Shown here: positions 1 through 64,000 of the stretch, in pieces
Layout of the letters: each line of letters starts with the position of its first letter
Numbering within the stretch: the stretch's first letter is position 1
Origin: Ignavibacteria bacterium
Lineage (GTDB): Bacteria > Bacteroidota > Ignavibacteria > Tepidaquicellales > Tepidaquicellaceae
Assembly: GCA_019187405.1 (NCBI GenBank)
Contig: JABAQZ010000011.1
Span: forward strand, 186,001-250,000
DNA: 64,000 nt
Reading direction: 5' to 3'
Notes under the pieces: model-generated
Told to the model about the DNA's origin: nothing
Databases searched by the model: none
The model's input: the letters and a program-made list of their open reading frames with translations, nothing else
Made by a program: the position numbers and the translations under genes

Positions 1-1
1 A

Positions 2-1525
2 ACCGAAGTTTTTTCTCAGGAGAAGAATAAGTTAATGATACTGCTTGTTAATGAAAACAGGTCTGCAGAACTTTCGCTGGAATTTTCAACAGAGAACTCA
101 TTCAACTATCTTGTCTTAAGAGAAAGTTTTTCAAAAGCTGCGAAAAATTATGCAAATCTGTTCCCGGAAATTACCGGAATGAAAATTTTATCGGTAGGTT
201 TATTAAATAATGACAGGCTGATAAAATTTAATCTAAATAACGGATTCATAATTGTTTTCAGCTTCTTTACAATTAAGTCAAATTGCTTTTTATTAAAAAA
301 CGATAACACTATTTATGCTTTCAAGGAATCTGAGAAATACAAAGGAGTAAAAGCCGAAAATCTCTTTCCTCAGATAAAGAAAACTCCCTCAACTGTTACC
401 GGTAAAGAACAGGTAATCGAATACCTAAAAAGCAGATACAGAAAATACGGTTATGAAATAATACAAGAAGTTATTTATAAAATGGGATTAAATGAGAATG
501 AATTACTAAATGATATTCTGAAAGAAAATATTGAAAACTCTTTCAGGATAATTGACAATGAATTAAAGAATCCCGTTTTTATGCTGTATAAAGATTCAGA
601 AACATTTATTCCTGCGCTTATAAACTTAAGCAATAAAAAGTATTCCGTTGAAATGAAATTCAATGATGTTAATGAACTTATTACGGAATGTATAAAATTA
701 CATTACAAAACGCGGAAGATAAATGATTTGAAATCAAAATTGCTTGGTAAGCATGAATTAAAACTTATAGAAATAAATAAGAAAATCAGGAATCTCAATT
801 TGCAATTGAATCATTGCCAAGATGCCGAAAGGATGAAAATATCCGGCGATTTAATTTTTCAGAATCTTGATAAAATAATAAAAGGCGATGTCATGAAGGA
901 ATTCATTAATGAAAAAGGAGACATGTACATAATTAAACTCAAGCCGGAACTTTCTCCTGCCGAAAATGCACAATTGTATTTTGAAAAATTTAAAAAGCAG
1001 AAGTTGTCCGTAAAATTGCTTAACGAAAGAATTCATAAAGCAGAAGATGAAAAACAGTTGCTTGAAAAGGAAATACACGAGATTAAGAATGAAAAAAATA
1101 TAAAACAGCTTATGAAAGAAGAGAAACAGGCTGATAAAATAGAAAAAGACGAAACTTCCGTTTTCAGAAAATTTATTTTAAGCGATAAGTATGAAGTCTG
1201 GATCGGAAAAGACAGCCGCACTAATGATTTACTGACAACAAGATTCACGCTTCCTCATGAAATATGGTTTCATGTCAGAGGAGCAAGCGGGTCGCACACA
1301 GTTTTAAAAGGAGTAGGTAAAAATGATGATGTGCCTAAGGAATTTATTACTAAAGCTGCATCACTTGCGGCATATTACAGTAAAGCAAGAAATGCATCTT
1401 CGGTTCCGGTGGCTTACTGTGAAAAAAAATATGTAAGAAAGAAAAAAGGATTTAAGCAGGGGAGTGTTATCATGGAAAGGGAGAAAGTTATTTTTGTAAA
1501 ACCTTCTCTTCCTGAGGAAAGTTAA
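2..1525 (+). CDS. rqcH: RqcH/NFACT family ribosome quality control protein (5' partial)
   Basis: NFACT-family protein of the RqcH/Rqc2/FbpA type. Family members bind obstructed 50S subunits carrying peptidyl-tRNA and add alanine tails that mark the stalled chain. The frame is open to the left edge with no stop, so the first ATG at 35 is internal and the true N-terminus lies outside the window. Visible parts are an NFACT-N-like start, a long charged helical coiled-coil middle (about residues 225-370 counted from the ATG) and a C-terminal NFACT-R/DUF814 domain with the signature around LPHEIWFHVRGASGSHTVL. The last 4 bases overlap the convergent TPR gene. The family assignment is strong; the alanine-tailing role is from family knowledge. 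Confidence 0.88.
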   Translation, partial: TEVFSQEKNKLMILLVNENRSAELSLEFSTENSFNYLVLRESFSKAAKNYANLFPEITGMKILSVGLLNNDRLIKFNLNNGFIIVFSFFTIKSNCFLLKNDNTIYAFKESEKYKGVKAENLFPQIKKTPSTVTGKEQVIEYLKSRYRKYGYEIIQEVIYKMGLNENELLNDILKENIENSFRIIDNELKNPVFMLYKDSETFIPALINLSNKKYSVEMKFNDVNELITECIKLHYKTRKINDLKSKLLGKHELKLIEINKKIRNLNLQLNHCQDAERMKISGDLIFQNLDKIIKGDVMKEFINEKGDMYIIKLKPELSPAENAQLYFEKFKKQKLSVKLLNERIHKAEDEKQLLEKEIHEIKNEKNIKQLMKEEKQADKIEKDETSVFRKFILSDKYEVWIGKDSRTNDLLTTRFTLPHEIWFHVRGASGSHTVLKGVGKNDDVPKEFITKAASLAAYYSKARNASSVPVAYCEKKYVRKKKGFKQGSVIMEREKVIFVKPSLPEES

Positions 1526-2298
1526 ATGCCGTCTTTTCTGAAGATATTTCTTTCGAGCTCGTACAATTTATCTTCAATTCTTTTTTTGTTAGAAGAACCT
1601 GCTCTCAGGAGAAAATTATACGCCTCAAAAGCTTCTTTAAAATTTCCCTGCTCAGCATAAAGGTCAGCCAGAGTTTCAGTAATAATCTTCATGCGGCTAA
1701 TAAGTGTCGCAGCTTCATTCAATTCCTCGGTTACATATTTGCCGGTGATTCCTTGATCCGAAATGGGAGATACATCTTTGTCAAAATGGAATGCATTGAA
1801 ATGCTTCATAAAATTTTCGAATTCAATTTTCGTATGATTCATAGTCTCGGATTTCACGGATAGAAAGTCAGTGATATCGGATTCCGAAAAAAGGTTTTCC
1901 TGAAGAGGAAATTTTTTTTGAAAATCTTTGAAATCATATTTCAGTTTGTGCGATCTTGGGTAATATATTTTCTCCTGTCCGGAAAGACTTTTGAGATTGT
2001 TTATGCTGCTCGCCAGTTTATCATACATTTCATCATCGGGTATTTTTTCTTTAATATCATTAAAAAGTATTTCGGCTTCGTTCAGATATTCGGATTTTAG
2101 CAGAGCTTTTATCAGAATGAGTTTTGCCGTAAGATAATCAGGATAAATCTCGAGACCTGTTTTGCAAACATCGATGCAATATTCATAATCTTCATTTATA
2201 TAAAGAAGATTGGCAAGCCGGATAAAAAGCGGCGACAGATAATTATTGTTTAACTTGTTTTTAACGTCAAGCGTATATTTGTCCAGCTTATTCTGCAT
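1522..2298 (-). CDS. TPR-like repeat protein
   Basis: 258-residue protein without signal peptide or membrane segment. Helical pairs resembling tetratricopeptide repeats are seen near residues 23-85 (for example YCIDVCKTGLEIYPDYLTAK) and 205-235 (LADLYAEQGNFKEAFEAYNF), with a less ordered charged stretch between them. TPR proteins are usually protein-protein adaptors; no specific partner can be read. It is the last gene of a tight leftward run, and its start overlaps the end of the upstream glycosyltransferase by 11 bp. It may therefore help that enzyme or the LptE/envelope genes further up, but this is inference from position. Confidence 0.7.
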   Translation of the reverse strand: MQNKLDKYTLDVKNKLNNNYLSPLFIRLANLLYINEDYEYCIDVCKTGLEIYPDYLTAKLILIKALLKSEYLNEAEILFNDIKEKIPDDEMYDKLASSINNLKSLSGQEKIYYPRSHKLKYDFKDFQKKFPLQENLFSESDITDFLSVKSETMNHTKIEFENFMKHFNAFHFDKDVSPISDQGITGKYVTEELNEAATLISRMKIITETLADLYAEQGNFKEAFEAYNFLLRAGSSNKKRIEDKLYELERNIFRKDGI

Positions 2299-3802
2299 TT
2301 AAAGCCAGTTTTTGTGCATTAATTCTGTTGCTTATTACTACCTGCCTGATTGACAGATATGATATTAAAGAAAATCCAGAGCAAAACATTAGCTGAAAAG
2401 GAATTGCGGCAACCTGTGCTGTGGCAACTGCAATGACTACGCCTACAAAACAGTATACTGCAAGAAAAGCTTCAATATAAGTGGTAAAAGAAAGTTTCTT
2501 ATTCACGTATTTCTTGCCATGCCAGCTGTCTTCTTTTCCTCTTATATGATATTTTGGAGTTCTTACAAATTCGCTTTTCTTGTCGAGAAGACCTTCAAAC
2601 ACTGCCTTTGTATTGTTAACAGAAAAGCCCATGCTCCCTGCCAGAAAAACCGGGAAATAGATAATTCGTTTCTGCCAATCCGGATAAACATCTTTTTGTG
2701 AATAGAGATAAAACAAGAATGAGCTTATGAAAGCAAAAATAAACACTGACATGAATTTAAAAATTGTATCGTAATTTCCAGATAATTTAATAAGCATTAC
2801 AGGTAAATTTAAAATTGCTGCAAGCAGTATGAAAGGATAAGCGAGATTACTGTAAAGATGTATGAAAGACTGGATTTTTAATTTCAACGGTAAATCTGAT
2901 TTCAGAACTTTGGGAAAAATCTTTTTTGCGGTTTCGATTGCGCCTTTTGTCCATCTGAACTGCTGCGACTTGAGCGCTCCTATATCAGCTGGCAATTCTG
3001 CAGGCGAAGTAAAATTGATCAGATAAATAAATTTCCATCCCTTCATCTGAGCTCTATAAGAAAGGTCAAGGTCTTCAGTCAGCGTATCCGCTTCCCAGTT
3101 GCCTGCATCAAAGATGCATTCTTTTCTCCAGATGCCTCCGGTTCCGTTGAAGTTGATAAAGAAACCTGCTCTGTTTCTGACTGCTTGCTCAATCACAAAG
3201 TGTCCGTCAAGAGCTATTGCCTGAGTCTTTGTCATAAGCGAATATTCCCTGTTAAGATGTTCCCACCGTGTCTGTACCAGTCCGAGTTTATCGAATTTAT
3301 AGAAATATGGAATTGTTCTTTTTAGAAATTTTTTTCTCGGAATAAAATCCGCATCAAAGACCGCGACAAATTCTCCTCTGGCTGTTTCAAGTCCTATCTT
3401 CAGCGCACCAGCTTTAAATCCCTCTCTGTTTGTTCTGTGTATGTGCTTAATGTCATATCCTAAGTCAATAAATTTTTTAATATGATCTTCTATAATTCCA
3501 GTAGTTTCATCGGTAGAGTCATCGAGAATCTGCATTTCAAGTTTATCTTTTGGATAGTCCATTCTCAGAACCGAATCAATAAGTCTGGTGATGACATATT
3601 TTTCGTTATACAATGGTATCTGAACAGTTACAACGGGATATTCTTTCATTTGAAATTCATTTTCCGGCAAATCTTTTGTCCTCATCGGAAAAGTCTTGAA
3701 GTAATAGTAAATCATGTTAAAACCGTGTGCTCCGAAAAAGAAAAGAATAGACAGTGAAATTATATAAGCGGAAAGTATGATGCTCTCGGTCGTCATTAAC
3801 AA
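2288..3802 (-). CDS. Membrane glycosyltransferase family 2 (cellulose synthase-like)
   Basis: 504 residues with an N-terminal membrane helix, a GT-A domain of the GT2 superfamily and several C-terminal membrane helices. Processive GT2 landmarks are present: VQIPLYNE, the DDSTDET nucleotide-binding site, FDADF, the catalytic TEDLDLSYR region and the QQFRW (QxxRW) acceptor motif. This pattern matches CslA/CslC-like and cellulose synthase-like enzymes that polymerise or transfer sugars at the inner membrane from NDP-sugars. Substrate is not predictable. It lies 29 bp downstream of lptE and overlaps the TPR gene, suggesting one envelope-related transcript. Confidence 0.85.
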   Translation of the reverse strand: MLMTTESIILSAYIISLSILFFFGAHGFNMIYYYFKTFPMRTKDLPENEFQMKEYPVVTVQIPLYNEKYVITRLIDSVLRMDYPKDKLEMQILDDSTDETTGIIEDHIKKFIDLGYDIKHIHRTNREGFKAGALKIGLETARGEFVAVFDADFIPRKKFLKRTIPYFYKFDKLGLVQTRWEHLNREYSLMTKTQAIALDGHFVIEQAVRNRAGFFINFNGTGGIWRKECIFDAGNWEADTLTEDLDLSYRAQMKGWKFIYLINFTSPAELPADIGALKSQQFRWTKGAIETAKKIFPKVLKSDLPLKLKIQSFIHLYSNLAYPFILLAAILNLPVMLIKLSGNYDTIFKFMSVFIFAFISSFLFYLYSQKDVYPDWQKRIIYFPVFLAGSMGFSVNNTKAVFEGLLDKKSEFVRTPKYHIRGKEDSWHGKKYVNKKLSFTTYIEAFLAVYCFVGVVIAVATAQVAAIPFQLMFCSGFSLISYLSIRQVVISNRINAQKLALNAE

Positions 3803-3831
3803 TATTTTGTTTTGAATTTATTCAAAAAGTT

Positions 3832-4341
3832 TTACCAGTTGGAAGTAAGATCAATTAATATATCTTCAGTAATTTTTTCTATGGCAATTCTGAGACCATC
3901 TGCTCTTTCAGACTCTGACACATTTGAAGATCCGTATTCACCATAATTCTCAAAATTTTTTTCCCAGATTTTTTTCTGCTTTTTCAGATCTTCAAAAATA
4001 ATTTTTACATTAACTGAAATTTTTCTCTTTTGAACAACTTCTCCCGAAGAAATAACAATAGCTTCATCTCTTACGTTAGTTATCGTGCTGTTTAAAACGG
4101 CATCGGCAAGATTCTTATCGGCAATTCTGAAAGTATTGTCGGTTATAATTTTTGATTTCAGCCGCTGTGTCAGAGTTTCAGCGAGAGTAGGATCTGAAAA
4201 TCCGCTTATATCCTGAAATGTCGGAATTGCAATGGAGTTTATTCCCGCCGGGGGATTGTTGCCTCTGAATCCGTAAACACCGCAGTGCAAATTAATCAAA
4301 GCAAATAAAAAGAGAAATATCTTTGTCAGATGTTGCGCCAT
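3832..4341 (-). CDS. lptE: LptE-like LPS assembly lipoprotein
   Basis: 169-residue lipoprotein. The signal peptide ends at a lipobox LINLHC with lipidated Cys20. The following region, YGFRGNNPPAGINSIAIPTFQD, has the form seen in Bacteroidota LptE proteins ('Y-F-G...P..I.tI.IP.F.n'). LptE plugs and helps assemble the LptD outer-membrane translocon for LPS. The start lies inside the end of the sigma-54-type regulator (16 bp overlap), so the two are likely co-translated. The family is divergent at sequence level, so the call rests on the N-terminal pattern, size and neighbourhood. Confidence 0.72.
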   Translation of the reverse strand: MAQHLTKIFLFLFALINLHCGVYGFRGNNPPAGINSIAIPTFQDISGFSDPTLAETLTQRLKSKIITDNTFRIADKNLADAVLNSTITNVRDEAIVISSGEVVQKRKISVNVKIIFEDLKKQKKIWEKNFENYGEYGSSNVSESERADGLRIAIEKITEDILIDLTSNW

Positions 4342-5453
4342 CTCGATTCTGATTTTATGTTATACTTTGTAATTTTTTTATAGACATTTCTCGGAGACTG
4401 TTTCAGAATTTCCGAAACTTTTGCAACGTTCCAGTTATTAATTTCAAGCATGTAAATCAGAACCTCTTTTTCAATTTCATCCATAGTCATATTTTTTACT
4501 TTATCGGATTTGATGACAAAATCTTCGCTTTGATTTGTGATGTTATCTTTATGTCCGTTTTTAATTTCATCGAGCTGCTCTTTTATGTCGAGAATATCCG
4601 ATTTCAATTCCAGCAGCGCTCTGAAGAGAAAATCTTTTTCGTAGCTTTCTTTTGTCTTATTCATAATAACAGGAAGCGAACGGGGCATTTCAATACGGTC
4701 AAAAAGCAGATGCTTCTTCACATCTTCAAGCTCTATAACTTTATTAGGATGTAAGACTATTATGCTTTCACAAAAATTTTTCAGCTCTCTTGCATTTCCG
4801 GGCCAGTTGTAATTGATTATGAAATCCATTGCATCGTCCTTTATGCCGGCAAATTTCAGGTTGTTGCCGCTGCAGTAAGTTTCTATAAAATAATCAAACA
4901 GCAGTTTAATGTCAGGTTTTCTTTCTCTAAGCGGAGGTATATAAATATTTATCGAGCGCAGTCTGTAATAAAGATCCTCGCGGAAATTCTTCTGCAGTAC
5001 TTCCCCTGAAAGGTCTTTGTTAGTTGCAGCAATGATTCTCACGTTTACTGATATTTTCTTAGTTCCTCCGACGCGCATGAATTCGCCTGTTTCGAGAACC
5101 CGGAGAAACTTTACCTGCGTTGACAGGGGAACGTCGCCGATTTCATCAAGGAAAATGGTGCCCTTGTCTGCCATTTCAAAATAACCGCGCCTGTCTTCTA
5201 CAGCTCCTGTAAATGCGCCTTTCTGATGTCCAAATAATTCACTTTCAATTATTCCTTCAGGAATTGCGCCGCAGTTAACAATAATAAGTGGCTCATTTTT
5301 TCTTTTACTTAGTTCATGAATTGAATTAGCAACCACTTCCTTGCCGACTCCGCTTTCCCCGGTAATTAGTATGCTAACATCCGTCGGCGCTACCTGTTTT
5401 ATGGTATCATTGATTTCAATTATCTGTATCGAATTTCCTAAAAGCTTCTGCAA
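4326..5453 (-). CDS. Sigma-54-dependent AAA+ transcription activator lacking a receiver domain
   Basis: 375 residues. It begins almost directly with the AAA+ central domain: Walker A GESGVGKE (about 33-40), the sigma-54 contact loop GAFTGA, Walker B GTIFLDEIG, and an arginine-finger region REDLYYRL. After a linker, a Fis-type helix-turn-helix lies at the C-terminus (NNWNVAKVSEILKQSPRNVYKK). Such proteins hydrolyse ATP to open sigma-54 RNA polymerase complexes. There is no N-terminal response-regulator or GAF domain, so control must come from partners or expression level. It is first in a leftward operon with lptE, a glycosyltransferase and a TPR gene. Confidence 0.9.
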   Translation of the reverse strand: MQKLLGNSIQIIEINDTIKQVAPTDVSILITGESGVGKEVVANSIHELSKRKNEPLIIVNCGAIPEGIIESELFGHQKGAFTGAVEDRRGYFEMADKGTIFLDEIGDVPLSTQVKFLRVLETGEFMRVGGTKKISVNVRIIAATNKDLSGEVLQKNFREDLYYRLRSINIYIPPLRERKPDIKLLFDYFIETYCSGNNLKFAGIKDDAMDFIINYNWPGNARELKNFCESIIVLHPNKVIELEDVKKHLLFDRIEMPRSLPVIMNKTKESYEKDFLFRALLELKSDILDIKEQLDEIKNGHKDNITNQSEDFVIKSDKVKNMTMDEIEKEVLIYMLEINNWNVAKVSEILKQSPRNVYKKITKYNIKSESRWRNI

Positions 5454-5626
5454 ATTCTTTGAAAAATTTTTATAAATATAACTGTATGAATCAGTTTATT
5501 AAAGTTAATAAAGTATAATATACCGACGGAAATTTCATTTTATCTTTAATCAACATCAGACTTAGACAGACCGGCTTGTAATTCAACTGGACTTTATTAA
5601 ACAACCTCAAATGCATATTTTGGAAC

Positions 5627-6931
5627 ATGAATCCTTCGGAAATTATAAAACTTAAGCGAAATAAAAATCATCTGAGCAGAGAGCAGATAGATTTTTTTAT
5701 TAAAGGTTATCTAAACGGAAAGGTTACTGATTATCAGATGTCTGCATTTTTGATGTCGGTGTATTTCAATGGAATGAACGATGAAGAGACATTTTATCTG
5801 ACGGAAATTATGCTGAACAGCGGTGAGATAATTAATCTTGACTTCCTAAATATGCCAAAAATTGACAAGCATTCAACTGGCGGAGTAGGTGATAAAATTT
5901 CTCTGATACTTGCGCCGCTGGCAGCAGTATGCGGCATTGCAGTACCAATGATCTCTGGAAGAGGACTTGGACATACCGGCGGTACGCTTGACAAACTCGA
6001 ATCTATTCCCGGATTTAATGTAAACCTTCCCGTGAAAAACTTTAAAGAGCAAATTGCAAATCTCGGAGTTGTAATGATCGGGCAGACGCCTGAATTAGCT
6101 CCTGCAGATAAAAAACTGTATGCATTAAGAGATGTAACTGCTACCGTTGAATGTATGCCTCTGATTATTTCAAGCATTTTGAGCAAGAAGATTGCCGAAG
6201 GAGCCGACGGAATTGTTTTTGACGTAAAGGCTGGCAGCGGTGCAAATCTTCCCACAAAAGAGGAATCAGCCGAACTTGCAAAGAAGCTGATTTCAGTTTC
6301 AAAAAAATTCGGCAAAAAAGCATTGGCAGTCATTACAGACATGAATGAACCTCTCGGTTATAATATCGGCAACTGGCTTGAAGTGGAAGAATGCGTTGAA
6401 GTACTGAAAGGTAAAATGGTCCCGGATATTTTTAAGCTGACAAATGTGCTGACGGGTGCAATGATTTATATCGGCGGAATAGCAAAGAATCTTGAAGACG
6501 GCGAAAAAATAGCCGCAGATAATCTGATGAATAAAAAAGCTTATGGAAAATTCATTGAAATTGTAAAATATCAAAACGGTAATGTTGATTACATAAAAGA
6601 TTCTGCTAATCTGAAAAGAGCAAAATTTAAGAAAGAAGTTTTATCTTCTGAAGATGGATTTATATCGGAATTAAACGCATCTGATTTTGGATATGCATCC
6701 ATCGAACTCGGATGCGGAAGAAAAAAGACTGATGATGAAATAGATTATCTTGCCGGAATTATTCTGAAAAAGAAATACGGATACGAAGTAAAGGCAGGCG
6801 ATGTTGTATGTGAATTGTATGCAGAAAGCGAAGTGAAGCTTAATAACGGCATGAAAAGGCTTGAAGGCGCGATCAGTTTTTCAAAGAGTAAACCTTCAGA
6901 AAAGAAACTTATTATTGATATACTTGAGTGA
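5627..6931 (+). CDS. pdp: Pyrimidine-nucleoside/thymidine phosphorylase
   Basis: 434 residues, the usual length for the family. It catalyses phosphorolysis of thymidine or uridine to base plus (deoxy)ribose-1-phosphate in nucleoside salvage. The hallmark glycine-rich signature SGRGLGHTGGTLDKLESIPG is intact (about residues 113-132), as are the phosphate-site KHSTGGVGD and the FDVKAGSGAN segment. The ATG at 5627 follows a 170-bp divergent intergenic region shared with the AAA+ regulator. Whether it is a DeoA-like or Pdp-like enzyme (thymidine only, or also uridine) cannot be decided from sequence alone. Confidence 0.93.
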   Translation: MNPSEIIKLKRNKNHLSREQIDFFIKGYLNGKVTDYQMSAFLMSVYFNGMNDEETFYLTEIMLNSGEIINLDFLNMPKIDKHSTGGVGDKISLILAPLAAVCGIAVPMISGRGLGHTGGTLDKLESIPGFNVNLPVKNFKEQIANLGVVMIGQTPELAPADKKLYALRDVTATVECMPLIISSILSKKIAEGADGIVFDVKAGSGANLPTKEESAELAKKLISVSKKFGKKALAVITDMNEPLGYNIGNWLEVEECVEVLKGKMVPDIFKLTNVLTGAMIYIGGIAKNLEDGEKIAADNLMNKKAYGKFIEIVKYQNGNVDYIKDSANLKRAKFKKEVLSSEDGFISELNASDFGYASIELGCGRKKTDDEIDYLAGIILKKKYGYEVKAGDVVCELYAESEVKLNNGMKRLEGAISFSKSKPSEKKLIIDILE

Positions 6932-7033
6932 TCCGTATTTAACAACAATGATTATTTTATTTTCACCGTAAACAACTTGGCAGTAAAAAATTAATGCGTT
7001 TATACAAAAATTCATATTGGGTATATTAGATAA

Positions 7034-9061
7034 ATGGGAAAAAAGTCAAAATATCTTGTAACGGCAGCTTTGCCTTATGCCAATAATTACATTCATATTG
7101 GGCATATTGCCGGAGCTTATTTACCGCCGGATATTTATGTCAGATTGAAAAGACTCAATGACGAAGAGCTGGTTTTTATCTGCGGATCGGATGAGCACGG
7201 AACTGCAATTGAAATGGCGGCTCTGACAGAAAATGTTACTCCAAAAGAAATCATTGACAGATATCACTATTCAAACAAAGAATCATTTGAAAAGCTGAAC
7301 ATAAAGTTTGATATATATTCCAGAACATCAAACGAGATTCATCACAAAACAGCGCAGGAGTTTTTTCTGAATTTATTTGACAAAAACCTGCTGACTCAAA
7401 AAACTGAAAAGCAGTTGTATTCGGAAAAAGAAAAAAGATTTCTTGCAGACAGATTCATTATCGGCACATGCCCGGTTTGCGGTTTTGAGGAAGCGCGCGG
7501 AGACGAATGCGAGAATTGCGGAAGCAATCTTTCGCCGTTGGAACTTATTAACCCTAAATCAAAAATTACCGGCGACATTCCCGTAGAAAAAGAAACAACT
7601 TTGTTTTATTTCCCTTTCGGGAGTTATCAGGAAGAATTGAGTAAATGGATTGACTCCAAAACGGACTGGAAGCAGAATGTTATTAATTATTGCAAAGGAT
7701 GGTTTAAAACCGGCCTTCGCGAAAGAGCCATCACAAGAGATCTAGACTGGGGTGTGAAAGTTCCTCTCGAAAACCAAAATGGAAAAGTAATTTATGTCTG
7801 GTTTGAAGCTCCGATCGGATATATTTCCATGTCCAAAGAATTATTTATTGAAAAGGGAAATCCCGACGGGTGGAAAGATTACTGGTTCGACAAGGATACA
7901 AAACTTGTTCATTTTATTGGTAAAGACAATATAGTGTTTCATTCAATAATGTTTCCGGCTATGCTCATGGCGCATGGAGATTACATTCTTCCATACAATG
8001 TACCAGCCAATGAATTTCTTAACTTTTCGGGAGCTAAATTTTCCAAAAGCAAAGGTAACGGAATTCTTGTCAAAGACATTGTTAAAATCTTTCCTGCTGA
8101 TGTCATTAGATATGCTCTGGCGGTTAACTTTCCTGAAACAAAAGATTCCGATTTTACTTGGGATGATCTTCAAGCAAAGAACAACAATGAACTTGCGGCA
8201 ATACTCGGTAATTTTATAAATAGAACAGTAGTATTTGCCAAATCAAAATTTGACGGCAAAATCCCGTCGGCAGAAATAAAAAATGAAAATGATGAGAAGA
8301 TTCTCGAATCAATAAAATTGTCAGCTTCAAGAGTAAATGAATTTATTGATAAATTCAGATTCAGAGACGGTATTACCGAGATGATGAATTCAGTCAGAGC
8401 TGCCAATAAGTATTTTAATGACAGCGAACCGTGGAAACTAATAAAGTCGGATAAAGCAAGATGCGGCTCAGTTATCAATACATGTCTGGAAATATGTCAT
8501 TCTATTGCGGTCTTGATAAATCCGCTTTTGCCGGACACATCAAAAGCCATATTGGAAATTCTGAATAAAGATGAAAGTGATTTGAAATGGAATAAGATTG
8601 GAAGAAGGGTTTTAAAGCAAGATACTATCCTTGGCGAAAACAAAATTCTTTTTCCTCAGATTGAGGATTCATTAATAATTAGACTCAATGAAGAATATTC
8701 GTCCAAAACTGAAAAGCTTGTTGAAACAGATGAAACTAATTTAGTAAGCATCGATGATTTCAGAAAGCTGGAGTTGAAGGTTGCTAAAATAATGGATTGC
8801 GAGAGAGTTCCCAAAAGCAAAAAACTTCTTAAACTCAAACTTAAAGTCGGAGATAAGAGTAAGCAGATAGTGGCAGGTATTTCAGAATATTATGAACCGG
8901 AAAAATTACTCGGGAAGCTGGTTGTAATAGTAAATAATCTTCAGCCTTCAAAACTTATGGGGATTGAATCGCAGGGAATGCTGCTTGCCGCAAAAAAAAA
9001 CGGGGAACTTAAGATTGTTACAGTAGAAGGAGACATAGAAGAAGGAGCAGATGTAAATTGA
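7034..9061 (+). CDS. metG: Methionyl-tRNA synthetase
   Basis: 675-residue class I aminoacyl-tRNA synthetase charging initiator and elongator tRNA-Met. The HIGH motif appears as YIHIGH (residues about 19-24). A zinc-knuckle insertion has CPVCG...CENCG, and the KMSKS loop is KFSKSKG. A C-terminal EMAP/OB-type tRNA-binding domain (from about residue 575, DFRKLELKVAKI) makes this the long, dimeric form. It is followed by folP with a 4-bp overlap, so the two are likely translationally coupled. Confidence 0.97.
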   Translation: MGKKSKYLVTAALPYANNYIHIGHIAGAYLPPDIYVRLKRLNDEELVFICGSDEHGTAIEMAALTENVTPKEIIDRYHYSNKESFEKLNIKFDIYSRTSNEIHHKTAQEFFLNLFDKNLLTQKTEKQLYSEKEKRFLADRFIIGTCPVCGFEEARGDECENCGSNLSPLELINPKSKITGDIPVEKETTLFYFPFGSYQEELSKWIDSKTDWKQNVINYCKGWFKTGLRERAITRDLDWGVKVPLENQNGKVIYVWFEAPIGYISMSKELFIEKGNPDGWKDYWFDKDTKLVHFIGKDNIVFHSIMFPAMLMAHGDYILPYNVPANEFLNFSGAKFSKSKGNGILVKDIVKIFPADVIRYALAVNFPETKDSDFTWDDLQAKNNNELAAILGNFINRTVVFAKSKFDGKIPSAEIKNENDEKILESIKLSASRVNEFIDKFRFRDGITEMMNSVRAANKYFNDSEPWKLIKSDKARCGSVINTCLEICHSIAVLINPLLPDTSKAILEILNKDESDLKWNKIGRRVLKQDTILGENKILFPQIEDSLIIRLNEEYSSKTEKLVETDETNLVSIDDFRKLELKVAKIMDCERVPKSKKLLKLKLKVGDKSKQIVAGISEYYEPEKLLGKLVVIVNNLQPSKLMGIESQGMLLAAKKNGELKIVTVEGDIEEGADVN

Positions 9062-9897
9062 AATACAGTTTTGGAAATCGCGAATATGATTTTAACAGCA
9101 GAACATTTATTATGGGTGTATTAAATATCACGCCTGATTCATTTTCTGACGGAGGAAAATATTTTGACGGAAAGGTATTGATTAATAAAGTCATAGGGGA
9201 TGCAGTCAGAATGGAAAGCGAAGGAGCTGATTTTCTTGATGTCGGAGGAGAATCTACAAGACCCGGTTCTGAAGAAATAAGCATTGACGAAGAGATCAGC
9301 AGAGTTGTTCCGGTGATTAGCGAACTTAAAAAAAAAGTTAATATTCCAATATCTATTGATACATATAAGCATGAAGTAGCCGAAGAAGCGCTGAAAGCCG
9401 GCGCTGAAATAGTAAACGACATCAGCGGATTTAAGTTTGACATAGAAAATGCCGAAGTAACTGCCGAGTATGATGCATCATGTATTCTCATGCACATAAA
9501 AGGAACGCCGAAGAATATGCAGGATAATCCTGAATATGAAGATGTCGTAAAAGAAGTACGCGATTATCTTAAAGAATCTGCCGATATAGCAAGGAGTTTT
9601 GGAATCAGCAGGATAATTACCGATCCGGGAATCGGGTTCGGCAAGACTCTGAATCATAATCTTGATTTAATTAGAAACATTTCAAAAATCAGAGAGCTCG
9701 GTTATCCGGTAATGATAGGCGCTTCCAGAAAAAGCTTCATTGATAAAATTTATCCTGCGCCAGTAAGCGAACGGCTGCCGGGTACTATAAGCGCAAACAT
9801 TGCAGGAATATTGAACGGAGCCAACATTATCCGTGTTCACGATATTAAAGAAAATAAATCGGCTGCAGTAATTGCAGACAAAATTTTTAAAATATAA
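9058..9897 (+). CDS. folP: Dihydropteroate synthase
   Basis: 279 residues. It condenses p-aminobenzoate with 6-hydroxymethyl-dihydropterin pyrophosphate in folate synthesis. Signatures include GVLNITPDSFSDGG at the N-terminus, DPGIGFGKT, IGASRKSF and the closing RVHD. The start is a TTG whose last two bases are part of the metG stop (TTGA overlap). A GAAGGAG sequence about 10 bases upstream supports this choice, and no ATG lies in frame before the first conserved motif except one inside it. Confidence 0.96.
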   Translation: MKYSFGNREYDFNSRTFIMGVLNITPDSFSDGGKYFDGKVLINKVIGDAVRMESEGADFLDVGGESTRPGSEEISIDEEISRVVPVISELKKKVNIPISIDTYKHEVAEEALKAGAEIVNDISGFKFDIENAEVTAEYDASCILMHIKGTPKNMQDNPEYEDVVKEVRDYLKESADIARSFGISRIITDPGIGFGKTLNHNLDLIRNISKIRELGYPVMIGASRKSFIDKIYPAPVSERLPGTISANIAGILNGANIIRVHDIKENKSAAVIADKIFKI

Positions 9898-9900
9898 ATT

Positions 9901-12186
9901 ATGCCAGAAACCGAAAAAATATTCAAAAATTTAAATTATAATCCTGAGCAAAGCGAAAATAAAGATTCTCAGGATTTATATGAATTTGACGTAATCGGAA
10001 TGAATTGTTCGGGATGCGCAAACAGCATTAAAACTTACCTCGAAAAACTTGATGGTGTATCCAAAGTAGAAGTAAATTTTGCATCTGAAAGCGGAGAAGT
10101 CCTTCACGACGATAAAAAGATTTCCCGCAATGAAATTAAAAAAATAATAAAAGACCTTGGTTATGAAGCAGTTTCAGACGATGAAGAATACGAAAAGGAA
10201 TTATTTAAAATAAAAGAACTCAGAAATCAGAAAATAAAAATTATAGTTTCTGTAATTCTTTCATTGATAATAATGGCTTTAAGTATGAAAGGTCATCTGA
10301 TGTTTCTTGATGGAATAGATATCCCGGTTACAGTTTCTCTGCCTCTGTTATTTGTACTTTCTACTTTTGTAATTTTCTGGTGCGGAAGCAGATTCATTTC
10401 CGGAGCTTATAAATCTCTTATTCACGGCTCATTCGATATGAATACGTTAATTGCGCTGGGAAGTCTTTCGTCTTATGTTTATAGTCTTGCAGTTTCAGTC
10501 AGCTTCTTATTCGGAAGCGGCATGCTCGGAAATAGTCATGAAGTTTATTACGAAACGGCTGCAATGATTATTACTTTTATACTTATCGGAAATTATCTCG
10601 AATCCGTAATGAAGTCAAAGACTCAGACTTCCATTAAAAAGCTGAAAGACCTGCAGGCAAAAATCGTAAATGTAATCAGAGACGGAAATGAATTGTTTAT
10701 ACCTTTTAAGAAAGTAAAAGAAAAAGACATAGTCTTAATTAAAACAGGAGATAAAGTTCCTGTTGACGGAATAATTATAGATGGATTTTGTGTTGCAGAC
10801 GAAAGCGCGCTAACCGGTGAAAGCTTGCCGGTGGAAAAGAAAAAAGGCGATAGGTTAATGAGCGGTACAATTCTTAAAAACGGGTATGTAAAAATGGAAG
10901 CAGAAAAAGTTGGAAAGAACACAATGCTTTCCCAGATTATCGAGCTTGTAAAAGATGCGGCTAATTCAAAACCTAAGATTCAGAAACTTGCAGACAGAAT
11001 ATCGGCAGTATTTGTTCCGGTAGTCATCATAATTTCAATCCTGACATTCATATACTGGTATGTCATTGCTGATAATCCCATTGATACATCTCTTTTGTTT
11101 GCTGTTTCGGTATTAATAATTGCATGTCCGTGTGCACTGGGGCTTGCCTCACCAATTGCAATTGTAATCGGCGTCGGCAAAGCTGCCGAAAACGGAATAC
11201 TATTTAACAACGTTAATGCAATAGAGAATCTGAATAAAGTAAATACATTCTGCTTTGACAAAACGGGAACGCTGACGACAGGCGAAATGAAAGTGAAGAA
11301 TGTATATACTCTCAACAACATGCTGAGAGATGATTTGCTGAAATATGTATATTCAGCCGAAAAGCAGTCAAACCATCCTATTGCCAAATCAATTATTAAT
11401 TTCGGCAATGACAACAATATTACTTCAATGAAAGATGTAACTGATTTTTCAAACGAAGAAGGTTTCGGTATTTATGCAAAAGTAAATAACAAAGAAGTCC
11501 TTATTGGAAACGAAAATCTGATGAGGAAAAAAAATATTGTCCTTCCGGACATAATACTTCAAACAGGCAGCAATAATTTGTTTGTCAGCATAGACAAAAA
11601 AATTTCCGGATTAATTGAAATAGAAGACAGGATTAAACCCGAAGCTCCTGAAGTTATTTCAAAACTGCGGCAAAGCGGTAAAGATATATTTATGATATCA
11701 GGTGATAACGAGACAAACGCGGCTGGCATTGCAAAGCAGCTTGAAATCTCCAAGTATTCCTACAAGACGCTTCCTGACGAAAAGGAAAAAATTGTTGAAG
11801 AGCTGCAGACAAAAGGCGGTAATGTGGCTATGGTCGGCGACGGAATTAATGATGCACCTTCACTTGCCAGAGCAAATGTTGGAATAGCTGTGGGAACGGG
11901 ACAGGAAATCGCCATTGATTCAGCTGACGTAATATTAGTGAAGGGCGAGCTTCAAAATATTTTGAAATCACTTAAGATTTCTTCAAAGACTGTAAGAATC
12001 ATAAAACAAAATTTCTTCTGGGCATTTTTTTACAATGCAGTTGCGATTCCTTTTGCTGCGGGCGTATTTGCTCCTTACGGCATAATCATCAGTCCCGTAT
12101 TGGCAGCCATGCTGATGGCGTTTAGCGATGTAATAACTGTCATAGGAAATTCTCTGCGTTTAAAATACATTAAACTCGATAAATGA
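9901..12186 (+). CDS. copA: Copper-exporting P1B-type ATPase
   Basis: 761 residues. One N-terminal heavy-metal-associated domain (GMNCSGCA) precedes eight predicted membrane helices with the CPC motif (IACPCALGLASP), actuator TGES, phosphorylation site DKTGT, the soft-metal HP motif (SNHPIAKS) and GDGINDAP. The set matches Cu+ exporters of the P1B-1 group, which pump copper out of the cytoplasm. In the last helix the usual MxxSS appears as MAFSD, a small deviation from the canonical metal-site signature. It begins 3 bases after folP, and the downstream methyltransferase overlaps its end by 4 bp. Confidence 0.93.
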   Translation: MPETEKIFKNLNYNPEQSENKDSQDLYEFDVIGMNCSGCANSIKTYLEKLDGVSKVEVNFASESGEVLHDDKKISRNEIKKIIKDLGYEAVSDDEEYEKELFKIKELRNQKIKIIVSVILSLIIMALSMKGHLMFLDGIDIPVTVSLPLLFVLSTFVIFWCGSRFISGAYKSLIHGSFDMNTLIALGSLSSYVYSLAVSVSFLFGSGMLGNSHEVYYETAAMIITFILIGNYLESVMKSKTQTSIKKLKDLQAKIVNVIRDGNELFIPFKKVKEKDIVLIKTGDKVPVDGIIIDGFCVADESALTGESLPVEKKKGDRLMSGTILKNGYVKMEAEKVGKNTMLSQIIELVKDAANSKPKIQKLADRISAVFVPVVIIISILTFIYWYVIADNPIDTSLLFAVSVLIIACPCALGLASPIAIVIGVGKAAENGILFNNVNAIENLNKVNTFCFDKTGTLTTGEMKVKNVYTLNNMLRDDLLKYVYSAEKQSNHPIAKSIINFGNDNNITSMKDVTDFSNEEGFGIYAKVNNKEVLIGNENLMRKKNIVLPDIILQTGSNNLFVSIDKKISGLIEIEDRIKPEAPEVISKLRQSGKDIFMISGDNETNAAGIAKQLEISKYSYKTLPDEKEKIVEELQTKGGNVAMVGDGINDAPSLARANVGIAVGTGQEIAIDSADVILVKGELQNILKSLKISSKTVRIIKQNFFWAFFYNAVAIPFAAGVFAPYGIIISPVLAAMLMAFSDVITVIGNSLRLKYIKLDK

Positions 12187-12899
12187 ACAGTAAAAACATA
12201 AACGGCGGATTACCTGAAAAGGTAGATTTCGATAAGTATGCAGGCAAGTATGAGACAACGCTTGGAAAACAACTTGAATTTTTTGGCGAAGAAAATTCTT
12301 ACTTTGCTGAATATAAAATTAAATTAGTTAAGGATACAATTGGAAGTAATTCTCCGGTAAGGATATTGGAATTCGGTTGCGGCATCGGGAGAAATCTGAA
12401 ATTTTTTGTTAAGTATTTTCCTGAAGCTGAAGTTTACGGCAGTGATATTTCCAAATCAAGTCTTGACATCGCAAGGAATGAAAATCCTCAAGTAAAATTG
12501 TTTCTTCTGAAAGATGAAGAAATAAAAAAATATTCAGAATCATTTGATCTGATTTTTATTTCTTGTGTATTTCATCATATCGCGCCACCTGAAAGAATGG
12601 ATTCAATTAAATCAATTTACGGAATGTTAAAGAAAGGGGGTTCCGCATATATCTTTGAGCATAATCCTTACAATCCGGTTACAAGACATATTGTTAACAC
12701 ATGTGAGTGGGATACAGACGCCATATTATTAAACATGAAAGAATCCGTAAATCTTATGGATGCCGCCGGCTTAAATGTTAAAGAAAAAAATTATACGCTT
12801 TTTTTCCCGGCAAGTCTTGGATTTTTAAGACCTGTTGAAAAATTTCTTAAGAAGATTCCAATGGGCGGTCAGTATTATGTTAAGGGAATTAAATCTTAG
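12183..12899 (+). CDS. Class I SAM-dependent methyltransferase
   Basis: 238 residues with a Rossmann-type methyltransferase core. The SAM-binding motif I is ILEFGCGIGRNL (about residues 61-72), followed by an acidic ribose-binding position in YGSDIS and motif IV in FDLIFISCVFHHI. The acceptor is unknown. It overlaps copA by 4 bp (ATGA) and converges with the GT2 gene by 11 bp. The adjacent leftward sugar genes hint that it might modify a surface glycan or lipid, but co-orientation with copA argues against a firm link. Confidence 0.82.
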   Translation: MNSKNINGGLPEKVDFDKYAGKYETTLGKQLEFFGEENSYFAEYKIKLVKDTIGSNSPVRILEFGCGIGRNLKFFVKYFPEAEVYGSDISKSSLDIARNENPQVKLFLLKDEEIKKYSESFDLIFISCVFHHIAPPERMDSIKSIYGMLKKGGSAYIFEHNPYNPVTRHIVNTCEWDTDAILLNMKESVNLMDAAGLNVKEKNYTLFFPASLGFLRPVEKFLKKIPMGGQYYVKGIKS

Positions 12900-13620
12900 A
12901 AGACTTTTTTCTGATTTCCGCTATATATTCCTTTCTGTATTCGAATACTTCCTTTATGGTTCTGATGATTACCGAAGGTCTTGCGCCTGTAGAAATGCCG
13001 TCAACTCTCGGCAGATGAATGACTCCGAGTTCGGTTACCGAATAATCTAGTAGTCTTGCCTTGAGCATTATTTCAGCATCAATAAACGCATCAACCGATT
13101 TAATGTTTATTTTCTTAAAAAGATCGGTTTTGAAAAGCTTAAATGCACAGTCAATATCCCAGTAATGTATATCGAATAAAAGTTTTAAAAGATAGTTATA
13201 GCAAAGAGAAGTAAATTTTCTGTAAGTGGAATATTGCTTCTTCTTTCTGTATCCTACTACAATGTCTGTGAAGGGAATTAAGGCGACAAACTTTTTTAGT
13301 TCATTCATATCAAACTGATTGTCACCGTCCGAATAAAACACATAATCGAATTTTGCATTAAGAAATCCGTCTTTAAGCGTCGCGCCGTAACCCATATTTT
13401 TTTCATGATGAATGACTCTTACTTTCGGATACTTTTCTGCAAGCTTATCTGCAACTTCGCCAGTTTTATCAGGACTGCCATCCTCGATGATTATTACTTC
13501 ATAATCTTTCAGCTTCAGCTCTTCGAGAACTCTTACGACTGAATCAACTACCTTGCCGATATTTTTTTCATCATAATATGCCGGGAAAAAAGCTGATATG
13601 GTAATTTCTGAATTATTCAT
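12889..13620 (-). CDS. Dolichol-phosphate mannosyltransferase-like glycosyltransferase 2
   Basis: 243 residues, soluble GT-A fold of the DPM1-like branch. Landmarks are FFPAYYDEKNIGKVV, IIIEDGSPDKT, the GYGATLKDG loop and YSDGDNQF (metal-binding DxD equivalent). Such enzymes make polyprenyl-phosphate-linked sugars at the cytoplasmic face, which GT-C enzymes then use. This fits the neighbourhood: a GT-C transferase and an epimerase lie directly upstream on the same strand, the epimerase overlapping this gene by 8 bp. The sugar is not known. Confidence 0.87.
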   Translation of the reverse strand: MNNSEITISAFFPAYYDEKNIGKVVDSVVRVLEELKLKDYEVIIIEDGSPDKTGEVADKLAEKYPKVRVIHHEKNMGYGATLKDGFLNAKFDYVFYSDGDNQFDMNELKKFVALIPFTDIVVGYRKKKQYSTYRKFTSLCYNYLLKLLFDIHYWDIDCAFKLFKTDLFKKINIKSVDAFIDAEIMLKARLLDYSVTELGVIHLPRVDGISTGARPSVIIRTIKEVFEYRKEYIAEIRKKSSKI

Positions 13621-14554
13621 GCTGTTTCAGATTTTTAAGATAATTGTATGTAATGCGTATACCGTCTTCGATAGAAGTTTCCGGAGACCATTCGAAAGTT
13701 TTTTTTACAAGACTGTTGTCGAGAACGCTGACGGGAACATCGATTTTTCTTGCTTCCATGTAATTTACTTTTAATTTTTTACTGGTAACTTTTTCAATCA
13801 AAGCAATAATTTCATTTAATGAATAACCTTTTCCTGTACTGAGATTAAATAAATTACTTTTCGGATCTACCGACAATGATTTTGAAAGCGCATTAACTGC
13901 ATCTTTAATGTAAATGTAATCTCTTACTATTTCTCCATCGCCCCATATCGTTATTTCGGAATTATTAATTGCCTTTTGAAGAAAGACGGGTATGACGCCT
14001 TGTGATGATTTCGGATTTTGCCTCTCGCCATAAGGATTTGCCAATCTGAATGTAGCGTATTTAAGACCGTAAAGATGGTTAAATAAAAAAAGATATTCTT
14101 CGATTGTTTTTTTAATAATGCCGTATGAACAAATCGGATTGGAACTGTAAGTTTCTTTTACGGGAATTTCATCTGGAATTCCGTAAACAGTACCTCCCGA
14201 AGAAAGGAAAATAACTTTTTTAATTTTTTGAGAGATACATTCTTTAAACAGCTTCAGCGAAGATATGAGATTTGTTTCAGCATCATATTCGGGATTATCG
14301 TTTGATGTTGACGGAAGAGTGGAACTTACAAGATGAAACACAAAATCAATTCCATTAAGCGAGTTTAAAAGCTCGGCATCATTATTAAAATCTCCTTCGA
14401 TGATTTTGATTTTATTGTCAAGATGCAGGATATTTTTTTTTGAAAAATTGAGTTTATCGAAAATCGTTACGTTATATCCGTCTTCCAGCAGTCTGTCGCA
14501 GAGATGTGAACCAATAAAACCACCTCCACCGTAAACAATACAATTTCCTTTCAT
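13613..14554 (-). CDS. NAD-dependent sugar epimerase/dehydratase (extended SDR)
   Basis: 313 residues. It has an N-terminal nucleotide-binding GGGGFIG motif (9-15), the SSGGTVYG active-site strand and a catalytic YGIIK (YxxxK) motif, so it is an extended short-chain dehydrogenase like UDP-glucose 4-epimerase. It probably supplies a modified NDP-sugar for the two transferases flanking it: the DPM-like GT2 downstream (8 bp overlap) and the GT-C protein 12 bp upstream. The exact reaction (4-epimerase or other) cannot be set from these motifs. Confidence 0.86.
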   Translation of the reverse strand: MKGNCIVYGGGGFIGSHLCDRLLEDGYNVTIFDKLNFSKKNILHLDNKIKIIEGDFNNDAELLNSLNGIDFVFHLVSSTLPSTSNDNPEYDAETNLISSLKLFKECISQKIKKVIFLSSGGTVYGIPDEIPVKETYSSNPICSYGIIKKTIEEYLFLFNHLYGLKYATFRLANPYGERQNPKSSQGVIPVFLQKAINNSEITIWGDGEIVRDYIYIKDAVNALSKSLSVDPKSNLFNLSTGKGYSLNEIIALIEKVTSKKLKVNYMEARKIDVPVSVLDNSLVKKTFEWSPETSIEDGIRITYNYLKNLKQHE

Positions 14555-14566
14555 ACTCTCCTTTGA

Positions 14567-16198
14567 TTATTTTTTAGATTCAAAAATAAATGCAGAAAAC
14601 CTTCCGTCGGGAGAATTGATGCGTGTATAAAGCTTGTATTTTGAAGTATCCTGTAAGGCATCAAGCGGTACGTCGTTTTTCATGTCCGCAGGTCTGTAAC
14701 TGTAATGCGTATCCCACACAAAAACTGAACCCGGCTTTGCGCTTTTAATATTCTCCATTATGAGCCGTTTGTAATTGCCGGGATTCTTTCTGTAAACATC
14801 ATCTGTATAAAAAGGAATGAATGAATGATTGTAATAAATTTCTTTATTGCTTATGTCAATTGATTTTAAAAATTCCGATACCTGCTTAAGTGCAAGATTT
14901 TCCGGTGTAAGAATTTTTGGAGTATAATTAAAGTAAAGATATATTACTGACATTAACAGAAAAACCGCAGAAAGTTTATTCAGATATTCTGCCACAGGCT
15001 CCTTTTTAAAAAGCATTACAAATAAAACGCAGACACCAATAATCATCAGCTTTGAATATTCGCTTACTTCGAGCAGAATGAAGCCATCGGATTTTTTGGA
15101 TAAAAAAATGAGAGCAATAAAAAACAGAATTCCGGAAATGATATATGCAGTTTTTCGGAATTCCTGTCTTGATAAATTATTCAAGCCAACTGTTGCAAAA
15201 GCTGCGGCTACCGGTGAAATGTGAAGCAGATATCTCCAGTTGCCCGGATTCGGTCCATCTGAAAACATTGTAAGCAGCTGAACAATAAATACAGAGGTAA
15301 AGACAATGTAAAACATGTCATACTTCGACAGATATTCTTTAAGAGACTTTGTATCCGATAAAAATCCTAAATAGCCCAGCAGAAAAAGCAGAAGCGAAAC
15401 CGGACCGATTATGAAAATGTAAACCAAAAAGTAATGTGAAACTCCCTGAGTTTTATAATTGTATGAAGACAACGAAGACATTTCAGTCAGCACAAATAAA
15501 ATGTCTCCTGTTTTTATAAATCCAAGCAGATTATATAATAAAGGAAACAGTGCAAGGCATACAATTGCAATGAAATTTTTCTTTCTGAAATAAATAAATG
15601 CAAATATTAAAATCAGTAAAGCAATTTCCTGTCTTACAGTAAAAATATATCCACAGATTAAAGCCGAGAGTATGTATTTTTCTTTTTTGTAAAAAATCAG
15701 AACCAGAAGAATCAACAGCGATGTAAAAATTTCCGCATAAGATCTGAAAGAAAGATCAAAGAAAAGCGGCTGAAGCGCCAGAAGTAATGCTCCGAAACTC
15801 GCATATCCTATGTTAAAGCATTTAAGCATTAAGTAAGTCGTATATACTGTAACAGCAGCAATGAGAGCATTAACAAACAGAACAGCTTCATAGCCGAACA
15901 GCGAGGGAATAACCATAATAAGCTTATATCCCGGTTTGGGTGAATTACCAAGGATGACAAACGGATCGCTCCAAAAATTAATCATGTTGATATATTGTCC
16001 GATTTCATCGTCCTGATAAAACCCAACTGAATATTTGCTGCTCAGATAATAAATGAAGGTGAAAACGGGTATGACAATCCAAAAATATTTTTCCGCAAAC
16101 TTCGAATTATCCAGTGGAACAAATGAATTTGCGTTTTTTTTGATTGATTTACCGGGTGTCTGAGACTTTGGATTTTTTTTTACTTCTTTAATTGACAT
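14567..16198 (-). CDS. Multi-pass membrane glycosyltransferase, GT-C type
   Basis: 543 residues with about 11-12 hydrophobic helices and a soluble C-terminal part. The first external loop holds an acidic cluster (YQDDEIGQYINM, near residue 60), as expected for the catalytic Asp/Glu of GT-C enzymes such as ArnT/PMT that use polyprenyl-phosphate sugars on the periplasmic side. It is the first gene of the leftward three-gene set with the epimerase and DPM-like GT2. Family-level call; the acceptor is unknown. Confidence 0.75.
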   Translation of the reverse strand: MSIKEVKKNPKSQTPGKSIKKNANSFVPLDNSKFAEKYFWIVIPVFTFIYYLSSKYSVGFYQDDEIGQYINMINFWSDPFVILGNSPKPGYKLIMVIPSLFGYEAVLFVNALIAAVTVYTTYLMLKCFNIGYASFGALLLALQPLFFDLSFRSYAEIFTSLLILLVLIFYKKEKYILSALICGYIFTVRQEIALLILIFAFIYFRKKNFIAIVCLALFPLLYNLLGFIKTGDILFVLTEMSSLSSYNYKTQGVSHYFLVYIFIIGPVSLLLFLLGYLGFLSDTKSLKEYLSKYDMFYIVFTSVFIVQLLTMFSDGPNPGNWRYLLHISPVAAAFATVGLNNLSRQEFRKTAYIISGILFFIALIFLSKKSDGFILLEVSEYSKLMIIGVCVLFVMLFKKEPVAEYLNKLSAVFLLMSVIYLYFNYTPKILTPENLALKQVSEFLKSIDISNKEIYYNHSFIPFYTDDVYRKNPGNYKRLIMENIKSAKPGSVFVWDTHYSYRPADMKNDVPLDALQDTSKYKLYTRINSPDGRFSAFIFESKK

Positions 16199-16321
16199 CA
16201 GTGGTTTTCAATATATTAATATACATTTGAAAATGAAATCGAAATTGAAATATATTGGGGATAAATTATGATGATACACTTTCGGCTGAATAATGATTAA
16301 AAAAAATTGTAAAAAGAATTG

Positions 16322-16473
16322 TCGTAGAGGCAACCCTTGTGGTTGCCCCCGTTACGTAATGAAAAAATAAAAAATCACAGGGGCAACCCTTGTGGTCGCA
16401 CTGTATCATAATGAAAAAATAAAATATCGTAGGGGCGACCTTTGTGGTCGCCCTGTTTCATAATGAATAAAGT
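16322..16473. repeat. Three tandem copies of a ~53-bp palindromic repeat
   Basis: Three imperfect units begin near 16322, 16375 and 16427. Each contains a hairpin of the form GGGCGACC...GGTCGCCC followed by an AT-rich tail ending in AATGAAAAAATAAAA. They fill most of the 305-bp gap between the GT-C gene and the DUF1569 gene. They resemble small intergenic palindromic repeats and may fold into stable RNA hairpins, possibly acting as terminators. No coding frame is supported. Confidence 0.75.
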
Positions 16474-16503
16474 CTATCGAAATTCTTATGATAAATTTAT
16501 CTA

Positions 16504-16959
16504 TTATACTCCGAATTGACTCAGGTGGTGATCAAGATGTTTATAAAACAATGTACTCCATTCTTTTGCAGTCATTTTTCCGAAAGAAAAATTTTCCTTA
16601 CCCTCAAAATATCCTGCACCGAGCTTTTGTGTCTTCTGAATATTTTCTATCAACAACGCTTTTTCTTTTTCAAACTCTCTATTGTCAGAGATGATAAAAT
16701 CGGGTCCGGTTTTGCCGTTCTTACTATAAGGTTTATCGCTAACCACATAGTTTTTTATAAAATTTTTTAAAATGAACTTTAAAAATAAATTCCGTTTCTT
16801 AAAGTTTTCAGGAGTATAAGTGTATACATAAGTAACATTGCAATGCGCAAGCATTTGCGCCGGATTCATTTTCCCCCAAAGCGGTTTAAGATCTGGTCTC
16901 AAATTGCCTATGCGGAATATAATTTCATCAGAAACATCCTGTTTAAATATGTCTTTCAT
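16504..16959 (-). CDS. DUF1569 (DinB-like four-helix) protein
   Basis: 151 residues. The N-terminal pattern WGKMNPAQMLAHCN and the C-terminal KHLDHHLSQFG match the DUF1569 family, a relative of DinB/YfiT-type metal-binding four-helix bundles. The conserved histidines (AHC near residue 38; HLDHH near 142) are intact, consistent with metal binding. Reaction and substrate are unknown for the family. It stands alone, leftward, downstream of katG with a 228-bp gap. Confidence 0.8.
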   Translation of the reverse strand: MKDIFKQDVSDEIIFRIGNLRPDLKPLWGKMNPAQMLAHCNVTYVYTYTPENFKKRNLFLKFILKNFIKNYVVSDKPYSKNGKTGPDFIISDNREFEKEKALLIENIQKTQKLGAGYFEGKENFSFGKMTAKEWSTLFYKHLDHHLSQFGV

Positions 16960-17187
16960 TTCTCAAAGCTTTTATTCTATAATTTAAACTTTTTTAATAA
17001 TATATCGTCATGTTGTTTCAATAGTAAAATATTTCACTATTAAACACATGAAACAAAATTAATTTCTATCCCTTATGTGTCTCCAGGATTTCAAAACTAT
17101 ATTGCTTTGAATTACTTAATCTCGGAAATCACAATGAGATAAAATTTTTCTAAATGCAATTAAAAAATCTATTGTCTAAAAAAAATA

Positions 17188-19374
<2,187 letters not shown>

Positions 19375-19410
19375 TTATTTTTTAATGTTTTTTGTAATTA
19401 TTCAGATCTG

Positions 19411-19423
19411 CAATAACCTATTG
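19411..19423. promoter_or_regulatory. Candidate operator upstream of katG
   Basis: A perfect 13-bp inverted repeat CAATA-ACC-TATTG lies about 40 bp upstream of the katG start codon, flanked on both sides by a TGCAATA-like sequence. Position fits a peroxide-responsive operator. It does not match a full OxyR or PerR consensus as I know them, so the regulator is undetermined. Confidence 0.3.
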
Positions 19424-19541
19424 AAATTGGTCTGCAATATCATTGATGAGCTTTTGTAAATTATACTCTTCTATTTTGCAAAATATACTCAATTATAAAA
19501 ATAATTTAAGTGGAAATAGTAATCTCACAATAACGCCAACG

Positions 19542-21681
19542 TGTCTTCCTGAACGCCAGCGTGTCTTCCTGAACGCCAGCGTGTCATCCTGAACGCCAGC
19601 GTGTCATCCTGAACACCTATCTGTCTTCCTGAACTTGTTTCAGGATCTGATGTTGTTTACACATAAAATTCTGTACAGACCACTACAGATGCTGAACCAA
19701 GTTCAGCATGACAGGGGAGTTTGTCTTCCTGAACGCCAGCGTGTCTTCCTGAACGCCAGCGTGTCTTCCTGAACGCCAGCGTGTCATCCTGAACACCTAT
19801 CTGTCATCCTGAACTTGTTTCAGGATCTGATGATGTTTACACATAAAATTCTGTACAGACAATCACAGATGCTGAACCAAGTTCAGTATGACAGGGGTGT
19901 ATGTCTTCCTGAACGCCAGCGTGTCCTCCTGAACGCCAACGTGTCTTCCTGAACGCCAACGTGTCTTCCTGAACGCCAGCGTGTCATCCTGAACTTGTTT
20001 CAGGATCTGATGTTGTTTACACATAAAATTCTGTACAGACAACCACAGATGCTGAACCAAGTTCAGCATGACAGGGGTGTTTGTCTTCCTGAACGCCAGC
20101 GTGTCATCCTGAACGCCAGCGTGTCATCCTGAACGCCAACGTGTCTTCCTGAACGCCTATCTGTCATCCTGAACTTGTTTCAGGATCTGATGATGTTTAC
20201 ACATAAAATTCTGTACAGACCACTACAGATGCTGAACCAAGTTCAGCAAGACAGGGGTGTATGTCTTCCTGAACGCCAGCGTGTCTTCCTGAACACCTAT
20301 CTGTCATCCTGAACTTGTTTCAGGATCTGATGTTGTTTACACATAAAATTCTGTACAGACCACTACAGATGCTGAACCAAGTTCAGCAAGACAGGGGTGT
20401 ATGTCTTCCTGAACGCCAACGTGTCTTCCTGAACGCCAGCGTGTCTTCCTGAACGCCAGCGTGTCATCCTGAACGCCAGCGTGTCATCCTGAACACCTAT
20501 CTGTCTTCCTGAACTTGTTTCAGGATCAGATGTTGTTTACACATAAAATTCTGTACAGACAATCACAGATGCTGAACCAAGTTCAGCATGACAGGGGTGT
20601 TTGTCTTCCTGAACGCCAACGTGTCTTCCTGAACGCCAGCGTGTCATCCTGAACTTGTTTCAGGATCTGATGTTGTTTACACATAAAATTCTGTACAGAC
20701 CACTACAGATGCTGAACCAAGTTCAGCAAGACAGGGGTGTATGTCTTCCTGAACGCCAACGTGTCTTCCTGAACGCCAGCGTGTCATCCTGAACTTGTTT
20801 CAGGATCTGATGTTGTTTACACATAAAATTCTGTACAGACAACCACAGATGCTGAACCAAGTTCAGCATGACAGGGGTGTTTGTCTTCCTGAACGCCAAC
20901 GTGTCTTCCTGAACTTGTTTCAGGATCTGATGTTGTTTACACATAAAATTCTGTACAGACAACCACAGATGCTGAACCAAGTTCAGCATGACAGGGGTGT
21001 TTGTCTTCCTGAACGCCAACGTGTCTTCCTGAACGCCAACGTGTCTTCCTGAACGCCAGCGTGTCTTCCTGAACGCCAGCGTGTCATCCTGAACTTGTTT
21101 CAGGATCTGATGTTGTTTACACATAAAATTCTGTACAGACAATCACATATGCTGAACCAAGTTCAGCATGACAGAGGAGTTTGTCTTCCTGAACACCAAC
21201 GTGTCTTCCTGAACGCCAACGTGTCATCCTGAACACCTATCTGTCATCCTGAACTTGTTTCAGGATCTGATGTTGTTTACACATAAAATTCTGTACAGAC
21301 AACCACAGATGCTGAACCAAGTTCAGCATGACAGGGGTGTATGTCTTCCTGAACGCCAGCGTGTCTTCCTGAACGCCAACGTGTCATCCTGAACACCTAT
21401 CTGTCATCCTGAACTTGTTTCAGGATCTGATGATGTTTACACATAAAATTCTGTACAGACAATCACAGATGCTGAACCAAGTTCAGTATGACAGGGGTGT
21501 ATGTCTTCCTGAACGCCAGCGTGTCATCCTGAACACCAGCGTGTCTTCCTGAACGCCAACGTGTCTTCCTGAACGCCAGCGTGTTTTCCTGAACTTGTTT
21601 CAGGATCAGATGTTGTTTACACATAAAATTCTGTACAGACAATCACAGATGCTGAACCAAGTTCAGCATGACAGGGGAGGA
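19542..21681. repeat. REP-like repeat cluster on a 20-bp lattice (13 long units)
   Basis: About 2.1 kb of nested repeats. A 100-bp unit carries two hairpins (CCTGAACTTGTTTCAGG and GCTGAACCAAGTTCAGC) joined by a ~40-bp AT-rich linker and bounded by TGTCA/TGACA. Thirteen copies are present, the first beginning at 19622. Between them are variable numbers of a 20-bp unit, TGTCTTCCTGAACGCCAGCG, related to the head of the long unit. Every unit start tested falls at 19542 plus a multiple of 20. Frames translating as LVQHL/LKQVQDD are repeat translations, not genes. Similar elements recur at 35983-36402. Confidence 0.95.
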
Positions 21682-21908
21682 TGAAGATTAATATTTCTTC
21701 CCCATATGAGTAGATTTATTTTGAAGCAAATACTAATTTTTATTTGTAAAAAATAATAATTGAAACTTGACTTATTTTAGTTTATAAGATCAAGAGAATG
21801 AAAAGACTTATAACTTATTTTCTCTCGAATGAGGGATAGAAATAGTAATGAAATTAGTTTAAATTGATTTTATAGATGAAAATCTTTAAAATTAATGAAG
21901 AAGAATAT

Positions 21909-21916
21909 TATATTTG
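21909..21916 (+). promoter_or_regulatory. Candidate -7 box for cas9 transcription
   Basis: TATATTTG fits the Bacteroidetes -7 consensus TAnnTTTG, about 150 bp before the cas9 ATG. There is no convincing TTTG at the -33 position. If used, the mRNA leader would run antisense through the whole tracrRNA. The stretch 21690-21945 otherwise shows only AT-rich sequence without a gene. Confidence 0.3.
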
Positions 21917-21947
21917 GAGGGAATTAGATTTTAAGATTAATAATATT

Positions 21948-22020
21948 AAAAAAGGCGAGTTTCCCCGCCTCAAATGTTTTCACAACGGAATAATCCTTAT
22001 TGTGATTTGCTTTCAAATTT
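21948..22020 (-). ncRNA. tracrRNA of the type II-C system
   Basis: On the minus strand, an 18-nt anti-repeat (TTTGAAAGCAAATCACAA, plus-strand 22000-22017) matches the end of the CRISPR repeat exactly. It therefore pairs with the crRNA repeat read from the minus strand. It is followed by a small GGA...TCC hairpin, a linker with GTTGTGAAAAC, and a stem GGCGGG-GAAA-CTCGCC (21954-21969) ending in a run of six T (21948-21953), a typical Rho-independent tracrRNA end. The 5' end is not defined. It is divergent from and just upstream of cas9. It fixes the crRNA strand as minus. Confidence 0.85.
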
Positions 22021-22063
22021 AATAATAACATATAAATTTTTATTAAAATAAAAAATACATAAA

Positions 22064-25000
22064 ATGAAAAGAATACTGGGATTGGATATTGGTACAAATT
22101 CTATTGGGTGGGCTTTAACTGAAATTGATATTGATAAAGAATCAAGAAAATTTAAGGATGGAAAAATAATATATTCAGGTTGCAGAATCATTCCTACATC
22201 ACAAGATGTTTTAGGAAAATTTAATGCAGGAATGAAAGTTTCTCAAACTGCTGAAAGAACACGATATAGAAGCATCAGAAGGTTAAGAGAAAGACAACTT
22301 TTACGAAGGGAAAGGTTATTTAGGGTACTAAACATTATGAATTTTCTTCCTCAGCATTTTAGAAGTCAAATTGATTTTAAAAATAACAAAGGTAAATTTT
22401 TAAATTTTTCAGAACCTAAAATTGCATATAATTTAAAAAACGGGAAATCAGAATTTTATTTTAAAACTGCATTTGAGGAAATGCTGAAAGACTTCAAAAA
22501 GCATCATCCAGCTTTATTAAAAAAATCTGACGGTTCAACTGCATTAGTTCCATTCGACTGGACTATATATTATTTAAGGAAAAAAGCTTTATCCAAAAAA
22601 ATAGAAAAAGAAGAATTATCCTGGTTAATTCTTAATTTTAACCAGAAACGAGGATATTATCAATTGAGAAGCGAAGATGAGGAAGATGAGGTTAATAATA
22701 AAACCGAAAATTTTTTTGCACTTAAAGTTATAAAAGTTGAAGAAGAGAAAGACAGAAAAAGTAATGCAGAATCCTGGTATTCCGTGTATCTGGAGAATGG
22801 ATTTATATACAAGAGAAAAAGTAAAACTTCTTTGAAGGACTGGGTTGGGAAAATAAAGGAATTTATTGTCACAACGGAAATTGATAGTGAAGGAAATGAA
22901 TTATTGAATAAAGATGGCGAGCCAAAGAGAACTTTTAAGAATGTAGATTCGGAAAAGGACTGGATTGCGATAAAGAAAAGCACTGAAGAAAAAATTGAAA
23001 AAAGCAGAAAAGCAGTAGGAGAATACATCTATGATTCACTTCTTCATAACCCTGATCAAAAAATCAGAGGTAAATTGATCCGAACAATTGAGAGAAAATA
23101 TTACAGGAGCGAACTTGAAAAAATTCTCAATAAGCAAAAGGAATTTCACCCTGAATTAAAGGATAAAAAATTATTGTCAAAATGCGTTAAAGAACTTTAT
23201 GACAAAAATGAAACACACAGAGAATTGCTTGAACAAAAAGATTTTACAAATTTTTTTGTTAACGATATAATTTTTTATCAGAGACCTTTAAAAAGCAAAA
23301 AATATCTTATTAGCAATTGTAAATTCGAAACAAGATTTTATAAAGTTAATGGAGATTTAGTAGAAAAACCTGTTAAATGTATCCCGAAATCTCATCCTCT
23401 ATTTCAGGAATTCAGACTTTGGAAGTTTGTGAAGGATTTAAGGATATTTGAGAAAGAAAAAATAGTTAATGGGGAACTGTTGTTTGATGCTGATGTAACA
23501 AAGGAATATCTGAAAAATGAAGACGATTTTGTTAAGTTGTTTGAATGGTTTAATGACAAAAAAGAAATTGACCAGAATTCTTTCCTAAAATACCCTGAAT
23601 GGGGACTTAAGAAAAAATCTGTAAACTTTAGGTGGAATTATGTGCAGGACAAATGTTATCCCTGTAATGAGACAAGAGCACAAATGTTGAATTATTTAAG
23701 AAAGATAATAGAAAATCCATCTGAATTTTTAACAAAAGATTTAGAGATTGAGCTTTGGCATATATTGTATTCTATTAGTGATAAAGAAGAACTTAAAAAA
23801 GCTCTTTTAAAATTTTCTCAAAAACAAAAGTTAGATGAAAAATTTATTGATAAGTTTCTCAAGTTTCCTGCTTTCAAAAGAGATTATGGTTCTTACTCTT
23901 ATAAAGCAATCAATAAGATGATAAAATTAATGAGAATGGGAAAATATTGGACAAAAGAGTTCATAGATAATAATACATTAGATAGAATTGAGAAGCTAAT
24001 TACCGGAGAATACGATGAATCGATCAAAAACAGGGTAAGAGATAAAGCTTTAGAATTAAGATGTATTGAAGAATTCAAAGGTTTACCTGAATGGCTGGCT
24101 TCATATATTATTTATGACAGACATTCAGAAAGAAAAGATTCAGAAATTTGGAAAACTCCGGAAGAAATTCAGTTATTAAAACAACACAGTTTAAGAAATC
24201 CTGTTGTTGAACAAGTTGTAAATGAAACGTTAATGATAGTAAGAGACATCTGGAATCATTTCGGGAAAGGAGCAAAAAATTTCTTTGATGAAATTCACAT
24301 TGAGCTTGGCAGAGAAATGAAAAATAATAGCGAACAACGAAAACGGCTTTCGCAAAAAATTATTGAGAATGAAAATACAAATCTTAGAATAAAAGCATTG
24401 TTAATTGAAATTAAGAATTCTGGTAATTCAGAAAATGTAAAGCCATTTTCGCCAATGCAGCAAGAAATACTAAAACTTTATGAAGAAGGAGTACTTGCAT
24501 CGTATTCAGATAAATTACCAGAAGAATTTGAGAAAATCTCCAAACTCGCTTCACCTACTTCACAAGAACTAAAAAAATATCGTCTTTGGCTGGAACAAAA
24601 ATACAGATCTCCTTATACCGGAGAAATAATACCGTTAAGCAAGCTTTTTACGCCTGCCTATGAAATAGAACATATAATTCCGCAATCAAGATATTTTGAT
24701 GATTCTTTAAGTAATAAAGTTATTTGTGAATCCGAAATAAATGAAGAAAAAGGAAATTTGACTGCTTATGAGTTTATTAATTCAAATCCTGGAAAGATAA
24801 TAGAACTTTCAGCTGGCAAATCCGCAAAATTATTTACTTTAGATCAATATAAGGATTTTGTTTCCAAATTTTATAAAGGTATAAGTATAAAGCAGAAAAA
24901 GTTATTAATGGAGGATATTCCGGAAAGTTTTATCGAAAGACAGCTGAATGACACACGATATATAAGTAAATCAGTAAAAAATTTATTAAGCAATATTGTT

Positions 25001-26647
25001 AGAGAAGAAAATGAGATGGAAGAAACTTCAAAAAATTTAATTTCCTGCAGTGGTATGATAACATCAACATTGAGACAGGACTGGGGTTTAAATGATGTTT
25101 GGAATGAAATAATTTCTCCAAGATTCCAGAGATTAAATGAATTGACTAATAGTAAAAATTTTGGTGATTGGGAAAAGAAAAATGGTAAGAATATTTTTCA
25201 AATCAACATACCTATTGAGCATCAAAAAGGGTTCAGTAAAAAGAGGATTGATCACAGACATCATAGCCTTGATGCAATAATACTGGCTTGTACTACAAGA
25301 GATCATATTAATTATCTTAATAATCAGAGTGCATTAAGAATTTCTAAATCTGAAAAAAATGATGATAAATTAAAAAGAAGATATGATTTGAGAAATAAGC
25401 TATGTCATAAAAAATATTCAGGAAGCAATAAAAATAATTATAAGTGGGAATTTAACAAACCATGGGATGACTTTTCTAAAGATGTTTATAATTCAATTAG
25501 CAATATTGTAGTCAGTTTTAAACAAAATTTAAGAGTGATAAATAAAACCACAAATAATTACCTAAGATTGAGAAAGAATGAAAATGGTAAAATATCGCGG
25601 GAATTTGTAAAACAAGTAAAAGGTGACAATTGGGCAATAAGGAAACCCTTACATAAAGATACTGTTTTTGGATCCGTAATGCTTAAGTTTAAGACTAAAG
25701 TGAAAATTAATGCTGCCCTTAATACACCGGATCTTATTTGTGATACAATCCTAAAGAATTATATAATGGATGTTCTGGAAAAACACAATAACGATAAAAA
25801 GGCAGTACTTAAATTTTTAAAAAAGGAGAAGTATAGATATAACAAAAAAGATATATCGGTAATCGAAGTGTATAGTATTGATGACAGTAATGTTGCTGCT
25901 AGAAAAAAAATTAATACTGATTTTAATTCGAAGAAAATTGAATCCATAACAGATGCAGGCATTCAAAAAATTATGCTGAATCATCTTAAAAGTTTTAATG
26001 AAAAGAAAAAGGGGAAGATAATAGAGCATCCCGAATTAGCATTTTCAGAAGACGGTATTGAAGAAATGAATAAAAAAATTCTTACATTAAACGATAATGT
26101 TCCTCATAAGCCAATATACAATGTGAGAGTTTATGAGCCGAAAGGAAATAAATTTGCAGTCGGAGTTAGAGGAAATAAACCAGATAAGTATGTGGAAGCG
26201 GCTAAAGGTACCAATCTGTTTTTTGCAATTTATGTAAATGAAGAAGGAAAAAGATCTTACGAGACAATACCTTTGAATATTGTAATTGAAAGACAGAAGA
26301 AAGGGCGTTCTCCAGTGCCCGATAAAGATGTAAACGGAAATAACCTATTGTTTTACTTGTCTCCGGGTGATTTGGTTTATGTCCCTGAAATAGAAGAAAT
26401 TGAAAAATTAAATTCAGTTTCGAGTAATGATTTAAGTAATAATTTAGATAAAATTTATAAAATGGTAAGCTCTACAGGATCACAGTGTTTTTTCATAAAC
26501 CATTACGTCGCAAATCCTATTGTTAATAAGATTGAATTTTTATCTTTAAATAAGATGGAAAAAACTATAAGTGGAATTATGATTAAAGAAAAATGTTTCA
26601 AAATTAAAATAAATAGAGTCGGAATGATTAAATTATATAATGATTAA
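22064..26647 (+). CDS. cas9: CRISPR-associated endonuclease Cas9, type II-C
   Basis: 1527-residue RNA-guided nuclease, on the long side for II-C. RuvC-I is at RILGLDIGTNSIGW (Asp8). The arginine-rich bridge helix follows (about 66-88, many RxxR). RuvC-II is HIELGRE with Glu747. The HNH domain is EIEHIIPQS with His870, Asn884 and Asn893 at the 14- and 23-residue spacing of known Cas9s; the residue before His870 is Glu where many Cas9s have Asp. RuvC-III is DHRHHSLDA with His1067 and Asp1070. All catalytic positions are therefore kept. No csn2 or cas4 follows, which types it II-C. The end overlaps cas1 by 8 bp. Confidence 0.97.
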   Translation: MKRILGLDIGTNSIGWALTEIDIDKESRKFKDGKIIYSGCRIIPTSQDVLGKFNAGMKVSQTAERTRYRSIRRLRERQLLRRERLFRVLNIMNFLPQHFRSQIDFKNNKGKFLNFSEPKIAYNLKNGKSEFYFKTAFEEMLKDFKKHHPALLKKSDGSTALVPFDWTIYYLRKKALSKKIEKEELSWLILNFNQKRGYYQLRSEDEEDEVNNKTENFFALKVIKVEEEKDRKSNAESWYSVYLENGFIYKRKSKTSLKDWVGKIKEFIVTTEIDSEGNELLNKDGEPKRTFKNVDSEKDWIAIKKSTEEKIEKSRKAVGEYIYDSLLHNPDQKIRGKLIRTIERKYYRSELEKILNKQKEFHPELKDKKLLSKCVKELYDKNETHRELLEQKDFTNFFVNDIIFYQRPLKSKKYLISNCKFETRFYKVNGDLVEKPVKCIPKSHPLFQEFRLWKFVKDLRIFEKEKIVNGELLFDADVTKEYLKNEDDFVKLFEWFNDKKEIDQNSFLKYPEWGLKKKSVNFRWNYVQDKCYPCNETRAQMLNYLRKIIENPSEFLTKDLEIELWHILYSISDKEELKKALLKFSQKQKLDEKFIDKFLKFPAFKRDYGSYSYKAINKMIKLMRMGKYWTKEFIDNNTLDRIEKLITGEYDESIKNRVRDKALELRCIEEFKGLPEWLASYIIYDRHSERKDSEIWKTPEEIQLLKQHSLRNPVVEQVVNETLMIVRDIWNHFGKGAKNFFDEIHIELGREMKNNSEQRKRLSQKIIENENTNLRIKALLIEIKNSGNSENVKPFSPMQQEILKLYEEGVLASYSDKLPEEFEKISKLASPTSQELKKYRLWLEQKYRSPYTGEIIPLSKLFTPAYEIEHIIPQSRYFDDSLSNKVICESEINEEKGNLTAYEFINSNPGKIIELSAGKSAKLFTLDQYKDFVSKFYKGISIKQKKLLMEDIPESFIERQLNDTRYISKSVKNLLSNIVREENEMEETSKNLISCSGMITSTLRQDWGLNDVWNEIISPRFQRLNELTNSKNFGDWEKKNGKNIFQINIPIEHQKGFSKKRIDHRHHSLDAIILACTTRDHINYLNNQSALRISKSEKNDDKLKRRYDLRNKLCHKKYSGSNKNNYKWEFNKPWDDFSKDVYNSISNIVVSFKQNLRVINKTTNNYLRLRKNENGKISREFVKQVKGDNWAIRKPLHKDTVFGSVMLKFKTKVKINAALNTPDLICDTILKNYIMDVLEKHNNDKKAVLKFLKKEKYRYNKKDISVIEVYSIDDSNVAARKKINTDFNSKKIESITDAGIQKIMLNHLKSFNEKKKGKIIEHPELAFSEDGIEEMNKKILTLNDNVPHKPIYNVRVYEPKGNKFAVGVRGNKPDKYVEAAKGTNLFFAIYVNEEGKRSYETIPLNIVIERQKKGRSPVPDKDVNGNNLLFYLSPGDLVYVPEIEEIEKLNSVSSNDLSNNLDKIYKMVSSTGSQCFFINHYVANPIVNKIEFLSLNKMEKTISGIMIKEKCFKIKINRVGMIKLYND

Positions 26648-27629
26648 AAAGACATTATATTTTGGAAGTTCGGTTTATTTAAGTTTTAAAGATGGACAAT
26701 TGTTAATAGAGCAAAGATCTTTGAACCCAGATGCTATTAAGATAAATGATGATTATATTGAAATAGATACAGGTTTTCAAAAGACGGGAGGAATGGATAA
26801 ATATTTAAGAAGGAAATATAAATATGAATCTATTCCAATAGAGGATATTGGTATTGTTGTTTTGGATCATTACGGTGTCAGCACTTCTCAATATTTAATT
26901 TCCAAATTATTGGAAAATAATGTTGCAGTAATATTTTGTAATGAAAATCATCATCCAAATGGACTTCTATTAAATCTTGACGGTAATCACATTCAATCAG
27001 AGAAATTTAAAGCTCAGATAAAAGCTACTGTCCCTTTTAAAAAAAATCTTTGGATGCAGACAGTTGCCTCAAAAATCAATAATCAGGCATTATTATTGAA
27101 AGAAAGAGGAAGAGAAACTGATAATATGATAAGTTGGGTAAAGAAAGTTAATTCGGGTGACACAAAAAATTATGAAGCAAGAGCTTCTGTTTATTACTGG
27201 AAAAATTTGTTTTCTGAAGAAATTCAGTTTCACAGAGATAGATTTGGTGAACCTCCAAATAATCTATTAAATTATGGTTATGCAATTCTTAGAGCAACAG
27301 TAGCAAGGGGACTTGTTGCTTCAGGGTTATTGCCAACTCTGGGAATTCATCATAGTAATAAATATAATGCATATTGTCTTGCCGATGATATAATGGAACC
27401 TTACAGACCTTTTATTGATAAAATTGTATGTGAAATAGTAGAAAAAGAAAGAGATTATCTTTCACTTTCTAAAACTATTAAAGAAAGACTGCTTCAGATA
27501 CCGACTGAAGAAGTAATAATTGACGGGAAAAAAAGCCCTCTTATGGTAGGCATACAGAGAACAACTTCTTCACTTGCAAGATGCTTTGAAGGAAATACAA
27601 GGAAAATTTTGTATCCTCAAATGAAATAA
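26640..27629 (+). CDS. cas1: CRISPR integrase Cas1 (type II)
   Basis: 329 residues. Catalytic metal ligands are visible as Glu179 in NYEARASVYYW, the His237-His238 pair in GIHHSNKYN and the Asp249-Asp250 pair in ADDIMEPYRP, all in normal order. Cas1 with Cas2 integrates prespacers at a repeat. The start overlaps cas9, so the genes are co-translated. Intact Cas1 and Cas2 mean that spacer uptake is probably still possible, which bears on the giant insertion in the array. Confidence 0.97.
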   Translation: MIKKTLYFGSSVYLSFKDGQLLIEQRSLNPDAIKINDDYIEIDTGFQKTGGMDKYLRRKYKYESIPIEDIGIVVLDHYGVSTSQYLISKLLENNVAVIFCNENHHPNGLLLNLDGNHIQSEKFKAQIKATVPFKKNLWMQTVASKINNQALLLKERGRETDNMISWVKKVNSGDTKNYEARASVYYWKNLFSEEIQFHRDRFGEPPNNLLNYGYAILRATVARGLVASGLLPTLGIHHSNKYNAYCLADDIMEPYRPFIDKIVCEIVEKERDYLSLSKTIKERLLQIPTEEVIIDGKKSPLMVGIQRTTSSLARCFEGNTRKILYPQMK

Positions 27630-27986
<357 letters not shown>

Positions 27987-28031
27987 TTTACATGTCGATT
28001 AAAAAAATTTTAAATTATTGAAATAAAAAAA

Positions 28032-28055
28032 CGGGAATCTGAAATTAGATTCCCG
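28032..28055. terminator. Bidirectional terminator between cas2 and the array
   Basis: Perfect 9-bp stem CGGGAATCT / AGATTCCCG with a 6-base loop. On the minus strand it is followed by a strong T run (plus-strand A run at 28025-28031). On the plus strand it is followed by AATTTCTTTT. It can end cas mRNA and also stop leftward pre-crRNA from running antisense into cas2. Confidence 0.8.
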
Positions 28056-28128
28056 AATTTCTTTTGCATTTTTTTCTATGCAATAAATGCTCTAACTACT
28101 TTGAATAATAGACAGTTAAGTAAATTCT

Positions 28129-31100
28129 GTTGTTACAAATATTGCAAAAGAACTTTTTGAAAGCAAATCACAACTCGGGATTGGGAATACTGTTTCCGTT
28201 TTTGTTGTTACAAATATTGCAAAAGAACTTTTTGAAAGCAAATCACAACATAATACGGCAGATTAACTGCTGTAATTCGTTGTTACAAATATTGCAAAAG
28301 AACTTTTTGAAAGCAAATCACAACAGTTTTCTAATCTTTGTATTGTTTTTTCGTGTTGTTACAAATATTGCAAAAGAACTTTTTGAAAGCAAATCACAAC
28401 ACGATGATTATCCGGATGTATATTTCAATTGTTGTTACAAATATTGCAAAAGAACTTTTTGAAAGCAAATCACAACCGGGAGAAGTCAAGTATGTAACTG
28501 AAGATGTTGTTACAAATATTGCAAAAGAACTTTTTGAAAGCAAATCACAACCAGATTGTATGATTTAATTTTTATGTATCCGTTGTTACAAATATTGCAA
28601 AAGAACTTTTTGAAAGCAAATCACAACTGTAGTTTCCTAACTATTGTGTATGCATTTGTTGTTACAAATATTGCAAAAGAACTTTTTGAAAGCAAATCAC
28701 AACAAAATGTTGCGGAAATATTTTCAAAGTATTGTTGTTACAAATATTGCAAAAGAACTTTTTGAAAGCAAATCACAACTAAATCAGAATTATACAGCAC
28801 TTTACCCATGTTGTTACAAATATTGCAAAAGAACTTTTTGAAAGCAAATCACAACGAAGCTATGAGCAACATTCTGTTTGCGTAGTTGTTACAAATATTG
28901 CAAAAGAACTTTTTGAAAGCAAATCACAACTATTTCATAAGTCATCTTAATCGGACAAATGTTGTTACAAATATTGCAAAAGAACTTTTTGAAAGCAAAT
29001 CACAACCAAACTCGTTCAAACCGGTTGCGCCATACGTTGTTACAAATATTGCAAAAGAACTTTTTGAAAGCAAATCACAACACAGAGCAGAAATAGAGGG
29101 AAAAAATTCTAGTTGTTACAAATATTGCAAAAGAACTTTTTGAAAGCAAATCACAACGCATTCTTTTCTTTTACATTGCGGAAATATGTTGTTACAAATA
29201 TTGCAAAAGAACTTTTTGAAAGCAAATCACAACCCTAATACTCTAATTCTATTCGACGTATGGTTGTTACAAATATTGCAAAAGAACTTTTTGAAAGCAA
29301 ATCACAACACCGATAACACCATACCCACAATTCATCAGTTGTTACAAATATTGCAAAAGAACTTTTTGAAAGCAAATCACAACTACATGCTAATACCATC
29401 AACGAAAGTGATAGTTGTTACAAATATTGCAAAAGAACTTTTTGAAAGCAAATCACAACAAGCTTGATTATTGCTCTTCGCTGTCCCAAGTTGTTACAAA
29501 TATTGCAAAAGAACTTTTTGAAAGCAAATCACAACGTGGTTGTAACTCTATTTGATTTTAAATCTGTTGTTACAAATATTGCAAAAGAACTTTTTGAAAG
29601 CAAATCACAACATGTTTAAATCTTTAAATCTTGTGTATTATGTTGTTACAAATATTGCAAAAGAACTTTTTGAAAGCAAATCACAACATTATAGAAGTGC
29701 GATAATTGGACATGTTGGTTGTTACAAATATTGCAAAAGAACTTTTTGAAAGCAAATCACAACGGAATTATTCTTTTATCGCTGTTAGCAATAGTTGTTA
29801 CAAATATTGCAAAAGAACTTTTTGAAAGCAAATCACAACAATATCCGGTATCAATGTGAGCGATAAACTGTTGTTACAAATATTGCAAAAGAACTTTTTG
29901 AAAGCAAATCACAACAGTATATACTTCTTAAGTATTTTACTATAAGTTGTTACAAATATTGCAAAAGAACTTTTTGAAAGCAAATCACAACATTAATTTC
30001 GCCATTATTTCCTATATTTTGGTTGTTACAAATATTGCAAAAGAACTTTTTGAAAGCAAATCACAACTGTTGTTAAGATAAATTGTTTTCATTTTTTGTT
30101 GTTACAAATATTGCAAAAGAACTTTTTGAAAGCAAATCACAACTAGACCAGAGGTTCGTAATCAACATAACTTGTTGTTACAAATATTGCAAAAGAACTT
30201 TTTGAAAGCAAATCACAACTATTCGTGCTTCCTGTTGTTAATGTAAATTGTTGTTACAAATATTGCAAAAGAACTTTTTGAAAGCAAATCACAACAAAAG
30301 CTGGACAAATCCAGCTTTTTTTTTGGTTGTTACAAATATTGCAAAAGAACTTTTTGAAAGCAAATCACAACAGAAGTAGTCGCTTGTGGTGCGGGTAAAT
30401 GTTGTTACAAATATTGCAAAAGAACTTTTTGAAAGCAAATCACAACAAGATTCCGGTCTACATTAAAGACGTTACCGTTGTTACAAATATTGCAAAAGAA
30501 CTTTTTGAAAGCAAATCACAACAGATCGTAATTGGCATATCCTTCGGCTTCCGTTGTTACAAATATTGCAAAAGAACTTTTTGAAAGCAAATCACAACTA
30601 TTTCTGAAAATAAACTAATCTTTTGCCTGTTGTTACAAATATTGCAAAAGAACTTTTTGAAAGCAAATCACAACTAAATCCTGTATATTAATTCAGATAA
30701 AGAAGTTGTTACAAATATTGCAAAAGAACTTTTTGAAAGCAAATCACAACAAGTTGTCTATGAAGATTATCTTGTAAAAGTTGTTACAAATATTGCAAAA
30801 GAACTTTTTGAAAGCAAATCACAACAGGAGAAATAATATGAAATACAAATTTGAGGTTGTTACAAATATTGCAAAAGAACTTTTTGAAAGCAAATCACAA
30901 CTCTTCAATCTCCTGATTCATATCACCGCCAGTTGTTACAAATATTGCAAAAGAACTTTTTGAAAGCAAATCACAACTATAAGACAACAAACTCTTTCTT
31001 TTATTAAGTTGTTACAAATATTGCAAAAGAACTTTTTGAAAGCAAATCACAACACCTTCTTTTATCTTTGGTGATTCTTGATTGTTGTTACAAATATTGC

Positions 31101-31584
31101 AAAAGAACTTTTTGAAAGCAAATCACAACCAATACCTTTTTTTTTTTTTTTTTTTTTAAGTTGTTACAAATATTGCAAAAGAACTTTTTGAAAGCAAATC
31201 ACAACAAAGTATTACCGAAATGTTTCGGAAATATTGTTGTTACAAATATTGCAAAAGAACTTTTTGAAAGCAAATCACAACAAACTTCAGAAGTGATTGC
31301 CTGGACTTCATGTTGTTACAAATATTGCAAAAGAACTTTTTGAAAGCAAATCACAACACGAAAGTGCAGTAGGAACCGGTTTTAGAGTTGTTACAAATAT
31401 TGCAAAAGAACTTTTTGAAAGCAAATCACAACAGCACTCCTGATTTCTCAAATTTAGCATCAGTTGTTACAAATATTGCAAAAGAACTTTTTGAAAGCAA
31501 ATCACAACAAGCTCAATTTCATTTTTAATCAAATTAATGTTGTTACAAATATTGCAAAAGAACTTTTTGAAAGCAAATCACAAC
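28129..31584 (-). CRISPR. Main CRISPR array, 46 repeats and 45 spacers
   Basis: 46-bp repeat beginning GTTGTTACAA and ending AAAGCAAATCACAAC on the plus strand; every copy I read is identical. Spacers are 29-30 bp. The tracrRNA anti-repeat shows the functional crRNA comes from the minus strand, where the repeat begins GTTGTGATTTGCTTTC, as in other Bacteroidota II-C arrays. Terminal repeats show no decay, so leader and trailer ends are not told apart by repeat sequence. The minus-strand repeat contains a promoter-like TTTG-N20-AATATTTG. The ORFs reading LQILQKNFLKANHN in this stretch are translations of the repeat. Confidence 0.98.
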
Positions 31585-31688
31585 TGTATGGAACGCATGG
31601 CTTCTATCTCAATGGCTTTGAGACCTTTGATTCTAATATCTTGGATGACGGAATTAAGTTTTGATTGGATTTCTTGGATTGAACTCAT
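31585..31688 (-). CDS. Truncated phage gene start (3' cut by the CRISPR repeat)
   Basis: An ATG at 31688 overlaps the stop of the head-protein gene (ATGA) and opens a frame reading MSSIQEIQSKLNSVIQDIRI and on for 34 codons until it meets repeat 46. The tight overlap is typical of a phage operon, so this is most likely the start of the next gene, cut by whatever placed the fragment here. Function unknown. Confidence 0.6.
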
Positions 31689-33313
31689 AATAATACAACA
31701 CCTTTCCTGAATTCATCAATCTTATCATAACCGATGAATTTAAATTCATAAGCTTCGTTGTTATTGATCTTGACAATCTGGAATCCATCAAAACGGTACC
31801 TAATAAAATACACTTCTGAATTTACTACATTGTTGTAATTGTATGTTTCCCCCCACACCTCATTTGCGGTGGACATTATGTTCTTTAAATGATTCTCGTT
31901 TAACGTATCTACAACAATTTTTATATTTCTTATTTCAAGTGAAAAATTTATTTTAGTATTAAAATTAAGTAGGTCGCTGCCAACGGGGAAGTGCTTCCTT
32001 GGTAATTCAGCGAAATTGCCAATGGCGGTAGATTTTAAGTGTAGCACTTCACCATTCTTAATTTTTCTTATCAGAGCATCCATATTCCGAATCCCCAATG
32101 ACTTAAAGTTAACAAGCTTTCCCTCGATAAATCCAATCGCGAAAATTTCAACCTGTTTATCACCATACATAAAGGCTCGGACAAACACTATCCCACCTCG
32201 TTCATCCTTTATAATAAACACAGGGTCGTTTAGTGTAGTTTTAAAAGTACCGTAATATTTTTTTCTATTGTCTCTTTTCTCAAGGATTTTTTGTAACGCA
32301 TTAGTAGCCAAGACGCCTTCTCCTATAGGAGTATCAACTCTATTGTTTTGGAAATCTTCATCCCAGTTTTCCTGTGTTGGTTCTCTCTCAATAACCGGGG
32401 TGGCATATTTTTCTAATTCACTCTGGAGCAGATCGGTTACCTGCTTTTTTGATATTGAACGTGCATATTCAAATGATTCCTTAAATTTTGTATTATAATC
32501 TAAATCTTTAAATTTGGCGTCTTTCCACTTTCCCCAAATGCTTCTCGATTTACCCGAATTCCTTTGAAAATCCTTCCCAATCCTGCCTTCACCAACGATA
32601 CTATTGAGCTGTTCATCCGAAGAAGTTTTTGGCTGCACCGCAGAATTATTTCTCTCATCTTCGTTGAGAGGCTTAATATAACATCTGCAATTCCATCCGT
32701 TAGGAGGCCAGATTTTATCCCATACGGGGTCGTCATTTCTCCAGATGTTGTTATTCAACCTTGCATGTTCTTCGCGGACTCTGTTATCCTCAAGAGTTTT
32801 ATATTGGTATGCTGGGTAAAGATTTTTAATCGAGTCATCCTGAAGCCGAATGTATTGCGCAGCATGATAAGATGACTGCATTGCAGTTCGCAAGTTTGTA
32901 TTGAGATAACGAGGCGGAGGCATATCGGGAATCGGGATGTAATCAGCCATAATACTGTAAGCTTCGGCAACCCAGACTTTTTTAATATCTTTCTCGCCTT
33001 GAGCAAGCGGATGTTTGCCTTCCTGAAGGTCAAGTGCAAGCTGCCTGAGCTTCTCTTCCAGTTCAAAGCTCATTACACCGGCAACCGTGAATGCTTCGAT
33101 TTTGAAATTCGTCAGTGCAATTTTATCTGTATCGGTGTAACTGATTTTAAAAAGCTCCGGCTCATCCGCCAGCCGGAGAATTTCTTTTTTGTTAAGCTTT
33201 ACAATGGAGGCAATTCCTTTGCGGTAAGCTTTGTCAATGCCATCAGAGAGAGTCTTGCCGATGATATTGTAAATTTCAAAATTAATATTTCTTTTCCCTC
33301 CTTCCGGTAACAA
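31685..33313 (-). CDS. Phage Mu F-like (SPP1 gp7-type) minor head protein, probable C-terminal nuclease-like domain
   Basis: 542 residues. The motif region HARLNNNIWRNDDPVWDKIW followed by PPNGWNCRC (about 185-215) is characteristic of phage Mu gpF/SPP1 gp7 head-morphogenesis proteins, which sit at the portal and help DNA ejection or capsid assembly. The region from about 330 to 425 (YYGTFKTTLNDPVFIIKDER...) looks like the PBECR-type nuclease-like domains often attached to such proteins; that part is inference. The start is uncertain: the frame opens at a TTG within the end of the terminase gene, but a strong GGAGG just after it suggests a start some 20-25 bases further in. Confidence 0.8.
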   Translation of the reverse strand: MLPEGGKRNINFEIYNIIGKTLSDGIDKAYRKGIASIVKLNKKEILRLADEPELFKISYTDTDKIALTNFKIEAFTVAGVMSFELEEKLRQLALDLQEGKHPLAQGEKDIKKVWVAEAYSIMADYIPIPDMPPPRYLNTNLRTAMQSSYHAAQYIRLQDDSIKNLYPAYQYKTLEDNRVREEHARLNNNIWRNDDPVWDKIWPPNGWNCRCYIKPLNEDERNNSAVQPKTSSDEQLNSIVGEGRIGKDFQRNSGKSRSIWGKWKDAKFKDLDYNTKFKESFEYARSISKKQVTDLLQSELEKYATPVIEREPTQENWDEDFQNNRVDTPIGEGVLATNALQKILEKRDNRKKYYGTFKTTLNDPVFIIKDERGGIVFVRAFMYGDKQVEIFAIGFIEGKLVNFKSLGIRNMDALIRKIKNGEVLHLKSTAIGNFAELPRKHFPVGSDLLNFNTKINFSLEIRNIKIVVDTLNENHLKNIMSTANEVWGETYNYNNVVNSEVYFIRYRFDGFQIVKINNNEAYEFKFIGYDKIDEFRKGVVLL

Positions 33314-34685
33314 TCATCGGTGTTCTTTCGTCTTCATCTACACAAAGCACCCGAGTATTCCATAAAGCGTAATCACCGGCGTCAGAAAGGTGGGATAGGT
33401 CTTTCCTTGACTTGTCAATATGGAATCCCTCCATATTGGAAGAAGTTCTTTTCCATCCGACAAGCTCGCGGTCCCTGATGCTGAATTTACAATTCTCACA
33501 AATAAAAAATTTTTTTTGTTCAAAAAGTTTATTGGTATAATTAACTCTGTCTCTTACCGGAGGGTTTTCATTTGGAACTGCAAGAGTAAATTTTATGCGA
33601 CTTCTTAAAAACCAATCTTTTATAATCATATAGTCCGACTTGCCGAAAGATGACGATTTCTTTGAACGGCCGGATGCATCACCGGTAATGATTATACTTA
33701 AGTCTTGGATGTCGTATTTATTCTCGAGATTAGTTATGATTGACTCGCATAGCTCATCAGTGTTTGACGAGTGGATAAGATATTCATCAACTTGAAAGTA
33801 TCTATTTTTATGCAAGATGAATTCAGTTGCAGTCATCGGGTCAACATTAAAATCAAAGCTTATTATTAACTGGATTGTTCCGGTCAAAGGAATATCATCG
33901 ACGAGCAGAACATTTTTTGTCCTTTCAAATCCGTAGTACACTTTGCCCTGTGATAGCGACATGTACTTTCCCAACATATATACTTCTTTTGTTTTGGCGT
34001 CAAATGTATTCTCGAGAGATTTCAAGTATCCCTTTGAGAGATATTTATTTTCATAAGTCGGAACGGTGATGGTGAACAAGTCTTTGTCATTATGGTCCTG
34101 CGCAAAGAATTCAAAACCCCACTCCATAGTTTCCGGCTCGGGTGTGCCTGCCCAGAAAATTTCCTGGCGTTTTGCATTGCCCGAACGAGCTCTGGCTATG
34201 AGATTTTCATAAGTTTCTTTTCGCTGCGAAAAAGGTTCGTCCATGCCGATTGCGGCGACGGTAACGCCCTTGAAAAATTTCTGTCCTATCAGGATTATTT
34301 TACCAATATCGCTTTCGTTCGAGCCGAAGGTCATCTCAAAGCTTCCGCTGTCTTTAGTCCAGTTAAATTCTATGTCGTTATCCTTGCAGAGTGATTTCAG
34401 AACAGGCAGCCCTGATGCGATTGCGGAATCTTCCGTGGGATATGAGATTACAACCGGAACGGGTCTGTTAACATACGCCAATAGAATTGCTTCGGCGCAG
34501 AAAGCGTAAGTCTTCCCGGAGCCGTAGCCACCCTTAATTCCTTTTTGCCTCTGCTCTGCTTTGTGAAAAGATAATTGTTTTTCTTGCGGCTTATAGTTCG
34601 GGAGTATGATCCGAAGCTCCTCAAGGCGGCTGATGGTTTTATTCGTCTTGAATCTGTTCTTGAGATTCAGACGTTTTTCTTCCAT
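33282..34685 (-). CDS. Phage terminase large subunit
   Basis: 467 residues. The ATPase domain has Walker A GGYGSGKT (52-59) and Walker B AAIGMDE (144-150). The RNase H-like nuclease domain has SFDFNVDP (Asp278), ITGDASG (Asp336) and HLSDAGDYALW (432-442). All motor and nuclease landmarks are present, so the protein looks intact and could cut and pump phage DNA if made. The ATG lies only 6 bp inside the right CRISPR repeat. A native promoter or ribosome site was therefore cut away, but the repeat's own promoter-like sequence points toward this gene. Confidence 0.9.
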   Translation of the reverse strand: MEEKRLNLKNRFKTNKTISRLEELRIILPNYKPQEKQLSFHKAEQRQKGIKGGYGSGKTYAFCAEAILLAYVNRPVPVVISYPTEDSAIASGLPVLKSLCKDNDIEFNWTKDSGSFEMTFGSNESDIGKIILIGQKFFKGVTVAAIGMDEPFSQRKETYENLIARARSGNAKRQEIFWAGTPEPETMEWGFEFFAQDHNDKDLFTITVPTYENKYLSKGYLKSLENTFDAKTKEVYMLGKYMSLSQGKVYYGFERTKNVLLVDDIPLTGTIQLIISFDFNVDPMTATEFILHKNRYFQVDEYLIHSSNTDELCESIITNLENKYDIQDLSIIITGDASGRSKKSSSFGKSDYMIIKDWFLRSRIKFTLAVPNENPPVRDRVNYTNKLFEQKKFFICENCKFSIRDRELVGWKRTSSNMEGFHIDKSRKDLSHLSDAGDYALWNTRVLCVDEDERTPMIVTGRREKKY

Positions 34686-34691
34686 TAATGC

Positions 34692-34813
34692 GTTGTTACA
34701 AATATTGCAAAAGAACTTTTTGAAAGCAAATCACAACAACTCCGCTTTCGTGTCAGCGTTGGAAGGAGTTGTTACAAATATTGCAAAAGAACTTTTTGAA
34801 AGCAAATCACAAC
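34692..34813 (-). CRISPR. Right-hand remainder of the CRISPR array, 2 repeats and 1 spacer
   Basis: Two more repeats (34692-34737 and 34768-34813), identical to those of the main array, flank a normal 30-bp spacer (34738-34767). With the main array this gives 48 repeats. If crRNAs are read leftward and the leader is on this side, this spacer would be the newest and the phage block the second newest. Confidence 0.97.
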
Positions 34814-35253
34814 ATTTAAACTGAATATGCTTATACTTTGTCTTGCTTTTTCAGAATTATGATTAACTCTGCATTGCAAATACATAAAGAGAAACAAAGT
34901 TTAGCAATGCTTCAGTAAATAAGCCTAACTCCCGCAAGAAGCAGTGTAAATATTAAATGATTCGATTCAAATTTGAAATAATGAATTTTAAATCATGTGA
35001 ATTCTCTGTCTGTAATTAAAAAATGTAGCCTGACAATAGCAGAATCAGAAACTAATTTAAAAAGAAAAATCCAGAAAACTGAAAACAAATATCTCAATTG
35101 CTTAAAATTCATCCGAGCAAATAAGAAATGTATAAATGCATTACAATGAATTACTATGACAGTTTATATATGAATTTTCAACACAGAAAAACTTCATGCA
35201 ACACAAACATATATTCTGCAGACATAGAAACAAAGCCGATAAACATTTTATAA
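34814..35253. other. AT-rich intergenic stretch, possible CRISPR leader
   Basis: 440 bp next to the rightmost repeat with no supported gene. It is AT-rich and non-repetitive. As the sequence upstream of the array on the crRNA strand, it is a leader candidate, but no leader motif can be named. Confidence 0.35.
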
Positions 35254-35883
35254 ATGATGATTGATTTGAATTTAAAGATGATTGACACAGGAGGAATAAA
35301 AAGCAGCATTAAAAAAATGAAAATTAGAATTAAAGAAATGAAGATCAGCATCAGAGAAATGAAGACTAACATTGGAGAAATGAAGACCAGCATTAGAGAA
35401 ATGAAGACCAGCATTAGAGAAATGAAGATCAGCATTGGAGAAATGAAGATCAGCATTGGAGAAATGAAGATCAGCATCAGAGAAATGAAGATTAGCATTA
35501 GAGTAATGTATCGCAGCAATTACCTGTGAACTTTTATTCAATGTCAGGTTACATCTGACATTGTCAAATTGAAGTGTGACACGAGAGAAATGAAATGTAA
35601 CTCAAAAGAAATGAAGTGTGACACTAAAGAAATGAAATTCGACACAAGGGAAATGGTTTATTTAATCAAAGAATTGATATATGACATCTGAGAAATGAAA
35701 TGTGACACAAAAAAAATGGATTTTAACTTCATAAAAATGAAGTGCTCAAATGTTAGTGTACTTTCAGACATTGTCAGATCAGATTTCGACATTATAGAAA
35801 TGAAGAGTGACACAAAAGAAATGATGAGTGACTCGAGAGAAATGATGAGTGAAAGAATAGAAATTTACAATTTTTACAATTTT
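35254..35883 (+). pseudogene. Decayed 21-bp tandem repeat reading frame (seven-residue repeat)
   Basis: A 21-bp period runs through about 600 bp in one reading frame. The first half encodes near-perfect EMKISIR/EMKTSIR units (about ten). The second half encodes a diverged EMKCDTK-like unit. Two in-frame stops (TGA at 35527 and 35689) break the frame, which otherwise stays open from 35254 to beyond 35880. The seven-residue period and the charged/hydrophobic alternation would suit a coiled coil. The minus strand is also open over the first half, so coding is not certain; a non-coding minisatellite is the alternative. Confidence 0.5.
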
Positions 35884-35982
35884 TGGGAAGAAGTAAACAC
35901 ACATTATTGTTTAAAGACTCTGCATAAAACTCATTCACAAACTACACAGTTATTGCAGCAGGCAAACTCACTGAACCCAATC

Positions 35983-36402
35983 TGTCCTCCTGAACGCCAG
36001 TATGTCATCCTGAACTTGTTTCAGAATCTGATCTTGATTACTCATAAAATTCTGTACAGACCACTACAGATGCTGAACCAAGTTCAGCATGACAGGGGAG
36101 TTTGTCTTCCTGAACGCCAGCGTGTCTTCCTGAACGCCAGCGTGTTTTCCTGAACTTGTTTCAGGATCAGATGTTGTTTACACATAAAATTCTGTACAGA
36201 CAATCACAGATGCTGAACCAAGTTCAGCATGACAGGGGTGTTTGTCTTCCTGAACGCCAACGTGTCTTCCTGAACACCTATCTGTCATCCTGAACTTGTT
36301 TCAGGATCAGATGTTGTTTACACATAAAATTCTGTACAGACCACTACAGATGCTGAACCAAGTTCAGCATGACAGGGGAGTTTGTCTTCCTGAACGCCAA
36401 TG
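35983..36402. repeat. Second REP-like cluster (3 long units)
   Basis: Three 100-bp two-hairpin units (starting 36003, 36143, 36283) with intervening 20-bp TGTCTTCCTGAACGCCAGCG units, in the same orientation and lattice as the 19.5-21.7 kb cluster. The first unit is the most diverged (CAGAATCTGATCTTGATTAC in place of the usual sequence). With the left cluster it brackets the CRISPR-Cas island. Confidence 0.93.
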
Positions 36403-36835
36403 TAGTGCTTGTAAATTTCATTTTTTTTAATTTGTTTCACAATGGTTCCTTTCAGTTTAGAAGTTCATTATACTACGAAACATCGAAATAATTTAAATAT
36501 GTAATTAACTCATATTAACTCAAATTGAAAGTTAGCTCTTTTTGTTGATTTACCTGCGGTTTAAAAATATTTGAAATCTCATACTTGTCTTAGATTGAAA
36601 TCAGATTTACTATTACGCTATATAATTTATTTTTATTAGATTAATAATTGTAGTATCGGGATAAGTTATTAGTTTCTATCCTTTACGATATAGAGGAATG
36701 CGAAACTATTGCATCTTTGACAAAGGTGTTAAATAAATTCCATAATGATTTAACTCTCATTTCCTTTCTAAATAGCATTATTGAATTATAAATTCTATTT
36801 TTATTCAAATTTAATTTAATCAAAGCCATTATTAC
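36403..36835. other. Intergenic stretch before the peptide-binding protein gene
   Basis: 433 bp, very AT-rich, with no supported gene, RNA or clear hairpin. It must hold the promoter of the transporter gene that starts at 36836, but I could not single out a convincing site. Confidence 0.4.
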
Positions 36836-38563
36836 ATGAATAAAATTTATTTGCTGATTCTTTTATTTGCAATATCAGGATTGAATTGCGGTAACAAGGA
36901 AGAGAGCAAAATGACTGCATTAAACGGAGGAATAAAAGGAGGAGGTATATATATCATTAACGAACTTGAAAATATAAGAAGCCTCGATCCTGTCGGAATT
37001 AATGATGTCGTATCTCACCACGTTGCTCATCAGATTTATGACCTTCTTATTGATCTCGATACTTCGCTTAATCTTGTTCCTCAGCTTGCGACAAGATGGG
37101 AAATTTCAGAAGACGGTCTGCTTTATACTTTTCATTTAAGAAAAGGAGTGATGTTTCAGGATAATGCATGCTTTCCTGGAGGCAAGGGGCGGGAGATGAA
37201 TGCAAACGACGTGAAGTATTCGTTGGACAGAGTATGTAATCCCGCAACGGGAACGCTTGGCTTTGATTATTTTAAGAATCATGTTGAAGGCGCAATTGAA
37301 TTCTATGAAGAAATGACTGTAGCAAGAAGAGAATCAAGAGATCCAAAACTTAACGGTGTTTCGGGATATGTTGTAAAAGACGATTCCACTTTTCAGATAA
37401 AATTAAAAAAACCTTTCGGTCCTTTTATTTATTATCTTACACTTGCATTCTCATATATTATTCCAAAAGAAGCTGTTGAAAAATACGGTAAGGATTATTT
37501 CCAGAATCCCGTTGGAACAGGTCCTTTCATTTTTGTCGACTGGAAACCGGATCTTGAACTTAACTTAAAAAGGAATCCGAATTACTGGGAAAAAGATAAA
37601 TTCGGAAATCAAATTCCGTATTTGGAAGGCGCAAAGTTTAAATTTCTAAAAGAAGTGTCACAACAGCTGCTCGAATTCAGAAACGGAAATCTCGATGAAT
37701 GTTACAGAATACCAAATGAATCTTTTAAAGGTATTGTAACTCCGGAAAAAACTCTTACTCCGGAATTTTCAAAATTCAAATTGCAGAAAGTACCTTCTCT
37801 TGCGATACAATTTTACGGATTTCTTACTACAGGCAAAATTTTCAATAATGAAAAAGTCAGACAGGCATTCAATTATGCGATTGACAGGGATAAAATTCTT
37901 AAGTTTGTTCTCAACGGTCAGGGATACATGGGAGCAATTTACGGAATTGTCCCGCCGTCTATGCCAAATTATGATTATAAGAAAATAAAAGGTTATAACT
38001 TTGATTTAACAAAAGCTAAACAGCTGATGACTGAAGCCGGATATCCTGATGGCAAAGGTTTTCCCGATGCAGTGCTTCAGATAAATTCAGGCGGCGACAG
38101 AAACATACAGATAGCAGAATCCATTCAGAATATGCTTAAAGAAATCGGAGTTAACATGAAGCTGAACATTATTCAGTTTGCACAGCATCTCGATAACATT
38201 GATGCAGGGAGAGCTGATTTTTACAGGCTGGGATGGATAGCGGATTATCCCGATCCTGAGAATTTTCTCAATCTATATTACGGAAAGAACGTTCCCAAAG
38301 ACCCGAAAGCCATAAGTCCGATTAACAGTACCCGTTATCAGAATCCGGAATATGACGAAATATATGAAAAAGCTATTGCTACAACTAATCAGGCAGAAAG
38401 ATATGCTCTTTATCTGCAGGCAGAGCAGATTGCCGTATCACAAGCGCCAATGATGTTCATTTATTATGATGAGGATTACAGGCTGCTTCAGCCGTATGTA
38501 AACGGTTATGCGCTTGATCCAATGCACAGAGTAAATTTCAGGTATTTGTGGCTTGATAAATAG
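36836..38563 (+). CDS. Peptide/nickel ABC transporter substrate-binding lipoprotein (family 5)
   Basis: 575 residues. The signal peptide ends in the lipobox SGLNC (Cys18), so the protein is membrane-anchored. The SBP family 5 architecture shows in LATRWEISEDGLLYTFHLRKGVMF near the N-terminus, the conserved NPVGTGPF, and KVRQAFNYAIDRDKI in the second lobe. It captures oligopeptides or similar ligands for the DppB/DppC-like permeases encoded at 39493-41531. No ATPase gene is nearby, so those subunits must be elsewhere. Confidence 0.93.
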   Translation: MNKIYLLILLFAISGLNCGNKEESKMTALNGGIKGGGIYIINELENIRSLDPVGINDVVSHHVAHQIYDLLIDLDTSLNLVPQLATRWEISEDGLLYTFHLRKGVMFQDNACFPGGKGREMNANDVKYSLDRVCNPATGTLGFDYFKNHVEGAIEFYEEMTVARRESRDPKLNGVSGYVVKDDSTFQIKLKKPFGPFIYYLTLAFSYIIPKEAVEKYGKDYFQNPVGTGPFIFVDWKPDLELNLKRNPNYWEKDKFGNQIPYLEGAKFKFLKEVSQQLLEFRNGNLDECYRIPNESFKGIVTPEKTLTPEFSKFKLQKVPSLAIQFYGFLTTGKIFNNEKVRQAFNYAIDRDKILKFVLNGQGYMGAIYGIVPPSMPNYDYKKIKGYNFDLTKAKQLMTEAGYPDGKGFPDAVLQINSGGDRNIQIAESIQNMLKEIGVNMKLNIIQFAQHLDNIDAGRADFYRLGWIADYPDPENFLNLYYGKNVPKDPKAISPINSTRYQNPEYDEIYEKAIATTNQAERYALYLQAEQIAVSQAPMMFIYYDEDYRLLQPYVNGYALDPMHRVNFRYLWLDK

Positions 38564-38642
38564 AATTAAAGTTTCTATTTTAGTCAAAATTTTAATGTTC
38601 TTTAACATTCTGATTATTTATTAATTAAAACGGAGGTTTTAA

Positions 38643-39290
38643 ATGTTTAAACTTAAACTATCCGGCTTACAGTTGATTTTGTTTTTTATACTTATTTCAG
38701 CAGTATTAACCGGATGTTCGAGTACAAAAAATATTTCCCGTGAAGATGGTGATGAGAATTATTCTTACAAAGATGTTAATGGAAAAAAGAACTCAACGGA
38801 AGTCGTTTCCACCAACACCTTAACAAGTAAGTCCTCAATCGACAAAGAAAATCTCGAAGCCATTTCAAGCAGTCTTGCAGGATTTATATCAAGTCCTGAA
38901 TTTGCGGTAAATCTTGATAAAGATGAAGTGATGTATAAGATTATCGAGTATCTTAATACGCCATATTTATGGGGCGGCACTTCAAAGCGCGGCATAGACT
39001 GTTCGGCTTTCATACAGACTATCATGTATCAAGCGCTCGGCGTTGCATTGCCGAGAACTTCGCTTGAACAGTCAAACGTAGGCGAGCCAGTTGAAAAAAG
39101 CGATCTGAAATTCGGAGATCTTGTATTTTTTGATACAATGAGAAAAGGCCGGGTTACTCATGTAGGCATGTATCTCGGTAACGGATTTTTTGCTCATTCA
39201 GGATCACGAACCGGAGTTGCAGTTGCTTCACTCGATGATGAGTTTTATACAAGAACTTATCTTAAAGCAAGAAGAGTCACAGCAGAATAA
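38643..39290 (+). CDS. NlpC/P60 family peptidoglycan endopeptidase lipoprotein
   Basis: 215 residues. Lipobox VLTGC (Cys25). The C-terminal NlpC/P60 domain holds the catalytic Cys in GIDCSAF, His in VTHVGMYLG and the third polar residue in FFAHSG. Such enzymes cut the peptide stems of peptidoglycan. A clear CGGAGG ribosome site lies 7 bp before the ATG, and a strong terminator follows. Its place between a peptide-binding protein and peptide permeases suggests a cell-wall peptide recycling link, which is inference. Confidence 0.93.
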   Translation: MFKLKLSGLQLILFFILISAVLTGCSSTKNISREDGDENYSYKDVNGKKNSTEVVSTNTLTSKSSIDKENLEAISSSLAGFISSPEFAVNLDKDEVMYKIIEYLNTPYLWGGTSKRGIDCSAFIQTIMYQALGVALPRTSLEQSNVGEPVEKSDLKFGDLVFFDTMRKGRVTHVGMYLGNGFFAHSGSRTGVAVASLDDEFYTRTYLKARRVTAE

Positions 39291-39317
39291 AATTTTGTAT
39301 TTCGAAATAAATCAGAT

Positions 39318-39352
39318 TCCCGTACTTCAAATTGGAGTACGGGATTTTTTTT
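39318..39352 (+). terminator. Rho-independent terminator after the NlpC/P60 gene
   Basis: Stem TCCCGTACTTC / GGAGTACGGGA (39318-39328 and 39334-39344, one mismatch) with a 5-base loop, followed by eight T. It separates the binding protein/NlpC genes from the permease genes downstream. Confidence 0.9.
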
Positions 39353-39492
39353 GCCAATAGTTTAAAACAGACATGTTTGTTGTGAAATTGAATTATTTGG
39401 CTGCTTAAAACAAGATGAAAAATATAAGTTTTACTTTATGCAATTCTTAATTAATTTCGCAGTAAATTTTTTTAAACCGGAAAAATTCTGAA

Positions 39493-40419
39493 ATGTGGAC
39501 ATACATAGTTAGAAATCTGTTTAACTCTCTGATAATTATTATTGGAGTTCTGACAGTAACATTTTGTCTTCTTTATATTGTGCCCGGCGATCCGGCAAGG
39601 ATGATGCTCGGACAGAGAGCAGATGTAGCTTCGGTTGAAGCAGTCAGGGAAGAGCTCGGACTTAACAAACCGGTTTACATTCAGTATGTCAGATTCATGA
39701 CAAATGCGTTTAAAGGAGATCTCGGGAGGTCTTATGCAACAAACCGTGAAGTTATCGCAACCATTCTCGAGAAAGTTCCTGCAACTGCCTTATTATCAAT
39801 CAGCGCTTTGTTTTTATCCTCATTGATCGGAATCATCATAGGTATTATTTCAGCAGTAAAACAATATACATTCTGGGATAATGCATCTATGGTTGTTGCG
39901 TTATTCGGAATTTCATTTCCGCAGTTTTCATTCGGGCTGATAATGGCGCTTGTCTTCGGACATCTGCTGAAATGGTTTCCAATTTCGGGTTATATAAATT
40001 CAGGATTCATATATCTAATACTTCCAATGGTTACGCTTGCTTTCAGACCGCTTGCAATAACTGCGAGGATTACGCGTTCTTCAATGCTCGATGCAATGAG
40101 TCAGGATTTTGTAAGAACTGCTAAAGCTAAAGGTTTGAGTACTTATAAAGTTGTATTCAAGCATACGTTAAGAAATGCACTGAACCCTGTTATCACAACA
40201 ATCAGCGCTTCGCTTGCGGCAACACTTGGAGGCGTGTTTTTCATCGAGTATATATTCAACTGGCCCGGTATCGGACTGCTTGCAATTGATTCAATATTCA
40301 AACTGGATTTTCCAATGATACAAGGTACGGTGTTGTTCAGCGCAATAGTTTTTGTGATAATTAATTTTTTTGTTGACATAATTTATGCGGCACTTGACCC
40401 AAAAGTAAAATTGTCATGA
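39493..40419 (+). CDS. dppB: Peptide ABC transporter permease, DppB/OppB-like
   Basis: 308 residues with six membrane helices. The family start is canonical (YIVRNLFNSLIIIIGVLTVTF...YIVPGDPARMMLG). The EAA loop contacting the ATPase is DFVRTAKAKGLSTYKVVFKH. It pairs with the DppC-like permease that begins 29 bp downstream. Substrate is probably di- or oligopeptides, by family. Confidence 0.93.
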   Translation: MWTYIVRNLFNSLIIIIGVLTVTFCLLYIVPGDPARMMLGQRADVASVEAVREELGLNKPVYIQYVRFMTNAFKGDLGRSYATNREVIATILEKVPATALLSISALFLSSLIGIIIGIISAVKQYTFWDNASMVVALFGISFPQFSFGLIMALVFGHLLKWFPISGYINSGFIYLILPMVTLAFRPLAITARITRSSMLDAMSQDFVRTAKAKGLSTYKVVFKHTLRNALNPVITTISASLAATLGGVFFIEYIFNWPGIGLLAIDSIFKLDFPMIQGTVLFSAIVFVIINFFVDIIYAALDPKVKLS

Positions 40420-40448
40420 ATTTTTATTTTAAATCATAATGCAGATAA

Positions 40449-41531
40449 ATGCAGACTGAAAATTCGGAACTTGTTAAGGAGATACAGCAGGATGACAAGA
40501 CCCGGAGTCTATGGTATTATTCCTGGAAAAGACTGAAAAGAAACCGCTTGGCAATGGCGGGACTTTATACGATTATTTTTCTGATATTAATAGCGCTTAC
40601 TGCTCCGCTGATTTCTCCTTTTAATCCAAACCAGCAGATACTCGAGTTTGCAGCAAAAGACATAGGCTTTGAAGGAGATGTGCTTATAAAAAAATCGAAT
40701 CCCGATAATGAAAACGAAAACAAATACATCGCAGTCAAAAATATCATTAGAGAAGAAAATGGAAAGCTGTTTTTTACTGATTATACGGATAAAGAAGAAT
40801 CAATAAATACTTCTGAACTTGAATTTGAAAACGGCAGCTACAAACAAAAGCTGAAGTTTTATTTGGGAACGGATAGATTTGGCAGAGATGTGTTAAGCAG
40901 ATTAATATATGGGAGCAGGGTGAGTCTTATGGTAGGACTGATTTCAGAAAGCATTGCGATATTTATCGGGCTTCTGCTTGGTTCGTTTGCGGGTTATTTC
41001 AGGGGATCAATTGATAAAATGGTTATGTGGTTAGTCAATGTTATTTTTGCATTCCCTGCGATACTATTGATTATCGCGCTTTCAGTTGTGCTTGGAAAAG
41101 GATTGTGGCAGGCATTTGTAGCGATAGGACTTACCGGATGGGTTGACATTGCAAGGATTGTGAGAGGTCAGTTTTTTTCGTTAAGGGAAACGGAATTTGT
41201 TGAAGCAACAAAAGCAATAGGTTTTAAAGCTCCGAGAGTAATCTTCCGGCATATCCTTCCAAACTGCATTGGTCCTGTTATAGTAACTGGAACGGTTGGT
41301 CTTGCTGCAGCAATTATTTTCGAAGCAAGTCTTAGTTTTCTGGGATTGGGAGTTCAGCCGCCGACTGCAAGCTGGGGTCAGATGATTTTTGATGGTTATA
41401 AATATATTGTTGTCGGAACAAACTGGGGACTGGCGGTATTTCCTTCCATTGCAATTATGGTTACCGTATTTTCCGTAAATCTGCTGGGTGACGGATTAAG
41501 AGATGCATTCGATCCGAAGTTAAAAAGATAA
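40449..41531 (+). CDS. dppC: Peptide ABC transporter permease, DppC/OppC-like
   Basis: 360 residues, longer than typical (~290-300). An N-terminal cytoplasmic segment with the SLWYYSWKRLKRNRLAMAGL start leads to helix 1. A polar insertion of roughly 80 residues (about 58-140) then precedes the conserved GTDRFGRDVLSRLIYGSR. The EAA loop is EFVEATKAIGFKAPRVIFRH. The insertion would lie on the outer face and could contact the binding protein. Last gene of the transporter set. Confidence 0.92.
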   Translation: MQTENSELVKEIQQDDKTRSLWYYSWKRLKRNRLAMAGLYTIIFLILIALTAPLISPFNPNQQILEFAAKDIGFEGDVLIKKSNPDNENENKYIAVKNIIREENGKLFFTDYTDKEESINTSELEFENGSYKQKLKFYLGTDRFGRDVLSRLIYGSRVSLMVGLISESIAIFIGLLLGSFAGYFRGSIDKMVMWLVNVIFAFPAILLIIALSVVLGKGLWQAFVAIGLTGWVDIARIVRGQFFSLRETEFVEATKAIGFKAPRVIFRHILPNCIGPVIVTGTVGLAAAIIFEASLSFLGLGVQPPTASWGQMIFDGYKYIVVGTNWGLAVFPSIAIMVTVFSVNLLGDGLRDAFDPKLKR

Positions 41532-41544
41532 CTGCAAAACATTT

Positions 41545-41793
41545 CTAAACTGATTCGACAGACTTCTTAAATTTTTCGAGAAAAAACATTGGTATCTTTT
41601 TAAAAACTCCCTGTATGAACAATGACAAAACCGACATTAATCCGCTGAATATGAAATCATTCTCATTAATCCATTTTGTGGAAGAATCATACACCTTAAT
41701 AAAGTTATTCACTGATAATATAAAAACTCCTTTAGCTTGGAAAGCTGCAGTAAATTCTTCCGGAAGATTTATGCAGATATTGTTCGCGGTCAT
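41545..41793 (-). CDS. Small hypothetical protein (uncertain)
   Basis: 82-residue frame ending 13 bp from the dppC stop in convergent orientation. It has one hydrophobic segment (FIFSGLMSVLSLFIQGVF) and a basic C-terminus. An overlapping plus-strand frame (41615-41830, 71 residues, with a hydrophobic tail) is equally long, so at most one is real. No family recognised. Confidence 0.25.
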   Translation of the reverse strand: MTANNICINLPEEFTAAFQAKGVFILSVNNFIKVYDSSTKWINENDFIFSGLMSVLSLFIQGVFKKIPMFFLEKFKKSVESV

Positions 41794-41830
41794 TGTAATT
41801 TCCTTTTTTCTATTTTATAAACTAACTTAG

Positions 41831-42567
41831 TTATCGCATTTTTCTTTTCGGGGGAACTGTATTTATGCTTGATGCTGATTAAATCCGGTTGTCAGTTGTA
41901 CAAATTAGATTGTTTGTCAAAAAGCTAAATTACTTTTTTCCTCTGGAGACTAATAATGAATTCAGAATTAAATATCATTACCAGTTACCTCATAATAAAA
42001 TGTTACCATAGCGGTAAAAATTTCTTTTCTATTTTTCATTAGGTTGATTTTTTATATATACATAACCGGACGGTATAGCTGTTTTACTCTATCCTAACAG
42101 ATCAGATTTGTTTTTTTCAAAATGTTTTTAAAAATTTATTACACCCCTTAGTGAAAATTCCATTTCCACTCGTTTCTTATAAATTGCTAATTAATTTCAT
42201 GTTATGAAGATTTATTCAACAGTATTATCGCGTACTTATTATGATAGCTGCAGACAACACAAAACTCATCTAATTTATTTTTTCTTCTCCTCTTTTCCGG
42301 AATTCTTATGTTTTTCAATAATCTTTTTAATGAAATTCTGCTGTTGATTTTTATTCGTAATTATTACCGTTTTGTATTACATCTACGATTACATTAATTA
42401 TGAGGCAACGACTTTATTTTCCATTTCCCCGAGGTAACATTAATTATTAGGCAATACGATTAAATAAAACTTTTGATAAATAATTTTTTATTTAAAATTA
42501 ATATAGTTAACTTTTAGAAGACACAAAGAAACATTATTTATAACTACATTCATCTTTTTATATATAT
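41831..42567. other. Long AT-rich intergenic region with a 17-bp direct repeat
   Basis: 737 bp without a supported gene. A direct repeat CATTAATTATkAGGCAA occurs at 42393-42409 and 42438-42454, spaced 45 bp, upstream of the GAF-protein gene. It may be a paired binding site. No RNA gene was recognised. Confidence 0.5.
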
Positions 42568-45003
42568 ATGTTTTCAAAAAATATATTGTTTGATTCTTTT
42601 ATAGATAATTCCTCAATAGAATATTTAGCAGGAAAGGATTTTAAATTACCTTTTGAAAATGTGTTGAATTTTAAAGTGCTTATTGAATACATTAAAAGAG
42701 AATCTCAAAGCGAAAATAAATCTAAGAGAGAAATTTCCAAAATATTACTTGATGAAATAAACAGCAAACCGGAGATAATGTCAGACATCAGGGATATGAA
42801 GGTTGTAGAAAGAAATGAAGAGCTGATTAAAAACATGATGCTTTTTGTTTTCCCCGATTATTTTTCTGAAAGTCATGCATTTGCAGCTGTAACTCCATTT
42901 ACTGACAAGGTAATCTTTTGTACCAGGAAATTTAAAGAAATGTTCATGAATAATGGACAACTCAATAATTTAAATCTGAACATTACGCCGGAAACTTATA
43001 TGTTCGGAACAGCCATTGGCGCATACGGATATATTTTGAGCAGATATTATGGTTTCGAATATCGATTTAACTTTTCGATTGTGAATAAAATCATTAATCC
43101 GATTAATGGTCTGGATTTGTATTACAAGATGAATTTGGCAAACGAATTTGTGAATACTGAAATAAAAGGCAAGCTGAATAATCTTAGCGAGTCGGATAAG
43201 GCAGAGATAAAAAAAAGGATTTATGATCTTGAGTTCTTGCATAAAAAAATTGATCCATTAAAATTTAAATTTACAGGATTTATAGTAATAAACATGATAA
43301 ACATATCCGATACGGAGATATTATCTGCAATAAGAAAAGAGTTGATTGAAAAGGATTCAATAACTACATATATAGGATTTTTAAAGCTTCAGCATCATTT
43401 AAAATCATTGCTTAATTGTCCGGGTTTACTCCTTGGACTTTTGGATATTGTCCATGAAAATGGAGAATTAACGGATATCGGAAGAAGAATCGGAAACAGT
43501 TTTTGCATACAGAAAAAGAGAAATTACAATTTATTGAAAATCAAAGGTAGTATATATGAGAAAGTAATAAGAGAGAGAAAGATTGTTTTAATAGAAGACA
43601 TTAATAATTACGAAGAAAAGACAATTGTCGAAGAAGATTTTTTAAATCAGGGAATCAGTAACATTCTAGTTGCGCCGTTTATTATAAATGACGAAGTAAT
43701 AGGGTTGTTTGAAATAGTATCACCCGAACCGGATAAAATTAATCAGCTTAATTCGGTGATGCTATATGAAGTTCTTCCGCTTTTTTCAATGGCTGTTTCA
43801 AGAATAAAAATGGAACGGCTTAATAAAATCCAGGCTGTCATAAAGCAGCAGTGTACTGCAATCCATCCTTCCCTGGAATGGAAGTTTAAAGAAGCTGCAT
43901 TAAAGCTTCTAAACACCGATCGGGACGGGCATGAAGGTCAAATGGAGGAAATTAAATTTAACGGCGTCTATCCTTTGTTCGGCTTGTCTGATATCAGGAG
44001 CTCTTCTCTTCACAGGGACAATTCAATCCGCGAAGATCTGATAGATAATCTTAAGCTTGCATTGGATGTTATCGAAAAAGCAGATAATGTAAAACCGATG
44101 GAAGCATTCAGCGAATTAAAATACCGGATAATCAAAAAAATTAATTCTCTTAAATATTCCATTAATTCCGGCGATGAGATAGAAGTGGTAAAGTTTTTAA
44201 ATGAAAAAATCGTAACTATGTTCGGAAGCATGTCAGAATACGGAGAAAAAGTAATATCTGCCATTGATGCATATAACTCCGGTATAGACAAAGAACTTGG
44301 ATTTGTTTACAGGAATAGAAAAAAGTTTGAAGAAAGCGCATCAGCATTAAATGATATGATAGCTTCATATCTGGACAGAGAGCAGATTAAAATCCAGAAA
44401 ATTTTTCCTCATTATTTTGAAAGGTTTAAAACGGACGGAGTGGATCATAATATTTACATTGGACAGGAAATGGTAAAAAGCATAAAGTTTAATCCAATTT
44501 ATCTGAGAAATTTAAGATTATGGCAGCTATTGGTTATGTGCAGAGTTGCATTGAAATCTAAAATTATGGAAAACAAACTGCCATATAAACTTGAGACTGC
44601 GCACCTGATACTTGTTCAGGATACTCCGATCACGATAAGGTTCAGATATGATGAAAAGAAATTTGATGTTGACGGAGCATATAACATAAGGTATGAAATA
44701 CTAAAAAAGAGAATCGATAAAGCTGAAATAAAGGGAAGAGAAGAACGTCTGACACAACCCGGGAAGATTGCTATAGTTTACAATCAGACTTCGGAGGCAT
44801 CTGAATATCATGAATATATAGAGTATCTTCAAACATTAGACATTCTTAAAAGGGAGGTAGACGAATTTGAGCTGGAAGATCTTCAGGGAATTAAAGGGTT
44901 AAGGGCATTGAGGGTAACTGTAAACATGGCTGATACTATGGAATCAGAAAAAAATAACAGCGAATTTTTAATCAAGGAATTTTCGACGATAAAAACCAGA
45001 TAA
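42568..45003 (+). CDS. GAF-domain containing protein
   Basis: 811 residues, no signal peptide or membrane helix. The middle (about 320-410) has a GAF-like module: YEKVIRERKIVLIEDINNYE, then ISNILVAPFIINDEVIGLFEIVSPEP. The flanking regions are large helical segments without a known catalytic motif; no histidine kinase, cyclase or phosphodiesterase signature is visible. Likely a cytoplasmic sensor whose output is unknown. Single-gene unit with a long upstream region. Confidence 0.7.
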   Translation: MFSKNILFDSFIDNSSIEYLAGKDFKLPFENVLNFKVLIEYIKRESQSENKSKREISKILLDEINSKPEIMSDIRDMKVVERNEELIKNMMLFVFPDYFSESHAFAAVTPFTDKVIFCTRKFKEMFMNNGQLNNLNLNITPETYMFGTAIGAYGYILSRYYGFEYRFNFSIVNKIINPINGLDLYYKMNLANEFVNTEIKGKLNNLSESDKAEIKKRIYDLEFLHKKIDPLKFKFTGFIVINMINISDTEILSAIRKELIEKDSITTYIGFLKLQHHLKSLLNCPGLLLGLLDIVHENGELTDIGRRIGNSFCIQKKRNYNLLKIKGSIYEKVIRERKIVLIEDINNYEEKTIVEEDFLNQGISNILVAPFIINDEVIGLFEIVSPEPDKINQLNSVMLYEVLPLFSMAVSRIKMERLNKIQAVIKQQCTAIHPSLEWKFKEAALKLLNTDRDGHEGQMEEIKFNGVYPLFGLSDIRSSSLHRDNSIREDLIDNLKLALDVIEKADNVKPMEAFSELKYRIIKKINSLKYSINSGDEIEVVKFLNEKIVTMFGSMSEYGEKVISAIDAYNSGIDKELGFVYRNRKKFEESASALNDMIASYLDREQIKIQKIFPHYFERFKTDGVDHNIYIGQEMVKSIKFNPIYLRNLRLWQLLVMCRVALKSKIMENKLPYKLETAHLILVQDTPITIRFRYDEKKFDVDGAYNIRYEILKKRIDKAEIKGREERLTQPGKIAIVYNQTSEASEYHEYIEYLQTLDILKREVDEFELEDLQGIKGLRALRVTVNMADTMESEKNNSEFLIKEFSTIKTR

Positions 45004-45024
45004 ACTTTTATTTACTGCATATCT

Positions 45025-45426
45025 CTATTTCACTCTGGTTAGTTCAAACCTGAATGCCTTTTTCCTTTCATCATTGATTGCTTCAATAACTGCCGTAAGA
45101 TTATTATCATCGATAAAAGTATAAGTTATTTTCTGCGGAAAGTCATGCAAAGGATTTTCAAAAACGGCTACATTATCCGACAAAGCAGCAAGTTTGAAAG
45201 AAACCGGCGCGGGATTATGGCTAACATCCGCAATGTAGAAAATACCGGTATCGTTTTTTATGAGCCTTAGCAGTTCGGTATTATGTTTAACATTTTCTTT
45301 AACGACAAAAGCATTACCTGACAGCTCATTATCGTTAATTCTTATCCACTCTTCGTGATAGATCCCGCTTTCAAGCTGACCTTCCCAGACACCGATGAGC
45401 AATTCAAACAAATCCAAAGGTTTCAT
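45025..45426 (-). CDS. DUF6265-like protein
   Basis: 133 residues with lipocalin/beta-barrel-like character: FELLIGVWEGQL at the start, HEEWIRINDNELSGNAF, then FENPLHDFPQKITYTF. This matches the small 'LxGxW...EEW...NPxHDFPQ' domain of DUF6265-type proteins. Function is unknown. It is convergent with the GAF gene (21 bp gap) and divergent from the MarR gene. Confidence 0.65.
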   Translation of the reverse strand: MKPLDLFELLIGVWEGQLESGIYHEEWIRINDNELSGNAFVVKENVKHNTELLRLIKNDTGIFYIADVSHNPAPVSFKLAALSDNVAVFENPLHDFPQKITYTFIDDNNLTAVIEAINDERKKAFRFELTRVK

Positions 45427-45521
45427 TTTTACAAAATATAATGATAATATGTAATTAAAGGAAGATTGTTTGATAAATTTAATTAAAAGTTGAAAATGTA
45501 TTTTTCTGATTTTAGTAATAA

Positions 45522-45575
45522 ATGTATATACATATAAATAGGTATTGACACATTAAATGTATATACATATATTTG
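45522..45575 (+). promoter_or_regulatory. MarR-operon promoter with two identical palindromes
   Basis: The 12-bp palindrome ATGTATATACAT occurs at 45522-45533 and again at 45557-45568. A Bacteroidetes-type promoter overlaps the second copy: ATTG at 45544-45547, 20 bases, then TATATTTG at 45568-45575 (consensus TTTG-N19-21-TAnnTTTG). Start of transcription would be near 45582, only about 8 bp before the marR ATG. A regulator bound to the second site would block polymerase, as in autorepressed marR operons. Confidence 0.65.
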
Positions 45576-45589
45576 TATAAAAAAATATA

Positions 45590-46039
45590 ATGAAACTAGA
45601 AGACGAGATTAAGCAAGGTAAGTTTAAGAACGAGAGGGAGAAATTGGTCGTAAACATGCTTTTTACGGGAAGCTGGTTAAATTCTAAAATATCAATTTTT
45701 TTAAAGCCGTTTGGAATTACAAATCAGCAGTATAATGTTTTAAGAATATTAAACGGGCAGTATCCAAATCCTGCAACAGTAAACCTTATAATCGAGAGAA
45801 TGCTCGATAAGATGTCAAATGTATCCAGATTGATTGACAAACTTTTGGCAAAAGGATATGTCGTAAGAAATCTCAGAGGAGAAGACAGAAGATGCGTGGA
45901 TATTCTGATAACTGATAAAGGAAAAAAATTACTCGAAGAAATTGGAGCAAAACAGCCGATTTGGAAGATGAATTTTACAAAATTAAGTTTAAAAGAGATT
46001 GGAGAACTTAATAAATTGCTTGATAAATTAAGAGATTAA
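45590..46039 (+). CDS. MarR family transcriptional regulator
   Basis: 149 residues with a winged helix-turn-helix. The recognition region is MLDKMSNVSRLIDKLLAKGYV, followed by the wing NLRGEDRRCVDILITDKG. It probably represses its own operon through the twin palindromes immediately upstream and releases on a phenolic or oxidative signal; this is inferred from family behaviour. It is first in a co-directional run: yceI, pirin, dps-like, PIG-L and NmrA genes. Confidence 0.93.
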   Translation: MKLEDEIKQGKFKNEREKLVVNMLFTGSWLNSKISIFLKPFGITNQQYNVLRILNGQYPNPATVNLIIERMLDKMSNVSRLIDKLLAKGYVVRNLRGEDRRCVDILITDKGKKLLEEIGAKQPIWKMNFTKLSLKEIGELNKLLDKLRD

Positions 46040-46072
46040 ATTTTTCATAAATCAATTTAAATTAAAACAACG

Positions 46073-46750
46073 ATGAAAAAACTAAAATTAAACAAACTAT
46101 TGTCATTGATATTAACAGTTGCTGCATTTGTGGGATGTTCTGAAAAAAAGGATGACAAAAACTTACATTCAGAAAATAATTCAGGTTCCGGCAAAGAAGT
46201 TACTTCGGCATCGAATAAGGGTATTAGCTACAAATTAAACTTAAACGAAAGTAAACTTGAATGGTTCGCAAGTAAAGTAACAGGTAAGCATAACGGAATA
46301 GTGAATTTTACAAATGGAAACTTATTCATTGATGATACAAAACTTACCGGTGGGAATTTTGAGGCGGATTTTGGAACGATCAAAGTATTGGATGTCTCTG
46401 ATGAGGAAATGAATACCAAGCTTACAAATCATTTGAAATCGGGTGATTTCTTTTCCGCGGAAACATTTCCAAAAGGAAAATTTGTCATTACTTCAATTAA
46501 AGAAACTGTCTCAGGAAAATATGAAATAACCGGAGATCTTACAATTAAGAATATATCGAATAAGATTACATTCCCTGCGGAAGTCAGTCATGAAGGAGAC
46601 AAAGTGACAGCGCAGGCTGAAGTTGATATTGACAGAACTTTATGGGACATAAAATACAGGTCAGGAAAATTTTTCGGTGATTTAGGTGATAAAATGATTA
46701 ATGATAATTTTAAAATAAAATTAAATTTAATTTTCGAAAAGAATTCATAA
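46073..46750 (+). CDS. YceI-like lipoprotein
   Basis: 225 residues. Lipobox AFVGC (Cys22), polar linker, then a YceI lipocalin-like barrel (about 48-225): SKLEWFASKVTGKHNGIVNF, LTGGNFEADFGTI, and HLKSGDFFSAETFPKGKF. YceI proteins bind isoprenoid-type lipids in the periplasm and are often stress-induced. It follows marR by 33 bp and precedes pirin by 1 bp. Confidence 0.92.
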   Translation: MKKLKLNKLLSLILTVAAFVGCSEKKDDKNLHSENNSGSGKEVTSASNKGISYKLNLNESKLEWFASKVTGKHNGIVNFTNGNLFIDDTKLTGGNFEADFGTIKVLDVSDEEMNTKLTNHLKSGDFFSAETFPKGKFVITSIKETVSGKYEITGDLTIKNISNKITFPAEVSHEGDKVTAQAEVDIDRTLWDIKYRSGKFFGDLGDKMINDNFKIKLNLIFEKNS

Positions 46751-46751
46751 A

Positions 46752-47462
46752 ATGACAACAACAATTCACAAAGCGGATTCAAGAGGTTACGCAGACCACG
46801 GCTGGCTGAAAGCGAGACATTCATTTAGCTTTGCAAATTATTACAATCCCAAAAGGATTAGATTTGGATTGCTAAGAGTACTGAATGACGACATTATCGA
46901 GGCAGGCATGGGATTTGGAACGCATCCGCACGATAACATGGAGATTGTTACAATTCCGCTCAGAGGTGAGATTGCGCATAAAGACAGTACGGGAAATCAT
47001 GGTGTCATCAGAGCTGGCGATATACAGATTATGTCCGCAGGAAGCGGATTAACACATTCGGAATTTAATAATTCTGATAAAAACGATCTTAACCTGCTTC
47101 AGATCTGGGTTTTTCCGAAAGAAAAAGATATAGCGCCGAGATATGATCAAAAAACTTTTGATTCTTTGGAAAGAATAAATCAAATAGTAACCTTAGTATC
47201 GCCTGATAGAAGCGAAAATACATTATGGATAAACCAAAACGCATTTTTTTCCATGACGGATTTGAGAAAGGATAATTCGGTTGAGTATAAGATTATACAA
47301 AAGGGAAACGGTGTTTATGTTTTTTTAATCGAAGGCGAAGCAAATGTATCCGGGAATATACTTATCAAGAGAGATGCAATTGGAATTGAAGATACAGATT
47401 CAATAGAATTAACCGCAATTAATGACAGTAAGATATTGATTATTGAAGTCCCGATGCGATAA
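46752..47462 (+). CDS. Pirin family bicupin (YhhW-like)
   Basis: 236 residues. N-terminal cupin has the pirin signature HSFSFANYYNP then FGTHPHDNMEIVTIPLRGEI, with the metal-binding His/Glu set (HPHxNME, and the later LTHSE) intact. Relatives act as quercetin-dioxygenase-like or redox-sensing iron proteins. Located in a MarR-led stress operon. Confidence 0.93.
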   Translation: MTTTIHKADSRGYADHGWLKARHSFSFANYYNPKRIRFGLLRVLNDDIIEAGMGFGTHPHDNMEIVTIPLRGEIAHKDSTGNHGVIRAGDIQIMSAGSGLTHSEFNNSDKNDLNLLQIWVFPKEKDIAPRYDQKTFDSLERINQIVTLVSPDRSENTLWINQNAFFSMTDLRKDNSVEYKIIQKGNGVYVFLIEGEANVSGNILIKRDAIGIEDTDSIELTAINDSKILIIEVPMR

Positions 47463-47498
47463 CAATAAATAAATTTTATTAAAATTAAAAAACTAAAC

Positions 47499-47972
47499 AT
47501 GAAAACGAACATAATCGGAATTGATCAAAAACTTGCATCTGCGCTTGCAGATAAACTAAATCTTTTGCTGGCAAACTATCAGATATTCTACATGAATGCG
47601 CGAGGTTTTCACTGGAATATAAAAGGAGATAAATTTTTTGAATTACACTTGAAGTTTGAAGAGCTATACAATGATTCACTTGTAAAGATTGACGAAATTG
47701 CAGAGAGAATACTTACACTTGGATATACTCCTTTGCATTCATACACTGATTATCTGAAAGTATCAGGCGTAAAAGAATTAATAAATATATCCAACGGTAA
47801 AAAAGCAATTGAAAGCATCATCAACGGATTTTCCAAAATCATAAAAATCGAAAGAGAAATTTTTGAGCTTTCCGGAAAAGCCAATGATGAAGGTACAAAT
47901 TCACTCATGAGTGATTATATCCCGCAGCAAGAAAAGTTAATCTGGATGTATTCCTCATATTTAAAAAAATAA
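47499..47972 (+). CDS. dps: Dps/ferritin-like DNA-protection protein
   Basis: 157 residues, four-helix bundle. The ferroxidase-site signature lies in YMNARGFHWNIKGDKFFELH and LKFEELYNDSLVKIDEIAERI. Dps dodecamers oxidise Fe2+ with peroxide and shield DNA. It lacks the long basic N-terminal tail of E. coli Dps, so direct DNA binding is uncertain. Fits an oxidative stress role with the neighbouring pirin and MarR genes. Confidence 0.93.
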   Translation: MKTNIIGIDQKLASALADKLNLLLANYQIFYMNARGFHWNIKGDKFFELHLKFEELYNDSLVKIDEIAERILTLGYTPLHSYTDYLKVSGVKELINISNGKKAIESIINGFSKIIKIEREIFELSGKANDEGTNSLMSDYIPQQEKLIWMYSSYLKK

Positions 47973-47982
47973 AAAAATAATA

Positions 47983-48687
47983 ATGAAAGTATTATATATT
48001 TTCCCGCATCCGGATGATGAGTCGTTTGGACCGGCAACAGCAATGTCAAAGCAAATCAGAGAAGGGCATGAAGTTTATCTGCTGACGCTGACCAAAGGCG
48101 GAGCTACTAAGCAAAGATTTAAATATAATTTTTCCATTGATGAAATGGGAGAAGTTAGATTCAAAGAAATGCTGAATGTCAAAAAGGTATTAAATCTTAC
48201 CGGAATGGAAATACTTGACCTTCCTGACAGCGGGTTGAAAGAAATGGATCCTGCCGAAATTGAAGGAGTGATTGAAGAGCATATTATTAAAGTCAAACCG
48301 GATGTTATTGTAACATATCCCGTTCATGGTATAAGCGGATTTCATGATCATCTGGTTACTCATTCAGCAGTAAAAAATGTGTACTGCAAACTAAGAGATA
48401 AAGAGGCGAGTCCTAAAAGACTGGCTTTCTATACGGTATCAAAAGAATCAGCAGATAAGCAAATGCATTTTAAACTATCATTTTCGACTGATGCTGAAAT
48501 AGACTGTATTGAACATACAAATGAAGAAGATTTAAAGAATGCTCGTGCAGCGCTTGATTGTTATGTTACATTCAAAGATACAATTGATGCTACCGGTATA
48601 AAGGAGCAGATCCCGCGTGATTCTGCATTTGAGATCTTTCAAAAATCATACGATCCAAAATTAAACAGTATATTTGAAAAACTTTAA
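47983..48687 (+). CDS. PIG-L/LmbE family deacetylase
   Basis: 234 residues. It opens with the zinc motif FPHPDDES (His-Pro-Asp-Asp) and has a later HGISGFHDHL segment with the further metal-binding His. Family members remove acetyl groups from N-acetylglucosaminyl conjugates, including bacillithiol and mycothiol precursors. A low-molecular-weight thiol role would suit this operon, but the substrate is not readable. It starts 10 bp after the dps stop. Confidence 0.9.
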   Translation: MKVLYIFPHPDDESFGPATAMSKQIREGHEVYLLTLTKGGATKQRFKYNFSIDEMGEVRFKEMLNVKKVLNLTGMEILDLPDSGLKEMDPAEIEGVIEEHIIKVKPDVIVTYPVHGISGFHDHLVTHSAVKNVYCKLRDKEASPKRLAFYTVSKESADKQMHFKLSFSTDAEIDCIEHTNEEDLKNARAALDCYVTFKDTIDATGIKEQIPRDSAFEIFQKSYDPKLNSIFEKL

Positions 48688-48751
48688 GGTAATGAATAGT
48701 TTTAAAAAAATAAAAATAAGATTTAGTTTCATTTAAAAATTAAATAACATC

Positions 48752-49603
48752 ATGGACAAAGAGAATAAAATAATACTAGTAACCGGCGCAACCGGTCAGC
48801 AAGGAGGGGCAGTTGCAAGACATCTATTAAAGAGTGGATGGAAAGTCCGGGCAGTGACAAGAGATGTTAATAAGCCATCTGCAGAAGAATTAAAAAAACT
48901 CGGTGCAGAAATTACCGGCGGTAACATGAATTCCGCTGATGATTTGAGAAAAGCAATGAAAGGAGTTTACGGCGTATTCAGCGTTCAGAATTTTTGGGAG
49001 CATGGATATGACGGGGAATTGCTTCAGGGAAAGAATGTTGCTGATGCGGCAAAATCCGAAGGCGTAAAACATATCCTTTATTCGTCTGTTGGCGGAGCAG
49101 AAAGGCAAACGAAGCTTCCTCATTTTGATGTTAAGTTTGAAATCGAGAAATACATAAAATCGTTGGGGATAACATATACTATAATCAGACCTGTATTTTT
49201 TATGGATAATATGAGCGGATGGAATAAGCCTGCCGAAGAAAACGGTAAACTTACATTGACAATGGCGTTAAAGCCGGACACAAAACTTCAGATGATAGCA
49301 GTTGATGATATCGGAGCTTTTGCGGCGATAATATTTGACAATCCTACAAAATATGCCGGTAAAGAGATTGAAATTGCGGGGGATGAATTGTCGATGCCGG
49401 ATGCAGCAGGAGTTTATCAAAAAATTACGGGAAAAGAAACTAAGTTTAATGAATTACCTGTAGATGCATTGAGGGCAAACAACGAAGAACTTGGCAGCAT
49501 GTTCCAATGGTTTATTGATCATGGATACAAAGCTGACATAAAGAAATTAAAGGAAATGTATTCCGGATTAACGAGCTTTGAAAGCTGGCTTTCGAAGCAA
49601 TAA
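48752..49603 (+). CDS. NmrA/HSCARG-like NAD(P)-binding protein
   Basis: 283 residues, atypical short-chain dehydrogenase fold. The nucleotide motif is VTGATGQQGGAVARHL (11-26). The pattern VFSVQNFWEHG and HILYSSVGGAER matches NmrA/HSCARG proteins, which sense the NADPH/NADP ratio and usually lack the Tyr-x3-Lys catalytic pair. It ends the MarR-led run; a hairpin terminator follows. Confidence 0.9.
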   Translation: MDKENKIILVTGATGQQGGAVARHLLKSGWKVRAVTRDVNKPSAEELKKLGAEITGGNMNSADDLRKAMKGVYGVFSVQNFWEHGYDGELLQGKNVADAAKSEGVKHILYSSVGGAERQTKLPHFDVKFEIEKYIKSLGITYTIIRPVFFMDNMSGWNKPAEENGKLTLTMALKPDTKLQMIAVDDIGAFAAIIFDNPTKYAGKEIEIAGDELSMPDAAGVYQKITGKETKFNELPVDALRANNEELGSMFQWFIDHGYKADIKKLKEMYSGLTSFESWLSKQ

Positions 49604-49624
49604 AGTTGATTCAGCTTTGCATAA

Positions 49625-49667
49625 CTGATTTAACGGAATAAACATCATCCGTTAAATCAGTTTATTT
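49625..49667 (+). terminator. Terminator at the end of the MarR operon
   Basis: Perfect 12-bp stem CTGATTTAACGG / CCGTTAAATCAG (49625-49636, 49649-49660) then TTTATTT. The right arm overlaps the last codons and stop of the convergent AlkZ-like gene. Confidence 0.8.
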
Positions 49668-50806
49668 ACTGATTCACAGCCGCAAAACCCTGCAAATAAA
49701 TTTAATTTTTTCATCAATATTTTATTGAACGAATTACTTTTCTTGTGATGATTTTCAAAAAAGATGTTTTGAATAAACAAGATCTTACTTTTTCGATCGG
49801 CTTTAAGATCTATTCTCCCGATAAATTTATTTTTATATAGAACAGGCAGACAGAAGTAACCGAATTTTCTTTTATGTCCGGGCAGATAGCACTCAAGCTG
49901 GAAATCGAAACCAAATAAATTACGGATTTTTCTTCTGTCAATTATGAGATTATCAAAAGGCGATAAAACATATAATTCGTCAGTCATGTTTTTGGGGATT
50001 AAATCTTCAACTCTGTTTGTTTGAACATAATAATCAGAATCTTTCATCTCTTTAATTTTAAAATCAATTATCTTTTTATCTTCTTTCAGTTCATTAATAA
50101 CTTTTGTAAATAATTTTCGGTCATATTTTCTTAAATACATAATTTCTCTTTCTTCCGAAAATCCGTTTGCATTAAGAGAGTTTAGTATCAGGTTTGTAAA
50201 AACTTCCTTTTCCGAGGGATAAGAGGAATTAACATTACCCGGTAAAACTCTTTCGGTAATGTCAAACACCTTCTGAAATCCCGAGCGTCTGCATACCATT
50301 AATTTCCCCGAATGAAAAAGGAAGTCCAGAGCATCCTTTGAAGGTTTCCAGTCCCACCAGCCTTTTCCCGGCTTCTTTTTGTCGATAAAATTCCTTGATT
50401 GCATCGGACCATCAGATTTAATTCTGTCATAAACTCTTTTAATGATTTTCCTATTTGCCGAACCCCATTCTTTGTGTTTTTTACGGAAAGCATCTTTTCG
50501 GAGAAGAGAAAATCTGTAATCTTTCATTGGCAGATAAGAGGCAGCATGAGCCCAGTATTCAAAGATAAGCTTGTCTTTTTCCAGCAGATCATCAAGTTTT
50601 CTTTTATCATAATCATTCATTCTTGACCAAAGAATATGATGGTGAGATCTTTCGACAACAGAGATTGTGTCAATTTGTACATAACTTAATTTTTCGATTA
50701 TACCATACAGAAGATTATTGAAGGTTTTCTTATGACCGGTAAAATTAAGCTGATTGGAAATAAGAATTTTCCGGGCATTGTCAATATCAGTTTCGATAAA
50801 ACTCAT
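49652..50806 (-). CDS. AlkZ/YcaQ-like winged-helix DNA glycosylase family protein
   Basis: 384 residues of the HTH_42 family. The conserved QID (QxD) motif lies in LSYVQIDTISVVERSHHHILWSR (about residues 36-58, split here by context), followed by EYWAHAASYLP. AlkZ/YcaQ enzymes unhook DNA interstrand crosslinks with the QxD or QxQ residues. QxD suggests an active glycosylase, although many family members are untested. Leftward, with the MerR gene 51 bp upstream. Confidence 0.8.
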   Translation of the reverse strand: MSFIETDIDNARKILISNQLNFTGHKKTFNNLLYGIIEKLSYVQIDTISVVERSHHHILWSRMNDYDKRKLDDLLEKDKLIFEYWAHAASYLPMKDYRFSLLRKDAFRKKHKEWGSANRKIIKRVYDRIKSDGPMQSRNFIDKKKPGKGWWDWKPSKDALDFLFHSGKLMVCRRSGFQKVFDITERVLPGNVNSSYPSEKEVFTNLILNSLNANGFSEEREIMYLRKYDRKLFTKVINELKEDKKIIDFKIKEMKDSDYYVQTNRVEDLIPKNMTDELYVLSPFDNLIIDRRKIRNLFGFDFQLECYLPGHKRKFGYFCLPVLYKNKFIGRIDLKADRKSKILFIQNIFFENHHKKSNSFNKILMKKLNLFAGFCGCESVNKLI

Positions 50807-50857
50807 ACTAAATTTATACGAAAGAAAAAATGAATGTTAAATGAATATCAGGTATGA

Positions 50858-51313
50858 TTATTTCAATTCGTCGAGGAGATTTTCCAAAAATATTTTGATC
50901 TGCAGCAAATCTTCTTTCAGATTCTCATTTTTTGAAAGTTCGTTATTGGATTGATTAGATTCGTGTTCAAACAAAGAAAGTTCTGTAATACCGCTCTTAT
51001 TTAATCTCATAGTTTCGGGTTGTGAAGTCTGAGGTTTTATGTTTTCTTTTTCCTGTTCTTTTATGGAGTAATTTCTAATAAGTTTTTTTGCGCCTTCAAT
51101 TGTATATTTTTCTTCCCTGAGAAGTTTTTTAATATAAAGAATGAGTTTAATATCTTTATTGGTATAAATTCTGTTACCCGAATGATTTTTAGCCGGGTTA
51201 AGCTGCTCGAATTCAGTTTCCCAGTATCTAAGCACGTACTGTTCCAATTCGGTTATTCTGCTTACTTCACTTATCGAATAGTAAAGTTTCTTCATTGCAA
51301 AGTTTTTTGTCAT
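50858..51313 (-). CDS. MerR family transcriptional regulator
   Basis: 151 residues. N-terminal MerR helix-turn-helix and wing: YYSISEVSRITELEQYVLRYWE, then NRIYTNKDIKLILYIKKLL. The C-terminal part is short and polar, ending in a helical tail, with no cysteine cluster for metal binding, so the effector is unknown. Start could instead be the Met at residue 7 (51295), nearer the usual MerR start. Divergent from the amidohydrolase-like gene. Confidence 0.88.
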   Translation of the reverse strand: MTKNFAMKKLYYSISEVSRITELEQYVLRYWETEFEQLNPAKNHSGNRIYTNKDIKLILYIKKLLREEKYTIEGAKKLIRNYSIKEQEKENIKPQTSQPETMRLNKSGITELSLFEHESNQSNNELSKNENLKEDLLQIKIFLENLLDELK

Positions 51314-51469
51314 ACGTGTATTTTCTGCAAAATATATATATACATTTCATATTTCAATACCTTTGCTAAATATATTTACTTTAATAAGGTTAACATTGTG
51401 GATTTAATTAGTTAATTGATTTTGTTAGTTTATCCAAAATTTTATAATAAACAGAAAATCAGATAAATA

Positions 51470-53140
51470 ATGAATAGAATATTAATATTGATATTTGCAT
51501 TACTTTTGTATTCCTGCGGAGAAAAACCGGAAATTATTTTTACAAACGGTAAAATTTACACTTTGGACGAAAAAAATTCGGTTGTGGAAGCTATTGCCGT
51601 GAATCATGGGAAAATTATCGATATGGGGACGACAAATGATATAATGGATAAGTACTCTTCGGATAATGTAATTGATTTAAAAGGATCACCAGTTTTACCG
51701 GGATTTACGGATTCGGAAGGTTCAATAATTGAATTTTCAAAAAATCTTAATTTCATAAATCTTTCTTATGCCAAAAGCATAGATGAAATAAAAAGTCTTG
51801 TTTCAGATAAAGTAAGTAATTCGTATGAAGGCGACTGGATTGGAGGCTATGGATGGAATGAGCTCAACTTATCAGAGCAGGATTTATTAAATATGAATAA
51901 ATCGGTACTCGATAATATTGCTCCGAATAATCCAGTATATCTTGTAAATTTAAGTTTTAATGCTGTCTGGGTAAATTCCCGATTATTGAGATTGCTGAAT
52001 ATTGATAAAAACACTCCGTCGCCTCCCGGCGGAGAGATTGAAAAATTTCCTGACGGCGAACTGACAGGTGTCCTTTACGATTCTGCAGTTAATCTTGTAA
52101 AAAACAATATTCCTACTCTAATGAGGACAGAAATGAAATCTCAAGTTGAAAAAGGAGTAAGAGAAATTATCAAATACGGTATTACCGAAGTTCATGACAG
52201 GACATTGGGAAATGAAGGAATTGAGATTTTCAGGGAGTTAATTGAGGGAAACAGATTTCCATTAAAAGTATATGCCATAATTTCAGGTGAGGACAGTTCG
52301 TTTGTAAATTCATTTTTTCAAAAAGGACCGGAAATAAATTTTAACGACAAGCTAACAATAAAGGCTGTATCTATTGACTATGACGGACTGTTTGAATTAC
52401 AGAATTCATCAATGATTGATGATTTTAATGAAGACCCGAAGCGGGCTGCTCCTTACATAACGGAAGATCAGTTCAAAGATATTTATTCGAAATCCATTGA
52501 TAAAAATTTTCAGTTGTGTGTAAAGACTGTTGGGGATAAAGCCGTAAGTACAGTATTGAGTCTTATTGAAACCGTAAACAAGCAAAAAAATGCCGGTGAC
52601 AAAAGAACAATACTTGAATACTGCGAGTTTATTAATCCAAAAGATCTTGTAAAAATTTCTGAACTTAAAATTATACCATCAGTCAGACCTGACGTATGTA
52701 TGAATGACATTGAGATTGCTCCACAGATGATAAAGCCGGAGAATTTAAACAAACTTGGATTATGGAATTCTCTAATTAAATCAGGAGGGATGATTACAAC
52801 AGGTTCTGATTTTCCTTTTCATCAGATAAATCCTTTCCTTCAGATTTATTTTCTTGTTACAAGGCAAAATCTTGACTCTTCATCTGTTCAGATTCCGAAT
52901 CCCGATCAGAAGATCAGTTTGCTTGATGCAGTTAAGTCATACACAGTCTGGCCGGCTTATGCATCTTTTCAAGAAAAAGAAAAAGGCACAATTGAAAAGG
53001 GAAAATTTGCAGATATGATAGTTCTGTCAGAAGACATATTTAAAGCAGATTTAAAAAACATACCAAACATAAAGGTATTGATGACAATTATTAACGGCAG
53101 AGTAGTTTATAATAATAAAATAATTCCCGAAAATTTCTGA
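51470..53140 (+). CDS. YtcJ-like amidohydrolase homologue, lipoprotein, metal ligands lost
   Basis: 556 residues. Lipobox LLYSC (Cys16). The fold is the YtcJ-type amidohydrolase: small beta part (TNGKIYTLDEKN), then the LPGFTDSEG strand and C-terminal KGKFADMIVL. The active site is degraded. The expected HxH of 'PGFxDSHxH' reads E83-G84-S85; the expected His of 'vHaiGDrA' is Lys352 or a neighbour in CVKTVGDKAV; the expected His of 'RIEHA' is Tyr384 in ILEYCEF. Asp447 (GSDFP) remains. It is probably not a metal-dependent hydrolase and may be a binding protein. Confidence 0.82.
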   Translation: MNRILILIFALLLYSCGEKPEIIFTNGKIYTLDEKNSVVEAIAVNHGKIIDMGTTNDIMDKYSSDNVIDLKGSPVLPGFTDSEGSIIEFSKNLNFINLSYAKSIDEIKSLVSDKVSNSYEGDWIGGYGWNELNLSEQDLLNMNKSVLDNIAPNNPVYLVNLSFNAVWVNSRLLRLLNIDKNTPSPPGGEIEKFPDGELTGVLYDSAVNLVKNNIPTLMRTEMKSQVEKGVREIIKYGITEVHDRTLGNEGIEIFRELIEGNRFPLKVYAIISGEDSSFVNSFFQKGPEINFNDKLTIKAVSIDYDGLFELQNSSMIDDFNEDPKRAAPYITEDQFKDIYSKSIDKNFQLCVKTVGDKAVSTVLSLIETVNKQKNAGDKRTILEYCEFINPKDLVKISELKIIPSVRPDVCMNDIEIAPQMIKPENLNKLGLWNSLIKSGGMITTGSDFPFHQINPFLQIYFLVTRQNLDSSSVQIPNPDQKISLLDAVKSYTVWPAYASFQEKEKGTIEKGKFADMIVLSEDIFKADLKNIPNIKVLMTIINGRVVYNNKIIPENF

Positions 53141-53146
53141 CATGTT

Positions 53147-54031
53147 TTGATTAAAGAAAAGAAACCCGAAACAGCGCTTGAATACATCAAAGTATCTGCC
53201 GAATATCTCTGCAAGAATAACATTAAAGATGCAAGATTGAATGCTGAATTACTTTTGTGTGATGTGCTGAAATGCGGCAGAATGGATTTGTATTTAAATT
53301 TTGACAAGCCGCTTACAAAGGATGAAGTGAATTTATTCAGAACATTTTTAAAAAGGAGACAAAGCCATGAACCAATACAGTATATAACCGGTAAAGCATA
53401 TTTCTTTGGTTATGAATTTAAAGTCAAACGCGGCATATTAATTCCCAGGCCGGAAACTGAAATTCTTGTAGAAAAAGTTATTCAAGACATTCTTCAGACA
53501 GGAAGAAAAGACGTGTCTATATTTGAAATCGGTTCAGGTTCAGGCTGTATTTCAATATCTATCATAGCCGAACTTATTAAGGAAAACGTTCATGCAGATA
53601 TTGTATCGATAGATATATCAGATGAAGCTTTGAATCTCTGTGAAGAAAATTCCAAAAGAATATTACAGGGAAATAATTCAGTCAGGTTTATGAAGACAGA
53701 TATATTTAGATTAGAAAATCTTCCGGGTAAATTTGACTATATTGTCTCAAATCCTCCTTATATATCAAGCAGCGATTATTTGAAACTTGAACCGGAAGTA
53801 AGACAGTATGAACCTGAAGAAGCATTAACTGACGGAAATGATGGTTTGAGTTTTTTCAGAAGGATATTCGGAATTGTATCAAAGGATAAATTTAAGGGTA
53901 AAGTTTTTTGTGAAATTGGATTCATGCAGAAGGATTCAATTTGTAATTTGCTTAACGAAACCGGTTTTTTAGATTATATATTTTACAAAGATTATGCCGG
54001 AATTGACAGAATTCTCGAGGTAAGAATATGA
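53147..54031 (+). CDS. prmC: Release factor glutamine N5-methyltransferase
   Basis: 294 residues. It methylates the Gln of the GGQ motif in release factors RF1 and RF2. SAM motif I is FEIGSGSGCISISI and the catalytic NPPY is VSNPPYISSSDY. The helical N-terminal domain is present. Start is TTG at 53147, since the ATG at 53142 is out of frame. Overlaps dtd by 4 bp (ATGA). Confidence 0.93.
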   Translation: MIKEKKPETALEYIKVSAEYLCKNNIKDARLNAELLLCDVLKCGRMDLYLNFDKPLTKDEVNLFRTFLKRRQSHEPIQYITGKAYFFGYEFKVKRGILIPRPETEILVEKVIQDILQTGRKDVSIFEIGSGSGCISISIIAELIKENVHADIVSIDISDEALNLCEENSKRILQGNNSVRFMKTDIFRLENLPGKFDYIVSNPPYISSSDYLKLEPEVRQYEPEEALTDGNDGLSFFRRIFGIVSKDKFKGKVFCEIGFMQKDSICNLLNETGFLDYIFYKDYAGIDRILEVRI

Positions 54032-54480
54032 TCGCGGTAATACAGAGAGTCAGCGAATCAACAGTATATATTGAAAATGAAATGTATAGCAATATAGGCG
54101 AAGGACTTTTAATTTTGCTTGGCGTGGAAAAAGGAGATAATGAGGAACGTTCTGCTTATCTGGCTAAGAAAGCAATTGATTTACGGATTTTCCCAGATAA
54201 AAATGATAAAATGAATTTAAATGTAAAGGATGTTGACGGAGAAGTAATGGTAATCTCGCAATTTACTTTATGCACCGACAAAAGCAAAAGCGGCAACAGA
54301 CCGAGCTTTACAATGGCAGAATTGCCTGAAATTGCCAATAGACTTTATGAAAATTTTATATCCGAATTGAAAAATTATTACGACAAAAATAAAATTAAAT
54401 CCGGTTTATTTGCAGGTAAGATGGATGTGAAACTCACAAACAAAGGACCTGTAACAATATTAATGGAGAAAAAAAATTGA
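54028..54480 (+). CDS. dtd: D-aminoacyl-tRNA deacylase
   Basis: 150 residues, full length. It hydrolyses D-aminoacyl-tRNA (and Gly-tRNA-Ala) to keep translation chirally clean. Signatures MIAVIQRVSESTV, ISQFTLC and TNKGPVTI are intact; the last holds the Gly-cisPro of the chiral-proofreading site. Coupled to prmC upstream and the DUF2520 gene downstream by 4-bp overlaps. Confidence 0.96.
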   Translation: MIAVIQRVSESTVYIENEMYSNIGEGLLILLGVEKGDNEERSAYLAKKAIDLRIFPDKNDKMNLNVKDVDGEVMVISQFTLCTDKSKSGNRPSFTMAELPEIANRLYENFISELKNYYDKNKIKSGLFAGKMDVKLTNKGPVTILMEKKN

Positions 54481-55397
54481 AAGAGAAAATTTACATTATT
54501 GGATTAGGCAAAGCAGGTTCGGCATTAGCTTTAGAGCTTAATGATTTAGGATATAACATCAGTTTTATATCTGACCGGCATTCGGAAAGATTAAAGAAAT
54601 TGGAAAAAAAACTGAGTTTAATTTCTTCATCGGAGAAACCTGAATCTGATTTTATTAAGAACTCTGACATCATATTAATATGCGTTCAGGACAGATACAT
54701 AAAGGAACTGGTAAAAGAAATAAATGAAATGAATCTTGATCTGAGGAATAAATGTTTTTTACATATTTCAGGTTCGGAATCATCGGATGTTTTTGATTTT
54801 AACAATTTCCAAAAGGAGAACGCAGCTTCAATGCATCCAATTCAGACTTTCAGCAAATTCAGCGAGACAAATCATAAACTTTTAACGAATATTTATTTTG
54901 GCATTGAAGGCGGCAAAAGCGCAATTAAAATTTCAAAAAAGATAATAGAGAATTTAAATTCCAAATATATTTTAATTCCGAAAGAGAAAAAGAATCTTTA
55001 TCATTCTGCCTGCGTTATATCTTCAAATTTTTTAGTCACGTTGCTTAATATTTCGTCCGAAGTGCTTTCAAACATCGGCATTGAGAAGAGCAAAACATTT
55101 GAAATCTTTGAACCTATCATCATGAATACATTGCATAACATATCCGATGAAGGATTAATTAATTCTTTAACCGGACCTTTTGAAAGAAATGATATAGAAA
55201 CAATTTCCAATCACCTTAACTCCATCAATTCAGAATTGCCTTCATTAATTCCTTTTTACACACTGCTGGGAATGGAGACTGTCAAAGTAGCTTTTAAAAA
55301 AGAAAGTCTGAATATGAAAAATGTAATAAGTCTATTGGACTTAATGAATGAATACATAAAAAGCGAATCGGAAATTTATAATAAGACAATAAATTGA
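54477..55397 (+). CDS. Rossmann-like/DUF2520 domain protein
   Basis: 306 residues. N-terminal dinucleotide-binding motif IIGLGKAGSALA, then HISGSESSDVF and AASMHPIQTFS; the C-terminal helical DUF2520 domain follows (KKNLYHSACVISSNFLVTL). The layout resembles 6-phosphogluconate-dehydrogenase-like reductases. The substrate is unknown. Start is TTG overlapping the dtd stop (TTGA). Confidence 0.88.
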   Translation: MKEKIYIIGLGKAGSALALELNDLGYNISFISDRHSERLKKLEKKLSLISSSEKPESDFIKNSDIILICVQDRYIKELVKEINEMNLDLRNKCFLHISGSESSDVFDFNNFQKENAASMHPIQTFSKFSETNHKLLTNIYFGIEGGKSAIKISKKIIENLNSKYILIPKEKKNLYHSACVISSNFLVTLLNISSEVLSNIGIEKSKTFEIFEPIIMNTLHNISDEGLINSLTGPFERNDIETISNHLNSINSELPSLIPFYTLLGMETVKVAFKKESLNMKNVISLLDLMNEYIKSESEIYNKTIN

Positions 55398-55426
55398 CAC
55401 GTGAATTGTTTTCATCGTTATATATT

Positions 55427-56107
55427 ATGATAAAAGTAATTTTAATATTTTTTGTGATTATTGTTTCAGAAAAAACTTATGCCGAAGATAAAATGCATTT
55501 AGCAAATAGCAGCGCGGCAAGTAAGAATTTTACTGAAAGCAGAGTGATTAGTGATGATTCGGCAAAAGTAAAAACCGGTAAAAGCCGCACTCAGAAAATA
55601 AACTTTGGTGGAATATTTCTGTCTCCGTATATAGGAGTGTCATTTCCTATCGGCGGATTTAACGACTATTCTAAATCAGGTTTTGCATACGGATTTAAGG
55701 CGGAGATTGGATTTAACAAACTTTACCCATTTGTATTTGGAGTTGTATATGAAGGACAAACTAATCCCGGCAATCCTGAATTTACGACGACAAACGTATT
55801 AAACACATACGATACAAAAATTACCTCTGTCGGCGGGAGCGTCGATTTTATTTTAAATAAGTACGTCAAATCAAACTTTACTTCGCCGATATTAACATTA
55901 GAAGTAAAGTACACATCAGTTACAAAAGATATATCTCCCATTACAAACAATCCCGATATTCCCGGTGATAAAAATCTTTTGACATATTCAGCAGGTTTAG
56001 GATTTACAATATATGTATTTGATTTTGTATCAAAATATACATTTGCAGATGAGTATTCTAATTTAAATTTTCTGGCAAGGATACACATCCCAATAGTCCG
56101 GTTTTAA
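55427..56107 (+). CDS. Secreted beta-barrel-like outer membrane protein
   Basis: About 226 residues from the ATG at 55427. The signal peptide is MIKVILIFFVIIVSEKTYA. The mature part alternates strands with a typical barrel start, GGIFLSPYIGVSFPIGGFND, and ends in aromatic Phe (IHIPIVRF), as outer membrane barrels do. The frame is open up to a TTG at 55394 that overlaps the upstream stop; this is an alternative start. Convergent with the GT2 gene (4 bp). Function unknown. Confidence 0.7.
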   Translation: MIKVILIFFVIIVSEKTYAEDKMHLANSSAASKNFTESRVISDDSAKVKTGKSRTQKINFGGIFLSPYIGVSFPIGGFNDYSKSGFAYGFKAEIGFNKLYPFVFGVVYEGQTNPGNPEFTTTNVLNTYDTKITSVGGSVDFILNKYVKSNFTSPILTLEVKYTSVTKDISPITNNPDIPGDKNLLTYSAGLGFTIYVFDFVSKYTFADEYSNLNFLARIHIPIVRF

Positions 56108-57210
56108 AACTTTCGTCCCTTCCAATTAATTTTTCTGCTGAATAAAAAGCTTAACGGGAGAAGCAGTCCGTAAAAAGCAAAGTACAATATGAATACAGGA
56201 TAAATAATTAGCTGCTTAAGGCTGTTGAATTTTTTCAGAACAACCGATAGCAGAATAAGTTCTGAAAAAGACTTAACGACGATAAGCATCAGATAATTTT
56301 GGATGTCCATGAAAAAAAATCCGGAGACAAGCATCAGGTTCATCGTATATAATTCAAATCCCGTAATATATCCGAGTAAATTAATTCCCGTTCCTCCTCT
56401 AAACCATCTTCGCTTCTGGCTGAACAGCTCTTTAAGATTTTTACAAGGCAGAGTTTCCGCAAGGCATTTATCATCAACGGGAAATCTGATTTTGTATTTT
56501 CCCGAAGAATCGATTTTTCTCATCAAAGCAAGATCTTCCGTTACTGAAAAGCTGATTGATTTATAACCACCTGTATCGTAGTATGCTTTTTTTGTAAAGG
56601 AAAGATTATTACCCAGACAGCTCATAATATGATTTAGACCTGCACTGGAAGAAGCAAGAGCAAGAAGATACATCCAGTCCAAATTTTGCAGCGAAGTAAA
56701 GAGTGTCCCGTCCTGTCTTATTCCGGTAAATCCGCAAACCATACCCGTATCATTGTCATAATATCCGGTCATTGTTTTTGCCCATTCCGGATTAACCGTG
56801 CAGTCTGCATCTGTAGTAATGATTACAGTACCCGAACAGATTTCAATTGCAGTATCAAGTGCGTTAGCTTTACCTTTGAGGTTGCCTTCTGGATTTATTC
56901 TGGAATTAATTACTCTAAAAAAATCTTTGCCTTTTGATTCTTTGGACATGATCTCGAATGTATCATCGGTTGAGTTGTCATTTACGAGAATGATTTCAAG
57001 CAGGGATTCGGGGTAATTAATTTTTGCCAGAGATTTTATGCAGGAAGCAATGTTATCATTTTCATTTCTTGCGGCGACAATTAAAGAGACTTCGGGTTTA
57101 TTGTCCTGATTGCCTTTCCTGATTTTAATTGACTTAATCAATCCGGAAAGCAGATAAAGATGGAGCAATAAATACAATACGGTTACGGCTGAAAAAAAAT
57201 ATTCCATCAA
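56104..57210 (-). CDS. Membrane glycosyltransferase family 2
   Basis: 368 residues: N-terminal membrane helix, GT-A domain (SLIVAARNENDNIASCI, LVNDNSTDDT, ITTDADC) with catalytic TEDLALM and QKRRWFRGG (QxxRW), then three to four membrane helices. This resembles processive GT2 enzymes and the Bacteroidota carotenoid or polysaccharide glycosyltransferases. Product unknown. It starts just left of the terminator that ends the T9SS cargo gene. Confidence 0.85.
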   Translation of the reverse strand: MMEYFFSAVTVLYLLLHLYLLSGLIKSIKIRKGNQDNKPEVSLIVAARNENDNIASCIKSLAKINYPESLLEIILVNDNSTDDTFEIMSKESKGKDFFRVINSRINPEGNLKGKANALDTAIEICSGTVIITTDADCTVNPEWAKTMTGYYDNDTGMVCGFTGIRQDGTLFTSLQNLDWMYLLALASSSAGLNHIMSCLGNNLSFTKKAYYDTGGYKSISFSVTEDLALMRKIDSSGKYKIRFPVDDKCLAETLPCKNLKELFSQKRRWFRGGTGINLLGYITGFELYTMNLMLVSGFFFMDIQNYLMLIVVKSFSELILLSVVLKKFNSLKQLIIYPVFILYFAFYGLLLPLSFLFSRKINWKGRKF

Positions 57211-57218
57211 ATAAAAAA

Positions 57219-57248
57219 AGGTGATTTCTTATGTAAAGATAATCACCT
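57219..57248 (-). terminator. Terminator after the M6-like T9SS protein
   Basis: Stem AGGTGATT / AATCACCT with a 14-base loop. On the minus strand it is followed by seven T. It sits 25 bp past the stop of the 1012-residue gene and just before the GT2 start. Confidence 0.8.
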
Positions 57249-57273
57249 GATTGTTAAAAAAATATTAAAATAA

Positions 57274-60200
57274 CTATTTTACGACGGCAATTTTAATTAT
57301 TCGCGTCTCTTTGCTTCCGTCAATGTCGGCTTCAATTACTCCGTAATAAATTCCGCTTTGAACGTCAGAAACATTCCAGATAACTTCATTATCTGATTTG
57401 GAATAATTTGTTCCATTAAGCGTTGTAACAAGCTCACCTGAAAGATCAAGAATTTTAATTGTTACTCCCGAAGAGCTACCGTTCAGATAATATCTTATAA
57501 AAGTTTCATTGTCATAAACTGGATTTGGCCAGTTGTAAACCTTATCCGACGGAAGTTTATCGGTAATGTTAGAAGGACTGCTTCCGGATACAAAATTATT
57601 ATTTGAGAGATATTTATCCTTTAGAAAATTTTTCCATAATATTTTATTTTCATTATACACAGTATTGGTTTTAAAACCATACAAATACCCGTCGCCGCCG
57701 GCAACAATTATGCCGAGAGTATCATTCAGGTTTGCCAGCGCAGGAGTAGAAACCGTATTAATGCCAATACTGATCGGAAATCCCGAGACAGGCTTACCGT
57801 TAACTCCGACAGCATTCAGATTGCCGTCGGAAGAAACGTAAATGAGATCATAAACATTATCATTGTTCACGTCACACACGGAAATTCCTGAAGATATCCC
57901 GCTTGCAGAAGCGACGGGGAAATTATCAAGCAAGACTCCGTTTTGATTTAAGGCATATATTTTATTATCGGCAGAAAAAATTATCTCCTGTCTGCCGTCG
58001 CTGTTTATGTCTGCAAGGACCGGCGATGAGTTAATGGAATTTAGAGAATAATTCAGATTAATTTTTGATCCGTTAAGAATGAGTTCGTTTTGATTATTGA
58101 TTATAAGAACGTCTGCTGAAGTCGGCGATGTAATGTTTCCCGTTATTATAAATTTATTAAAATTTGTAATAAAGTTAAAAGTATCCGAAGCTGTTCCCGA
58201 AAATTGCTTAATCAAATCAGATACGGAGTCAATAACGCCTCCGGATGAAAACGGAGAAAATCTGTAGACAGCTCCGTTTGATTTGCCGATATAGGCAAAT
58301 GAATTGCTTTTATTTATAAAAGGAGGACAACTTATATAAGGAGTTGTCAGTGAATATTGAACCGAGCCGAGCGCTTGACTTTTAAAAATCACACCCTGAT
58401 CCCGGACGGCAGTAACATAATTTTGAGTTCCGTCAAATACAAAAGCAGGGATATACTTGCCGTAATCTGATATTAGAATGCCGTCTGTAGTAACGGGAGA
58501 GCCGTCATGTCTGTATGCAAAAACTTTATTATTCGAATTTGCAAAAATTTCATCACTTGAAGTTTCAATAAAATCAAATGCTATAGCTTGCGAATTTCCT
58601 GTACTGTCAATTCCGATGTTGATAGGAAAACCTTTTATGGGACTGATCTGAACGCTTCCAATATTCAAATCAAAATTCATCAGAGTATCGATAATTGTAA
58701 AACCCTTTAAGCTGATATTATTGTTTGCAAGTGAATAGCTGAGAGAATTGGGAATGGACGACGGAGTGAATTCATTTTTATAAACGGAAGTCGGTACCTG
58801 ATGGCTTCCGTTAAACCAGTAGTCAACCGGAGTGCCGTCGCCAGTAATAGAGCCGAACGGCGTATTAAAAGTAACGCCAATTTCTTGCGCGCCTTTTGCT
58901 TCTTCAAGGTCAACGCCTTTGTGTTGTGAATTGTTGTTTATTGAATTTGAAGCAATGTTAGCATCGATAACATTCTCATCGATATGCCAGATTAGAATGC
59001 CTCCGCGATAGTTATTTTCGCCGTTGATAAGACCCGGCAGACTCCAGTCAAAATTTTCCACATCTCTGATATTTCCCGACAGCAGGCTTAAATCGGTATA
59101 AGTACTGGAATAATAAAAACCGTTTTCCATATCGGCAGCATAAATCGTTGAGTCAACAAAATTTCTGTTTCTGTAATAAATCGTCTGACCGTTATATTCA
59201 GGATCTCGGTTTCTGTTTTCAATAAGGAAATATTCTTTACTGTTAATTAAAATTTTAAGAATCGTCGAATCTCTCTGAATGTTTTTTGAGATTGCCGGAA
59301 GCCGTAAATTGCCCGATCCCGAAGGAATTACAACAGGAGAAACCCAGCCGAGAAATATTTTTTCCCATGCAGAAGGCTCAGGAGGGAAGATACCGTTATA
59401 GCTGAACAAAGATTGACCGTCCATCAGACCGAATCTACCGATAGCAGTTTTGCCGTTAGAAGTATTAAAGAGGTCAGGCAGGCCAAGATAGCTTCCGAAA
59501 CTTGCACACAATATGCCGTTCATTCCAAGTTCGATAAGAAAGTTTCCGGATATAAGATCAAGCTCTCTTAATTCGGTCGAAGGAATAATCAAAGAATTCT
59601 GAATAAACACGCCGTCATTAGTTTGAAATCCGTTATAGCTCTGTCCGTAAATTTCCTTGAGACTTTTCAATCCGAGAAATACAGAAGGTATGTCATAAGG
59701 AGTCGGATCAAATCCCAGAATCGAACTTACATCAACATCTCTTCCTGTTCCGGCATGAAAAATAACAAATGCAGTTCTCGTTAAATCATAACCCGAAAAA
59801 TTTATAAAGCTATCAGCTCTTGCCCATGAATCTCTGAATAAATTGCCGAGTTTTTCATTTCCTTCACCTGATTGAGGAGAATAACTTTGCATGTTGCCAG
59901 GGAGAGTAATTATCTGACCAAACAGCTCAAAGTTAATATTGAGTTTGCCTTTGGATGATTTTTTATAATAATTTTTAAGAAACAAAAGATGGTCAGCAAA
60001 GTACGCACTGTCATACGGAGGGGAATCGATAACTGTATCTTTTTGAGTAGTGGGATTGTAATATTTATTTGACATGTCAAAACGACCGTTTCCCGTAGTT
60101 CTTTCATCATTATCTTCCTGAAACTGTACTAAAACAGCAACGATTTTTACTGAATCTATTCCCGAAAAAAATGATTTTGGTGCGGAGCTGATTTGTTTTC

Positions 60201-60312
60201 CGGGATTAACCGGATGATTTAATTTAATTTCGATTTTATCGGATTGAGCATAAGATACTGCAGAAAATAAAATTGCAAAACACAATACATATAATTTTTG
60301 TAGTATGGACAT
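57274..60312 (-). CDS. M6-like peptidase homologue with FG-GAP-like repeats and T9SS sorting domain, active site lost
   Basis: 1012 residues. Signal peptide to about Ala22 (SAVSYAQ). The M6 peptidase-like domain (about 50-420) keeps family landmarks FHAGTGRD, LGLPDLF and IGRFGLMDGQ. The zinc motif HExGH expected before LGLPDLF reads ASFGS (270-274), so both His and the Glu are gone. FG-GAP/VCBS-like propeller repeats follow (INSDGRQEIIF, VNNDNVYDLIYV). The C-terminus (about 925-1012) is a type A T9SS sorting domain: YNWPNPVYDNETFIRYYL to the end. It is exported by Por machinery like that encoded just upstream. Confidence 0.87.
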   Translation of the reverse strand: MSILQKLYVLCFAILFSAVSYAQSDKIEIKLNHPVNPGKQISSAPKSFFSGIDSVKIVAVLVQFQEDNDERTTGNGRFDMSNKYYNPTTQKDTVIDSPPYDSAYFADHLLFLKNYYKKSSKGKLNINFELFGQIITLPGNMQSYSPQSGEGNEKLGNLFRDSWARADSFINFSGYDLTRTAFVIFHAGTGRDVDVSSILGFDPTPYDIPSVFLGLKSLKEIYGQSYNGFQTNDGVFIQNSLIIPSTELRELDLISGNFLIELGMNGILCASFGSYLGLPDLFNTSNGKTAIGRFGLMDGQSLFSYNGIFPPEPSAWEKIFLGWVSPVVIPSGSGNLRLPAISKNIQRDSTILKILINSKEYFLIENRNRDPEYNGQTIYYRNRNFVDSTIYAADMENGFYYSSTYTDLSLLSGNIRDVENFDWSLPGLINGENNYRGGILIWHIDENVIDANIASNSINNNSQHKGVDLEEAKGAQEIGVTFNTPFGSITGDGTPVDYWFNGSHQVPTSVYKNEFTPSSIPNSLSYSLANNNISLKGFTIIDTLMNFDLNIGSVQISPIKGFPINIGIDSTGNSQAIAFDFIETSSDEIFANSNNKVFAYRHDGSPVTTDGILISDYGKYIPAFVFDGTQNYVTAVRDQGVIFKSQALGSVQYSLTTPYISCPPFINKSNSFAYIGKSNGAVYRFSPFSSGGVIDSVSDLIKQFSGTASDTFNFITNFNKFIITGNITSPTSADVLIINNQNELILNGSKINLNYSLNSINSSPVLADINSDGRQEIIFSADNKIYALNQNGVLLDNFPVASASGISSGISVCDVNNDNVYDLIYVSSDGNLNAVGVNGKPVSGFPISIGINTVSTPALANLNDTLGIIVAGGDGYLYGFKTNTVYNENKILWKNFLKDKYLSNNNFVSGSSPSNITDKLPSDKVYNWPNPVYDNETFIRYYLNGSSSGVTIKILDLSGELVTTLNGTNYSKSDNEVIWNVSDVQSGIYYGVIEADIDGSKETRIIKIAVVK

Positions 60313-60328
60313 AGTATGTAATTAAAGA

Positions 60329-60364
60329 ACAAACCATAGCTCAAATTTCAGAACTATGGTTTGT
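60329..60364 (-). terminator. Hairpin between porV and the M6-like gene
   Basis: Perfect 11-bp stem ACAAACCATAG / CTATGGTTTGT with a 14-base loop in the 62-bp gap. The following minus-strand sequence (TCTTTAATT) is only weakly T-rich, so it may be an attenuator or partial terminator rather than a full stop. Confidence 0.5.
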
Positions 60365-60374
60365 AATTAGGATT

Positions 60375-61535
60375 TTAAAAATTTACTATTAAGCCGAATC
60401 TGAGCGTATTTGCAAGCGGATGTGTTTCTTCTATAGTGCTGATATAGCTGAAATCAAATCCATAAAGACTGTATCTCAATCCTGCTCCGAGAGTAATGAA
60501 TTTTCTGTTTCCGTTTGAAGGATCTTCGTAAAAATATCCAGCGCGCAGGGCAATCAGTTTCGGGTTACCATACCAGTATTCAGCGCCGATTGATGTTTGA
60601 AATGATTTTGCAATTCCGGAGATTCCGCCTTTCCAAGAAGTGAAGATAGCTTCATACCAAGGATCAACATAACCTTGCTGAACGACAACTTCAGTTCCGC
60701 CGGTCGTATCAATTATTGTCGGTTCTCTGTTAACGAGAAGTTTTGCAAAGTCGGCAGTGATAGTCAGATTATTAAATTCTGATTTTACAACGTCATAAGC
60801 AAATCCTAATCTCAACTGTGTAGGAAGGGGATCTGCCTGATCAGCGTCAACGTATGATATAGCAGGACCCATGTTGGATAAATTCATACCGATAGAAAAC
60901 TTATCAGCAAGAAATTTCGGCGCTTTGACAGGTCTCCACATTCCGGATAAATCAAAGCTTGCTGAAATTCCTGTTCCTGTTCCTTTTTCATTGCCTACAG
61001 TTAAATCGGAAGGAGATAGACGGCTGTAAATGAATCTTCCGGTAATGCCGCCAGCCCAGTCTTTACTGAGCATTGTAGCATAAGTAACTGCAAATGCCAT
61101 TTCATAAGCCTTGTAATTTCTTCCCGGATCGAGGTTTCCAAATTCATCAGTATATATAACTTCGCCGATATTCAGATAAGTAAAATCAGCTCCTATTGTT
61201 CCGTTAATAGATTTTATATACTTTCTTCCGGCAATGTAATCATAAAAAAGGTCTCCCAGATTTAAACCTGCAAGCCATGGTGAGTGAGTGAAATTAATTT
61301 CCGTTCCAGTTTTTTGATAAGCAAGACCTGATGGATTCCAATGCATTGCAGTTGCATCGTCAGCAATAGCAGAACCGGTTTCACCCATACCGCCGAATCT
61401 GGAATTTGGACCAATCAACAGAAACGGTACTCCGGTTGATGTTGTGGTCTGAGAATACAGCTCGCTGCCGTTAAAAGCAAACAAACTGTATACGCTTAAG
61501 ATGAAACAAAAATAAGCGAATGATTTCCTGAACAT
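60375..61535 (-). CDS. porV: Type IX secretion system outer membrane protein PorV
   Basis: 386 residues, signal peptide to about SLFAF/ELYSQ, then a FadL-like barrel. The family start is clear: VPFLLIGPNSRFGGMGETGSAIADDATAMHWNPSGLA. It ends in aromatic VNF. PorV shuttles T9SS cargo from the translocon to the PorU attachment complex. It lies 25 bp downstream of porU and upstream of a T9SS cargo gene. Confidence 0.93.
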   Translation of the reverse strand: MFRKSFAYFCFILSVYSLFAFNGSELYSQTTTSTGVPFLLIGPNSRFGGMGETGSAIADDATAMHWNPSGLAYQKTGTEINFTHSPWLAGLNLGDLFYDYIAGRKYIKSINGTIGADFTYLNIGEVIYTDEFGNLDPGRNYKAYEMAFAVTYATMLSKDWAGGITGRFIYSRLSPSDLTVGNEKGTGTGISASFDLSGMWRPVKAPKFLADKFSIGMNLSNMGPAISYVDADQADPLPTQLRLGFAYDVVKSEFNNLTITADFAKLLVNREPTIIDTTGGTEVVVQQGYVDPWYEAIFTSWKGGISGIAKSFQTSIGAEYWYGNPKLIALRAGYFYEDPSNGNRKFITLGAGLRYSLYGFDFSYISTIEETHPLANTLRFGLIVNF

Positions 61536-61560
61536 TAAATGTATCTCCTTTTTGTGTTTA

Positions 61561-63999
61561 TTATTTTAACTTGGCTAATTTTCCCGTACTGCTTTTTGAA
61601 AAACTGCCGGTTTCTGATTTAATTAATATTTTGTAAATGTAAGTTCCGTTTGCAATGGCATCACCGTCATCATCTCGTCCGTCCCATTCAATGTTTACGA
61701 ACTTATCAGTTATATTAGTCTTATTCAATTCTCTAATTAATCTTCCGCTCACTGTATAAATCTTAATGTCGGCGGTAAGTATTTCATCCGAATTATGCTG
61801 GAAAATAAAGCTTGTATTATCCTTCATTGGATTTGGATAATTATAAACATTTTCCAGTGCAATGTCTTCCGAACTTTTTACATTAAAATAAATCTCGGAT
61901 GAACCAAAATTATTGTATGTATCCCATGCCTTAATATTAAGCTTATACATTCCGTCAGGCAGATTATTGAGCTGATATTCTACAGTTCCGTTTTGGTAGC
62001 CCGAAGAACTTGAATAAAAAGGAGTAAGGTCAATTTTATTCTGTTCGTCGTCATTAATTACAGCTTCAAGTTTATGACCGATTGTTCCGGTGAGATTAAG
62101 ACCGTTTTCGTCAAAGAAATCAGCGATGATTTTTGGATTCTGATTTGTAAGATCACCCGATCTAAAGTTTCTGCTGTCAAGAAAAGCGCTGATTACCGGA
62201 CCAGTGGAGTCAGCAGCGGCTGTAGAATCAAGTCCGCTCATGATAAAATTATTTGAATATCCAAGTCCGTCATATAAATCATTTTTGTAATAAGCGATTA
62301 TCTTACCTCTACCTGTGCTGTATGAAATATCTCTTGGCACAACAAAATCGATGTTCCAGTTTCCGTTTATAACATTTGCTTTACCGCTGAATATTATACC
62401 GCCGTCTTGCTTGTAACTGAATAAGTATCCAAAATCATACAAAGAAATATTTTTATCCACATCAAGCACAGTTACGTCAATTAATCCGTTAAAGTCGCTC
62501 CAGAAAGAAGAATCTGTTTTCAAAACCGTTCCGGAAAGTTTTATTTTCTGAAGGGCTTTCATGTTGAATAGCGATGCTGATGGTGTGTTGTTAATGCTGT
62601 CGATTCTCGTAAAATATTGCGGAACGGCAAGTCTCATAGTAGGGTCGCTGATGAGAGTAAACTTAAGATCATTGTCTGTATGAAGAACCTGTTTAGTATT
62701 AAACAATGCCTTGCCTAATCTTAAGGTAAGATTCAGTGTATCTTTTTTAAAGAGATTATCATAAAAAAGATTATTGTAAACAGCATTTGGCACGCTGTAA
62801 ACAGGTCTTACGGCTGCAGATACGCCGATAGCTCCTTTATCTTTCAGAGTAACAAGCTGTTCGCCGGCGCTAATCAAAAATGGGTCGTCCCATCTGGCAA
62901 GATCGCAGCTTGCTATGGTAACAAAAGGATATTTGTTTTTATTTGACAGCAATGGAATGCTCACTTGTCTGACAAAAATATGTTCATGCGCCCAAAGATC
63001 AATGCTGCCGTGACCGGTATAATTTATTACAAGCTTGCCGGTGTTCCATCCTTTTATTACATCGTCATTTGCTCCGGGCTTTCTTCTTCCCTGAGGAGTA
63101 ATTACGGTCGGATAGCTTACAATATAAATCTTATCTTTTTTTATGAAAGATGGCGAATGGTTTTGTGCAACATCTTCGCACTGGTCAGTATGAAGACTGC
63201 CTTCTTGTCCTTGCGGCTGTTCGGTTGTCCATCCGTCATCACCGACGTAAAGATTTGTATTTTTCCATTTATCAAAATTAGCCGGGTCTTCATAAGCTAA
63301 TATTTTATCTACAAAAATATTTGCTTCTTCTTCAGAGTTTGAACAGATCCTGCCTGCTGAAAAATCAGGAACGGCATTACCCGAAGGCTGTGTATATTCT
63401 TCATTAATTTCCATTATGTAATCATCACTGCAGTAGCTGTCAACATCATCCGAGTAAGGAGAATCTTTTTCAATAGGCGGTATCCAGTTTTTTACGCCAT
63501 TGTTATACAGGTTATAAATATTTTTATAATCATAGCTTCCGTCGCCGAATAAGAATACATATACAGGTCTTTGCTGCCAGTTGTTAAAAGTATATTTTAG
63601 AAAATTTCTCATTGATACAGGATCCGGAATTCCCGAGGCAAATTCATTATATATCTGATCAATATCCACAACAATAGTTTTAAGATAATTTACGCCGGGC
63701 TTTTCACGAATTGCTTTTAGTCTGTTAGCTGCCGTTAAAAAAGCTTTTGGCGAAATAATAATAAAATCTGCTCCATCACCGAAACCACCTTTTAAATTCT
63801 GATTCTGAATTCTGGCAGAGAATGATACGGGAGTTTTGTAATTATTATCACCGATAGCATAAAACTCGTCCGGATTTCCAAATACAGAATTTGACTGAAA
63901 TGTTAAAGTTCCGGAATTATATGACACTGGATTAATTAATGATACATTCTGATGATCAGTAACTTTAAATAAACGCACTGTTGAAGAAGTAAAATTACT
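61561..63999 (-). CDS. porU: Type IX secretion sortase PorU, C25 (gingipain-like) family (5' partial)
   Basis: At least 812 residues; the frame runs off the right window edge without a stop, so the GTG at 63978 is internal. The gingipain-type caspase fold shows in VYVFLFGDGSYDYKNIYN, the catalytic His in INYTGHGSIDLWAHE and Cys in FVTIASCDLARW. The C-terminus (about 710-805) is a FlgD-like/T9SS sorting-type domain (YNYPNPMKDNTSFIFQHN). PorU cuts sorting domains off cargo and attaches it to A-LPS. It heads the porU-porV-cargo gene set. Confidence 0.92.
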   Translation of the reverse strand, partial: SNFTSSTVRLFKVTDHQNVSLINPVSYNSGTLTFQSNSVFGNPDEFYAIGDNNYKTPVSFSARIQNQNLKGGFGDGADFIIISPKAFLTAANRLKAIREKPGVNYLKTIVVDIDQIYNEFASGIPDPVSMRNFLKYTFNNWQQRPVYVFLFGDGSYDYKNIYNLYNNGVKNWIPPIEKDSPYSDDVDSYCSDDYIMEINEEYTQPSGNAVPDFSAGRICSNSEEEANIFVDKILAYEDPANFDKWKNTNLYVGDDGWTTEQPQGQEGSLHTDQCEDVAQNHSPSFIKKDKIYIVSYPTVITPQGRRKPGANDDVIKGWNTGKLVINYTGHGSIDLWAHEHIFVRQVSIPLLSNKNKYPFVTIASCDLARWDDPFLISAGEQLVTLKDKGAIGVSAAVRPVYSVPNAVYNNLFYDNLFKKDTLNLTLRLGKALFNTKQVLHTDNDLKFTLISDPTMRLAVPQYFTRIDSINNTPSASLFNMKALQKIKLSGTVLKTDSSFWSDFNGLIDVTVLDVDKNISLYDFGYLFSYKQDGGIIFSGKANVINGNWNIDFVVPRDISYSTGRGKIIAYYKNDLYDGLGYSNNFIMSGLDSTAAADSTGPVISAFLDSRNFRSGDLTNQNPKIIADFFDENGLNLTGTIGHKLEAVINDDEQNKIDLTPFYSSSSGYQNGTVEYQLNNLPDGMYKLNIKAWDTYNNFGSSEIYFNVKSSEDIALENVYNYPNPMKDNTSFIFQHNSDEILTADIKIYTVSGRLIRELNKTNITDKFVNIEWDGRDDDGDAIANGTYIYKILIKSETGSFSKSSTGKLAKLK

Positions 64000-64000
64000 T

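What the first reader, a model, noticed from the sequence alone, without database searches (positions are those of the whole stretch)
31585..34691. A 3.1-kb phage packaging block sits in a CRISPR spacer slot as a giant 'spacer'
Seen directly: repeat 46 ends at 31584 and the next identical repeat starts at 34692. Everything between is phage DNA with genes cut at the left end and within 6 bp at the right end. No integrase, transposase, inverted ends or duplicated target exists other than the repeats. Intact cas1 and cas2 are upstream. Hypotheses: (a) Cas1-Cas2 integrated an untrimmed, very long prespacer; (b) recombination between the array and a phage carrying a repeat or mini-array; (c) assembly bridging, where two ordinary 30-bp spacers against the same phage (the first and last 30 bp of the block) let the assembler walk through the phage genome. 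A real mega-spacer would be a striking, possibly undescribed, adaptation outcome.
Basis: partly seen in the sequence, partly recalled or inferred. Interest (0 to 1): 0.88.

Follow-up and report, generated by a model that had tools for sequence, protein, structure and literature searches.

The report
Kilobase phage segment fills CRISPR slot
In a bacterial CRISPR memory bank, where every other entry is 30 letters long, one entry holds 3,107 letters of virus DNA that look like two virus pieces joined together; a related bacterium has a similar oversized entry, which suggests that infecting virus DNA can be copied or stitched into the bank in an undescribed way.

Summary
In detail: 48 identical 46-bp repeats, 46 spacers of 29-30 bp, and one 3,107-bp slot (31585-34691). 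The block is DNA of a Mu-like phage, and its homology to phage genes runs to the last codon at both edges (gpG cut after codon 34, TerL starting at about codon 11). So no remnant of an ordinary spacer is left: the slot is filled exactly. Inside, TerL is joined to MuF, against the order MuF-gpG-TerS-TerL of all seven relatives that show both genes, at a short shared sequence that removes the MuF start codon. The block therefore looks like two phage pieces joined. Of 50 further arrays (about 1,490 slots), one, in the same family, has an analogous slot: 1,578 bp of phage gene made of two pieces from variants 94% alike, joined at about 2 bp. The assembly has a k=127 de Bruijn signature, so two shared 30-mers could not simply bridge array and phage; together with the second case this makes an artefact unlikely, but I had no reads. 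Best mechanism (inferred): two adjacent spacers against one phage anchored repair copying from infecting phage DNA, and the copies were end-joined. Rivals: long Cas1-Cas2 half-site integrations, one untrimmed prespacer, misassembly.

The parts
22000..22017 (-). tracrRNA anti-repeat: + strand TTGTGATTTGCTTTCAAA equals bases 2-19 of the reverse-complement repeat; shows that crRNAs are read from the - strand of the array
   Evidence: 18-bp exact match; strand of the tracrRNA inferred
22064..26647 (+). cas9, 1527 aa, type II-C; closest solved relative CbCas9 (8iyq), aligned over residues 2-1209 and 1277-1523
26640..27629 (+). cas1
27654..27986 (+). cas2
28000..28128 (+). putative leader (A/T-rich, next to cas2)
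   Evidence: direction from the anti-repeat, the II-C rule in PMC8092290, and degenerate terminal repeats at the far end of several related arrays
28129..31584 (-). repeats 1-46 and spacers 1-45 (29-30 bp)
31585..34691 (-). the giant slot: 3,107 bp of Mu-like phage DNA
31585..31614 (-). leader-side edge 30-mer (within gpG); candidate former spacer; its PAM would lie outside the block
   Evidence: inference
31585..31688 (-). gpG-like minor head gene, first 34 codons, cut by repeat 46
   Evidence: frame MSSIQEIQSKLNS...EAMRSI; aligned by eye with L051 and L003 gpG
31685..33289 (-). Mu F-like head morphogenesis protein, complete except that the codon at the homologous start is ATT
33278..33287 (-). 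internal junction TATTAATTTT: TerL stop runs into MuF codon 2; possible AATTT microhomology
   Evidence: L003 TerL ends ATATTAATTTGC; L077 and L051 MuF start ATGAATTTT
33282..34691 (-). large terminase (TerL), from about codon 11 to its stop, cut by repeat 47
34662..34691 (-). trailer-side edge 30-mer (in TerL); candidate former spacer GCATTAATGGAAGAAAAACGTCTGAATCTC
34657..34661 (-). AAGAA, fits the NNRAA PAM listed for CbCas9 (chance about 9%)
34692..34813 (-). repeat 47, spacer 47 (30 bp), repeat 48: oldest end of the array

Best explanation
The block is genuine host DNA (inferred, about 0.8). It is phage DNA that fills a spacer slot exactly (shown), and it is most likely a composite of two pieces of one Mu-like phage, gpG(1-34)+MuF and TerL(11-end) (inferred from gene order and the joint). 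Proposed origin (inferred): the array once held two adjacent ordinary 30-bp spacers against that phage, the present edge 30-mers. A break or stalled fork between them was repaired by using the spacer-protospacer identity as the homology. One array end copied phage DNA inward from the gpG protospacer, the other copied inward from the TerL protospacer, and the two copies were joined at a few shared bases. The result is repeat - spacer A - phage DNA - junction - phage DNA - spacer B - repeat, with the middle repeat lost. The outer edges could still encode crRNAs: in II-C each repeat is thought to carry its own promoter (from the literature), and Cas9 uses about 20 nt next to a repeat.
For: Both edges are phage-homologous to the last codon and end exactly at intact repeats, with no spacer remnant. 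TerL lies before MuF, whereas all seven relatives with both genes have MuF-gpG-TerS-TerL. The junction shows AATTT microhomology and loss of the MuF ATG. Same-family genome G010, with a 56%-identical cas1, has a 1,578-bp slot between repeats with 0 and 1 mismatch. It is made of two pieces of one phage gene, from variants 93.6% identical over 547 bp, joined at about 2 bp with an immediate stop codon. A viral contig carries this region in a single copy (47% aa identity over the whole query) beside a terminase gene. The trailer-side 30-mer of the block is followed by AAGAA, which fits the NNRAA PAM of the closest characterised Cas9. No Ku gene was found, in keeping with microhomology joining rather than classical NHEJ. 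The k=127 assembly signature argues against 30-bp bridging.
Against: No reads were seen. 30 bp is short for RecA-dependent recombination. The PAM fit has about a 9% chance of being accidental, and the PAM of this Cas9 is not known; in G010 the corresponding flank is AGATT, which does not fit NNRAA. TerL-MuF could be a natural gene order of an unsampled phage: the junction falls exactly at gene ends, and a TTG start about 10 codons upstream exists. No independent evidence shows that the edge 30-mers were ever separate spacers. Only two cases are known.
Confidence: 0.42

Rival explanations
1. Cas1-Cas2 made two separate half-site integrations of long, untrimmed phage fragments, one at each border of the leader-proximal repeat; the free tails were end-joined and the repeat was duplicated by gap filling.
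For: Explains exact repeat borders, repeat duplication and two-piece content in both genomes. Cas1-Cas2 of type II can integrate the two ends independently as half-site events (PMC6895254), and without Cas9/Csn2 it takes up unprocessed-length substrates in vitro (PMC8034620).
Against: Spacer lengths in about 1,490 other slots are tightly 24-32 bp, so failure of trimming is very rare. It predicts no PAM inside the trailer-side edge, where AAGAA is seen (weak). It needs two simultaneous events.
Confidence: 0.22
2. A single untrimmed 3.1-kb prespacer from a phage whose natural gene order is TerS-TerL-MuF-gpG was integrated by Cas1-Cas2.
For: TerL precedes MuF in Mu itself (own knowledge). The junction lies exactly at the TerL stop and MuF start, as natural gene shuffling would leave it. 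Both ORFs are open.
Against: All seven relatives with both genes have the other order. MuF lacks ATG, GTG or TTG at the homologous start. The Cas1-Cas2 complex measures about 30 bp. It does not explain the G010 composite.
Confidence: 0.12
3. Assembly chimera: two ordinary spacers against the same phage let the assembler walk through the phage.
For: Short-read assembly. The edge 30-mers could be spacers, and one has a fitting PAM. No reads were available. A 1,106-bp exact repeat inside a contig shows that the assembler went beyond plain k-mers.
Against: At k=127 a shared 30-mer cannot join array and phage unless low-k contigs were fed back and the true branches deleted at both ends. No separate phage contig or second array contig is in the bin. 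There are no Ns in the window. An analogous slot with an internal 2-bp joint exists in a second genome.
Confidence: 0.12
4. Recombination between array repeats and a phage or circular molecule that carried a copy of the repeat (single crossover, insert flanked by repeats).
For: Would give repeat-insert-repeat exactly.
Against: No viral contig holds the exact repeat, and no other copy exists in the genome. It does not explain the two-variant composite in G010.
Confidence: 0.05

Closest known systems
Ordinary type II-C spacer acquisition (Cas1-Cas2 of Flavobacterium columnare and Riemerella type)
   Same: Phage-derived DNA between two intact repeats, in a cas9-cas1-cas2 locus with the leader at the cas2 side
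   Different: 100 times longer than any other spacer here; apparently two phage pieces with an internal junction
Rare long spacers from unprocessed prespacers (in vitro type II-A, PMC8034620)
   Same: Length control fails and the repeat borders are kept
   Different: Unprocessed substrates there were short; kilobase, composite inserts were not found in the papers searched
Insertion sequences or prophages landing inside CRISPR arrays
   Same: Kilobase interruption of an array
   Different: No transposase or integrase, no remnant of a split spacer, no target duplication other than the repeats
Filler DNA at repaired double-strand breaks / break-induced copying with microhomology joining
   Same: Two templated stretches joined at a few shared bases
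   Different: Outer borders coincide exactly with CRISPR repeats, which suggests spacer-protospacer identity as the homology

Membership tests
CRISPR-Cas type II-C locus | cas9 with RuvC and HNH, cas1, cas2, no csn2 or cas4 in the operon | tested here: met
   three genes, overlapping or close, then the array
CRISPR-Cas type II-C locus | tracrRNA anti-repeat matching the repeat | tested here: met
   18 bp at 22000-22017
Ordinary spacer | flanked by two intact repeats | tested here: met
   both repeats identical to the rest
Ordinary spacer | length near 30 bp | tested here: not met
   3,107 bp against 29-30 bp
Ordinary spacer | phage-derived | tested here: met
Ordinary spacer | PAM next to the source sequence | tested here: inconclusive
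   trailer-side edge fits NNRAA; PAM of this Cas9 unknown, source phage not found
Transposon or IS insertion in an array | transposase or terminal inverted repeats | tested here: not met
   only TerL, MuF and a gpG fragment; no transposase match
Transposon or IS insertion in an array | interrupted spacer left at the flanks | tested here: not met
   phage homology to the last codon at both edges
Prophage or phage satellite | integrase or transposase gene, more than one functional module | tested here: not met
   3.1 kb with both end genes truncated
Fragment of a Mu-like transposable phage | nearest homologues lie in phages with a MuA-type transposase and this head module | tested here: met
   MuA-like gene in L003, L004, L051, L055, L074, L076, L077
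Fragment of a Mu-like transposable phage | same gene order as relatives | tested here: not met
   TerL-MuF-gpG here; MuF-gpG-TerS-TerL in all seven with both genes

The most novel reading that the evidence does not exclude
Spacers can serve as homology anchors: when an array breaks during infection, repair copies kilobases of the infecting phage from the matching protospacers and joins the copies, leaving composite giant slots. This would be a second, recombination-based route by which CRISPR arrays take up phage DNA.
Probability: 0.38. Interest if true: 0.86.

Novelty: new variant of a known kind. Interest (0 to 1): 0.72.

Why it matters
Spacer length is thought to be fixed by the Cas1-Cas2 ruler and prespacer trimming. 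Two related genomes with composite, kilobase phage DNA exactly between repeats would show either that the ruler can be bypassed or that spacers recombine with the phages they match. Either would link CRISPR memory to gene capture, leave stretches of phage genes inside defence loci, and offer a natural record of array breakage and repair. It also warns that array-finding programs which cap spacer length miss such events.

Tried and rejected
Protospacers of the 46 normal spacers: none in the own genome beyond the array or in 59 relatives, none convincing in INPHARED phages, none of two tested in IMG/VR; translated spacers matched Mu-like phage proteins no better than reversed controls. So the PAM of this Cas9 could not be derived. 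The source phage was not found: TerL relatives at most 47% in IMG/VR, 50% in GTDB genomes and 53% in order-level genomes, no MuF relative by pattern scan, no exact edge sequences. Phage-borne repeat: none. rRNA copy number as an assembly-type test: one copy, uninformative. Apparent long slots in L222, L299 and L301 are runs of N, and those in L292 and L244 are damaged repeats. Rfam hits in this region were CRISPR repeats below threshold and chance matches.

Full report
What is there. The window carries a type II-C locus: cas9 (22064-26647), cas1 (26640-27629), cas2 (27654-27986) and an array of 48 identical 46-bp repeats from 28129 to 34813. Forty-six of the 47 slots hold 29 or 30 bp. The slot between repeat 46 (ends 31584) and repeat 47 (starts 34692) holds 3,107 bp. 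The block occurs once in the 38-contig genome, and all 48 repeats are at this locus.

Orientation. An 18-bp anti-repeat at 22000-22017 matches bases 2-19 of the reverse-complement repeat. The crRNA strand is therefore the - strand. In II-C systems transcription runs towards the leader (PMC8092290), which places the leader beside cas2. Several related arrays have their degenerate terminal repeat at the end far from cas2, which agrees. So the block is in the second-oldest slot, and a PAM is expected on the left of each spacer as drawn on the + strand.

Content. On the - strand the block reads TerL, then a Mu F-like head protein, then the start of a gpG-like gene. The nearest relatives are Mu-like transposable phages with a MuA-type transposase, among them a prophage on contig C28 of the same genome. 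The right edge cuts TerL: the frame runs to the edge as ALMEEKRL and aligns with QALIEERK of relatives, about 11 codons in. The left edge cuts gpG after 34 codons, with EIEAMRSI against relatives' EEAPRSI. Phage homology thus reaches both repeats, and no part of an ordinary spacer is left. An insertion into a spacer would leave about 30 bp of that spacer; none is seen.

Interior. All seven relatives in which both genes can be seen (L003, L004, L051, L055, L074, L076, L077) have MuF-gpG-TerS-TerL, after portal. The block has TerL-MuF-gpG. At the joint the TerL stop runs directly into MuF codon 2 (TATTAATTTTGAA), and the MuF start codon is ATT. TerL of L003 ends ATATTAATTTGC, and MuF of L051 and L077 starts ATGAATTTT. 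A joint at a shared AATTT would produce exactly this and would remove the ATG. I read it as two phage pieces joined. An unsampled phage with this gene order remains possible.

A second case. cas1 relatives were searched in 391 genomes of the class, and the neighbourhoods of 60 cas1 loci were read; about 50 arrays with about 1,490 slots were recovered. Ordinary slots are 24-32 bp. Apart from runs of N and damaged repeats, only one array has kilobase slots: G010 (same family, cas1 56% identical), locus L245. Its 1,578-bp slot lies between repeats with 0 and 1 mismatch. It contains two copies of a 547-bp stretch, 93.6% identical, joined at about 2 bp with an immediate stop codon. In the viral contig L282 this region is single-copy inside a 3,073-aa ORF next to a terminase gene, at 47% identity over the whole query. 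The slot is therefore best read as a composite of two variants of one phage region. It has no transposase. G010 has another, 3,531-bp gap at the trailer end with a Mutator-family transposase and a T9SS-type gene, which I do not count.

Is it an artefact? Twenty-one of 76 contig ends share exactly 127 bp with another stretch of the assembly. That is the mark of a final k of 127. At that k two shared 30-mers cannot join array and phage; low-k contigs would have to be fed back with the true branches removed at both ends. An exact 1,106-bp repeat is resolved inside one contig, so pair or long-read information was probably used. The window has no Ns. An independent composite slot in a second genome makes an artefact less likely still. 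I had no reads, so this stays an inference (about 0.8 that the block is real).

Mechanism. The facts to explain are exact repeat borders, phage homology to both borders, two pieces in one orientation, and a microhomology joint. Spacer-anchored repair explains all four: two neighbouring spacers against one phage supply 30-bp homologies, each array end copies inward, and the copies are joined. One test was possible. The trailer-side edge 30-mer should be followed by a PAM inside the block. The closest characterised Cas9 is CbCas9, aligned over most of its length including the C-terminal part, and a review lists its PAM as NNRAA (PMC12302564). The flank is AAGAA, a fit, with a chance of about 9%. 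In G010 the flank is AGATT, no fit, but its Cas9 was not recovered. This is weak support. Two half-site integrations by Cas1-Cas2 with long tails are the main rival: half-site events are known (PMC6895254), and Cas1-Cas2 alone takes unprocessed lengths (PMC8034620). No Ku gene was found, so a joint would rest on microhomology or template switching.

Novelty. Full-text searches of the open library found no description of kilobase, composite phage DNA in spacer slots. That library lacks most subscription papers, so absence there is not proof.

Noticed in passing
L245 (G010:C8) 11101-14631: 3,531-bp gap between a repeat with 2 mismatches and the next intact repeat, with a Mutator-family transposase, a T9SS-sorted protein gene, and a gene cut by the repeat at 14632; possibly captured host DNA or an old trailer region.
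   Followed up: partly
G000:C28 about 21000-33000 (L055): Mu-like prophage in the same genome with portal-MuF-gpG-TerS-TerL-MuA; TerL about 40% identical to the block, so not its source.
   Followed up: partly
L051 3927-6536: The MuF gene of this Bacteroidetes Mu-like phage is split by an intein-like insert with a C-terminal VHNC-type junction.
   Followed up: no
window 19500-21600 and 35977-36399: Dispersed tandem repeats of the type TGTCATCCTGAACTTGTTTCAGGATC, 145 matches in the genome; several contigs end in related repeats.
   Followed up: partly
window 35270-35870: Minisatellite of 21-bp units (GAAATGAAGATCAGCATT...) just beyond the trailer end of the array.
   Followed up: no
window 30296-30325 (spacer 29) and 31130-31159 (spacer 40): Spacer 29 is a terminator-like hairpin with a T run; spacer 40 is mostly a run of T.
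   Followed up: no
window 28704-28733 (spacer 8) and 31206-31235 (spacer 41): Two spacers share AAATGTTNCGGAAATATT (17 of 18), as if taken from related sites.
   Followed up: no
L232 (G019:C15) 1728-6788: The repeat changes sequence within one array (from about repeat 53), and one spacer occurs twice, ten units apart, a sign of segmental duplication.
   Followed up: no
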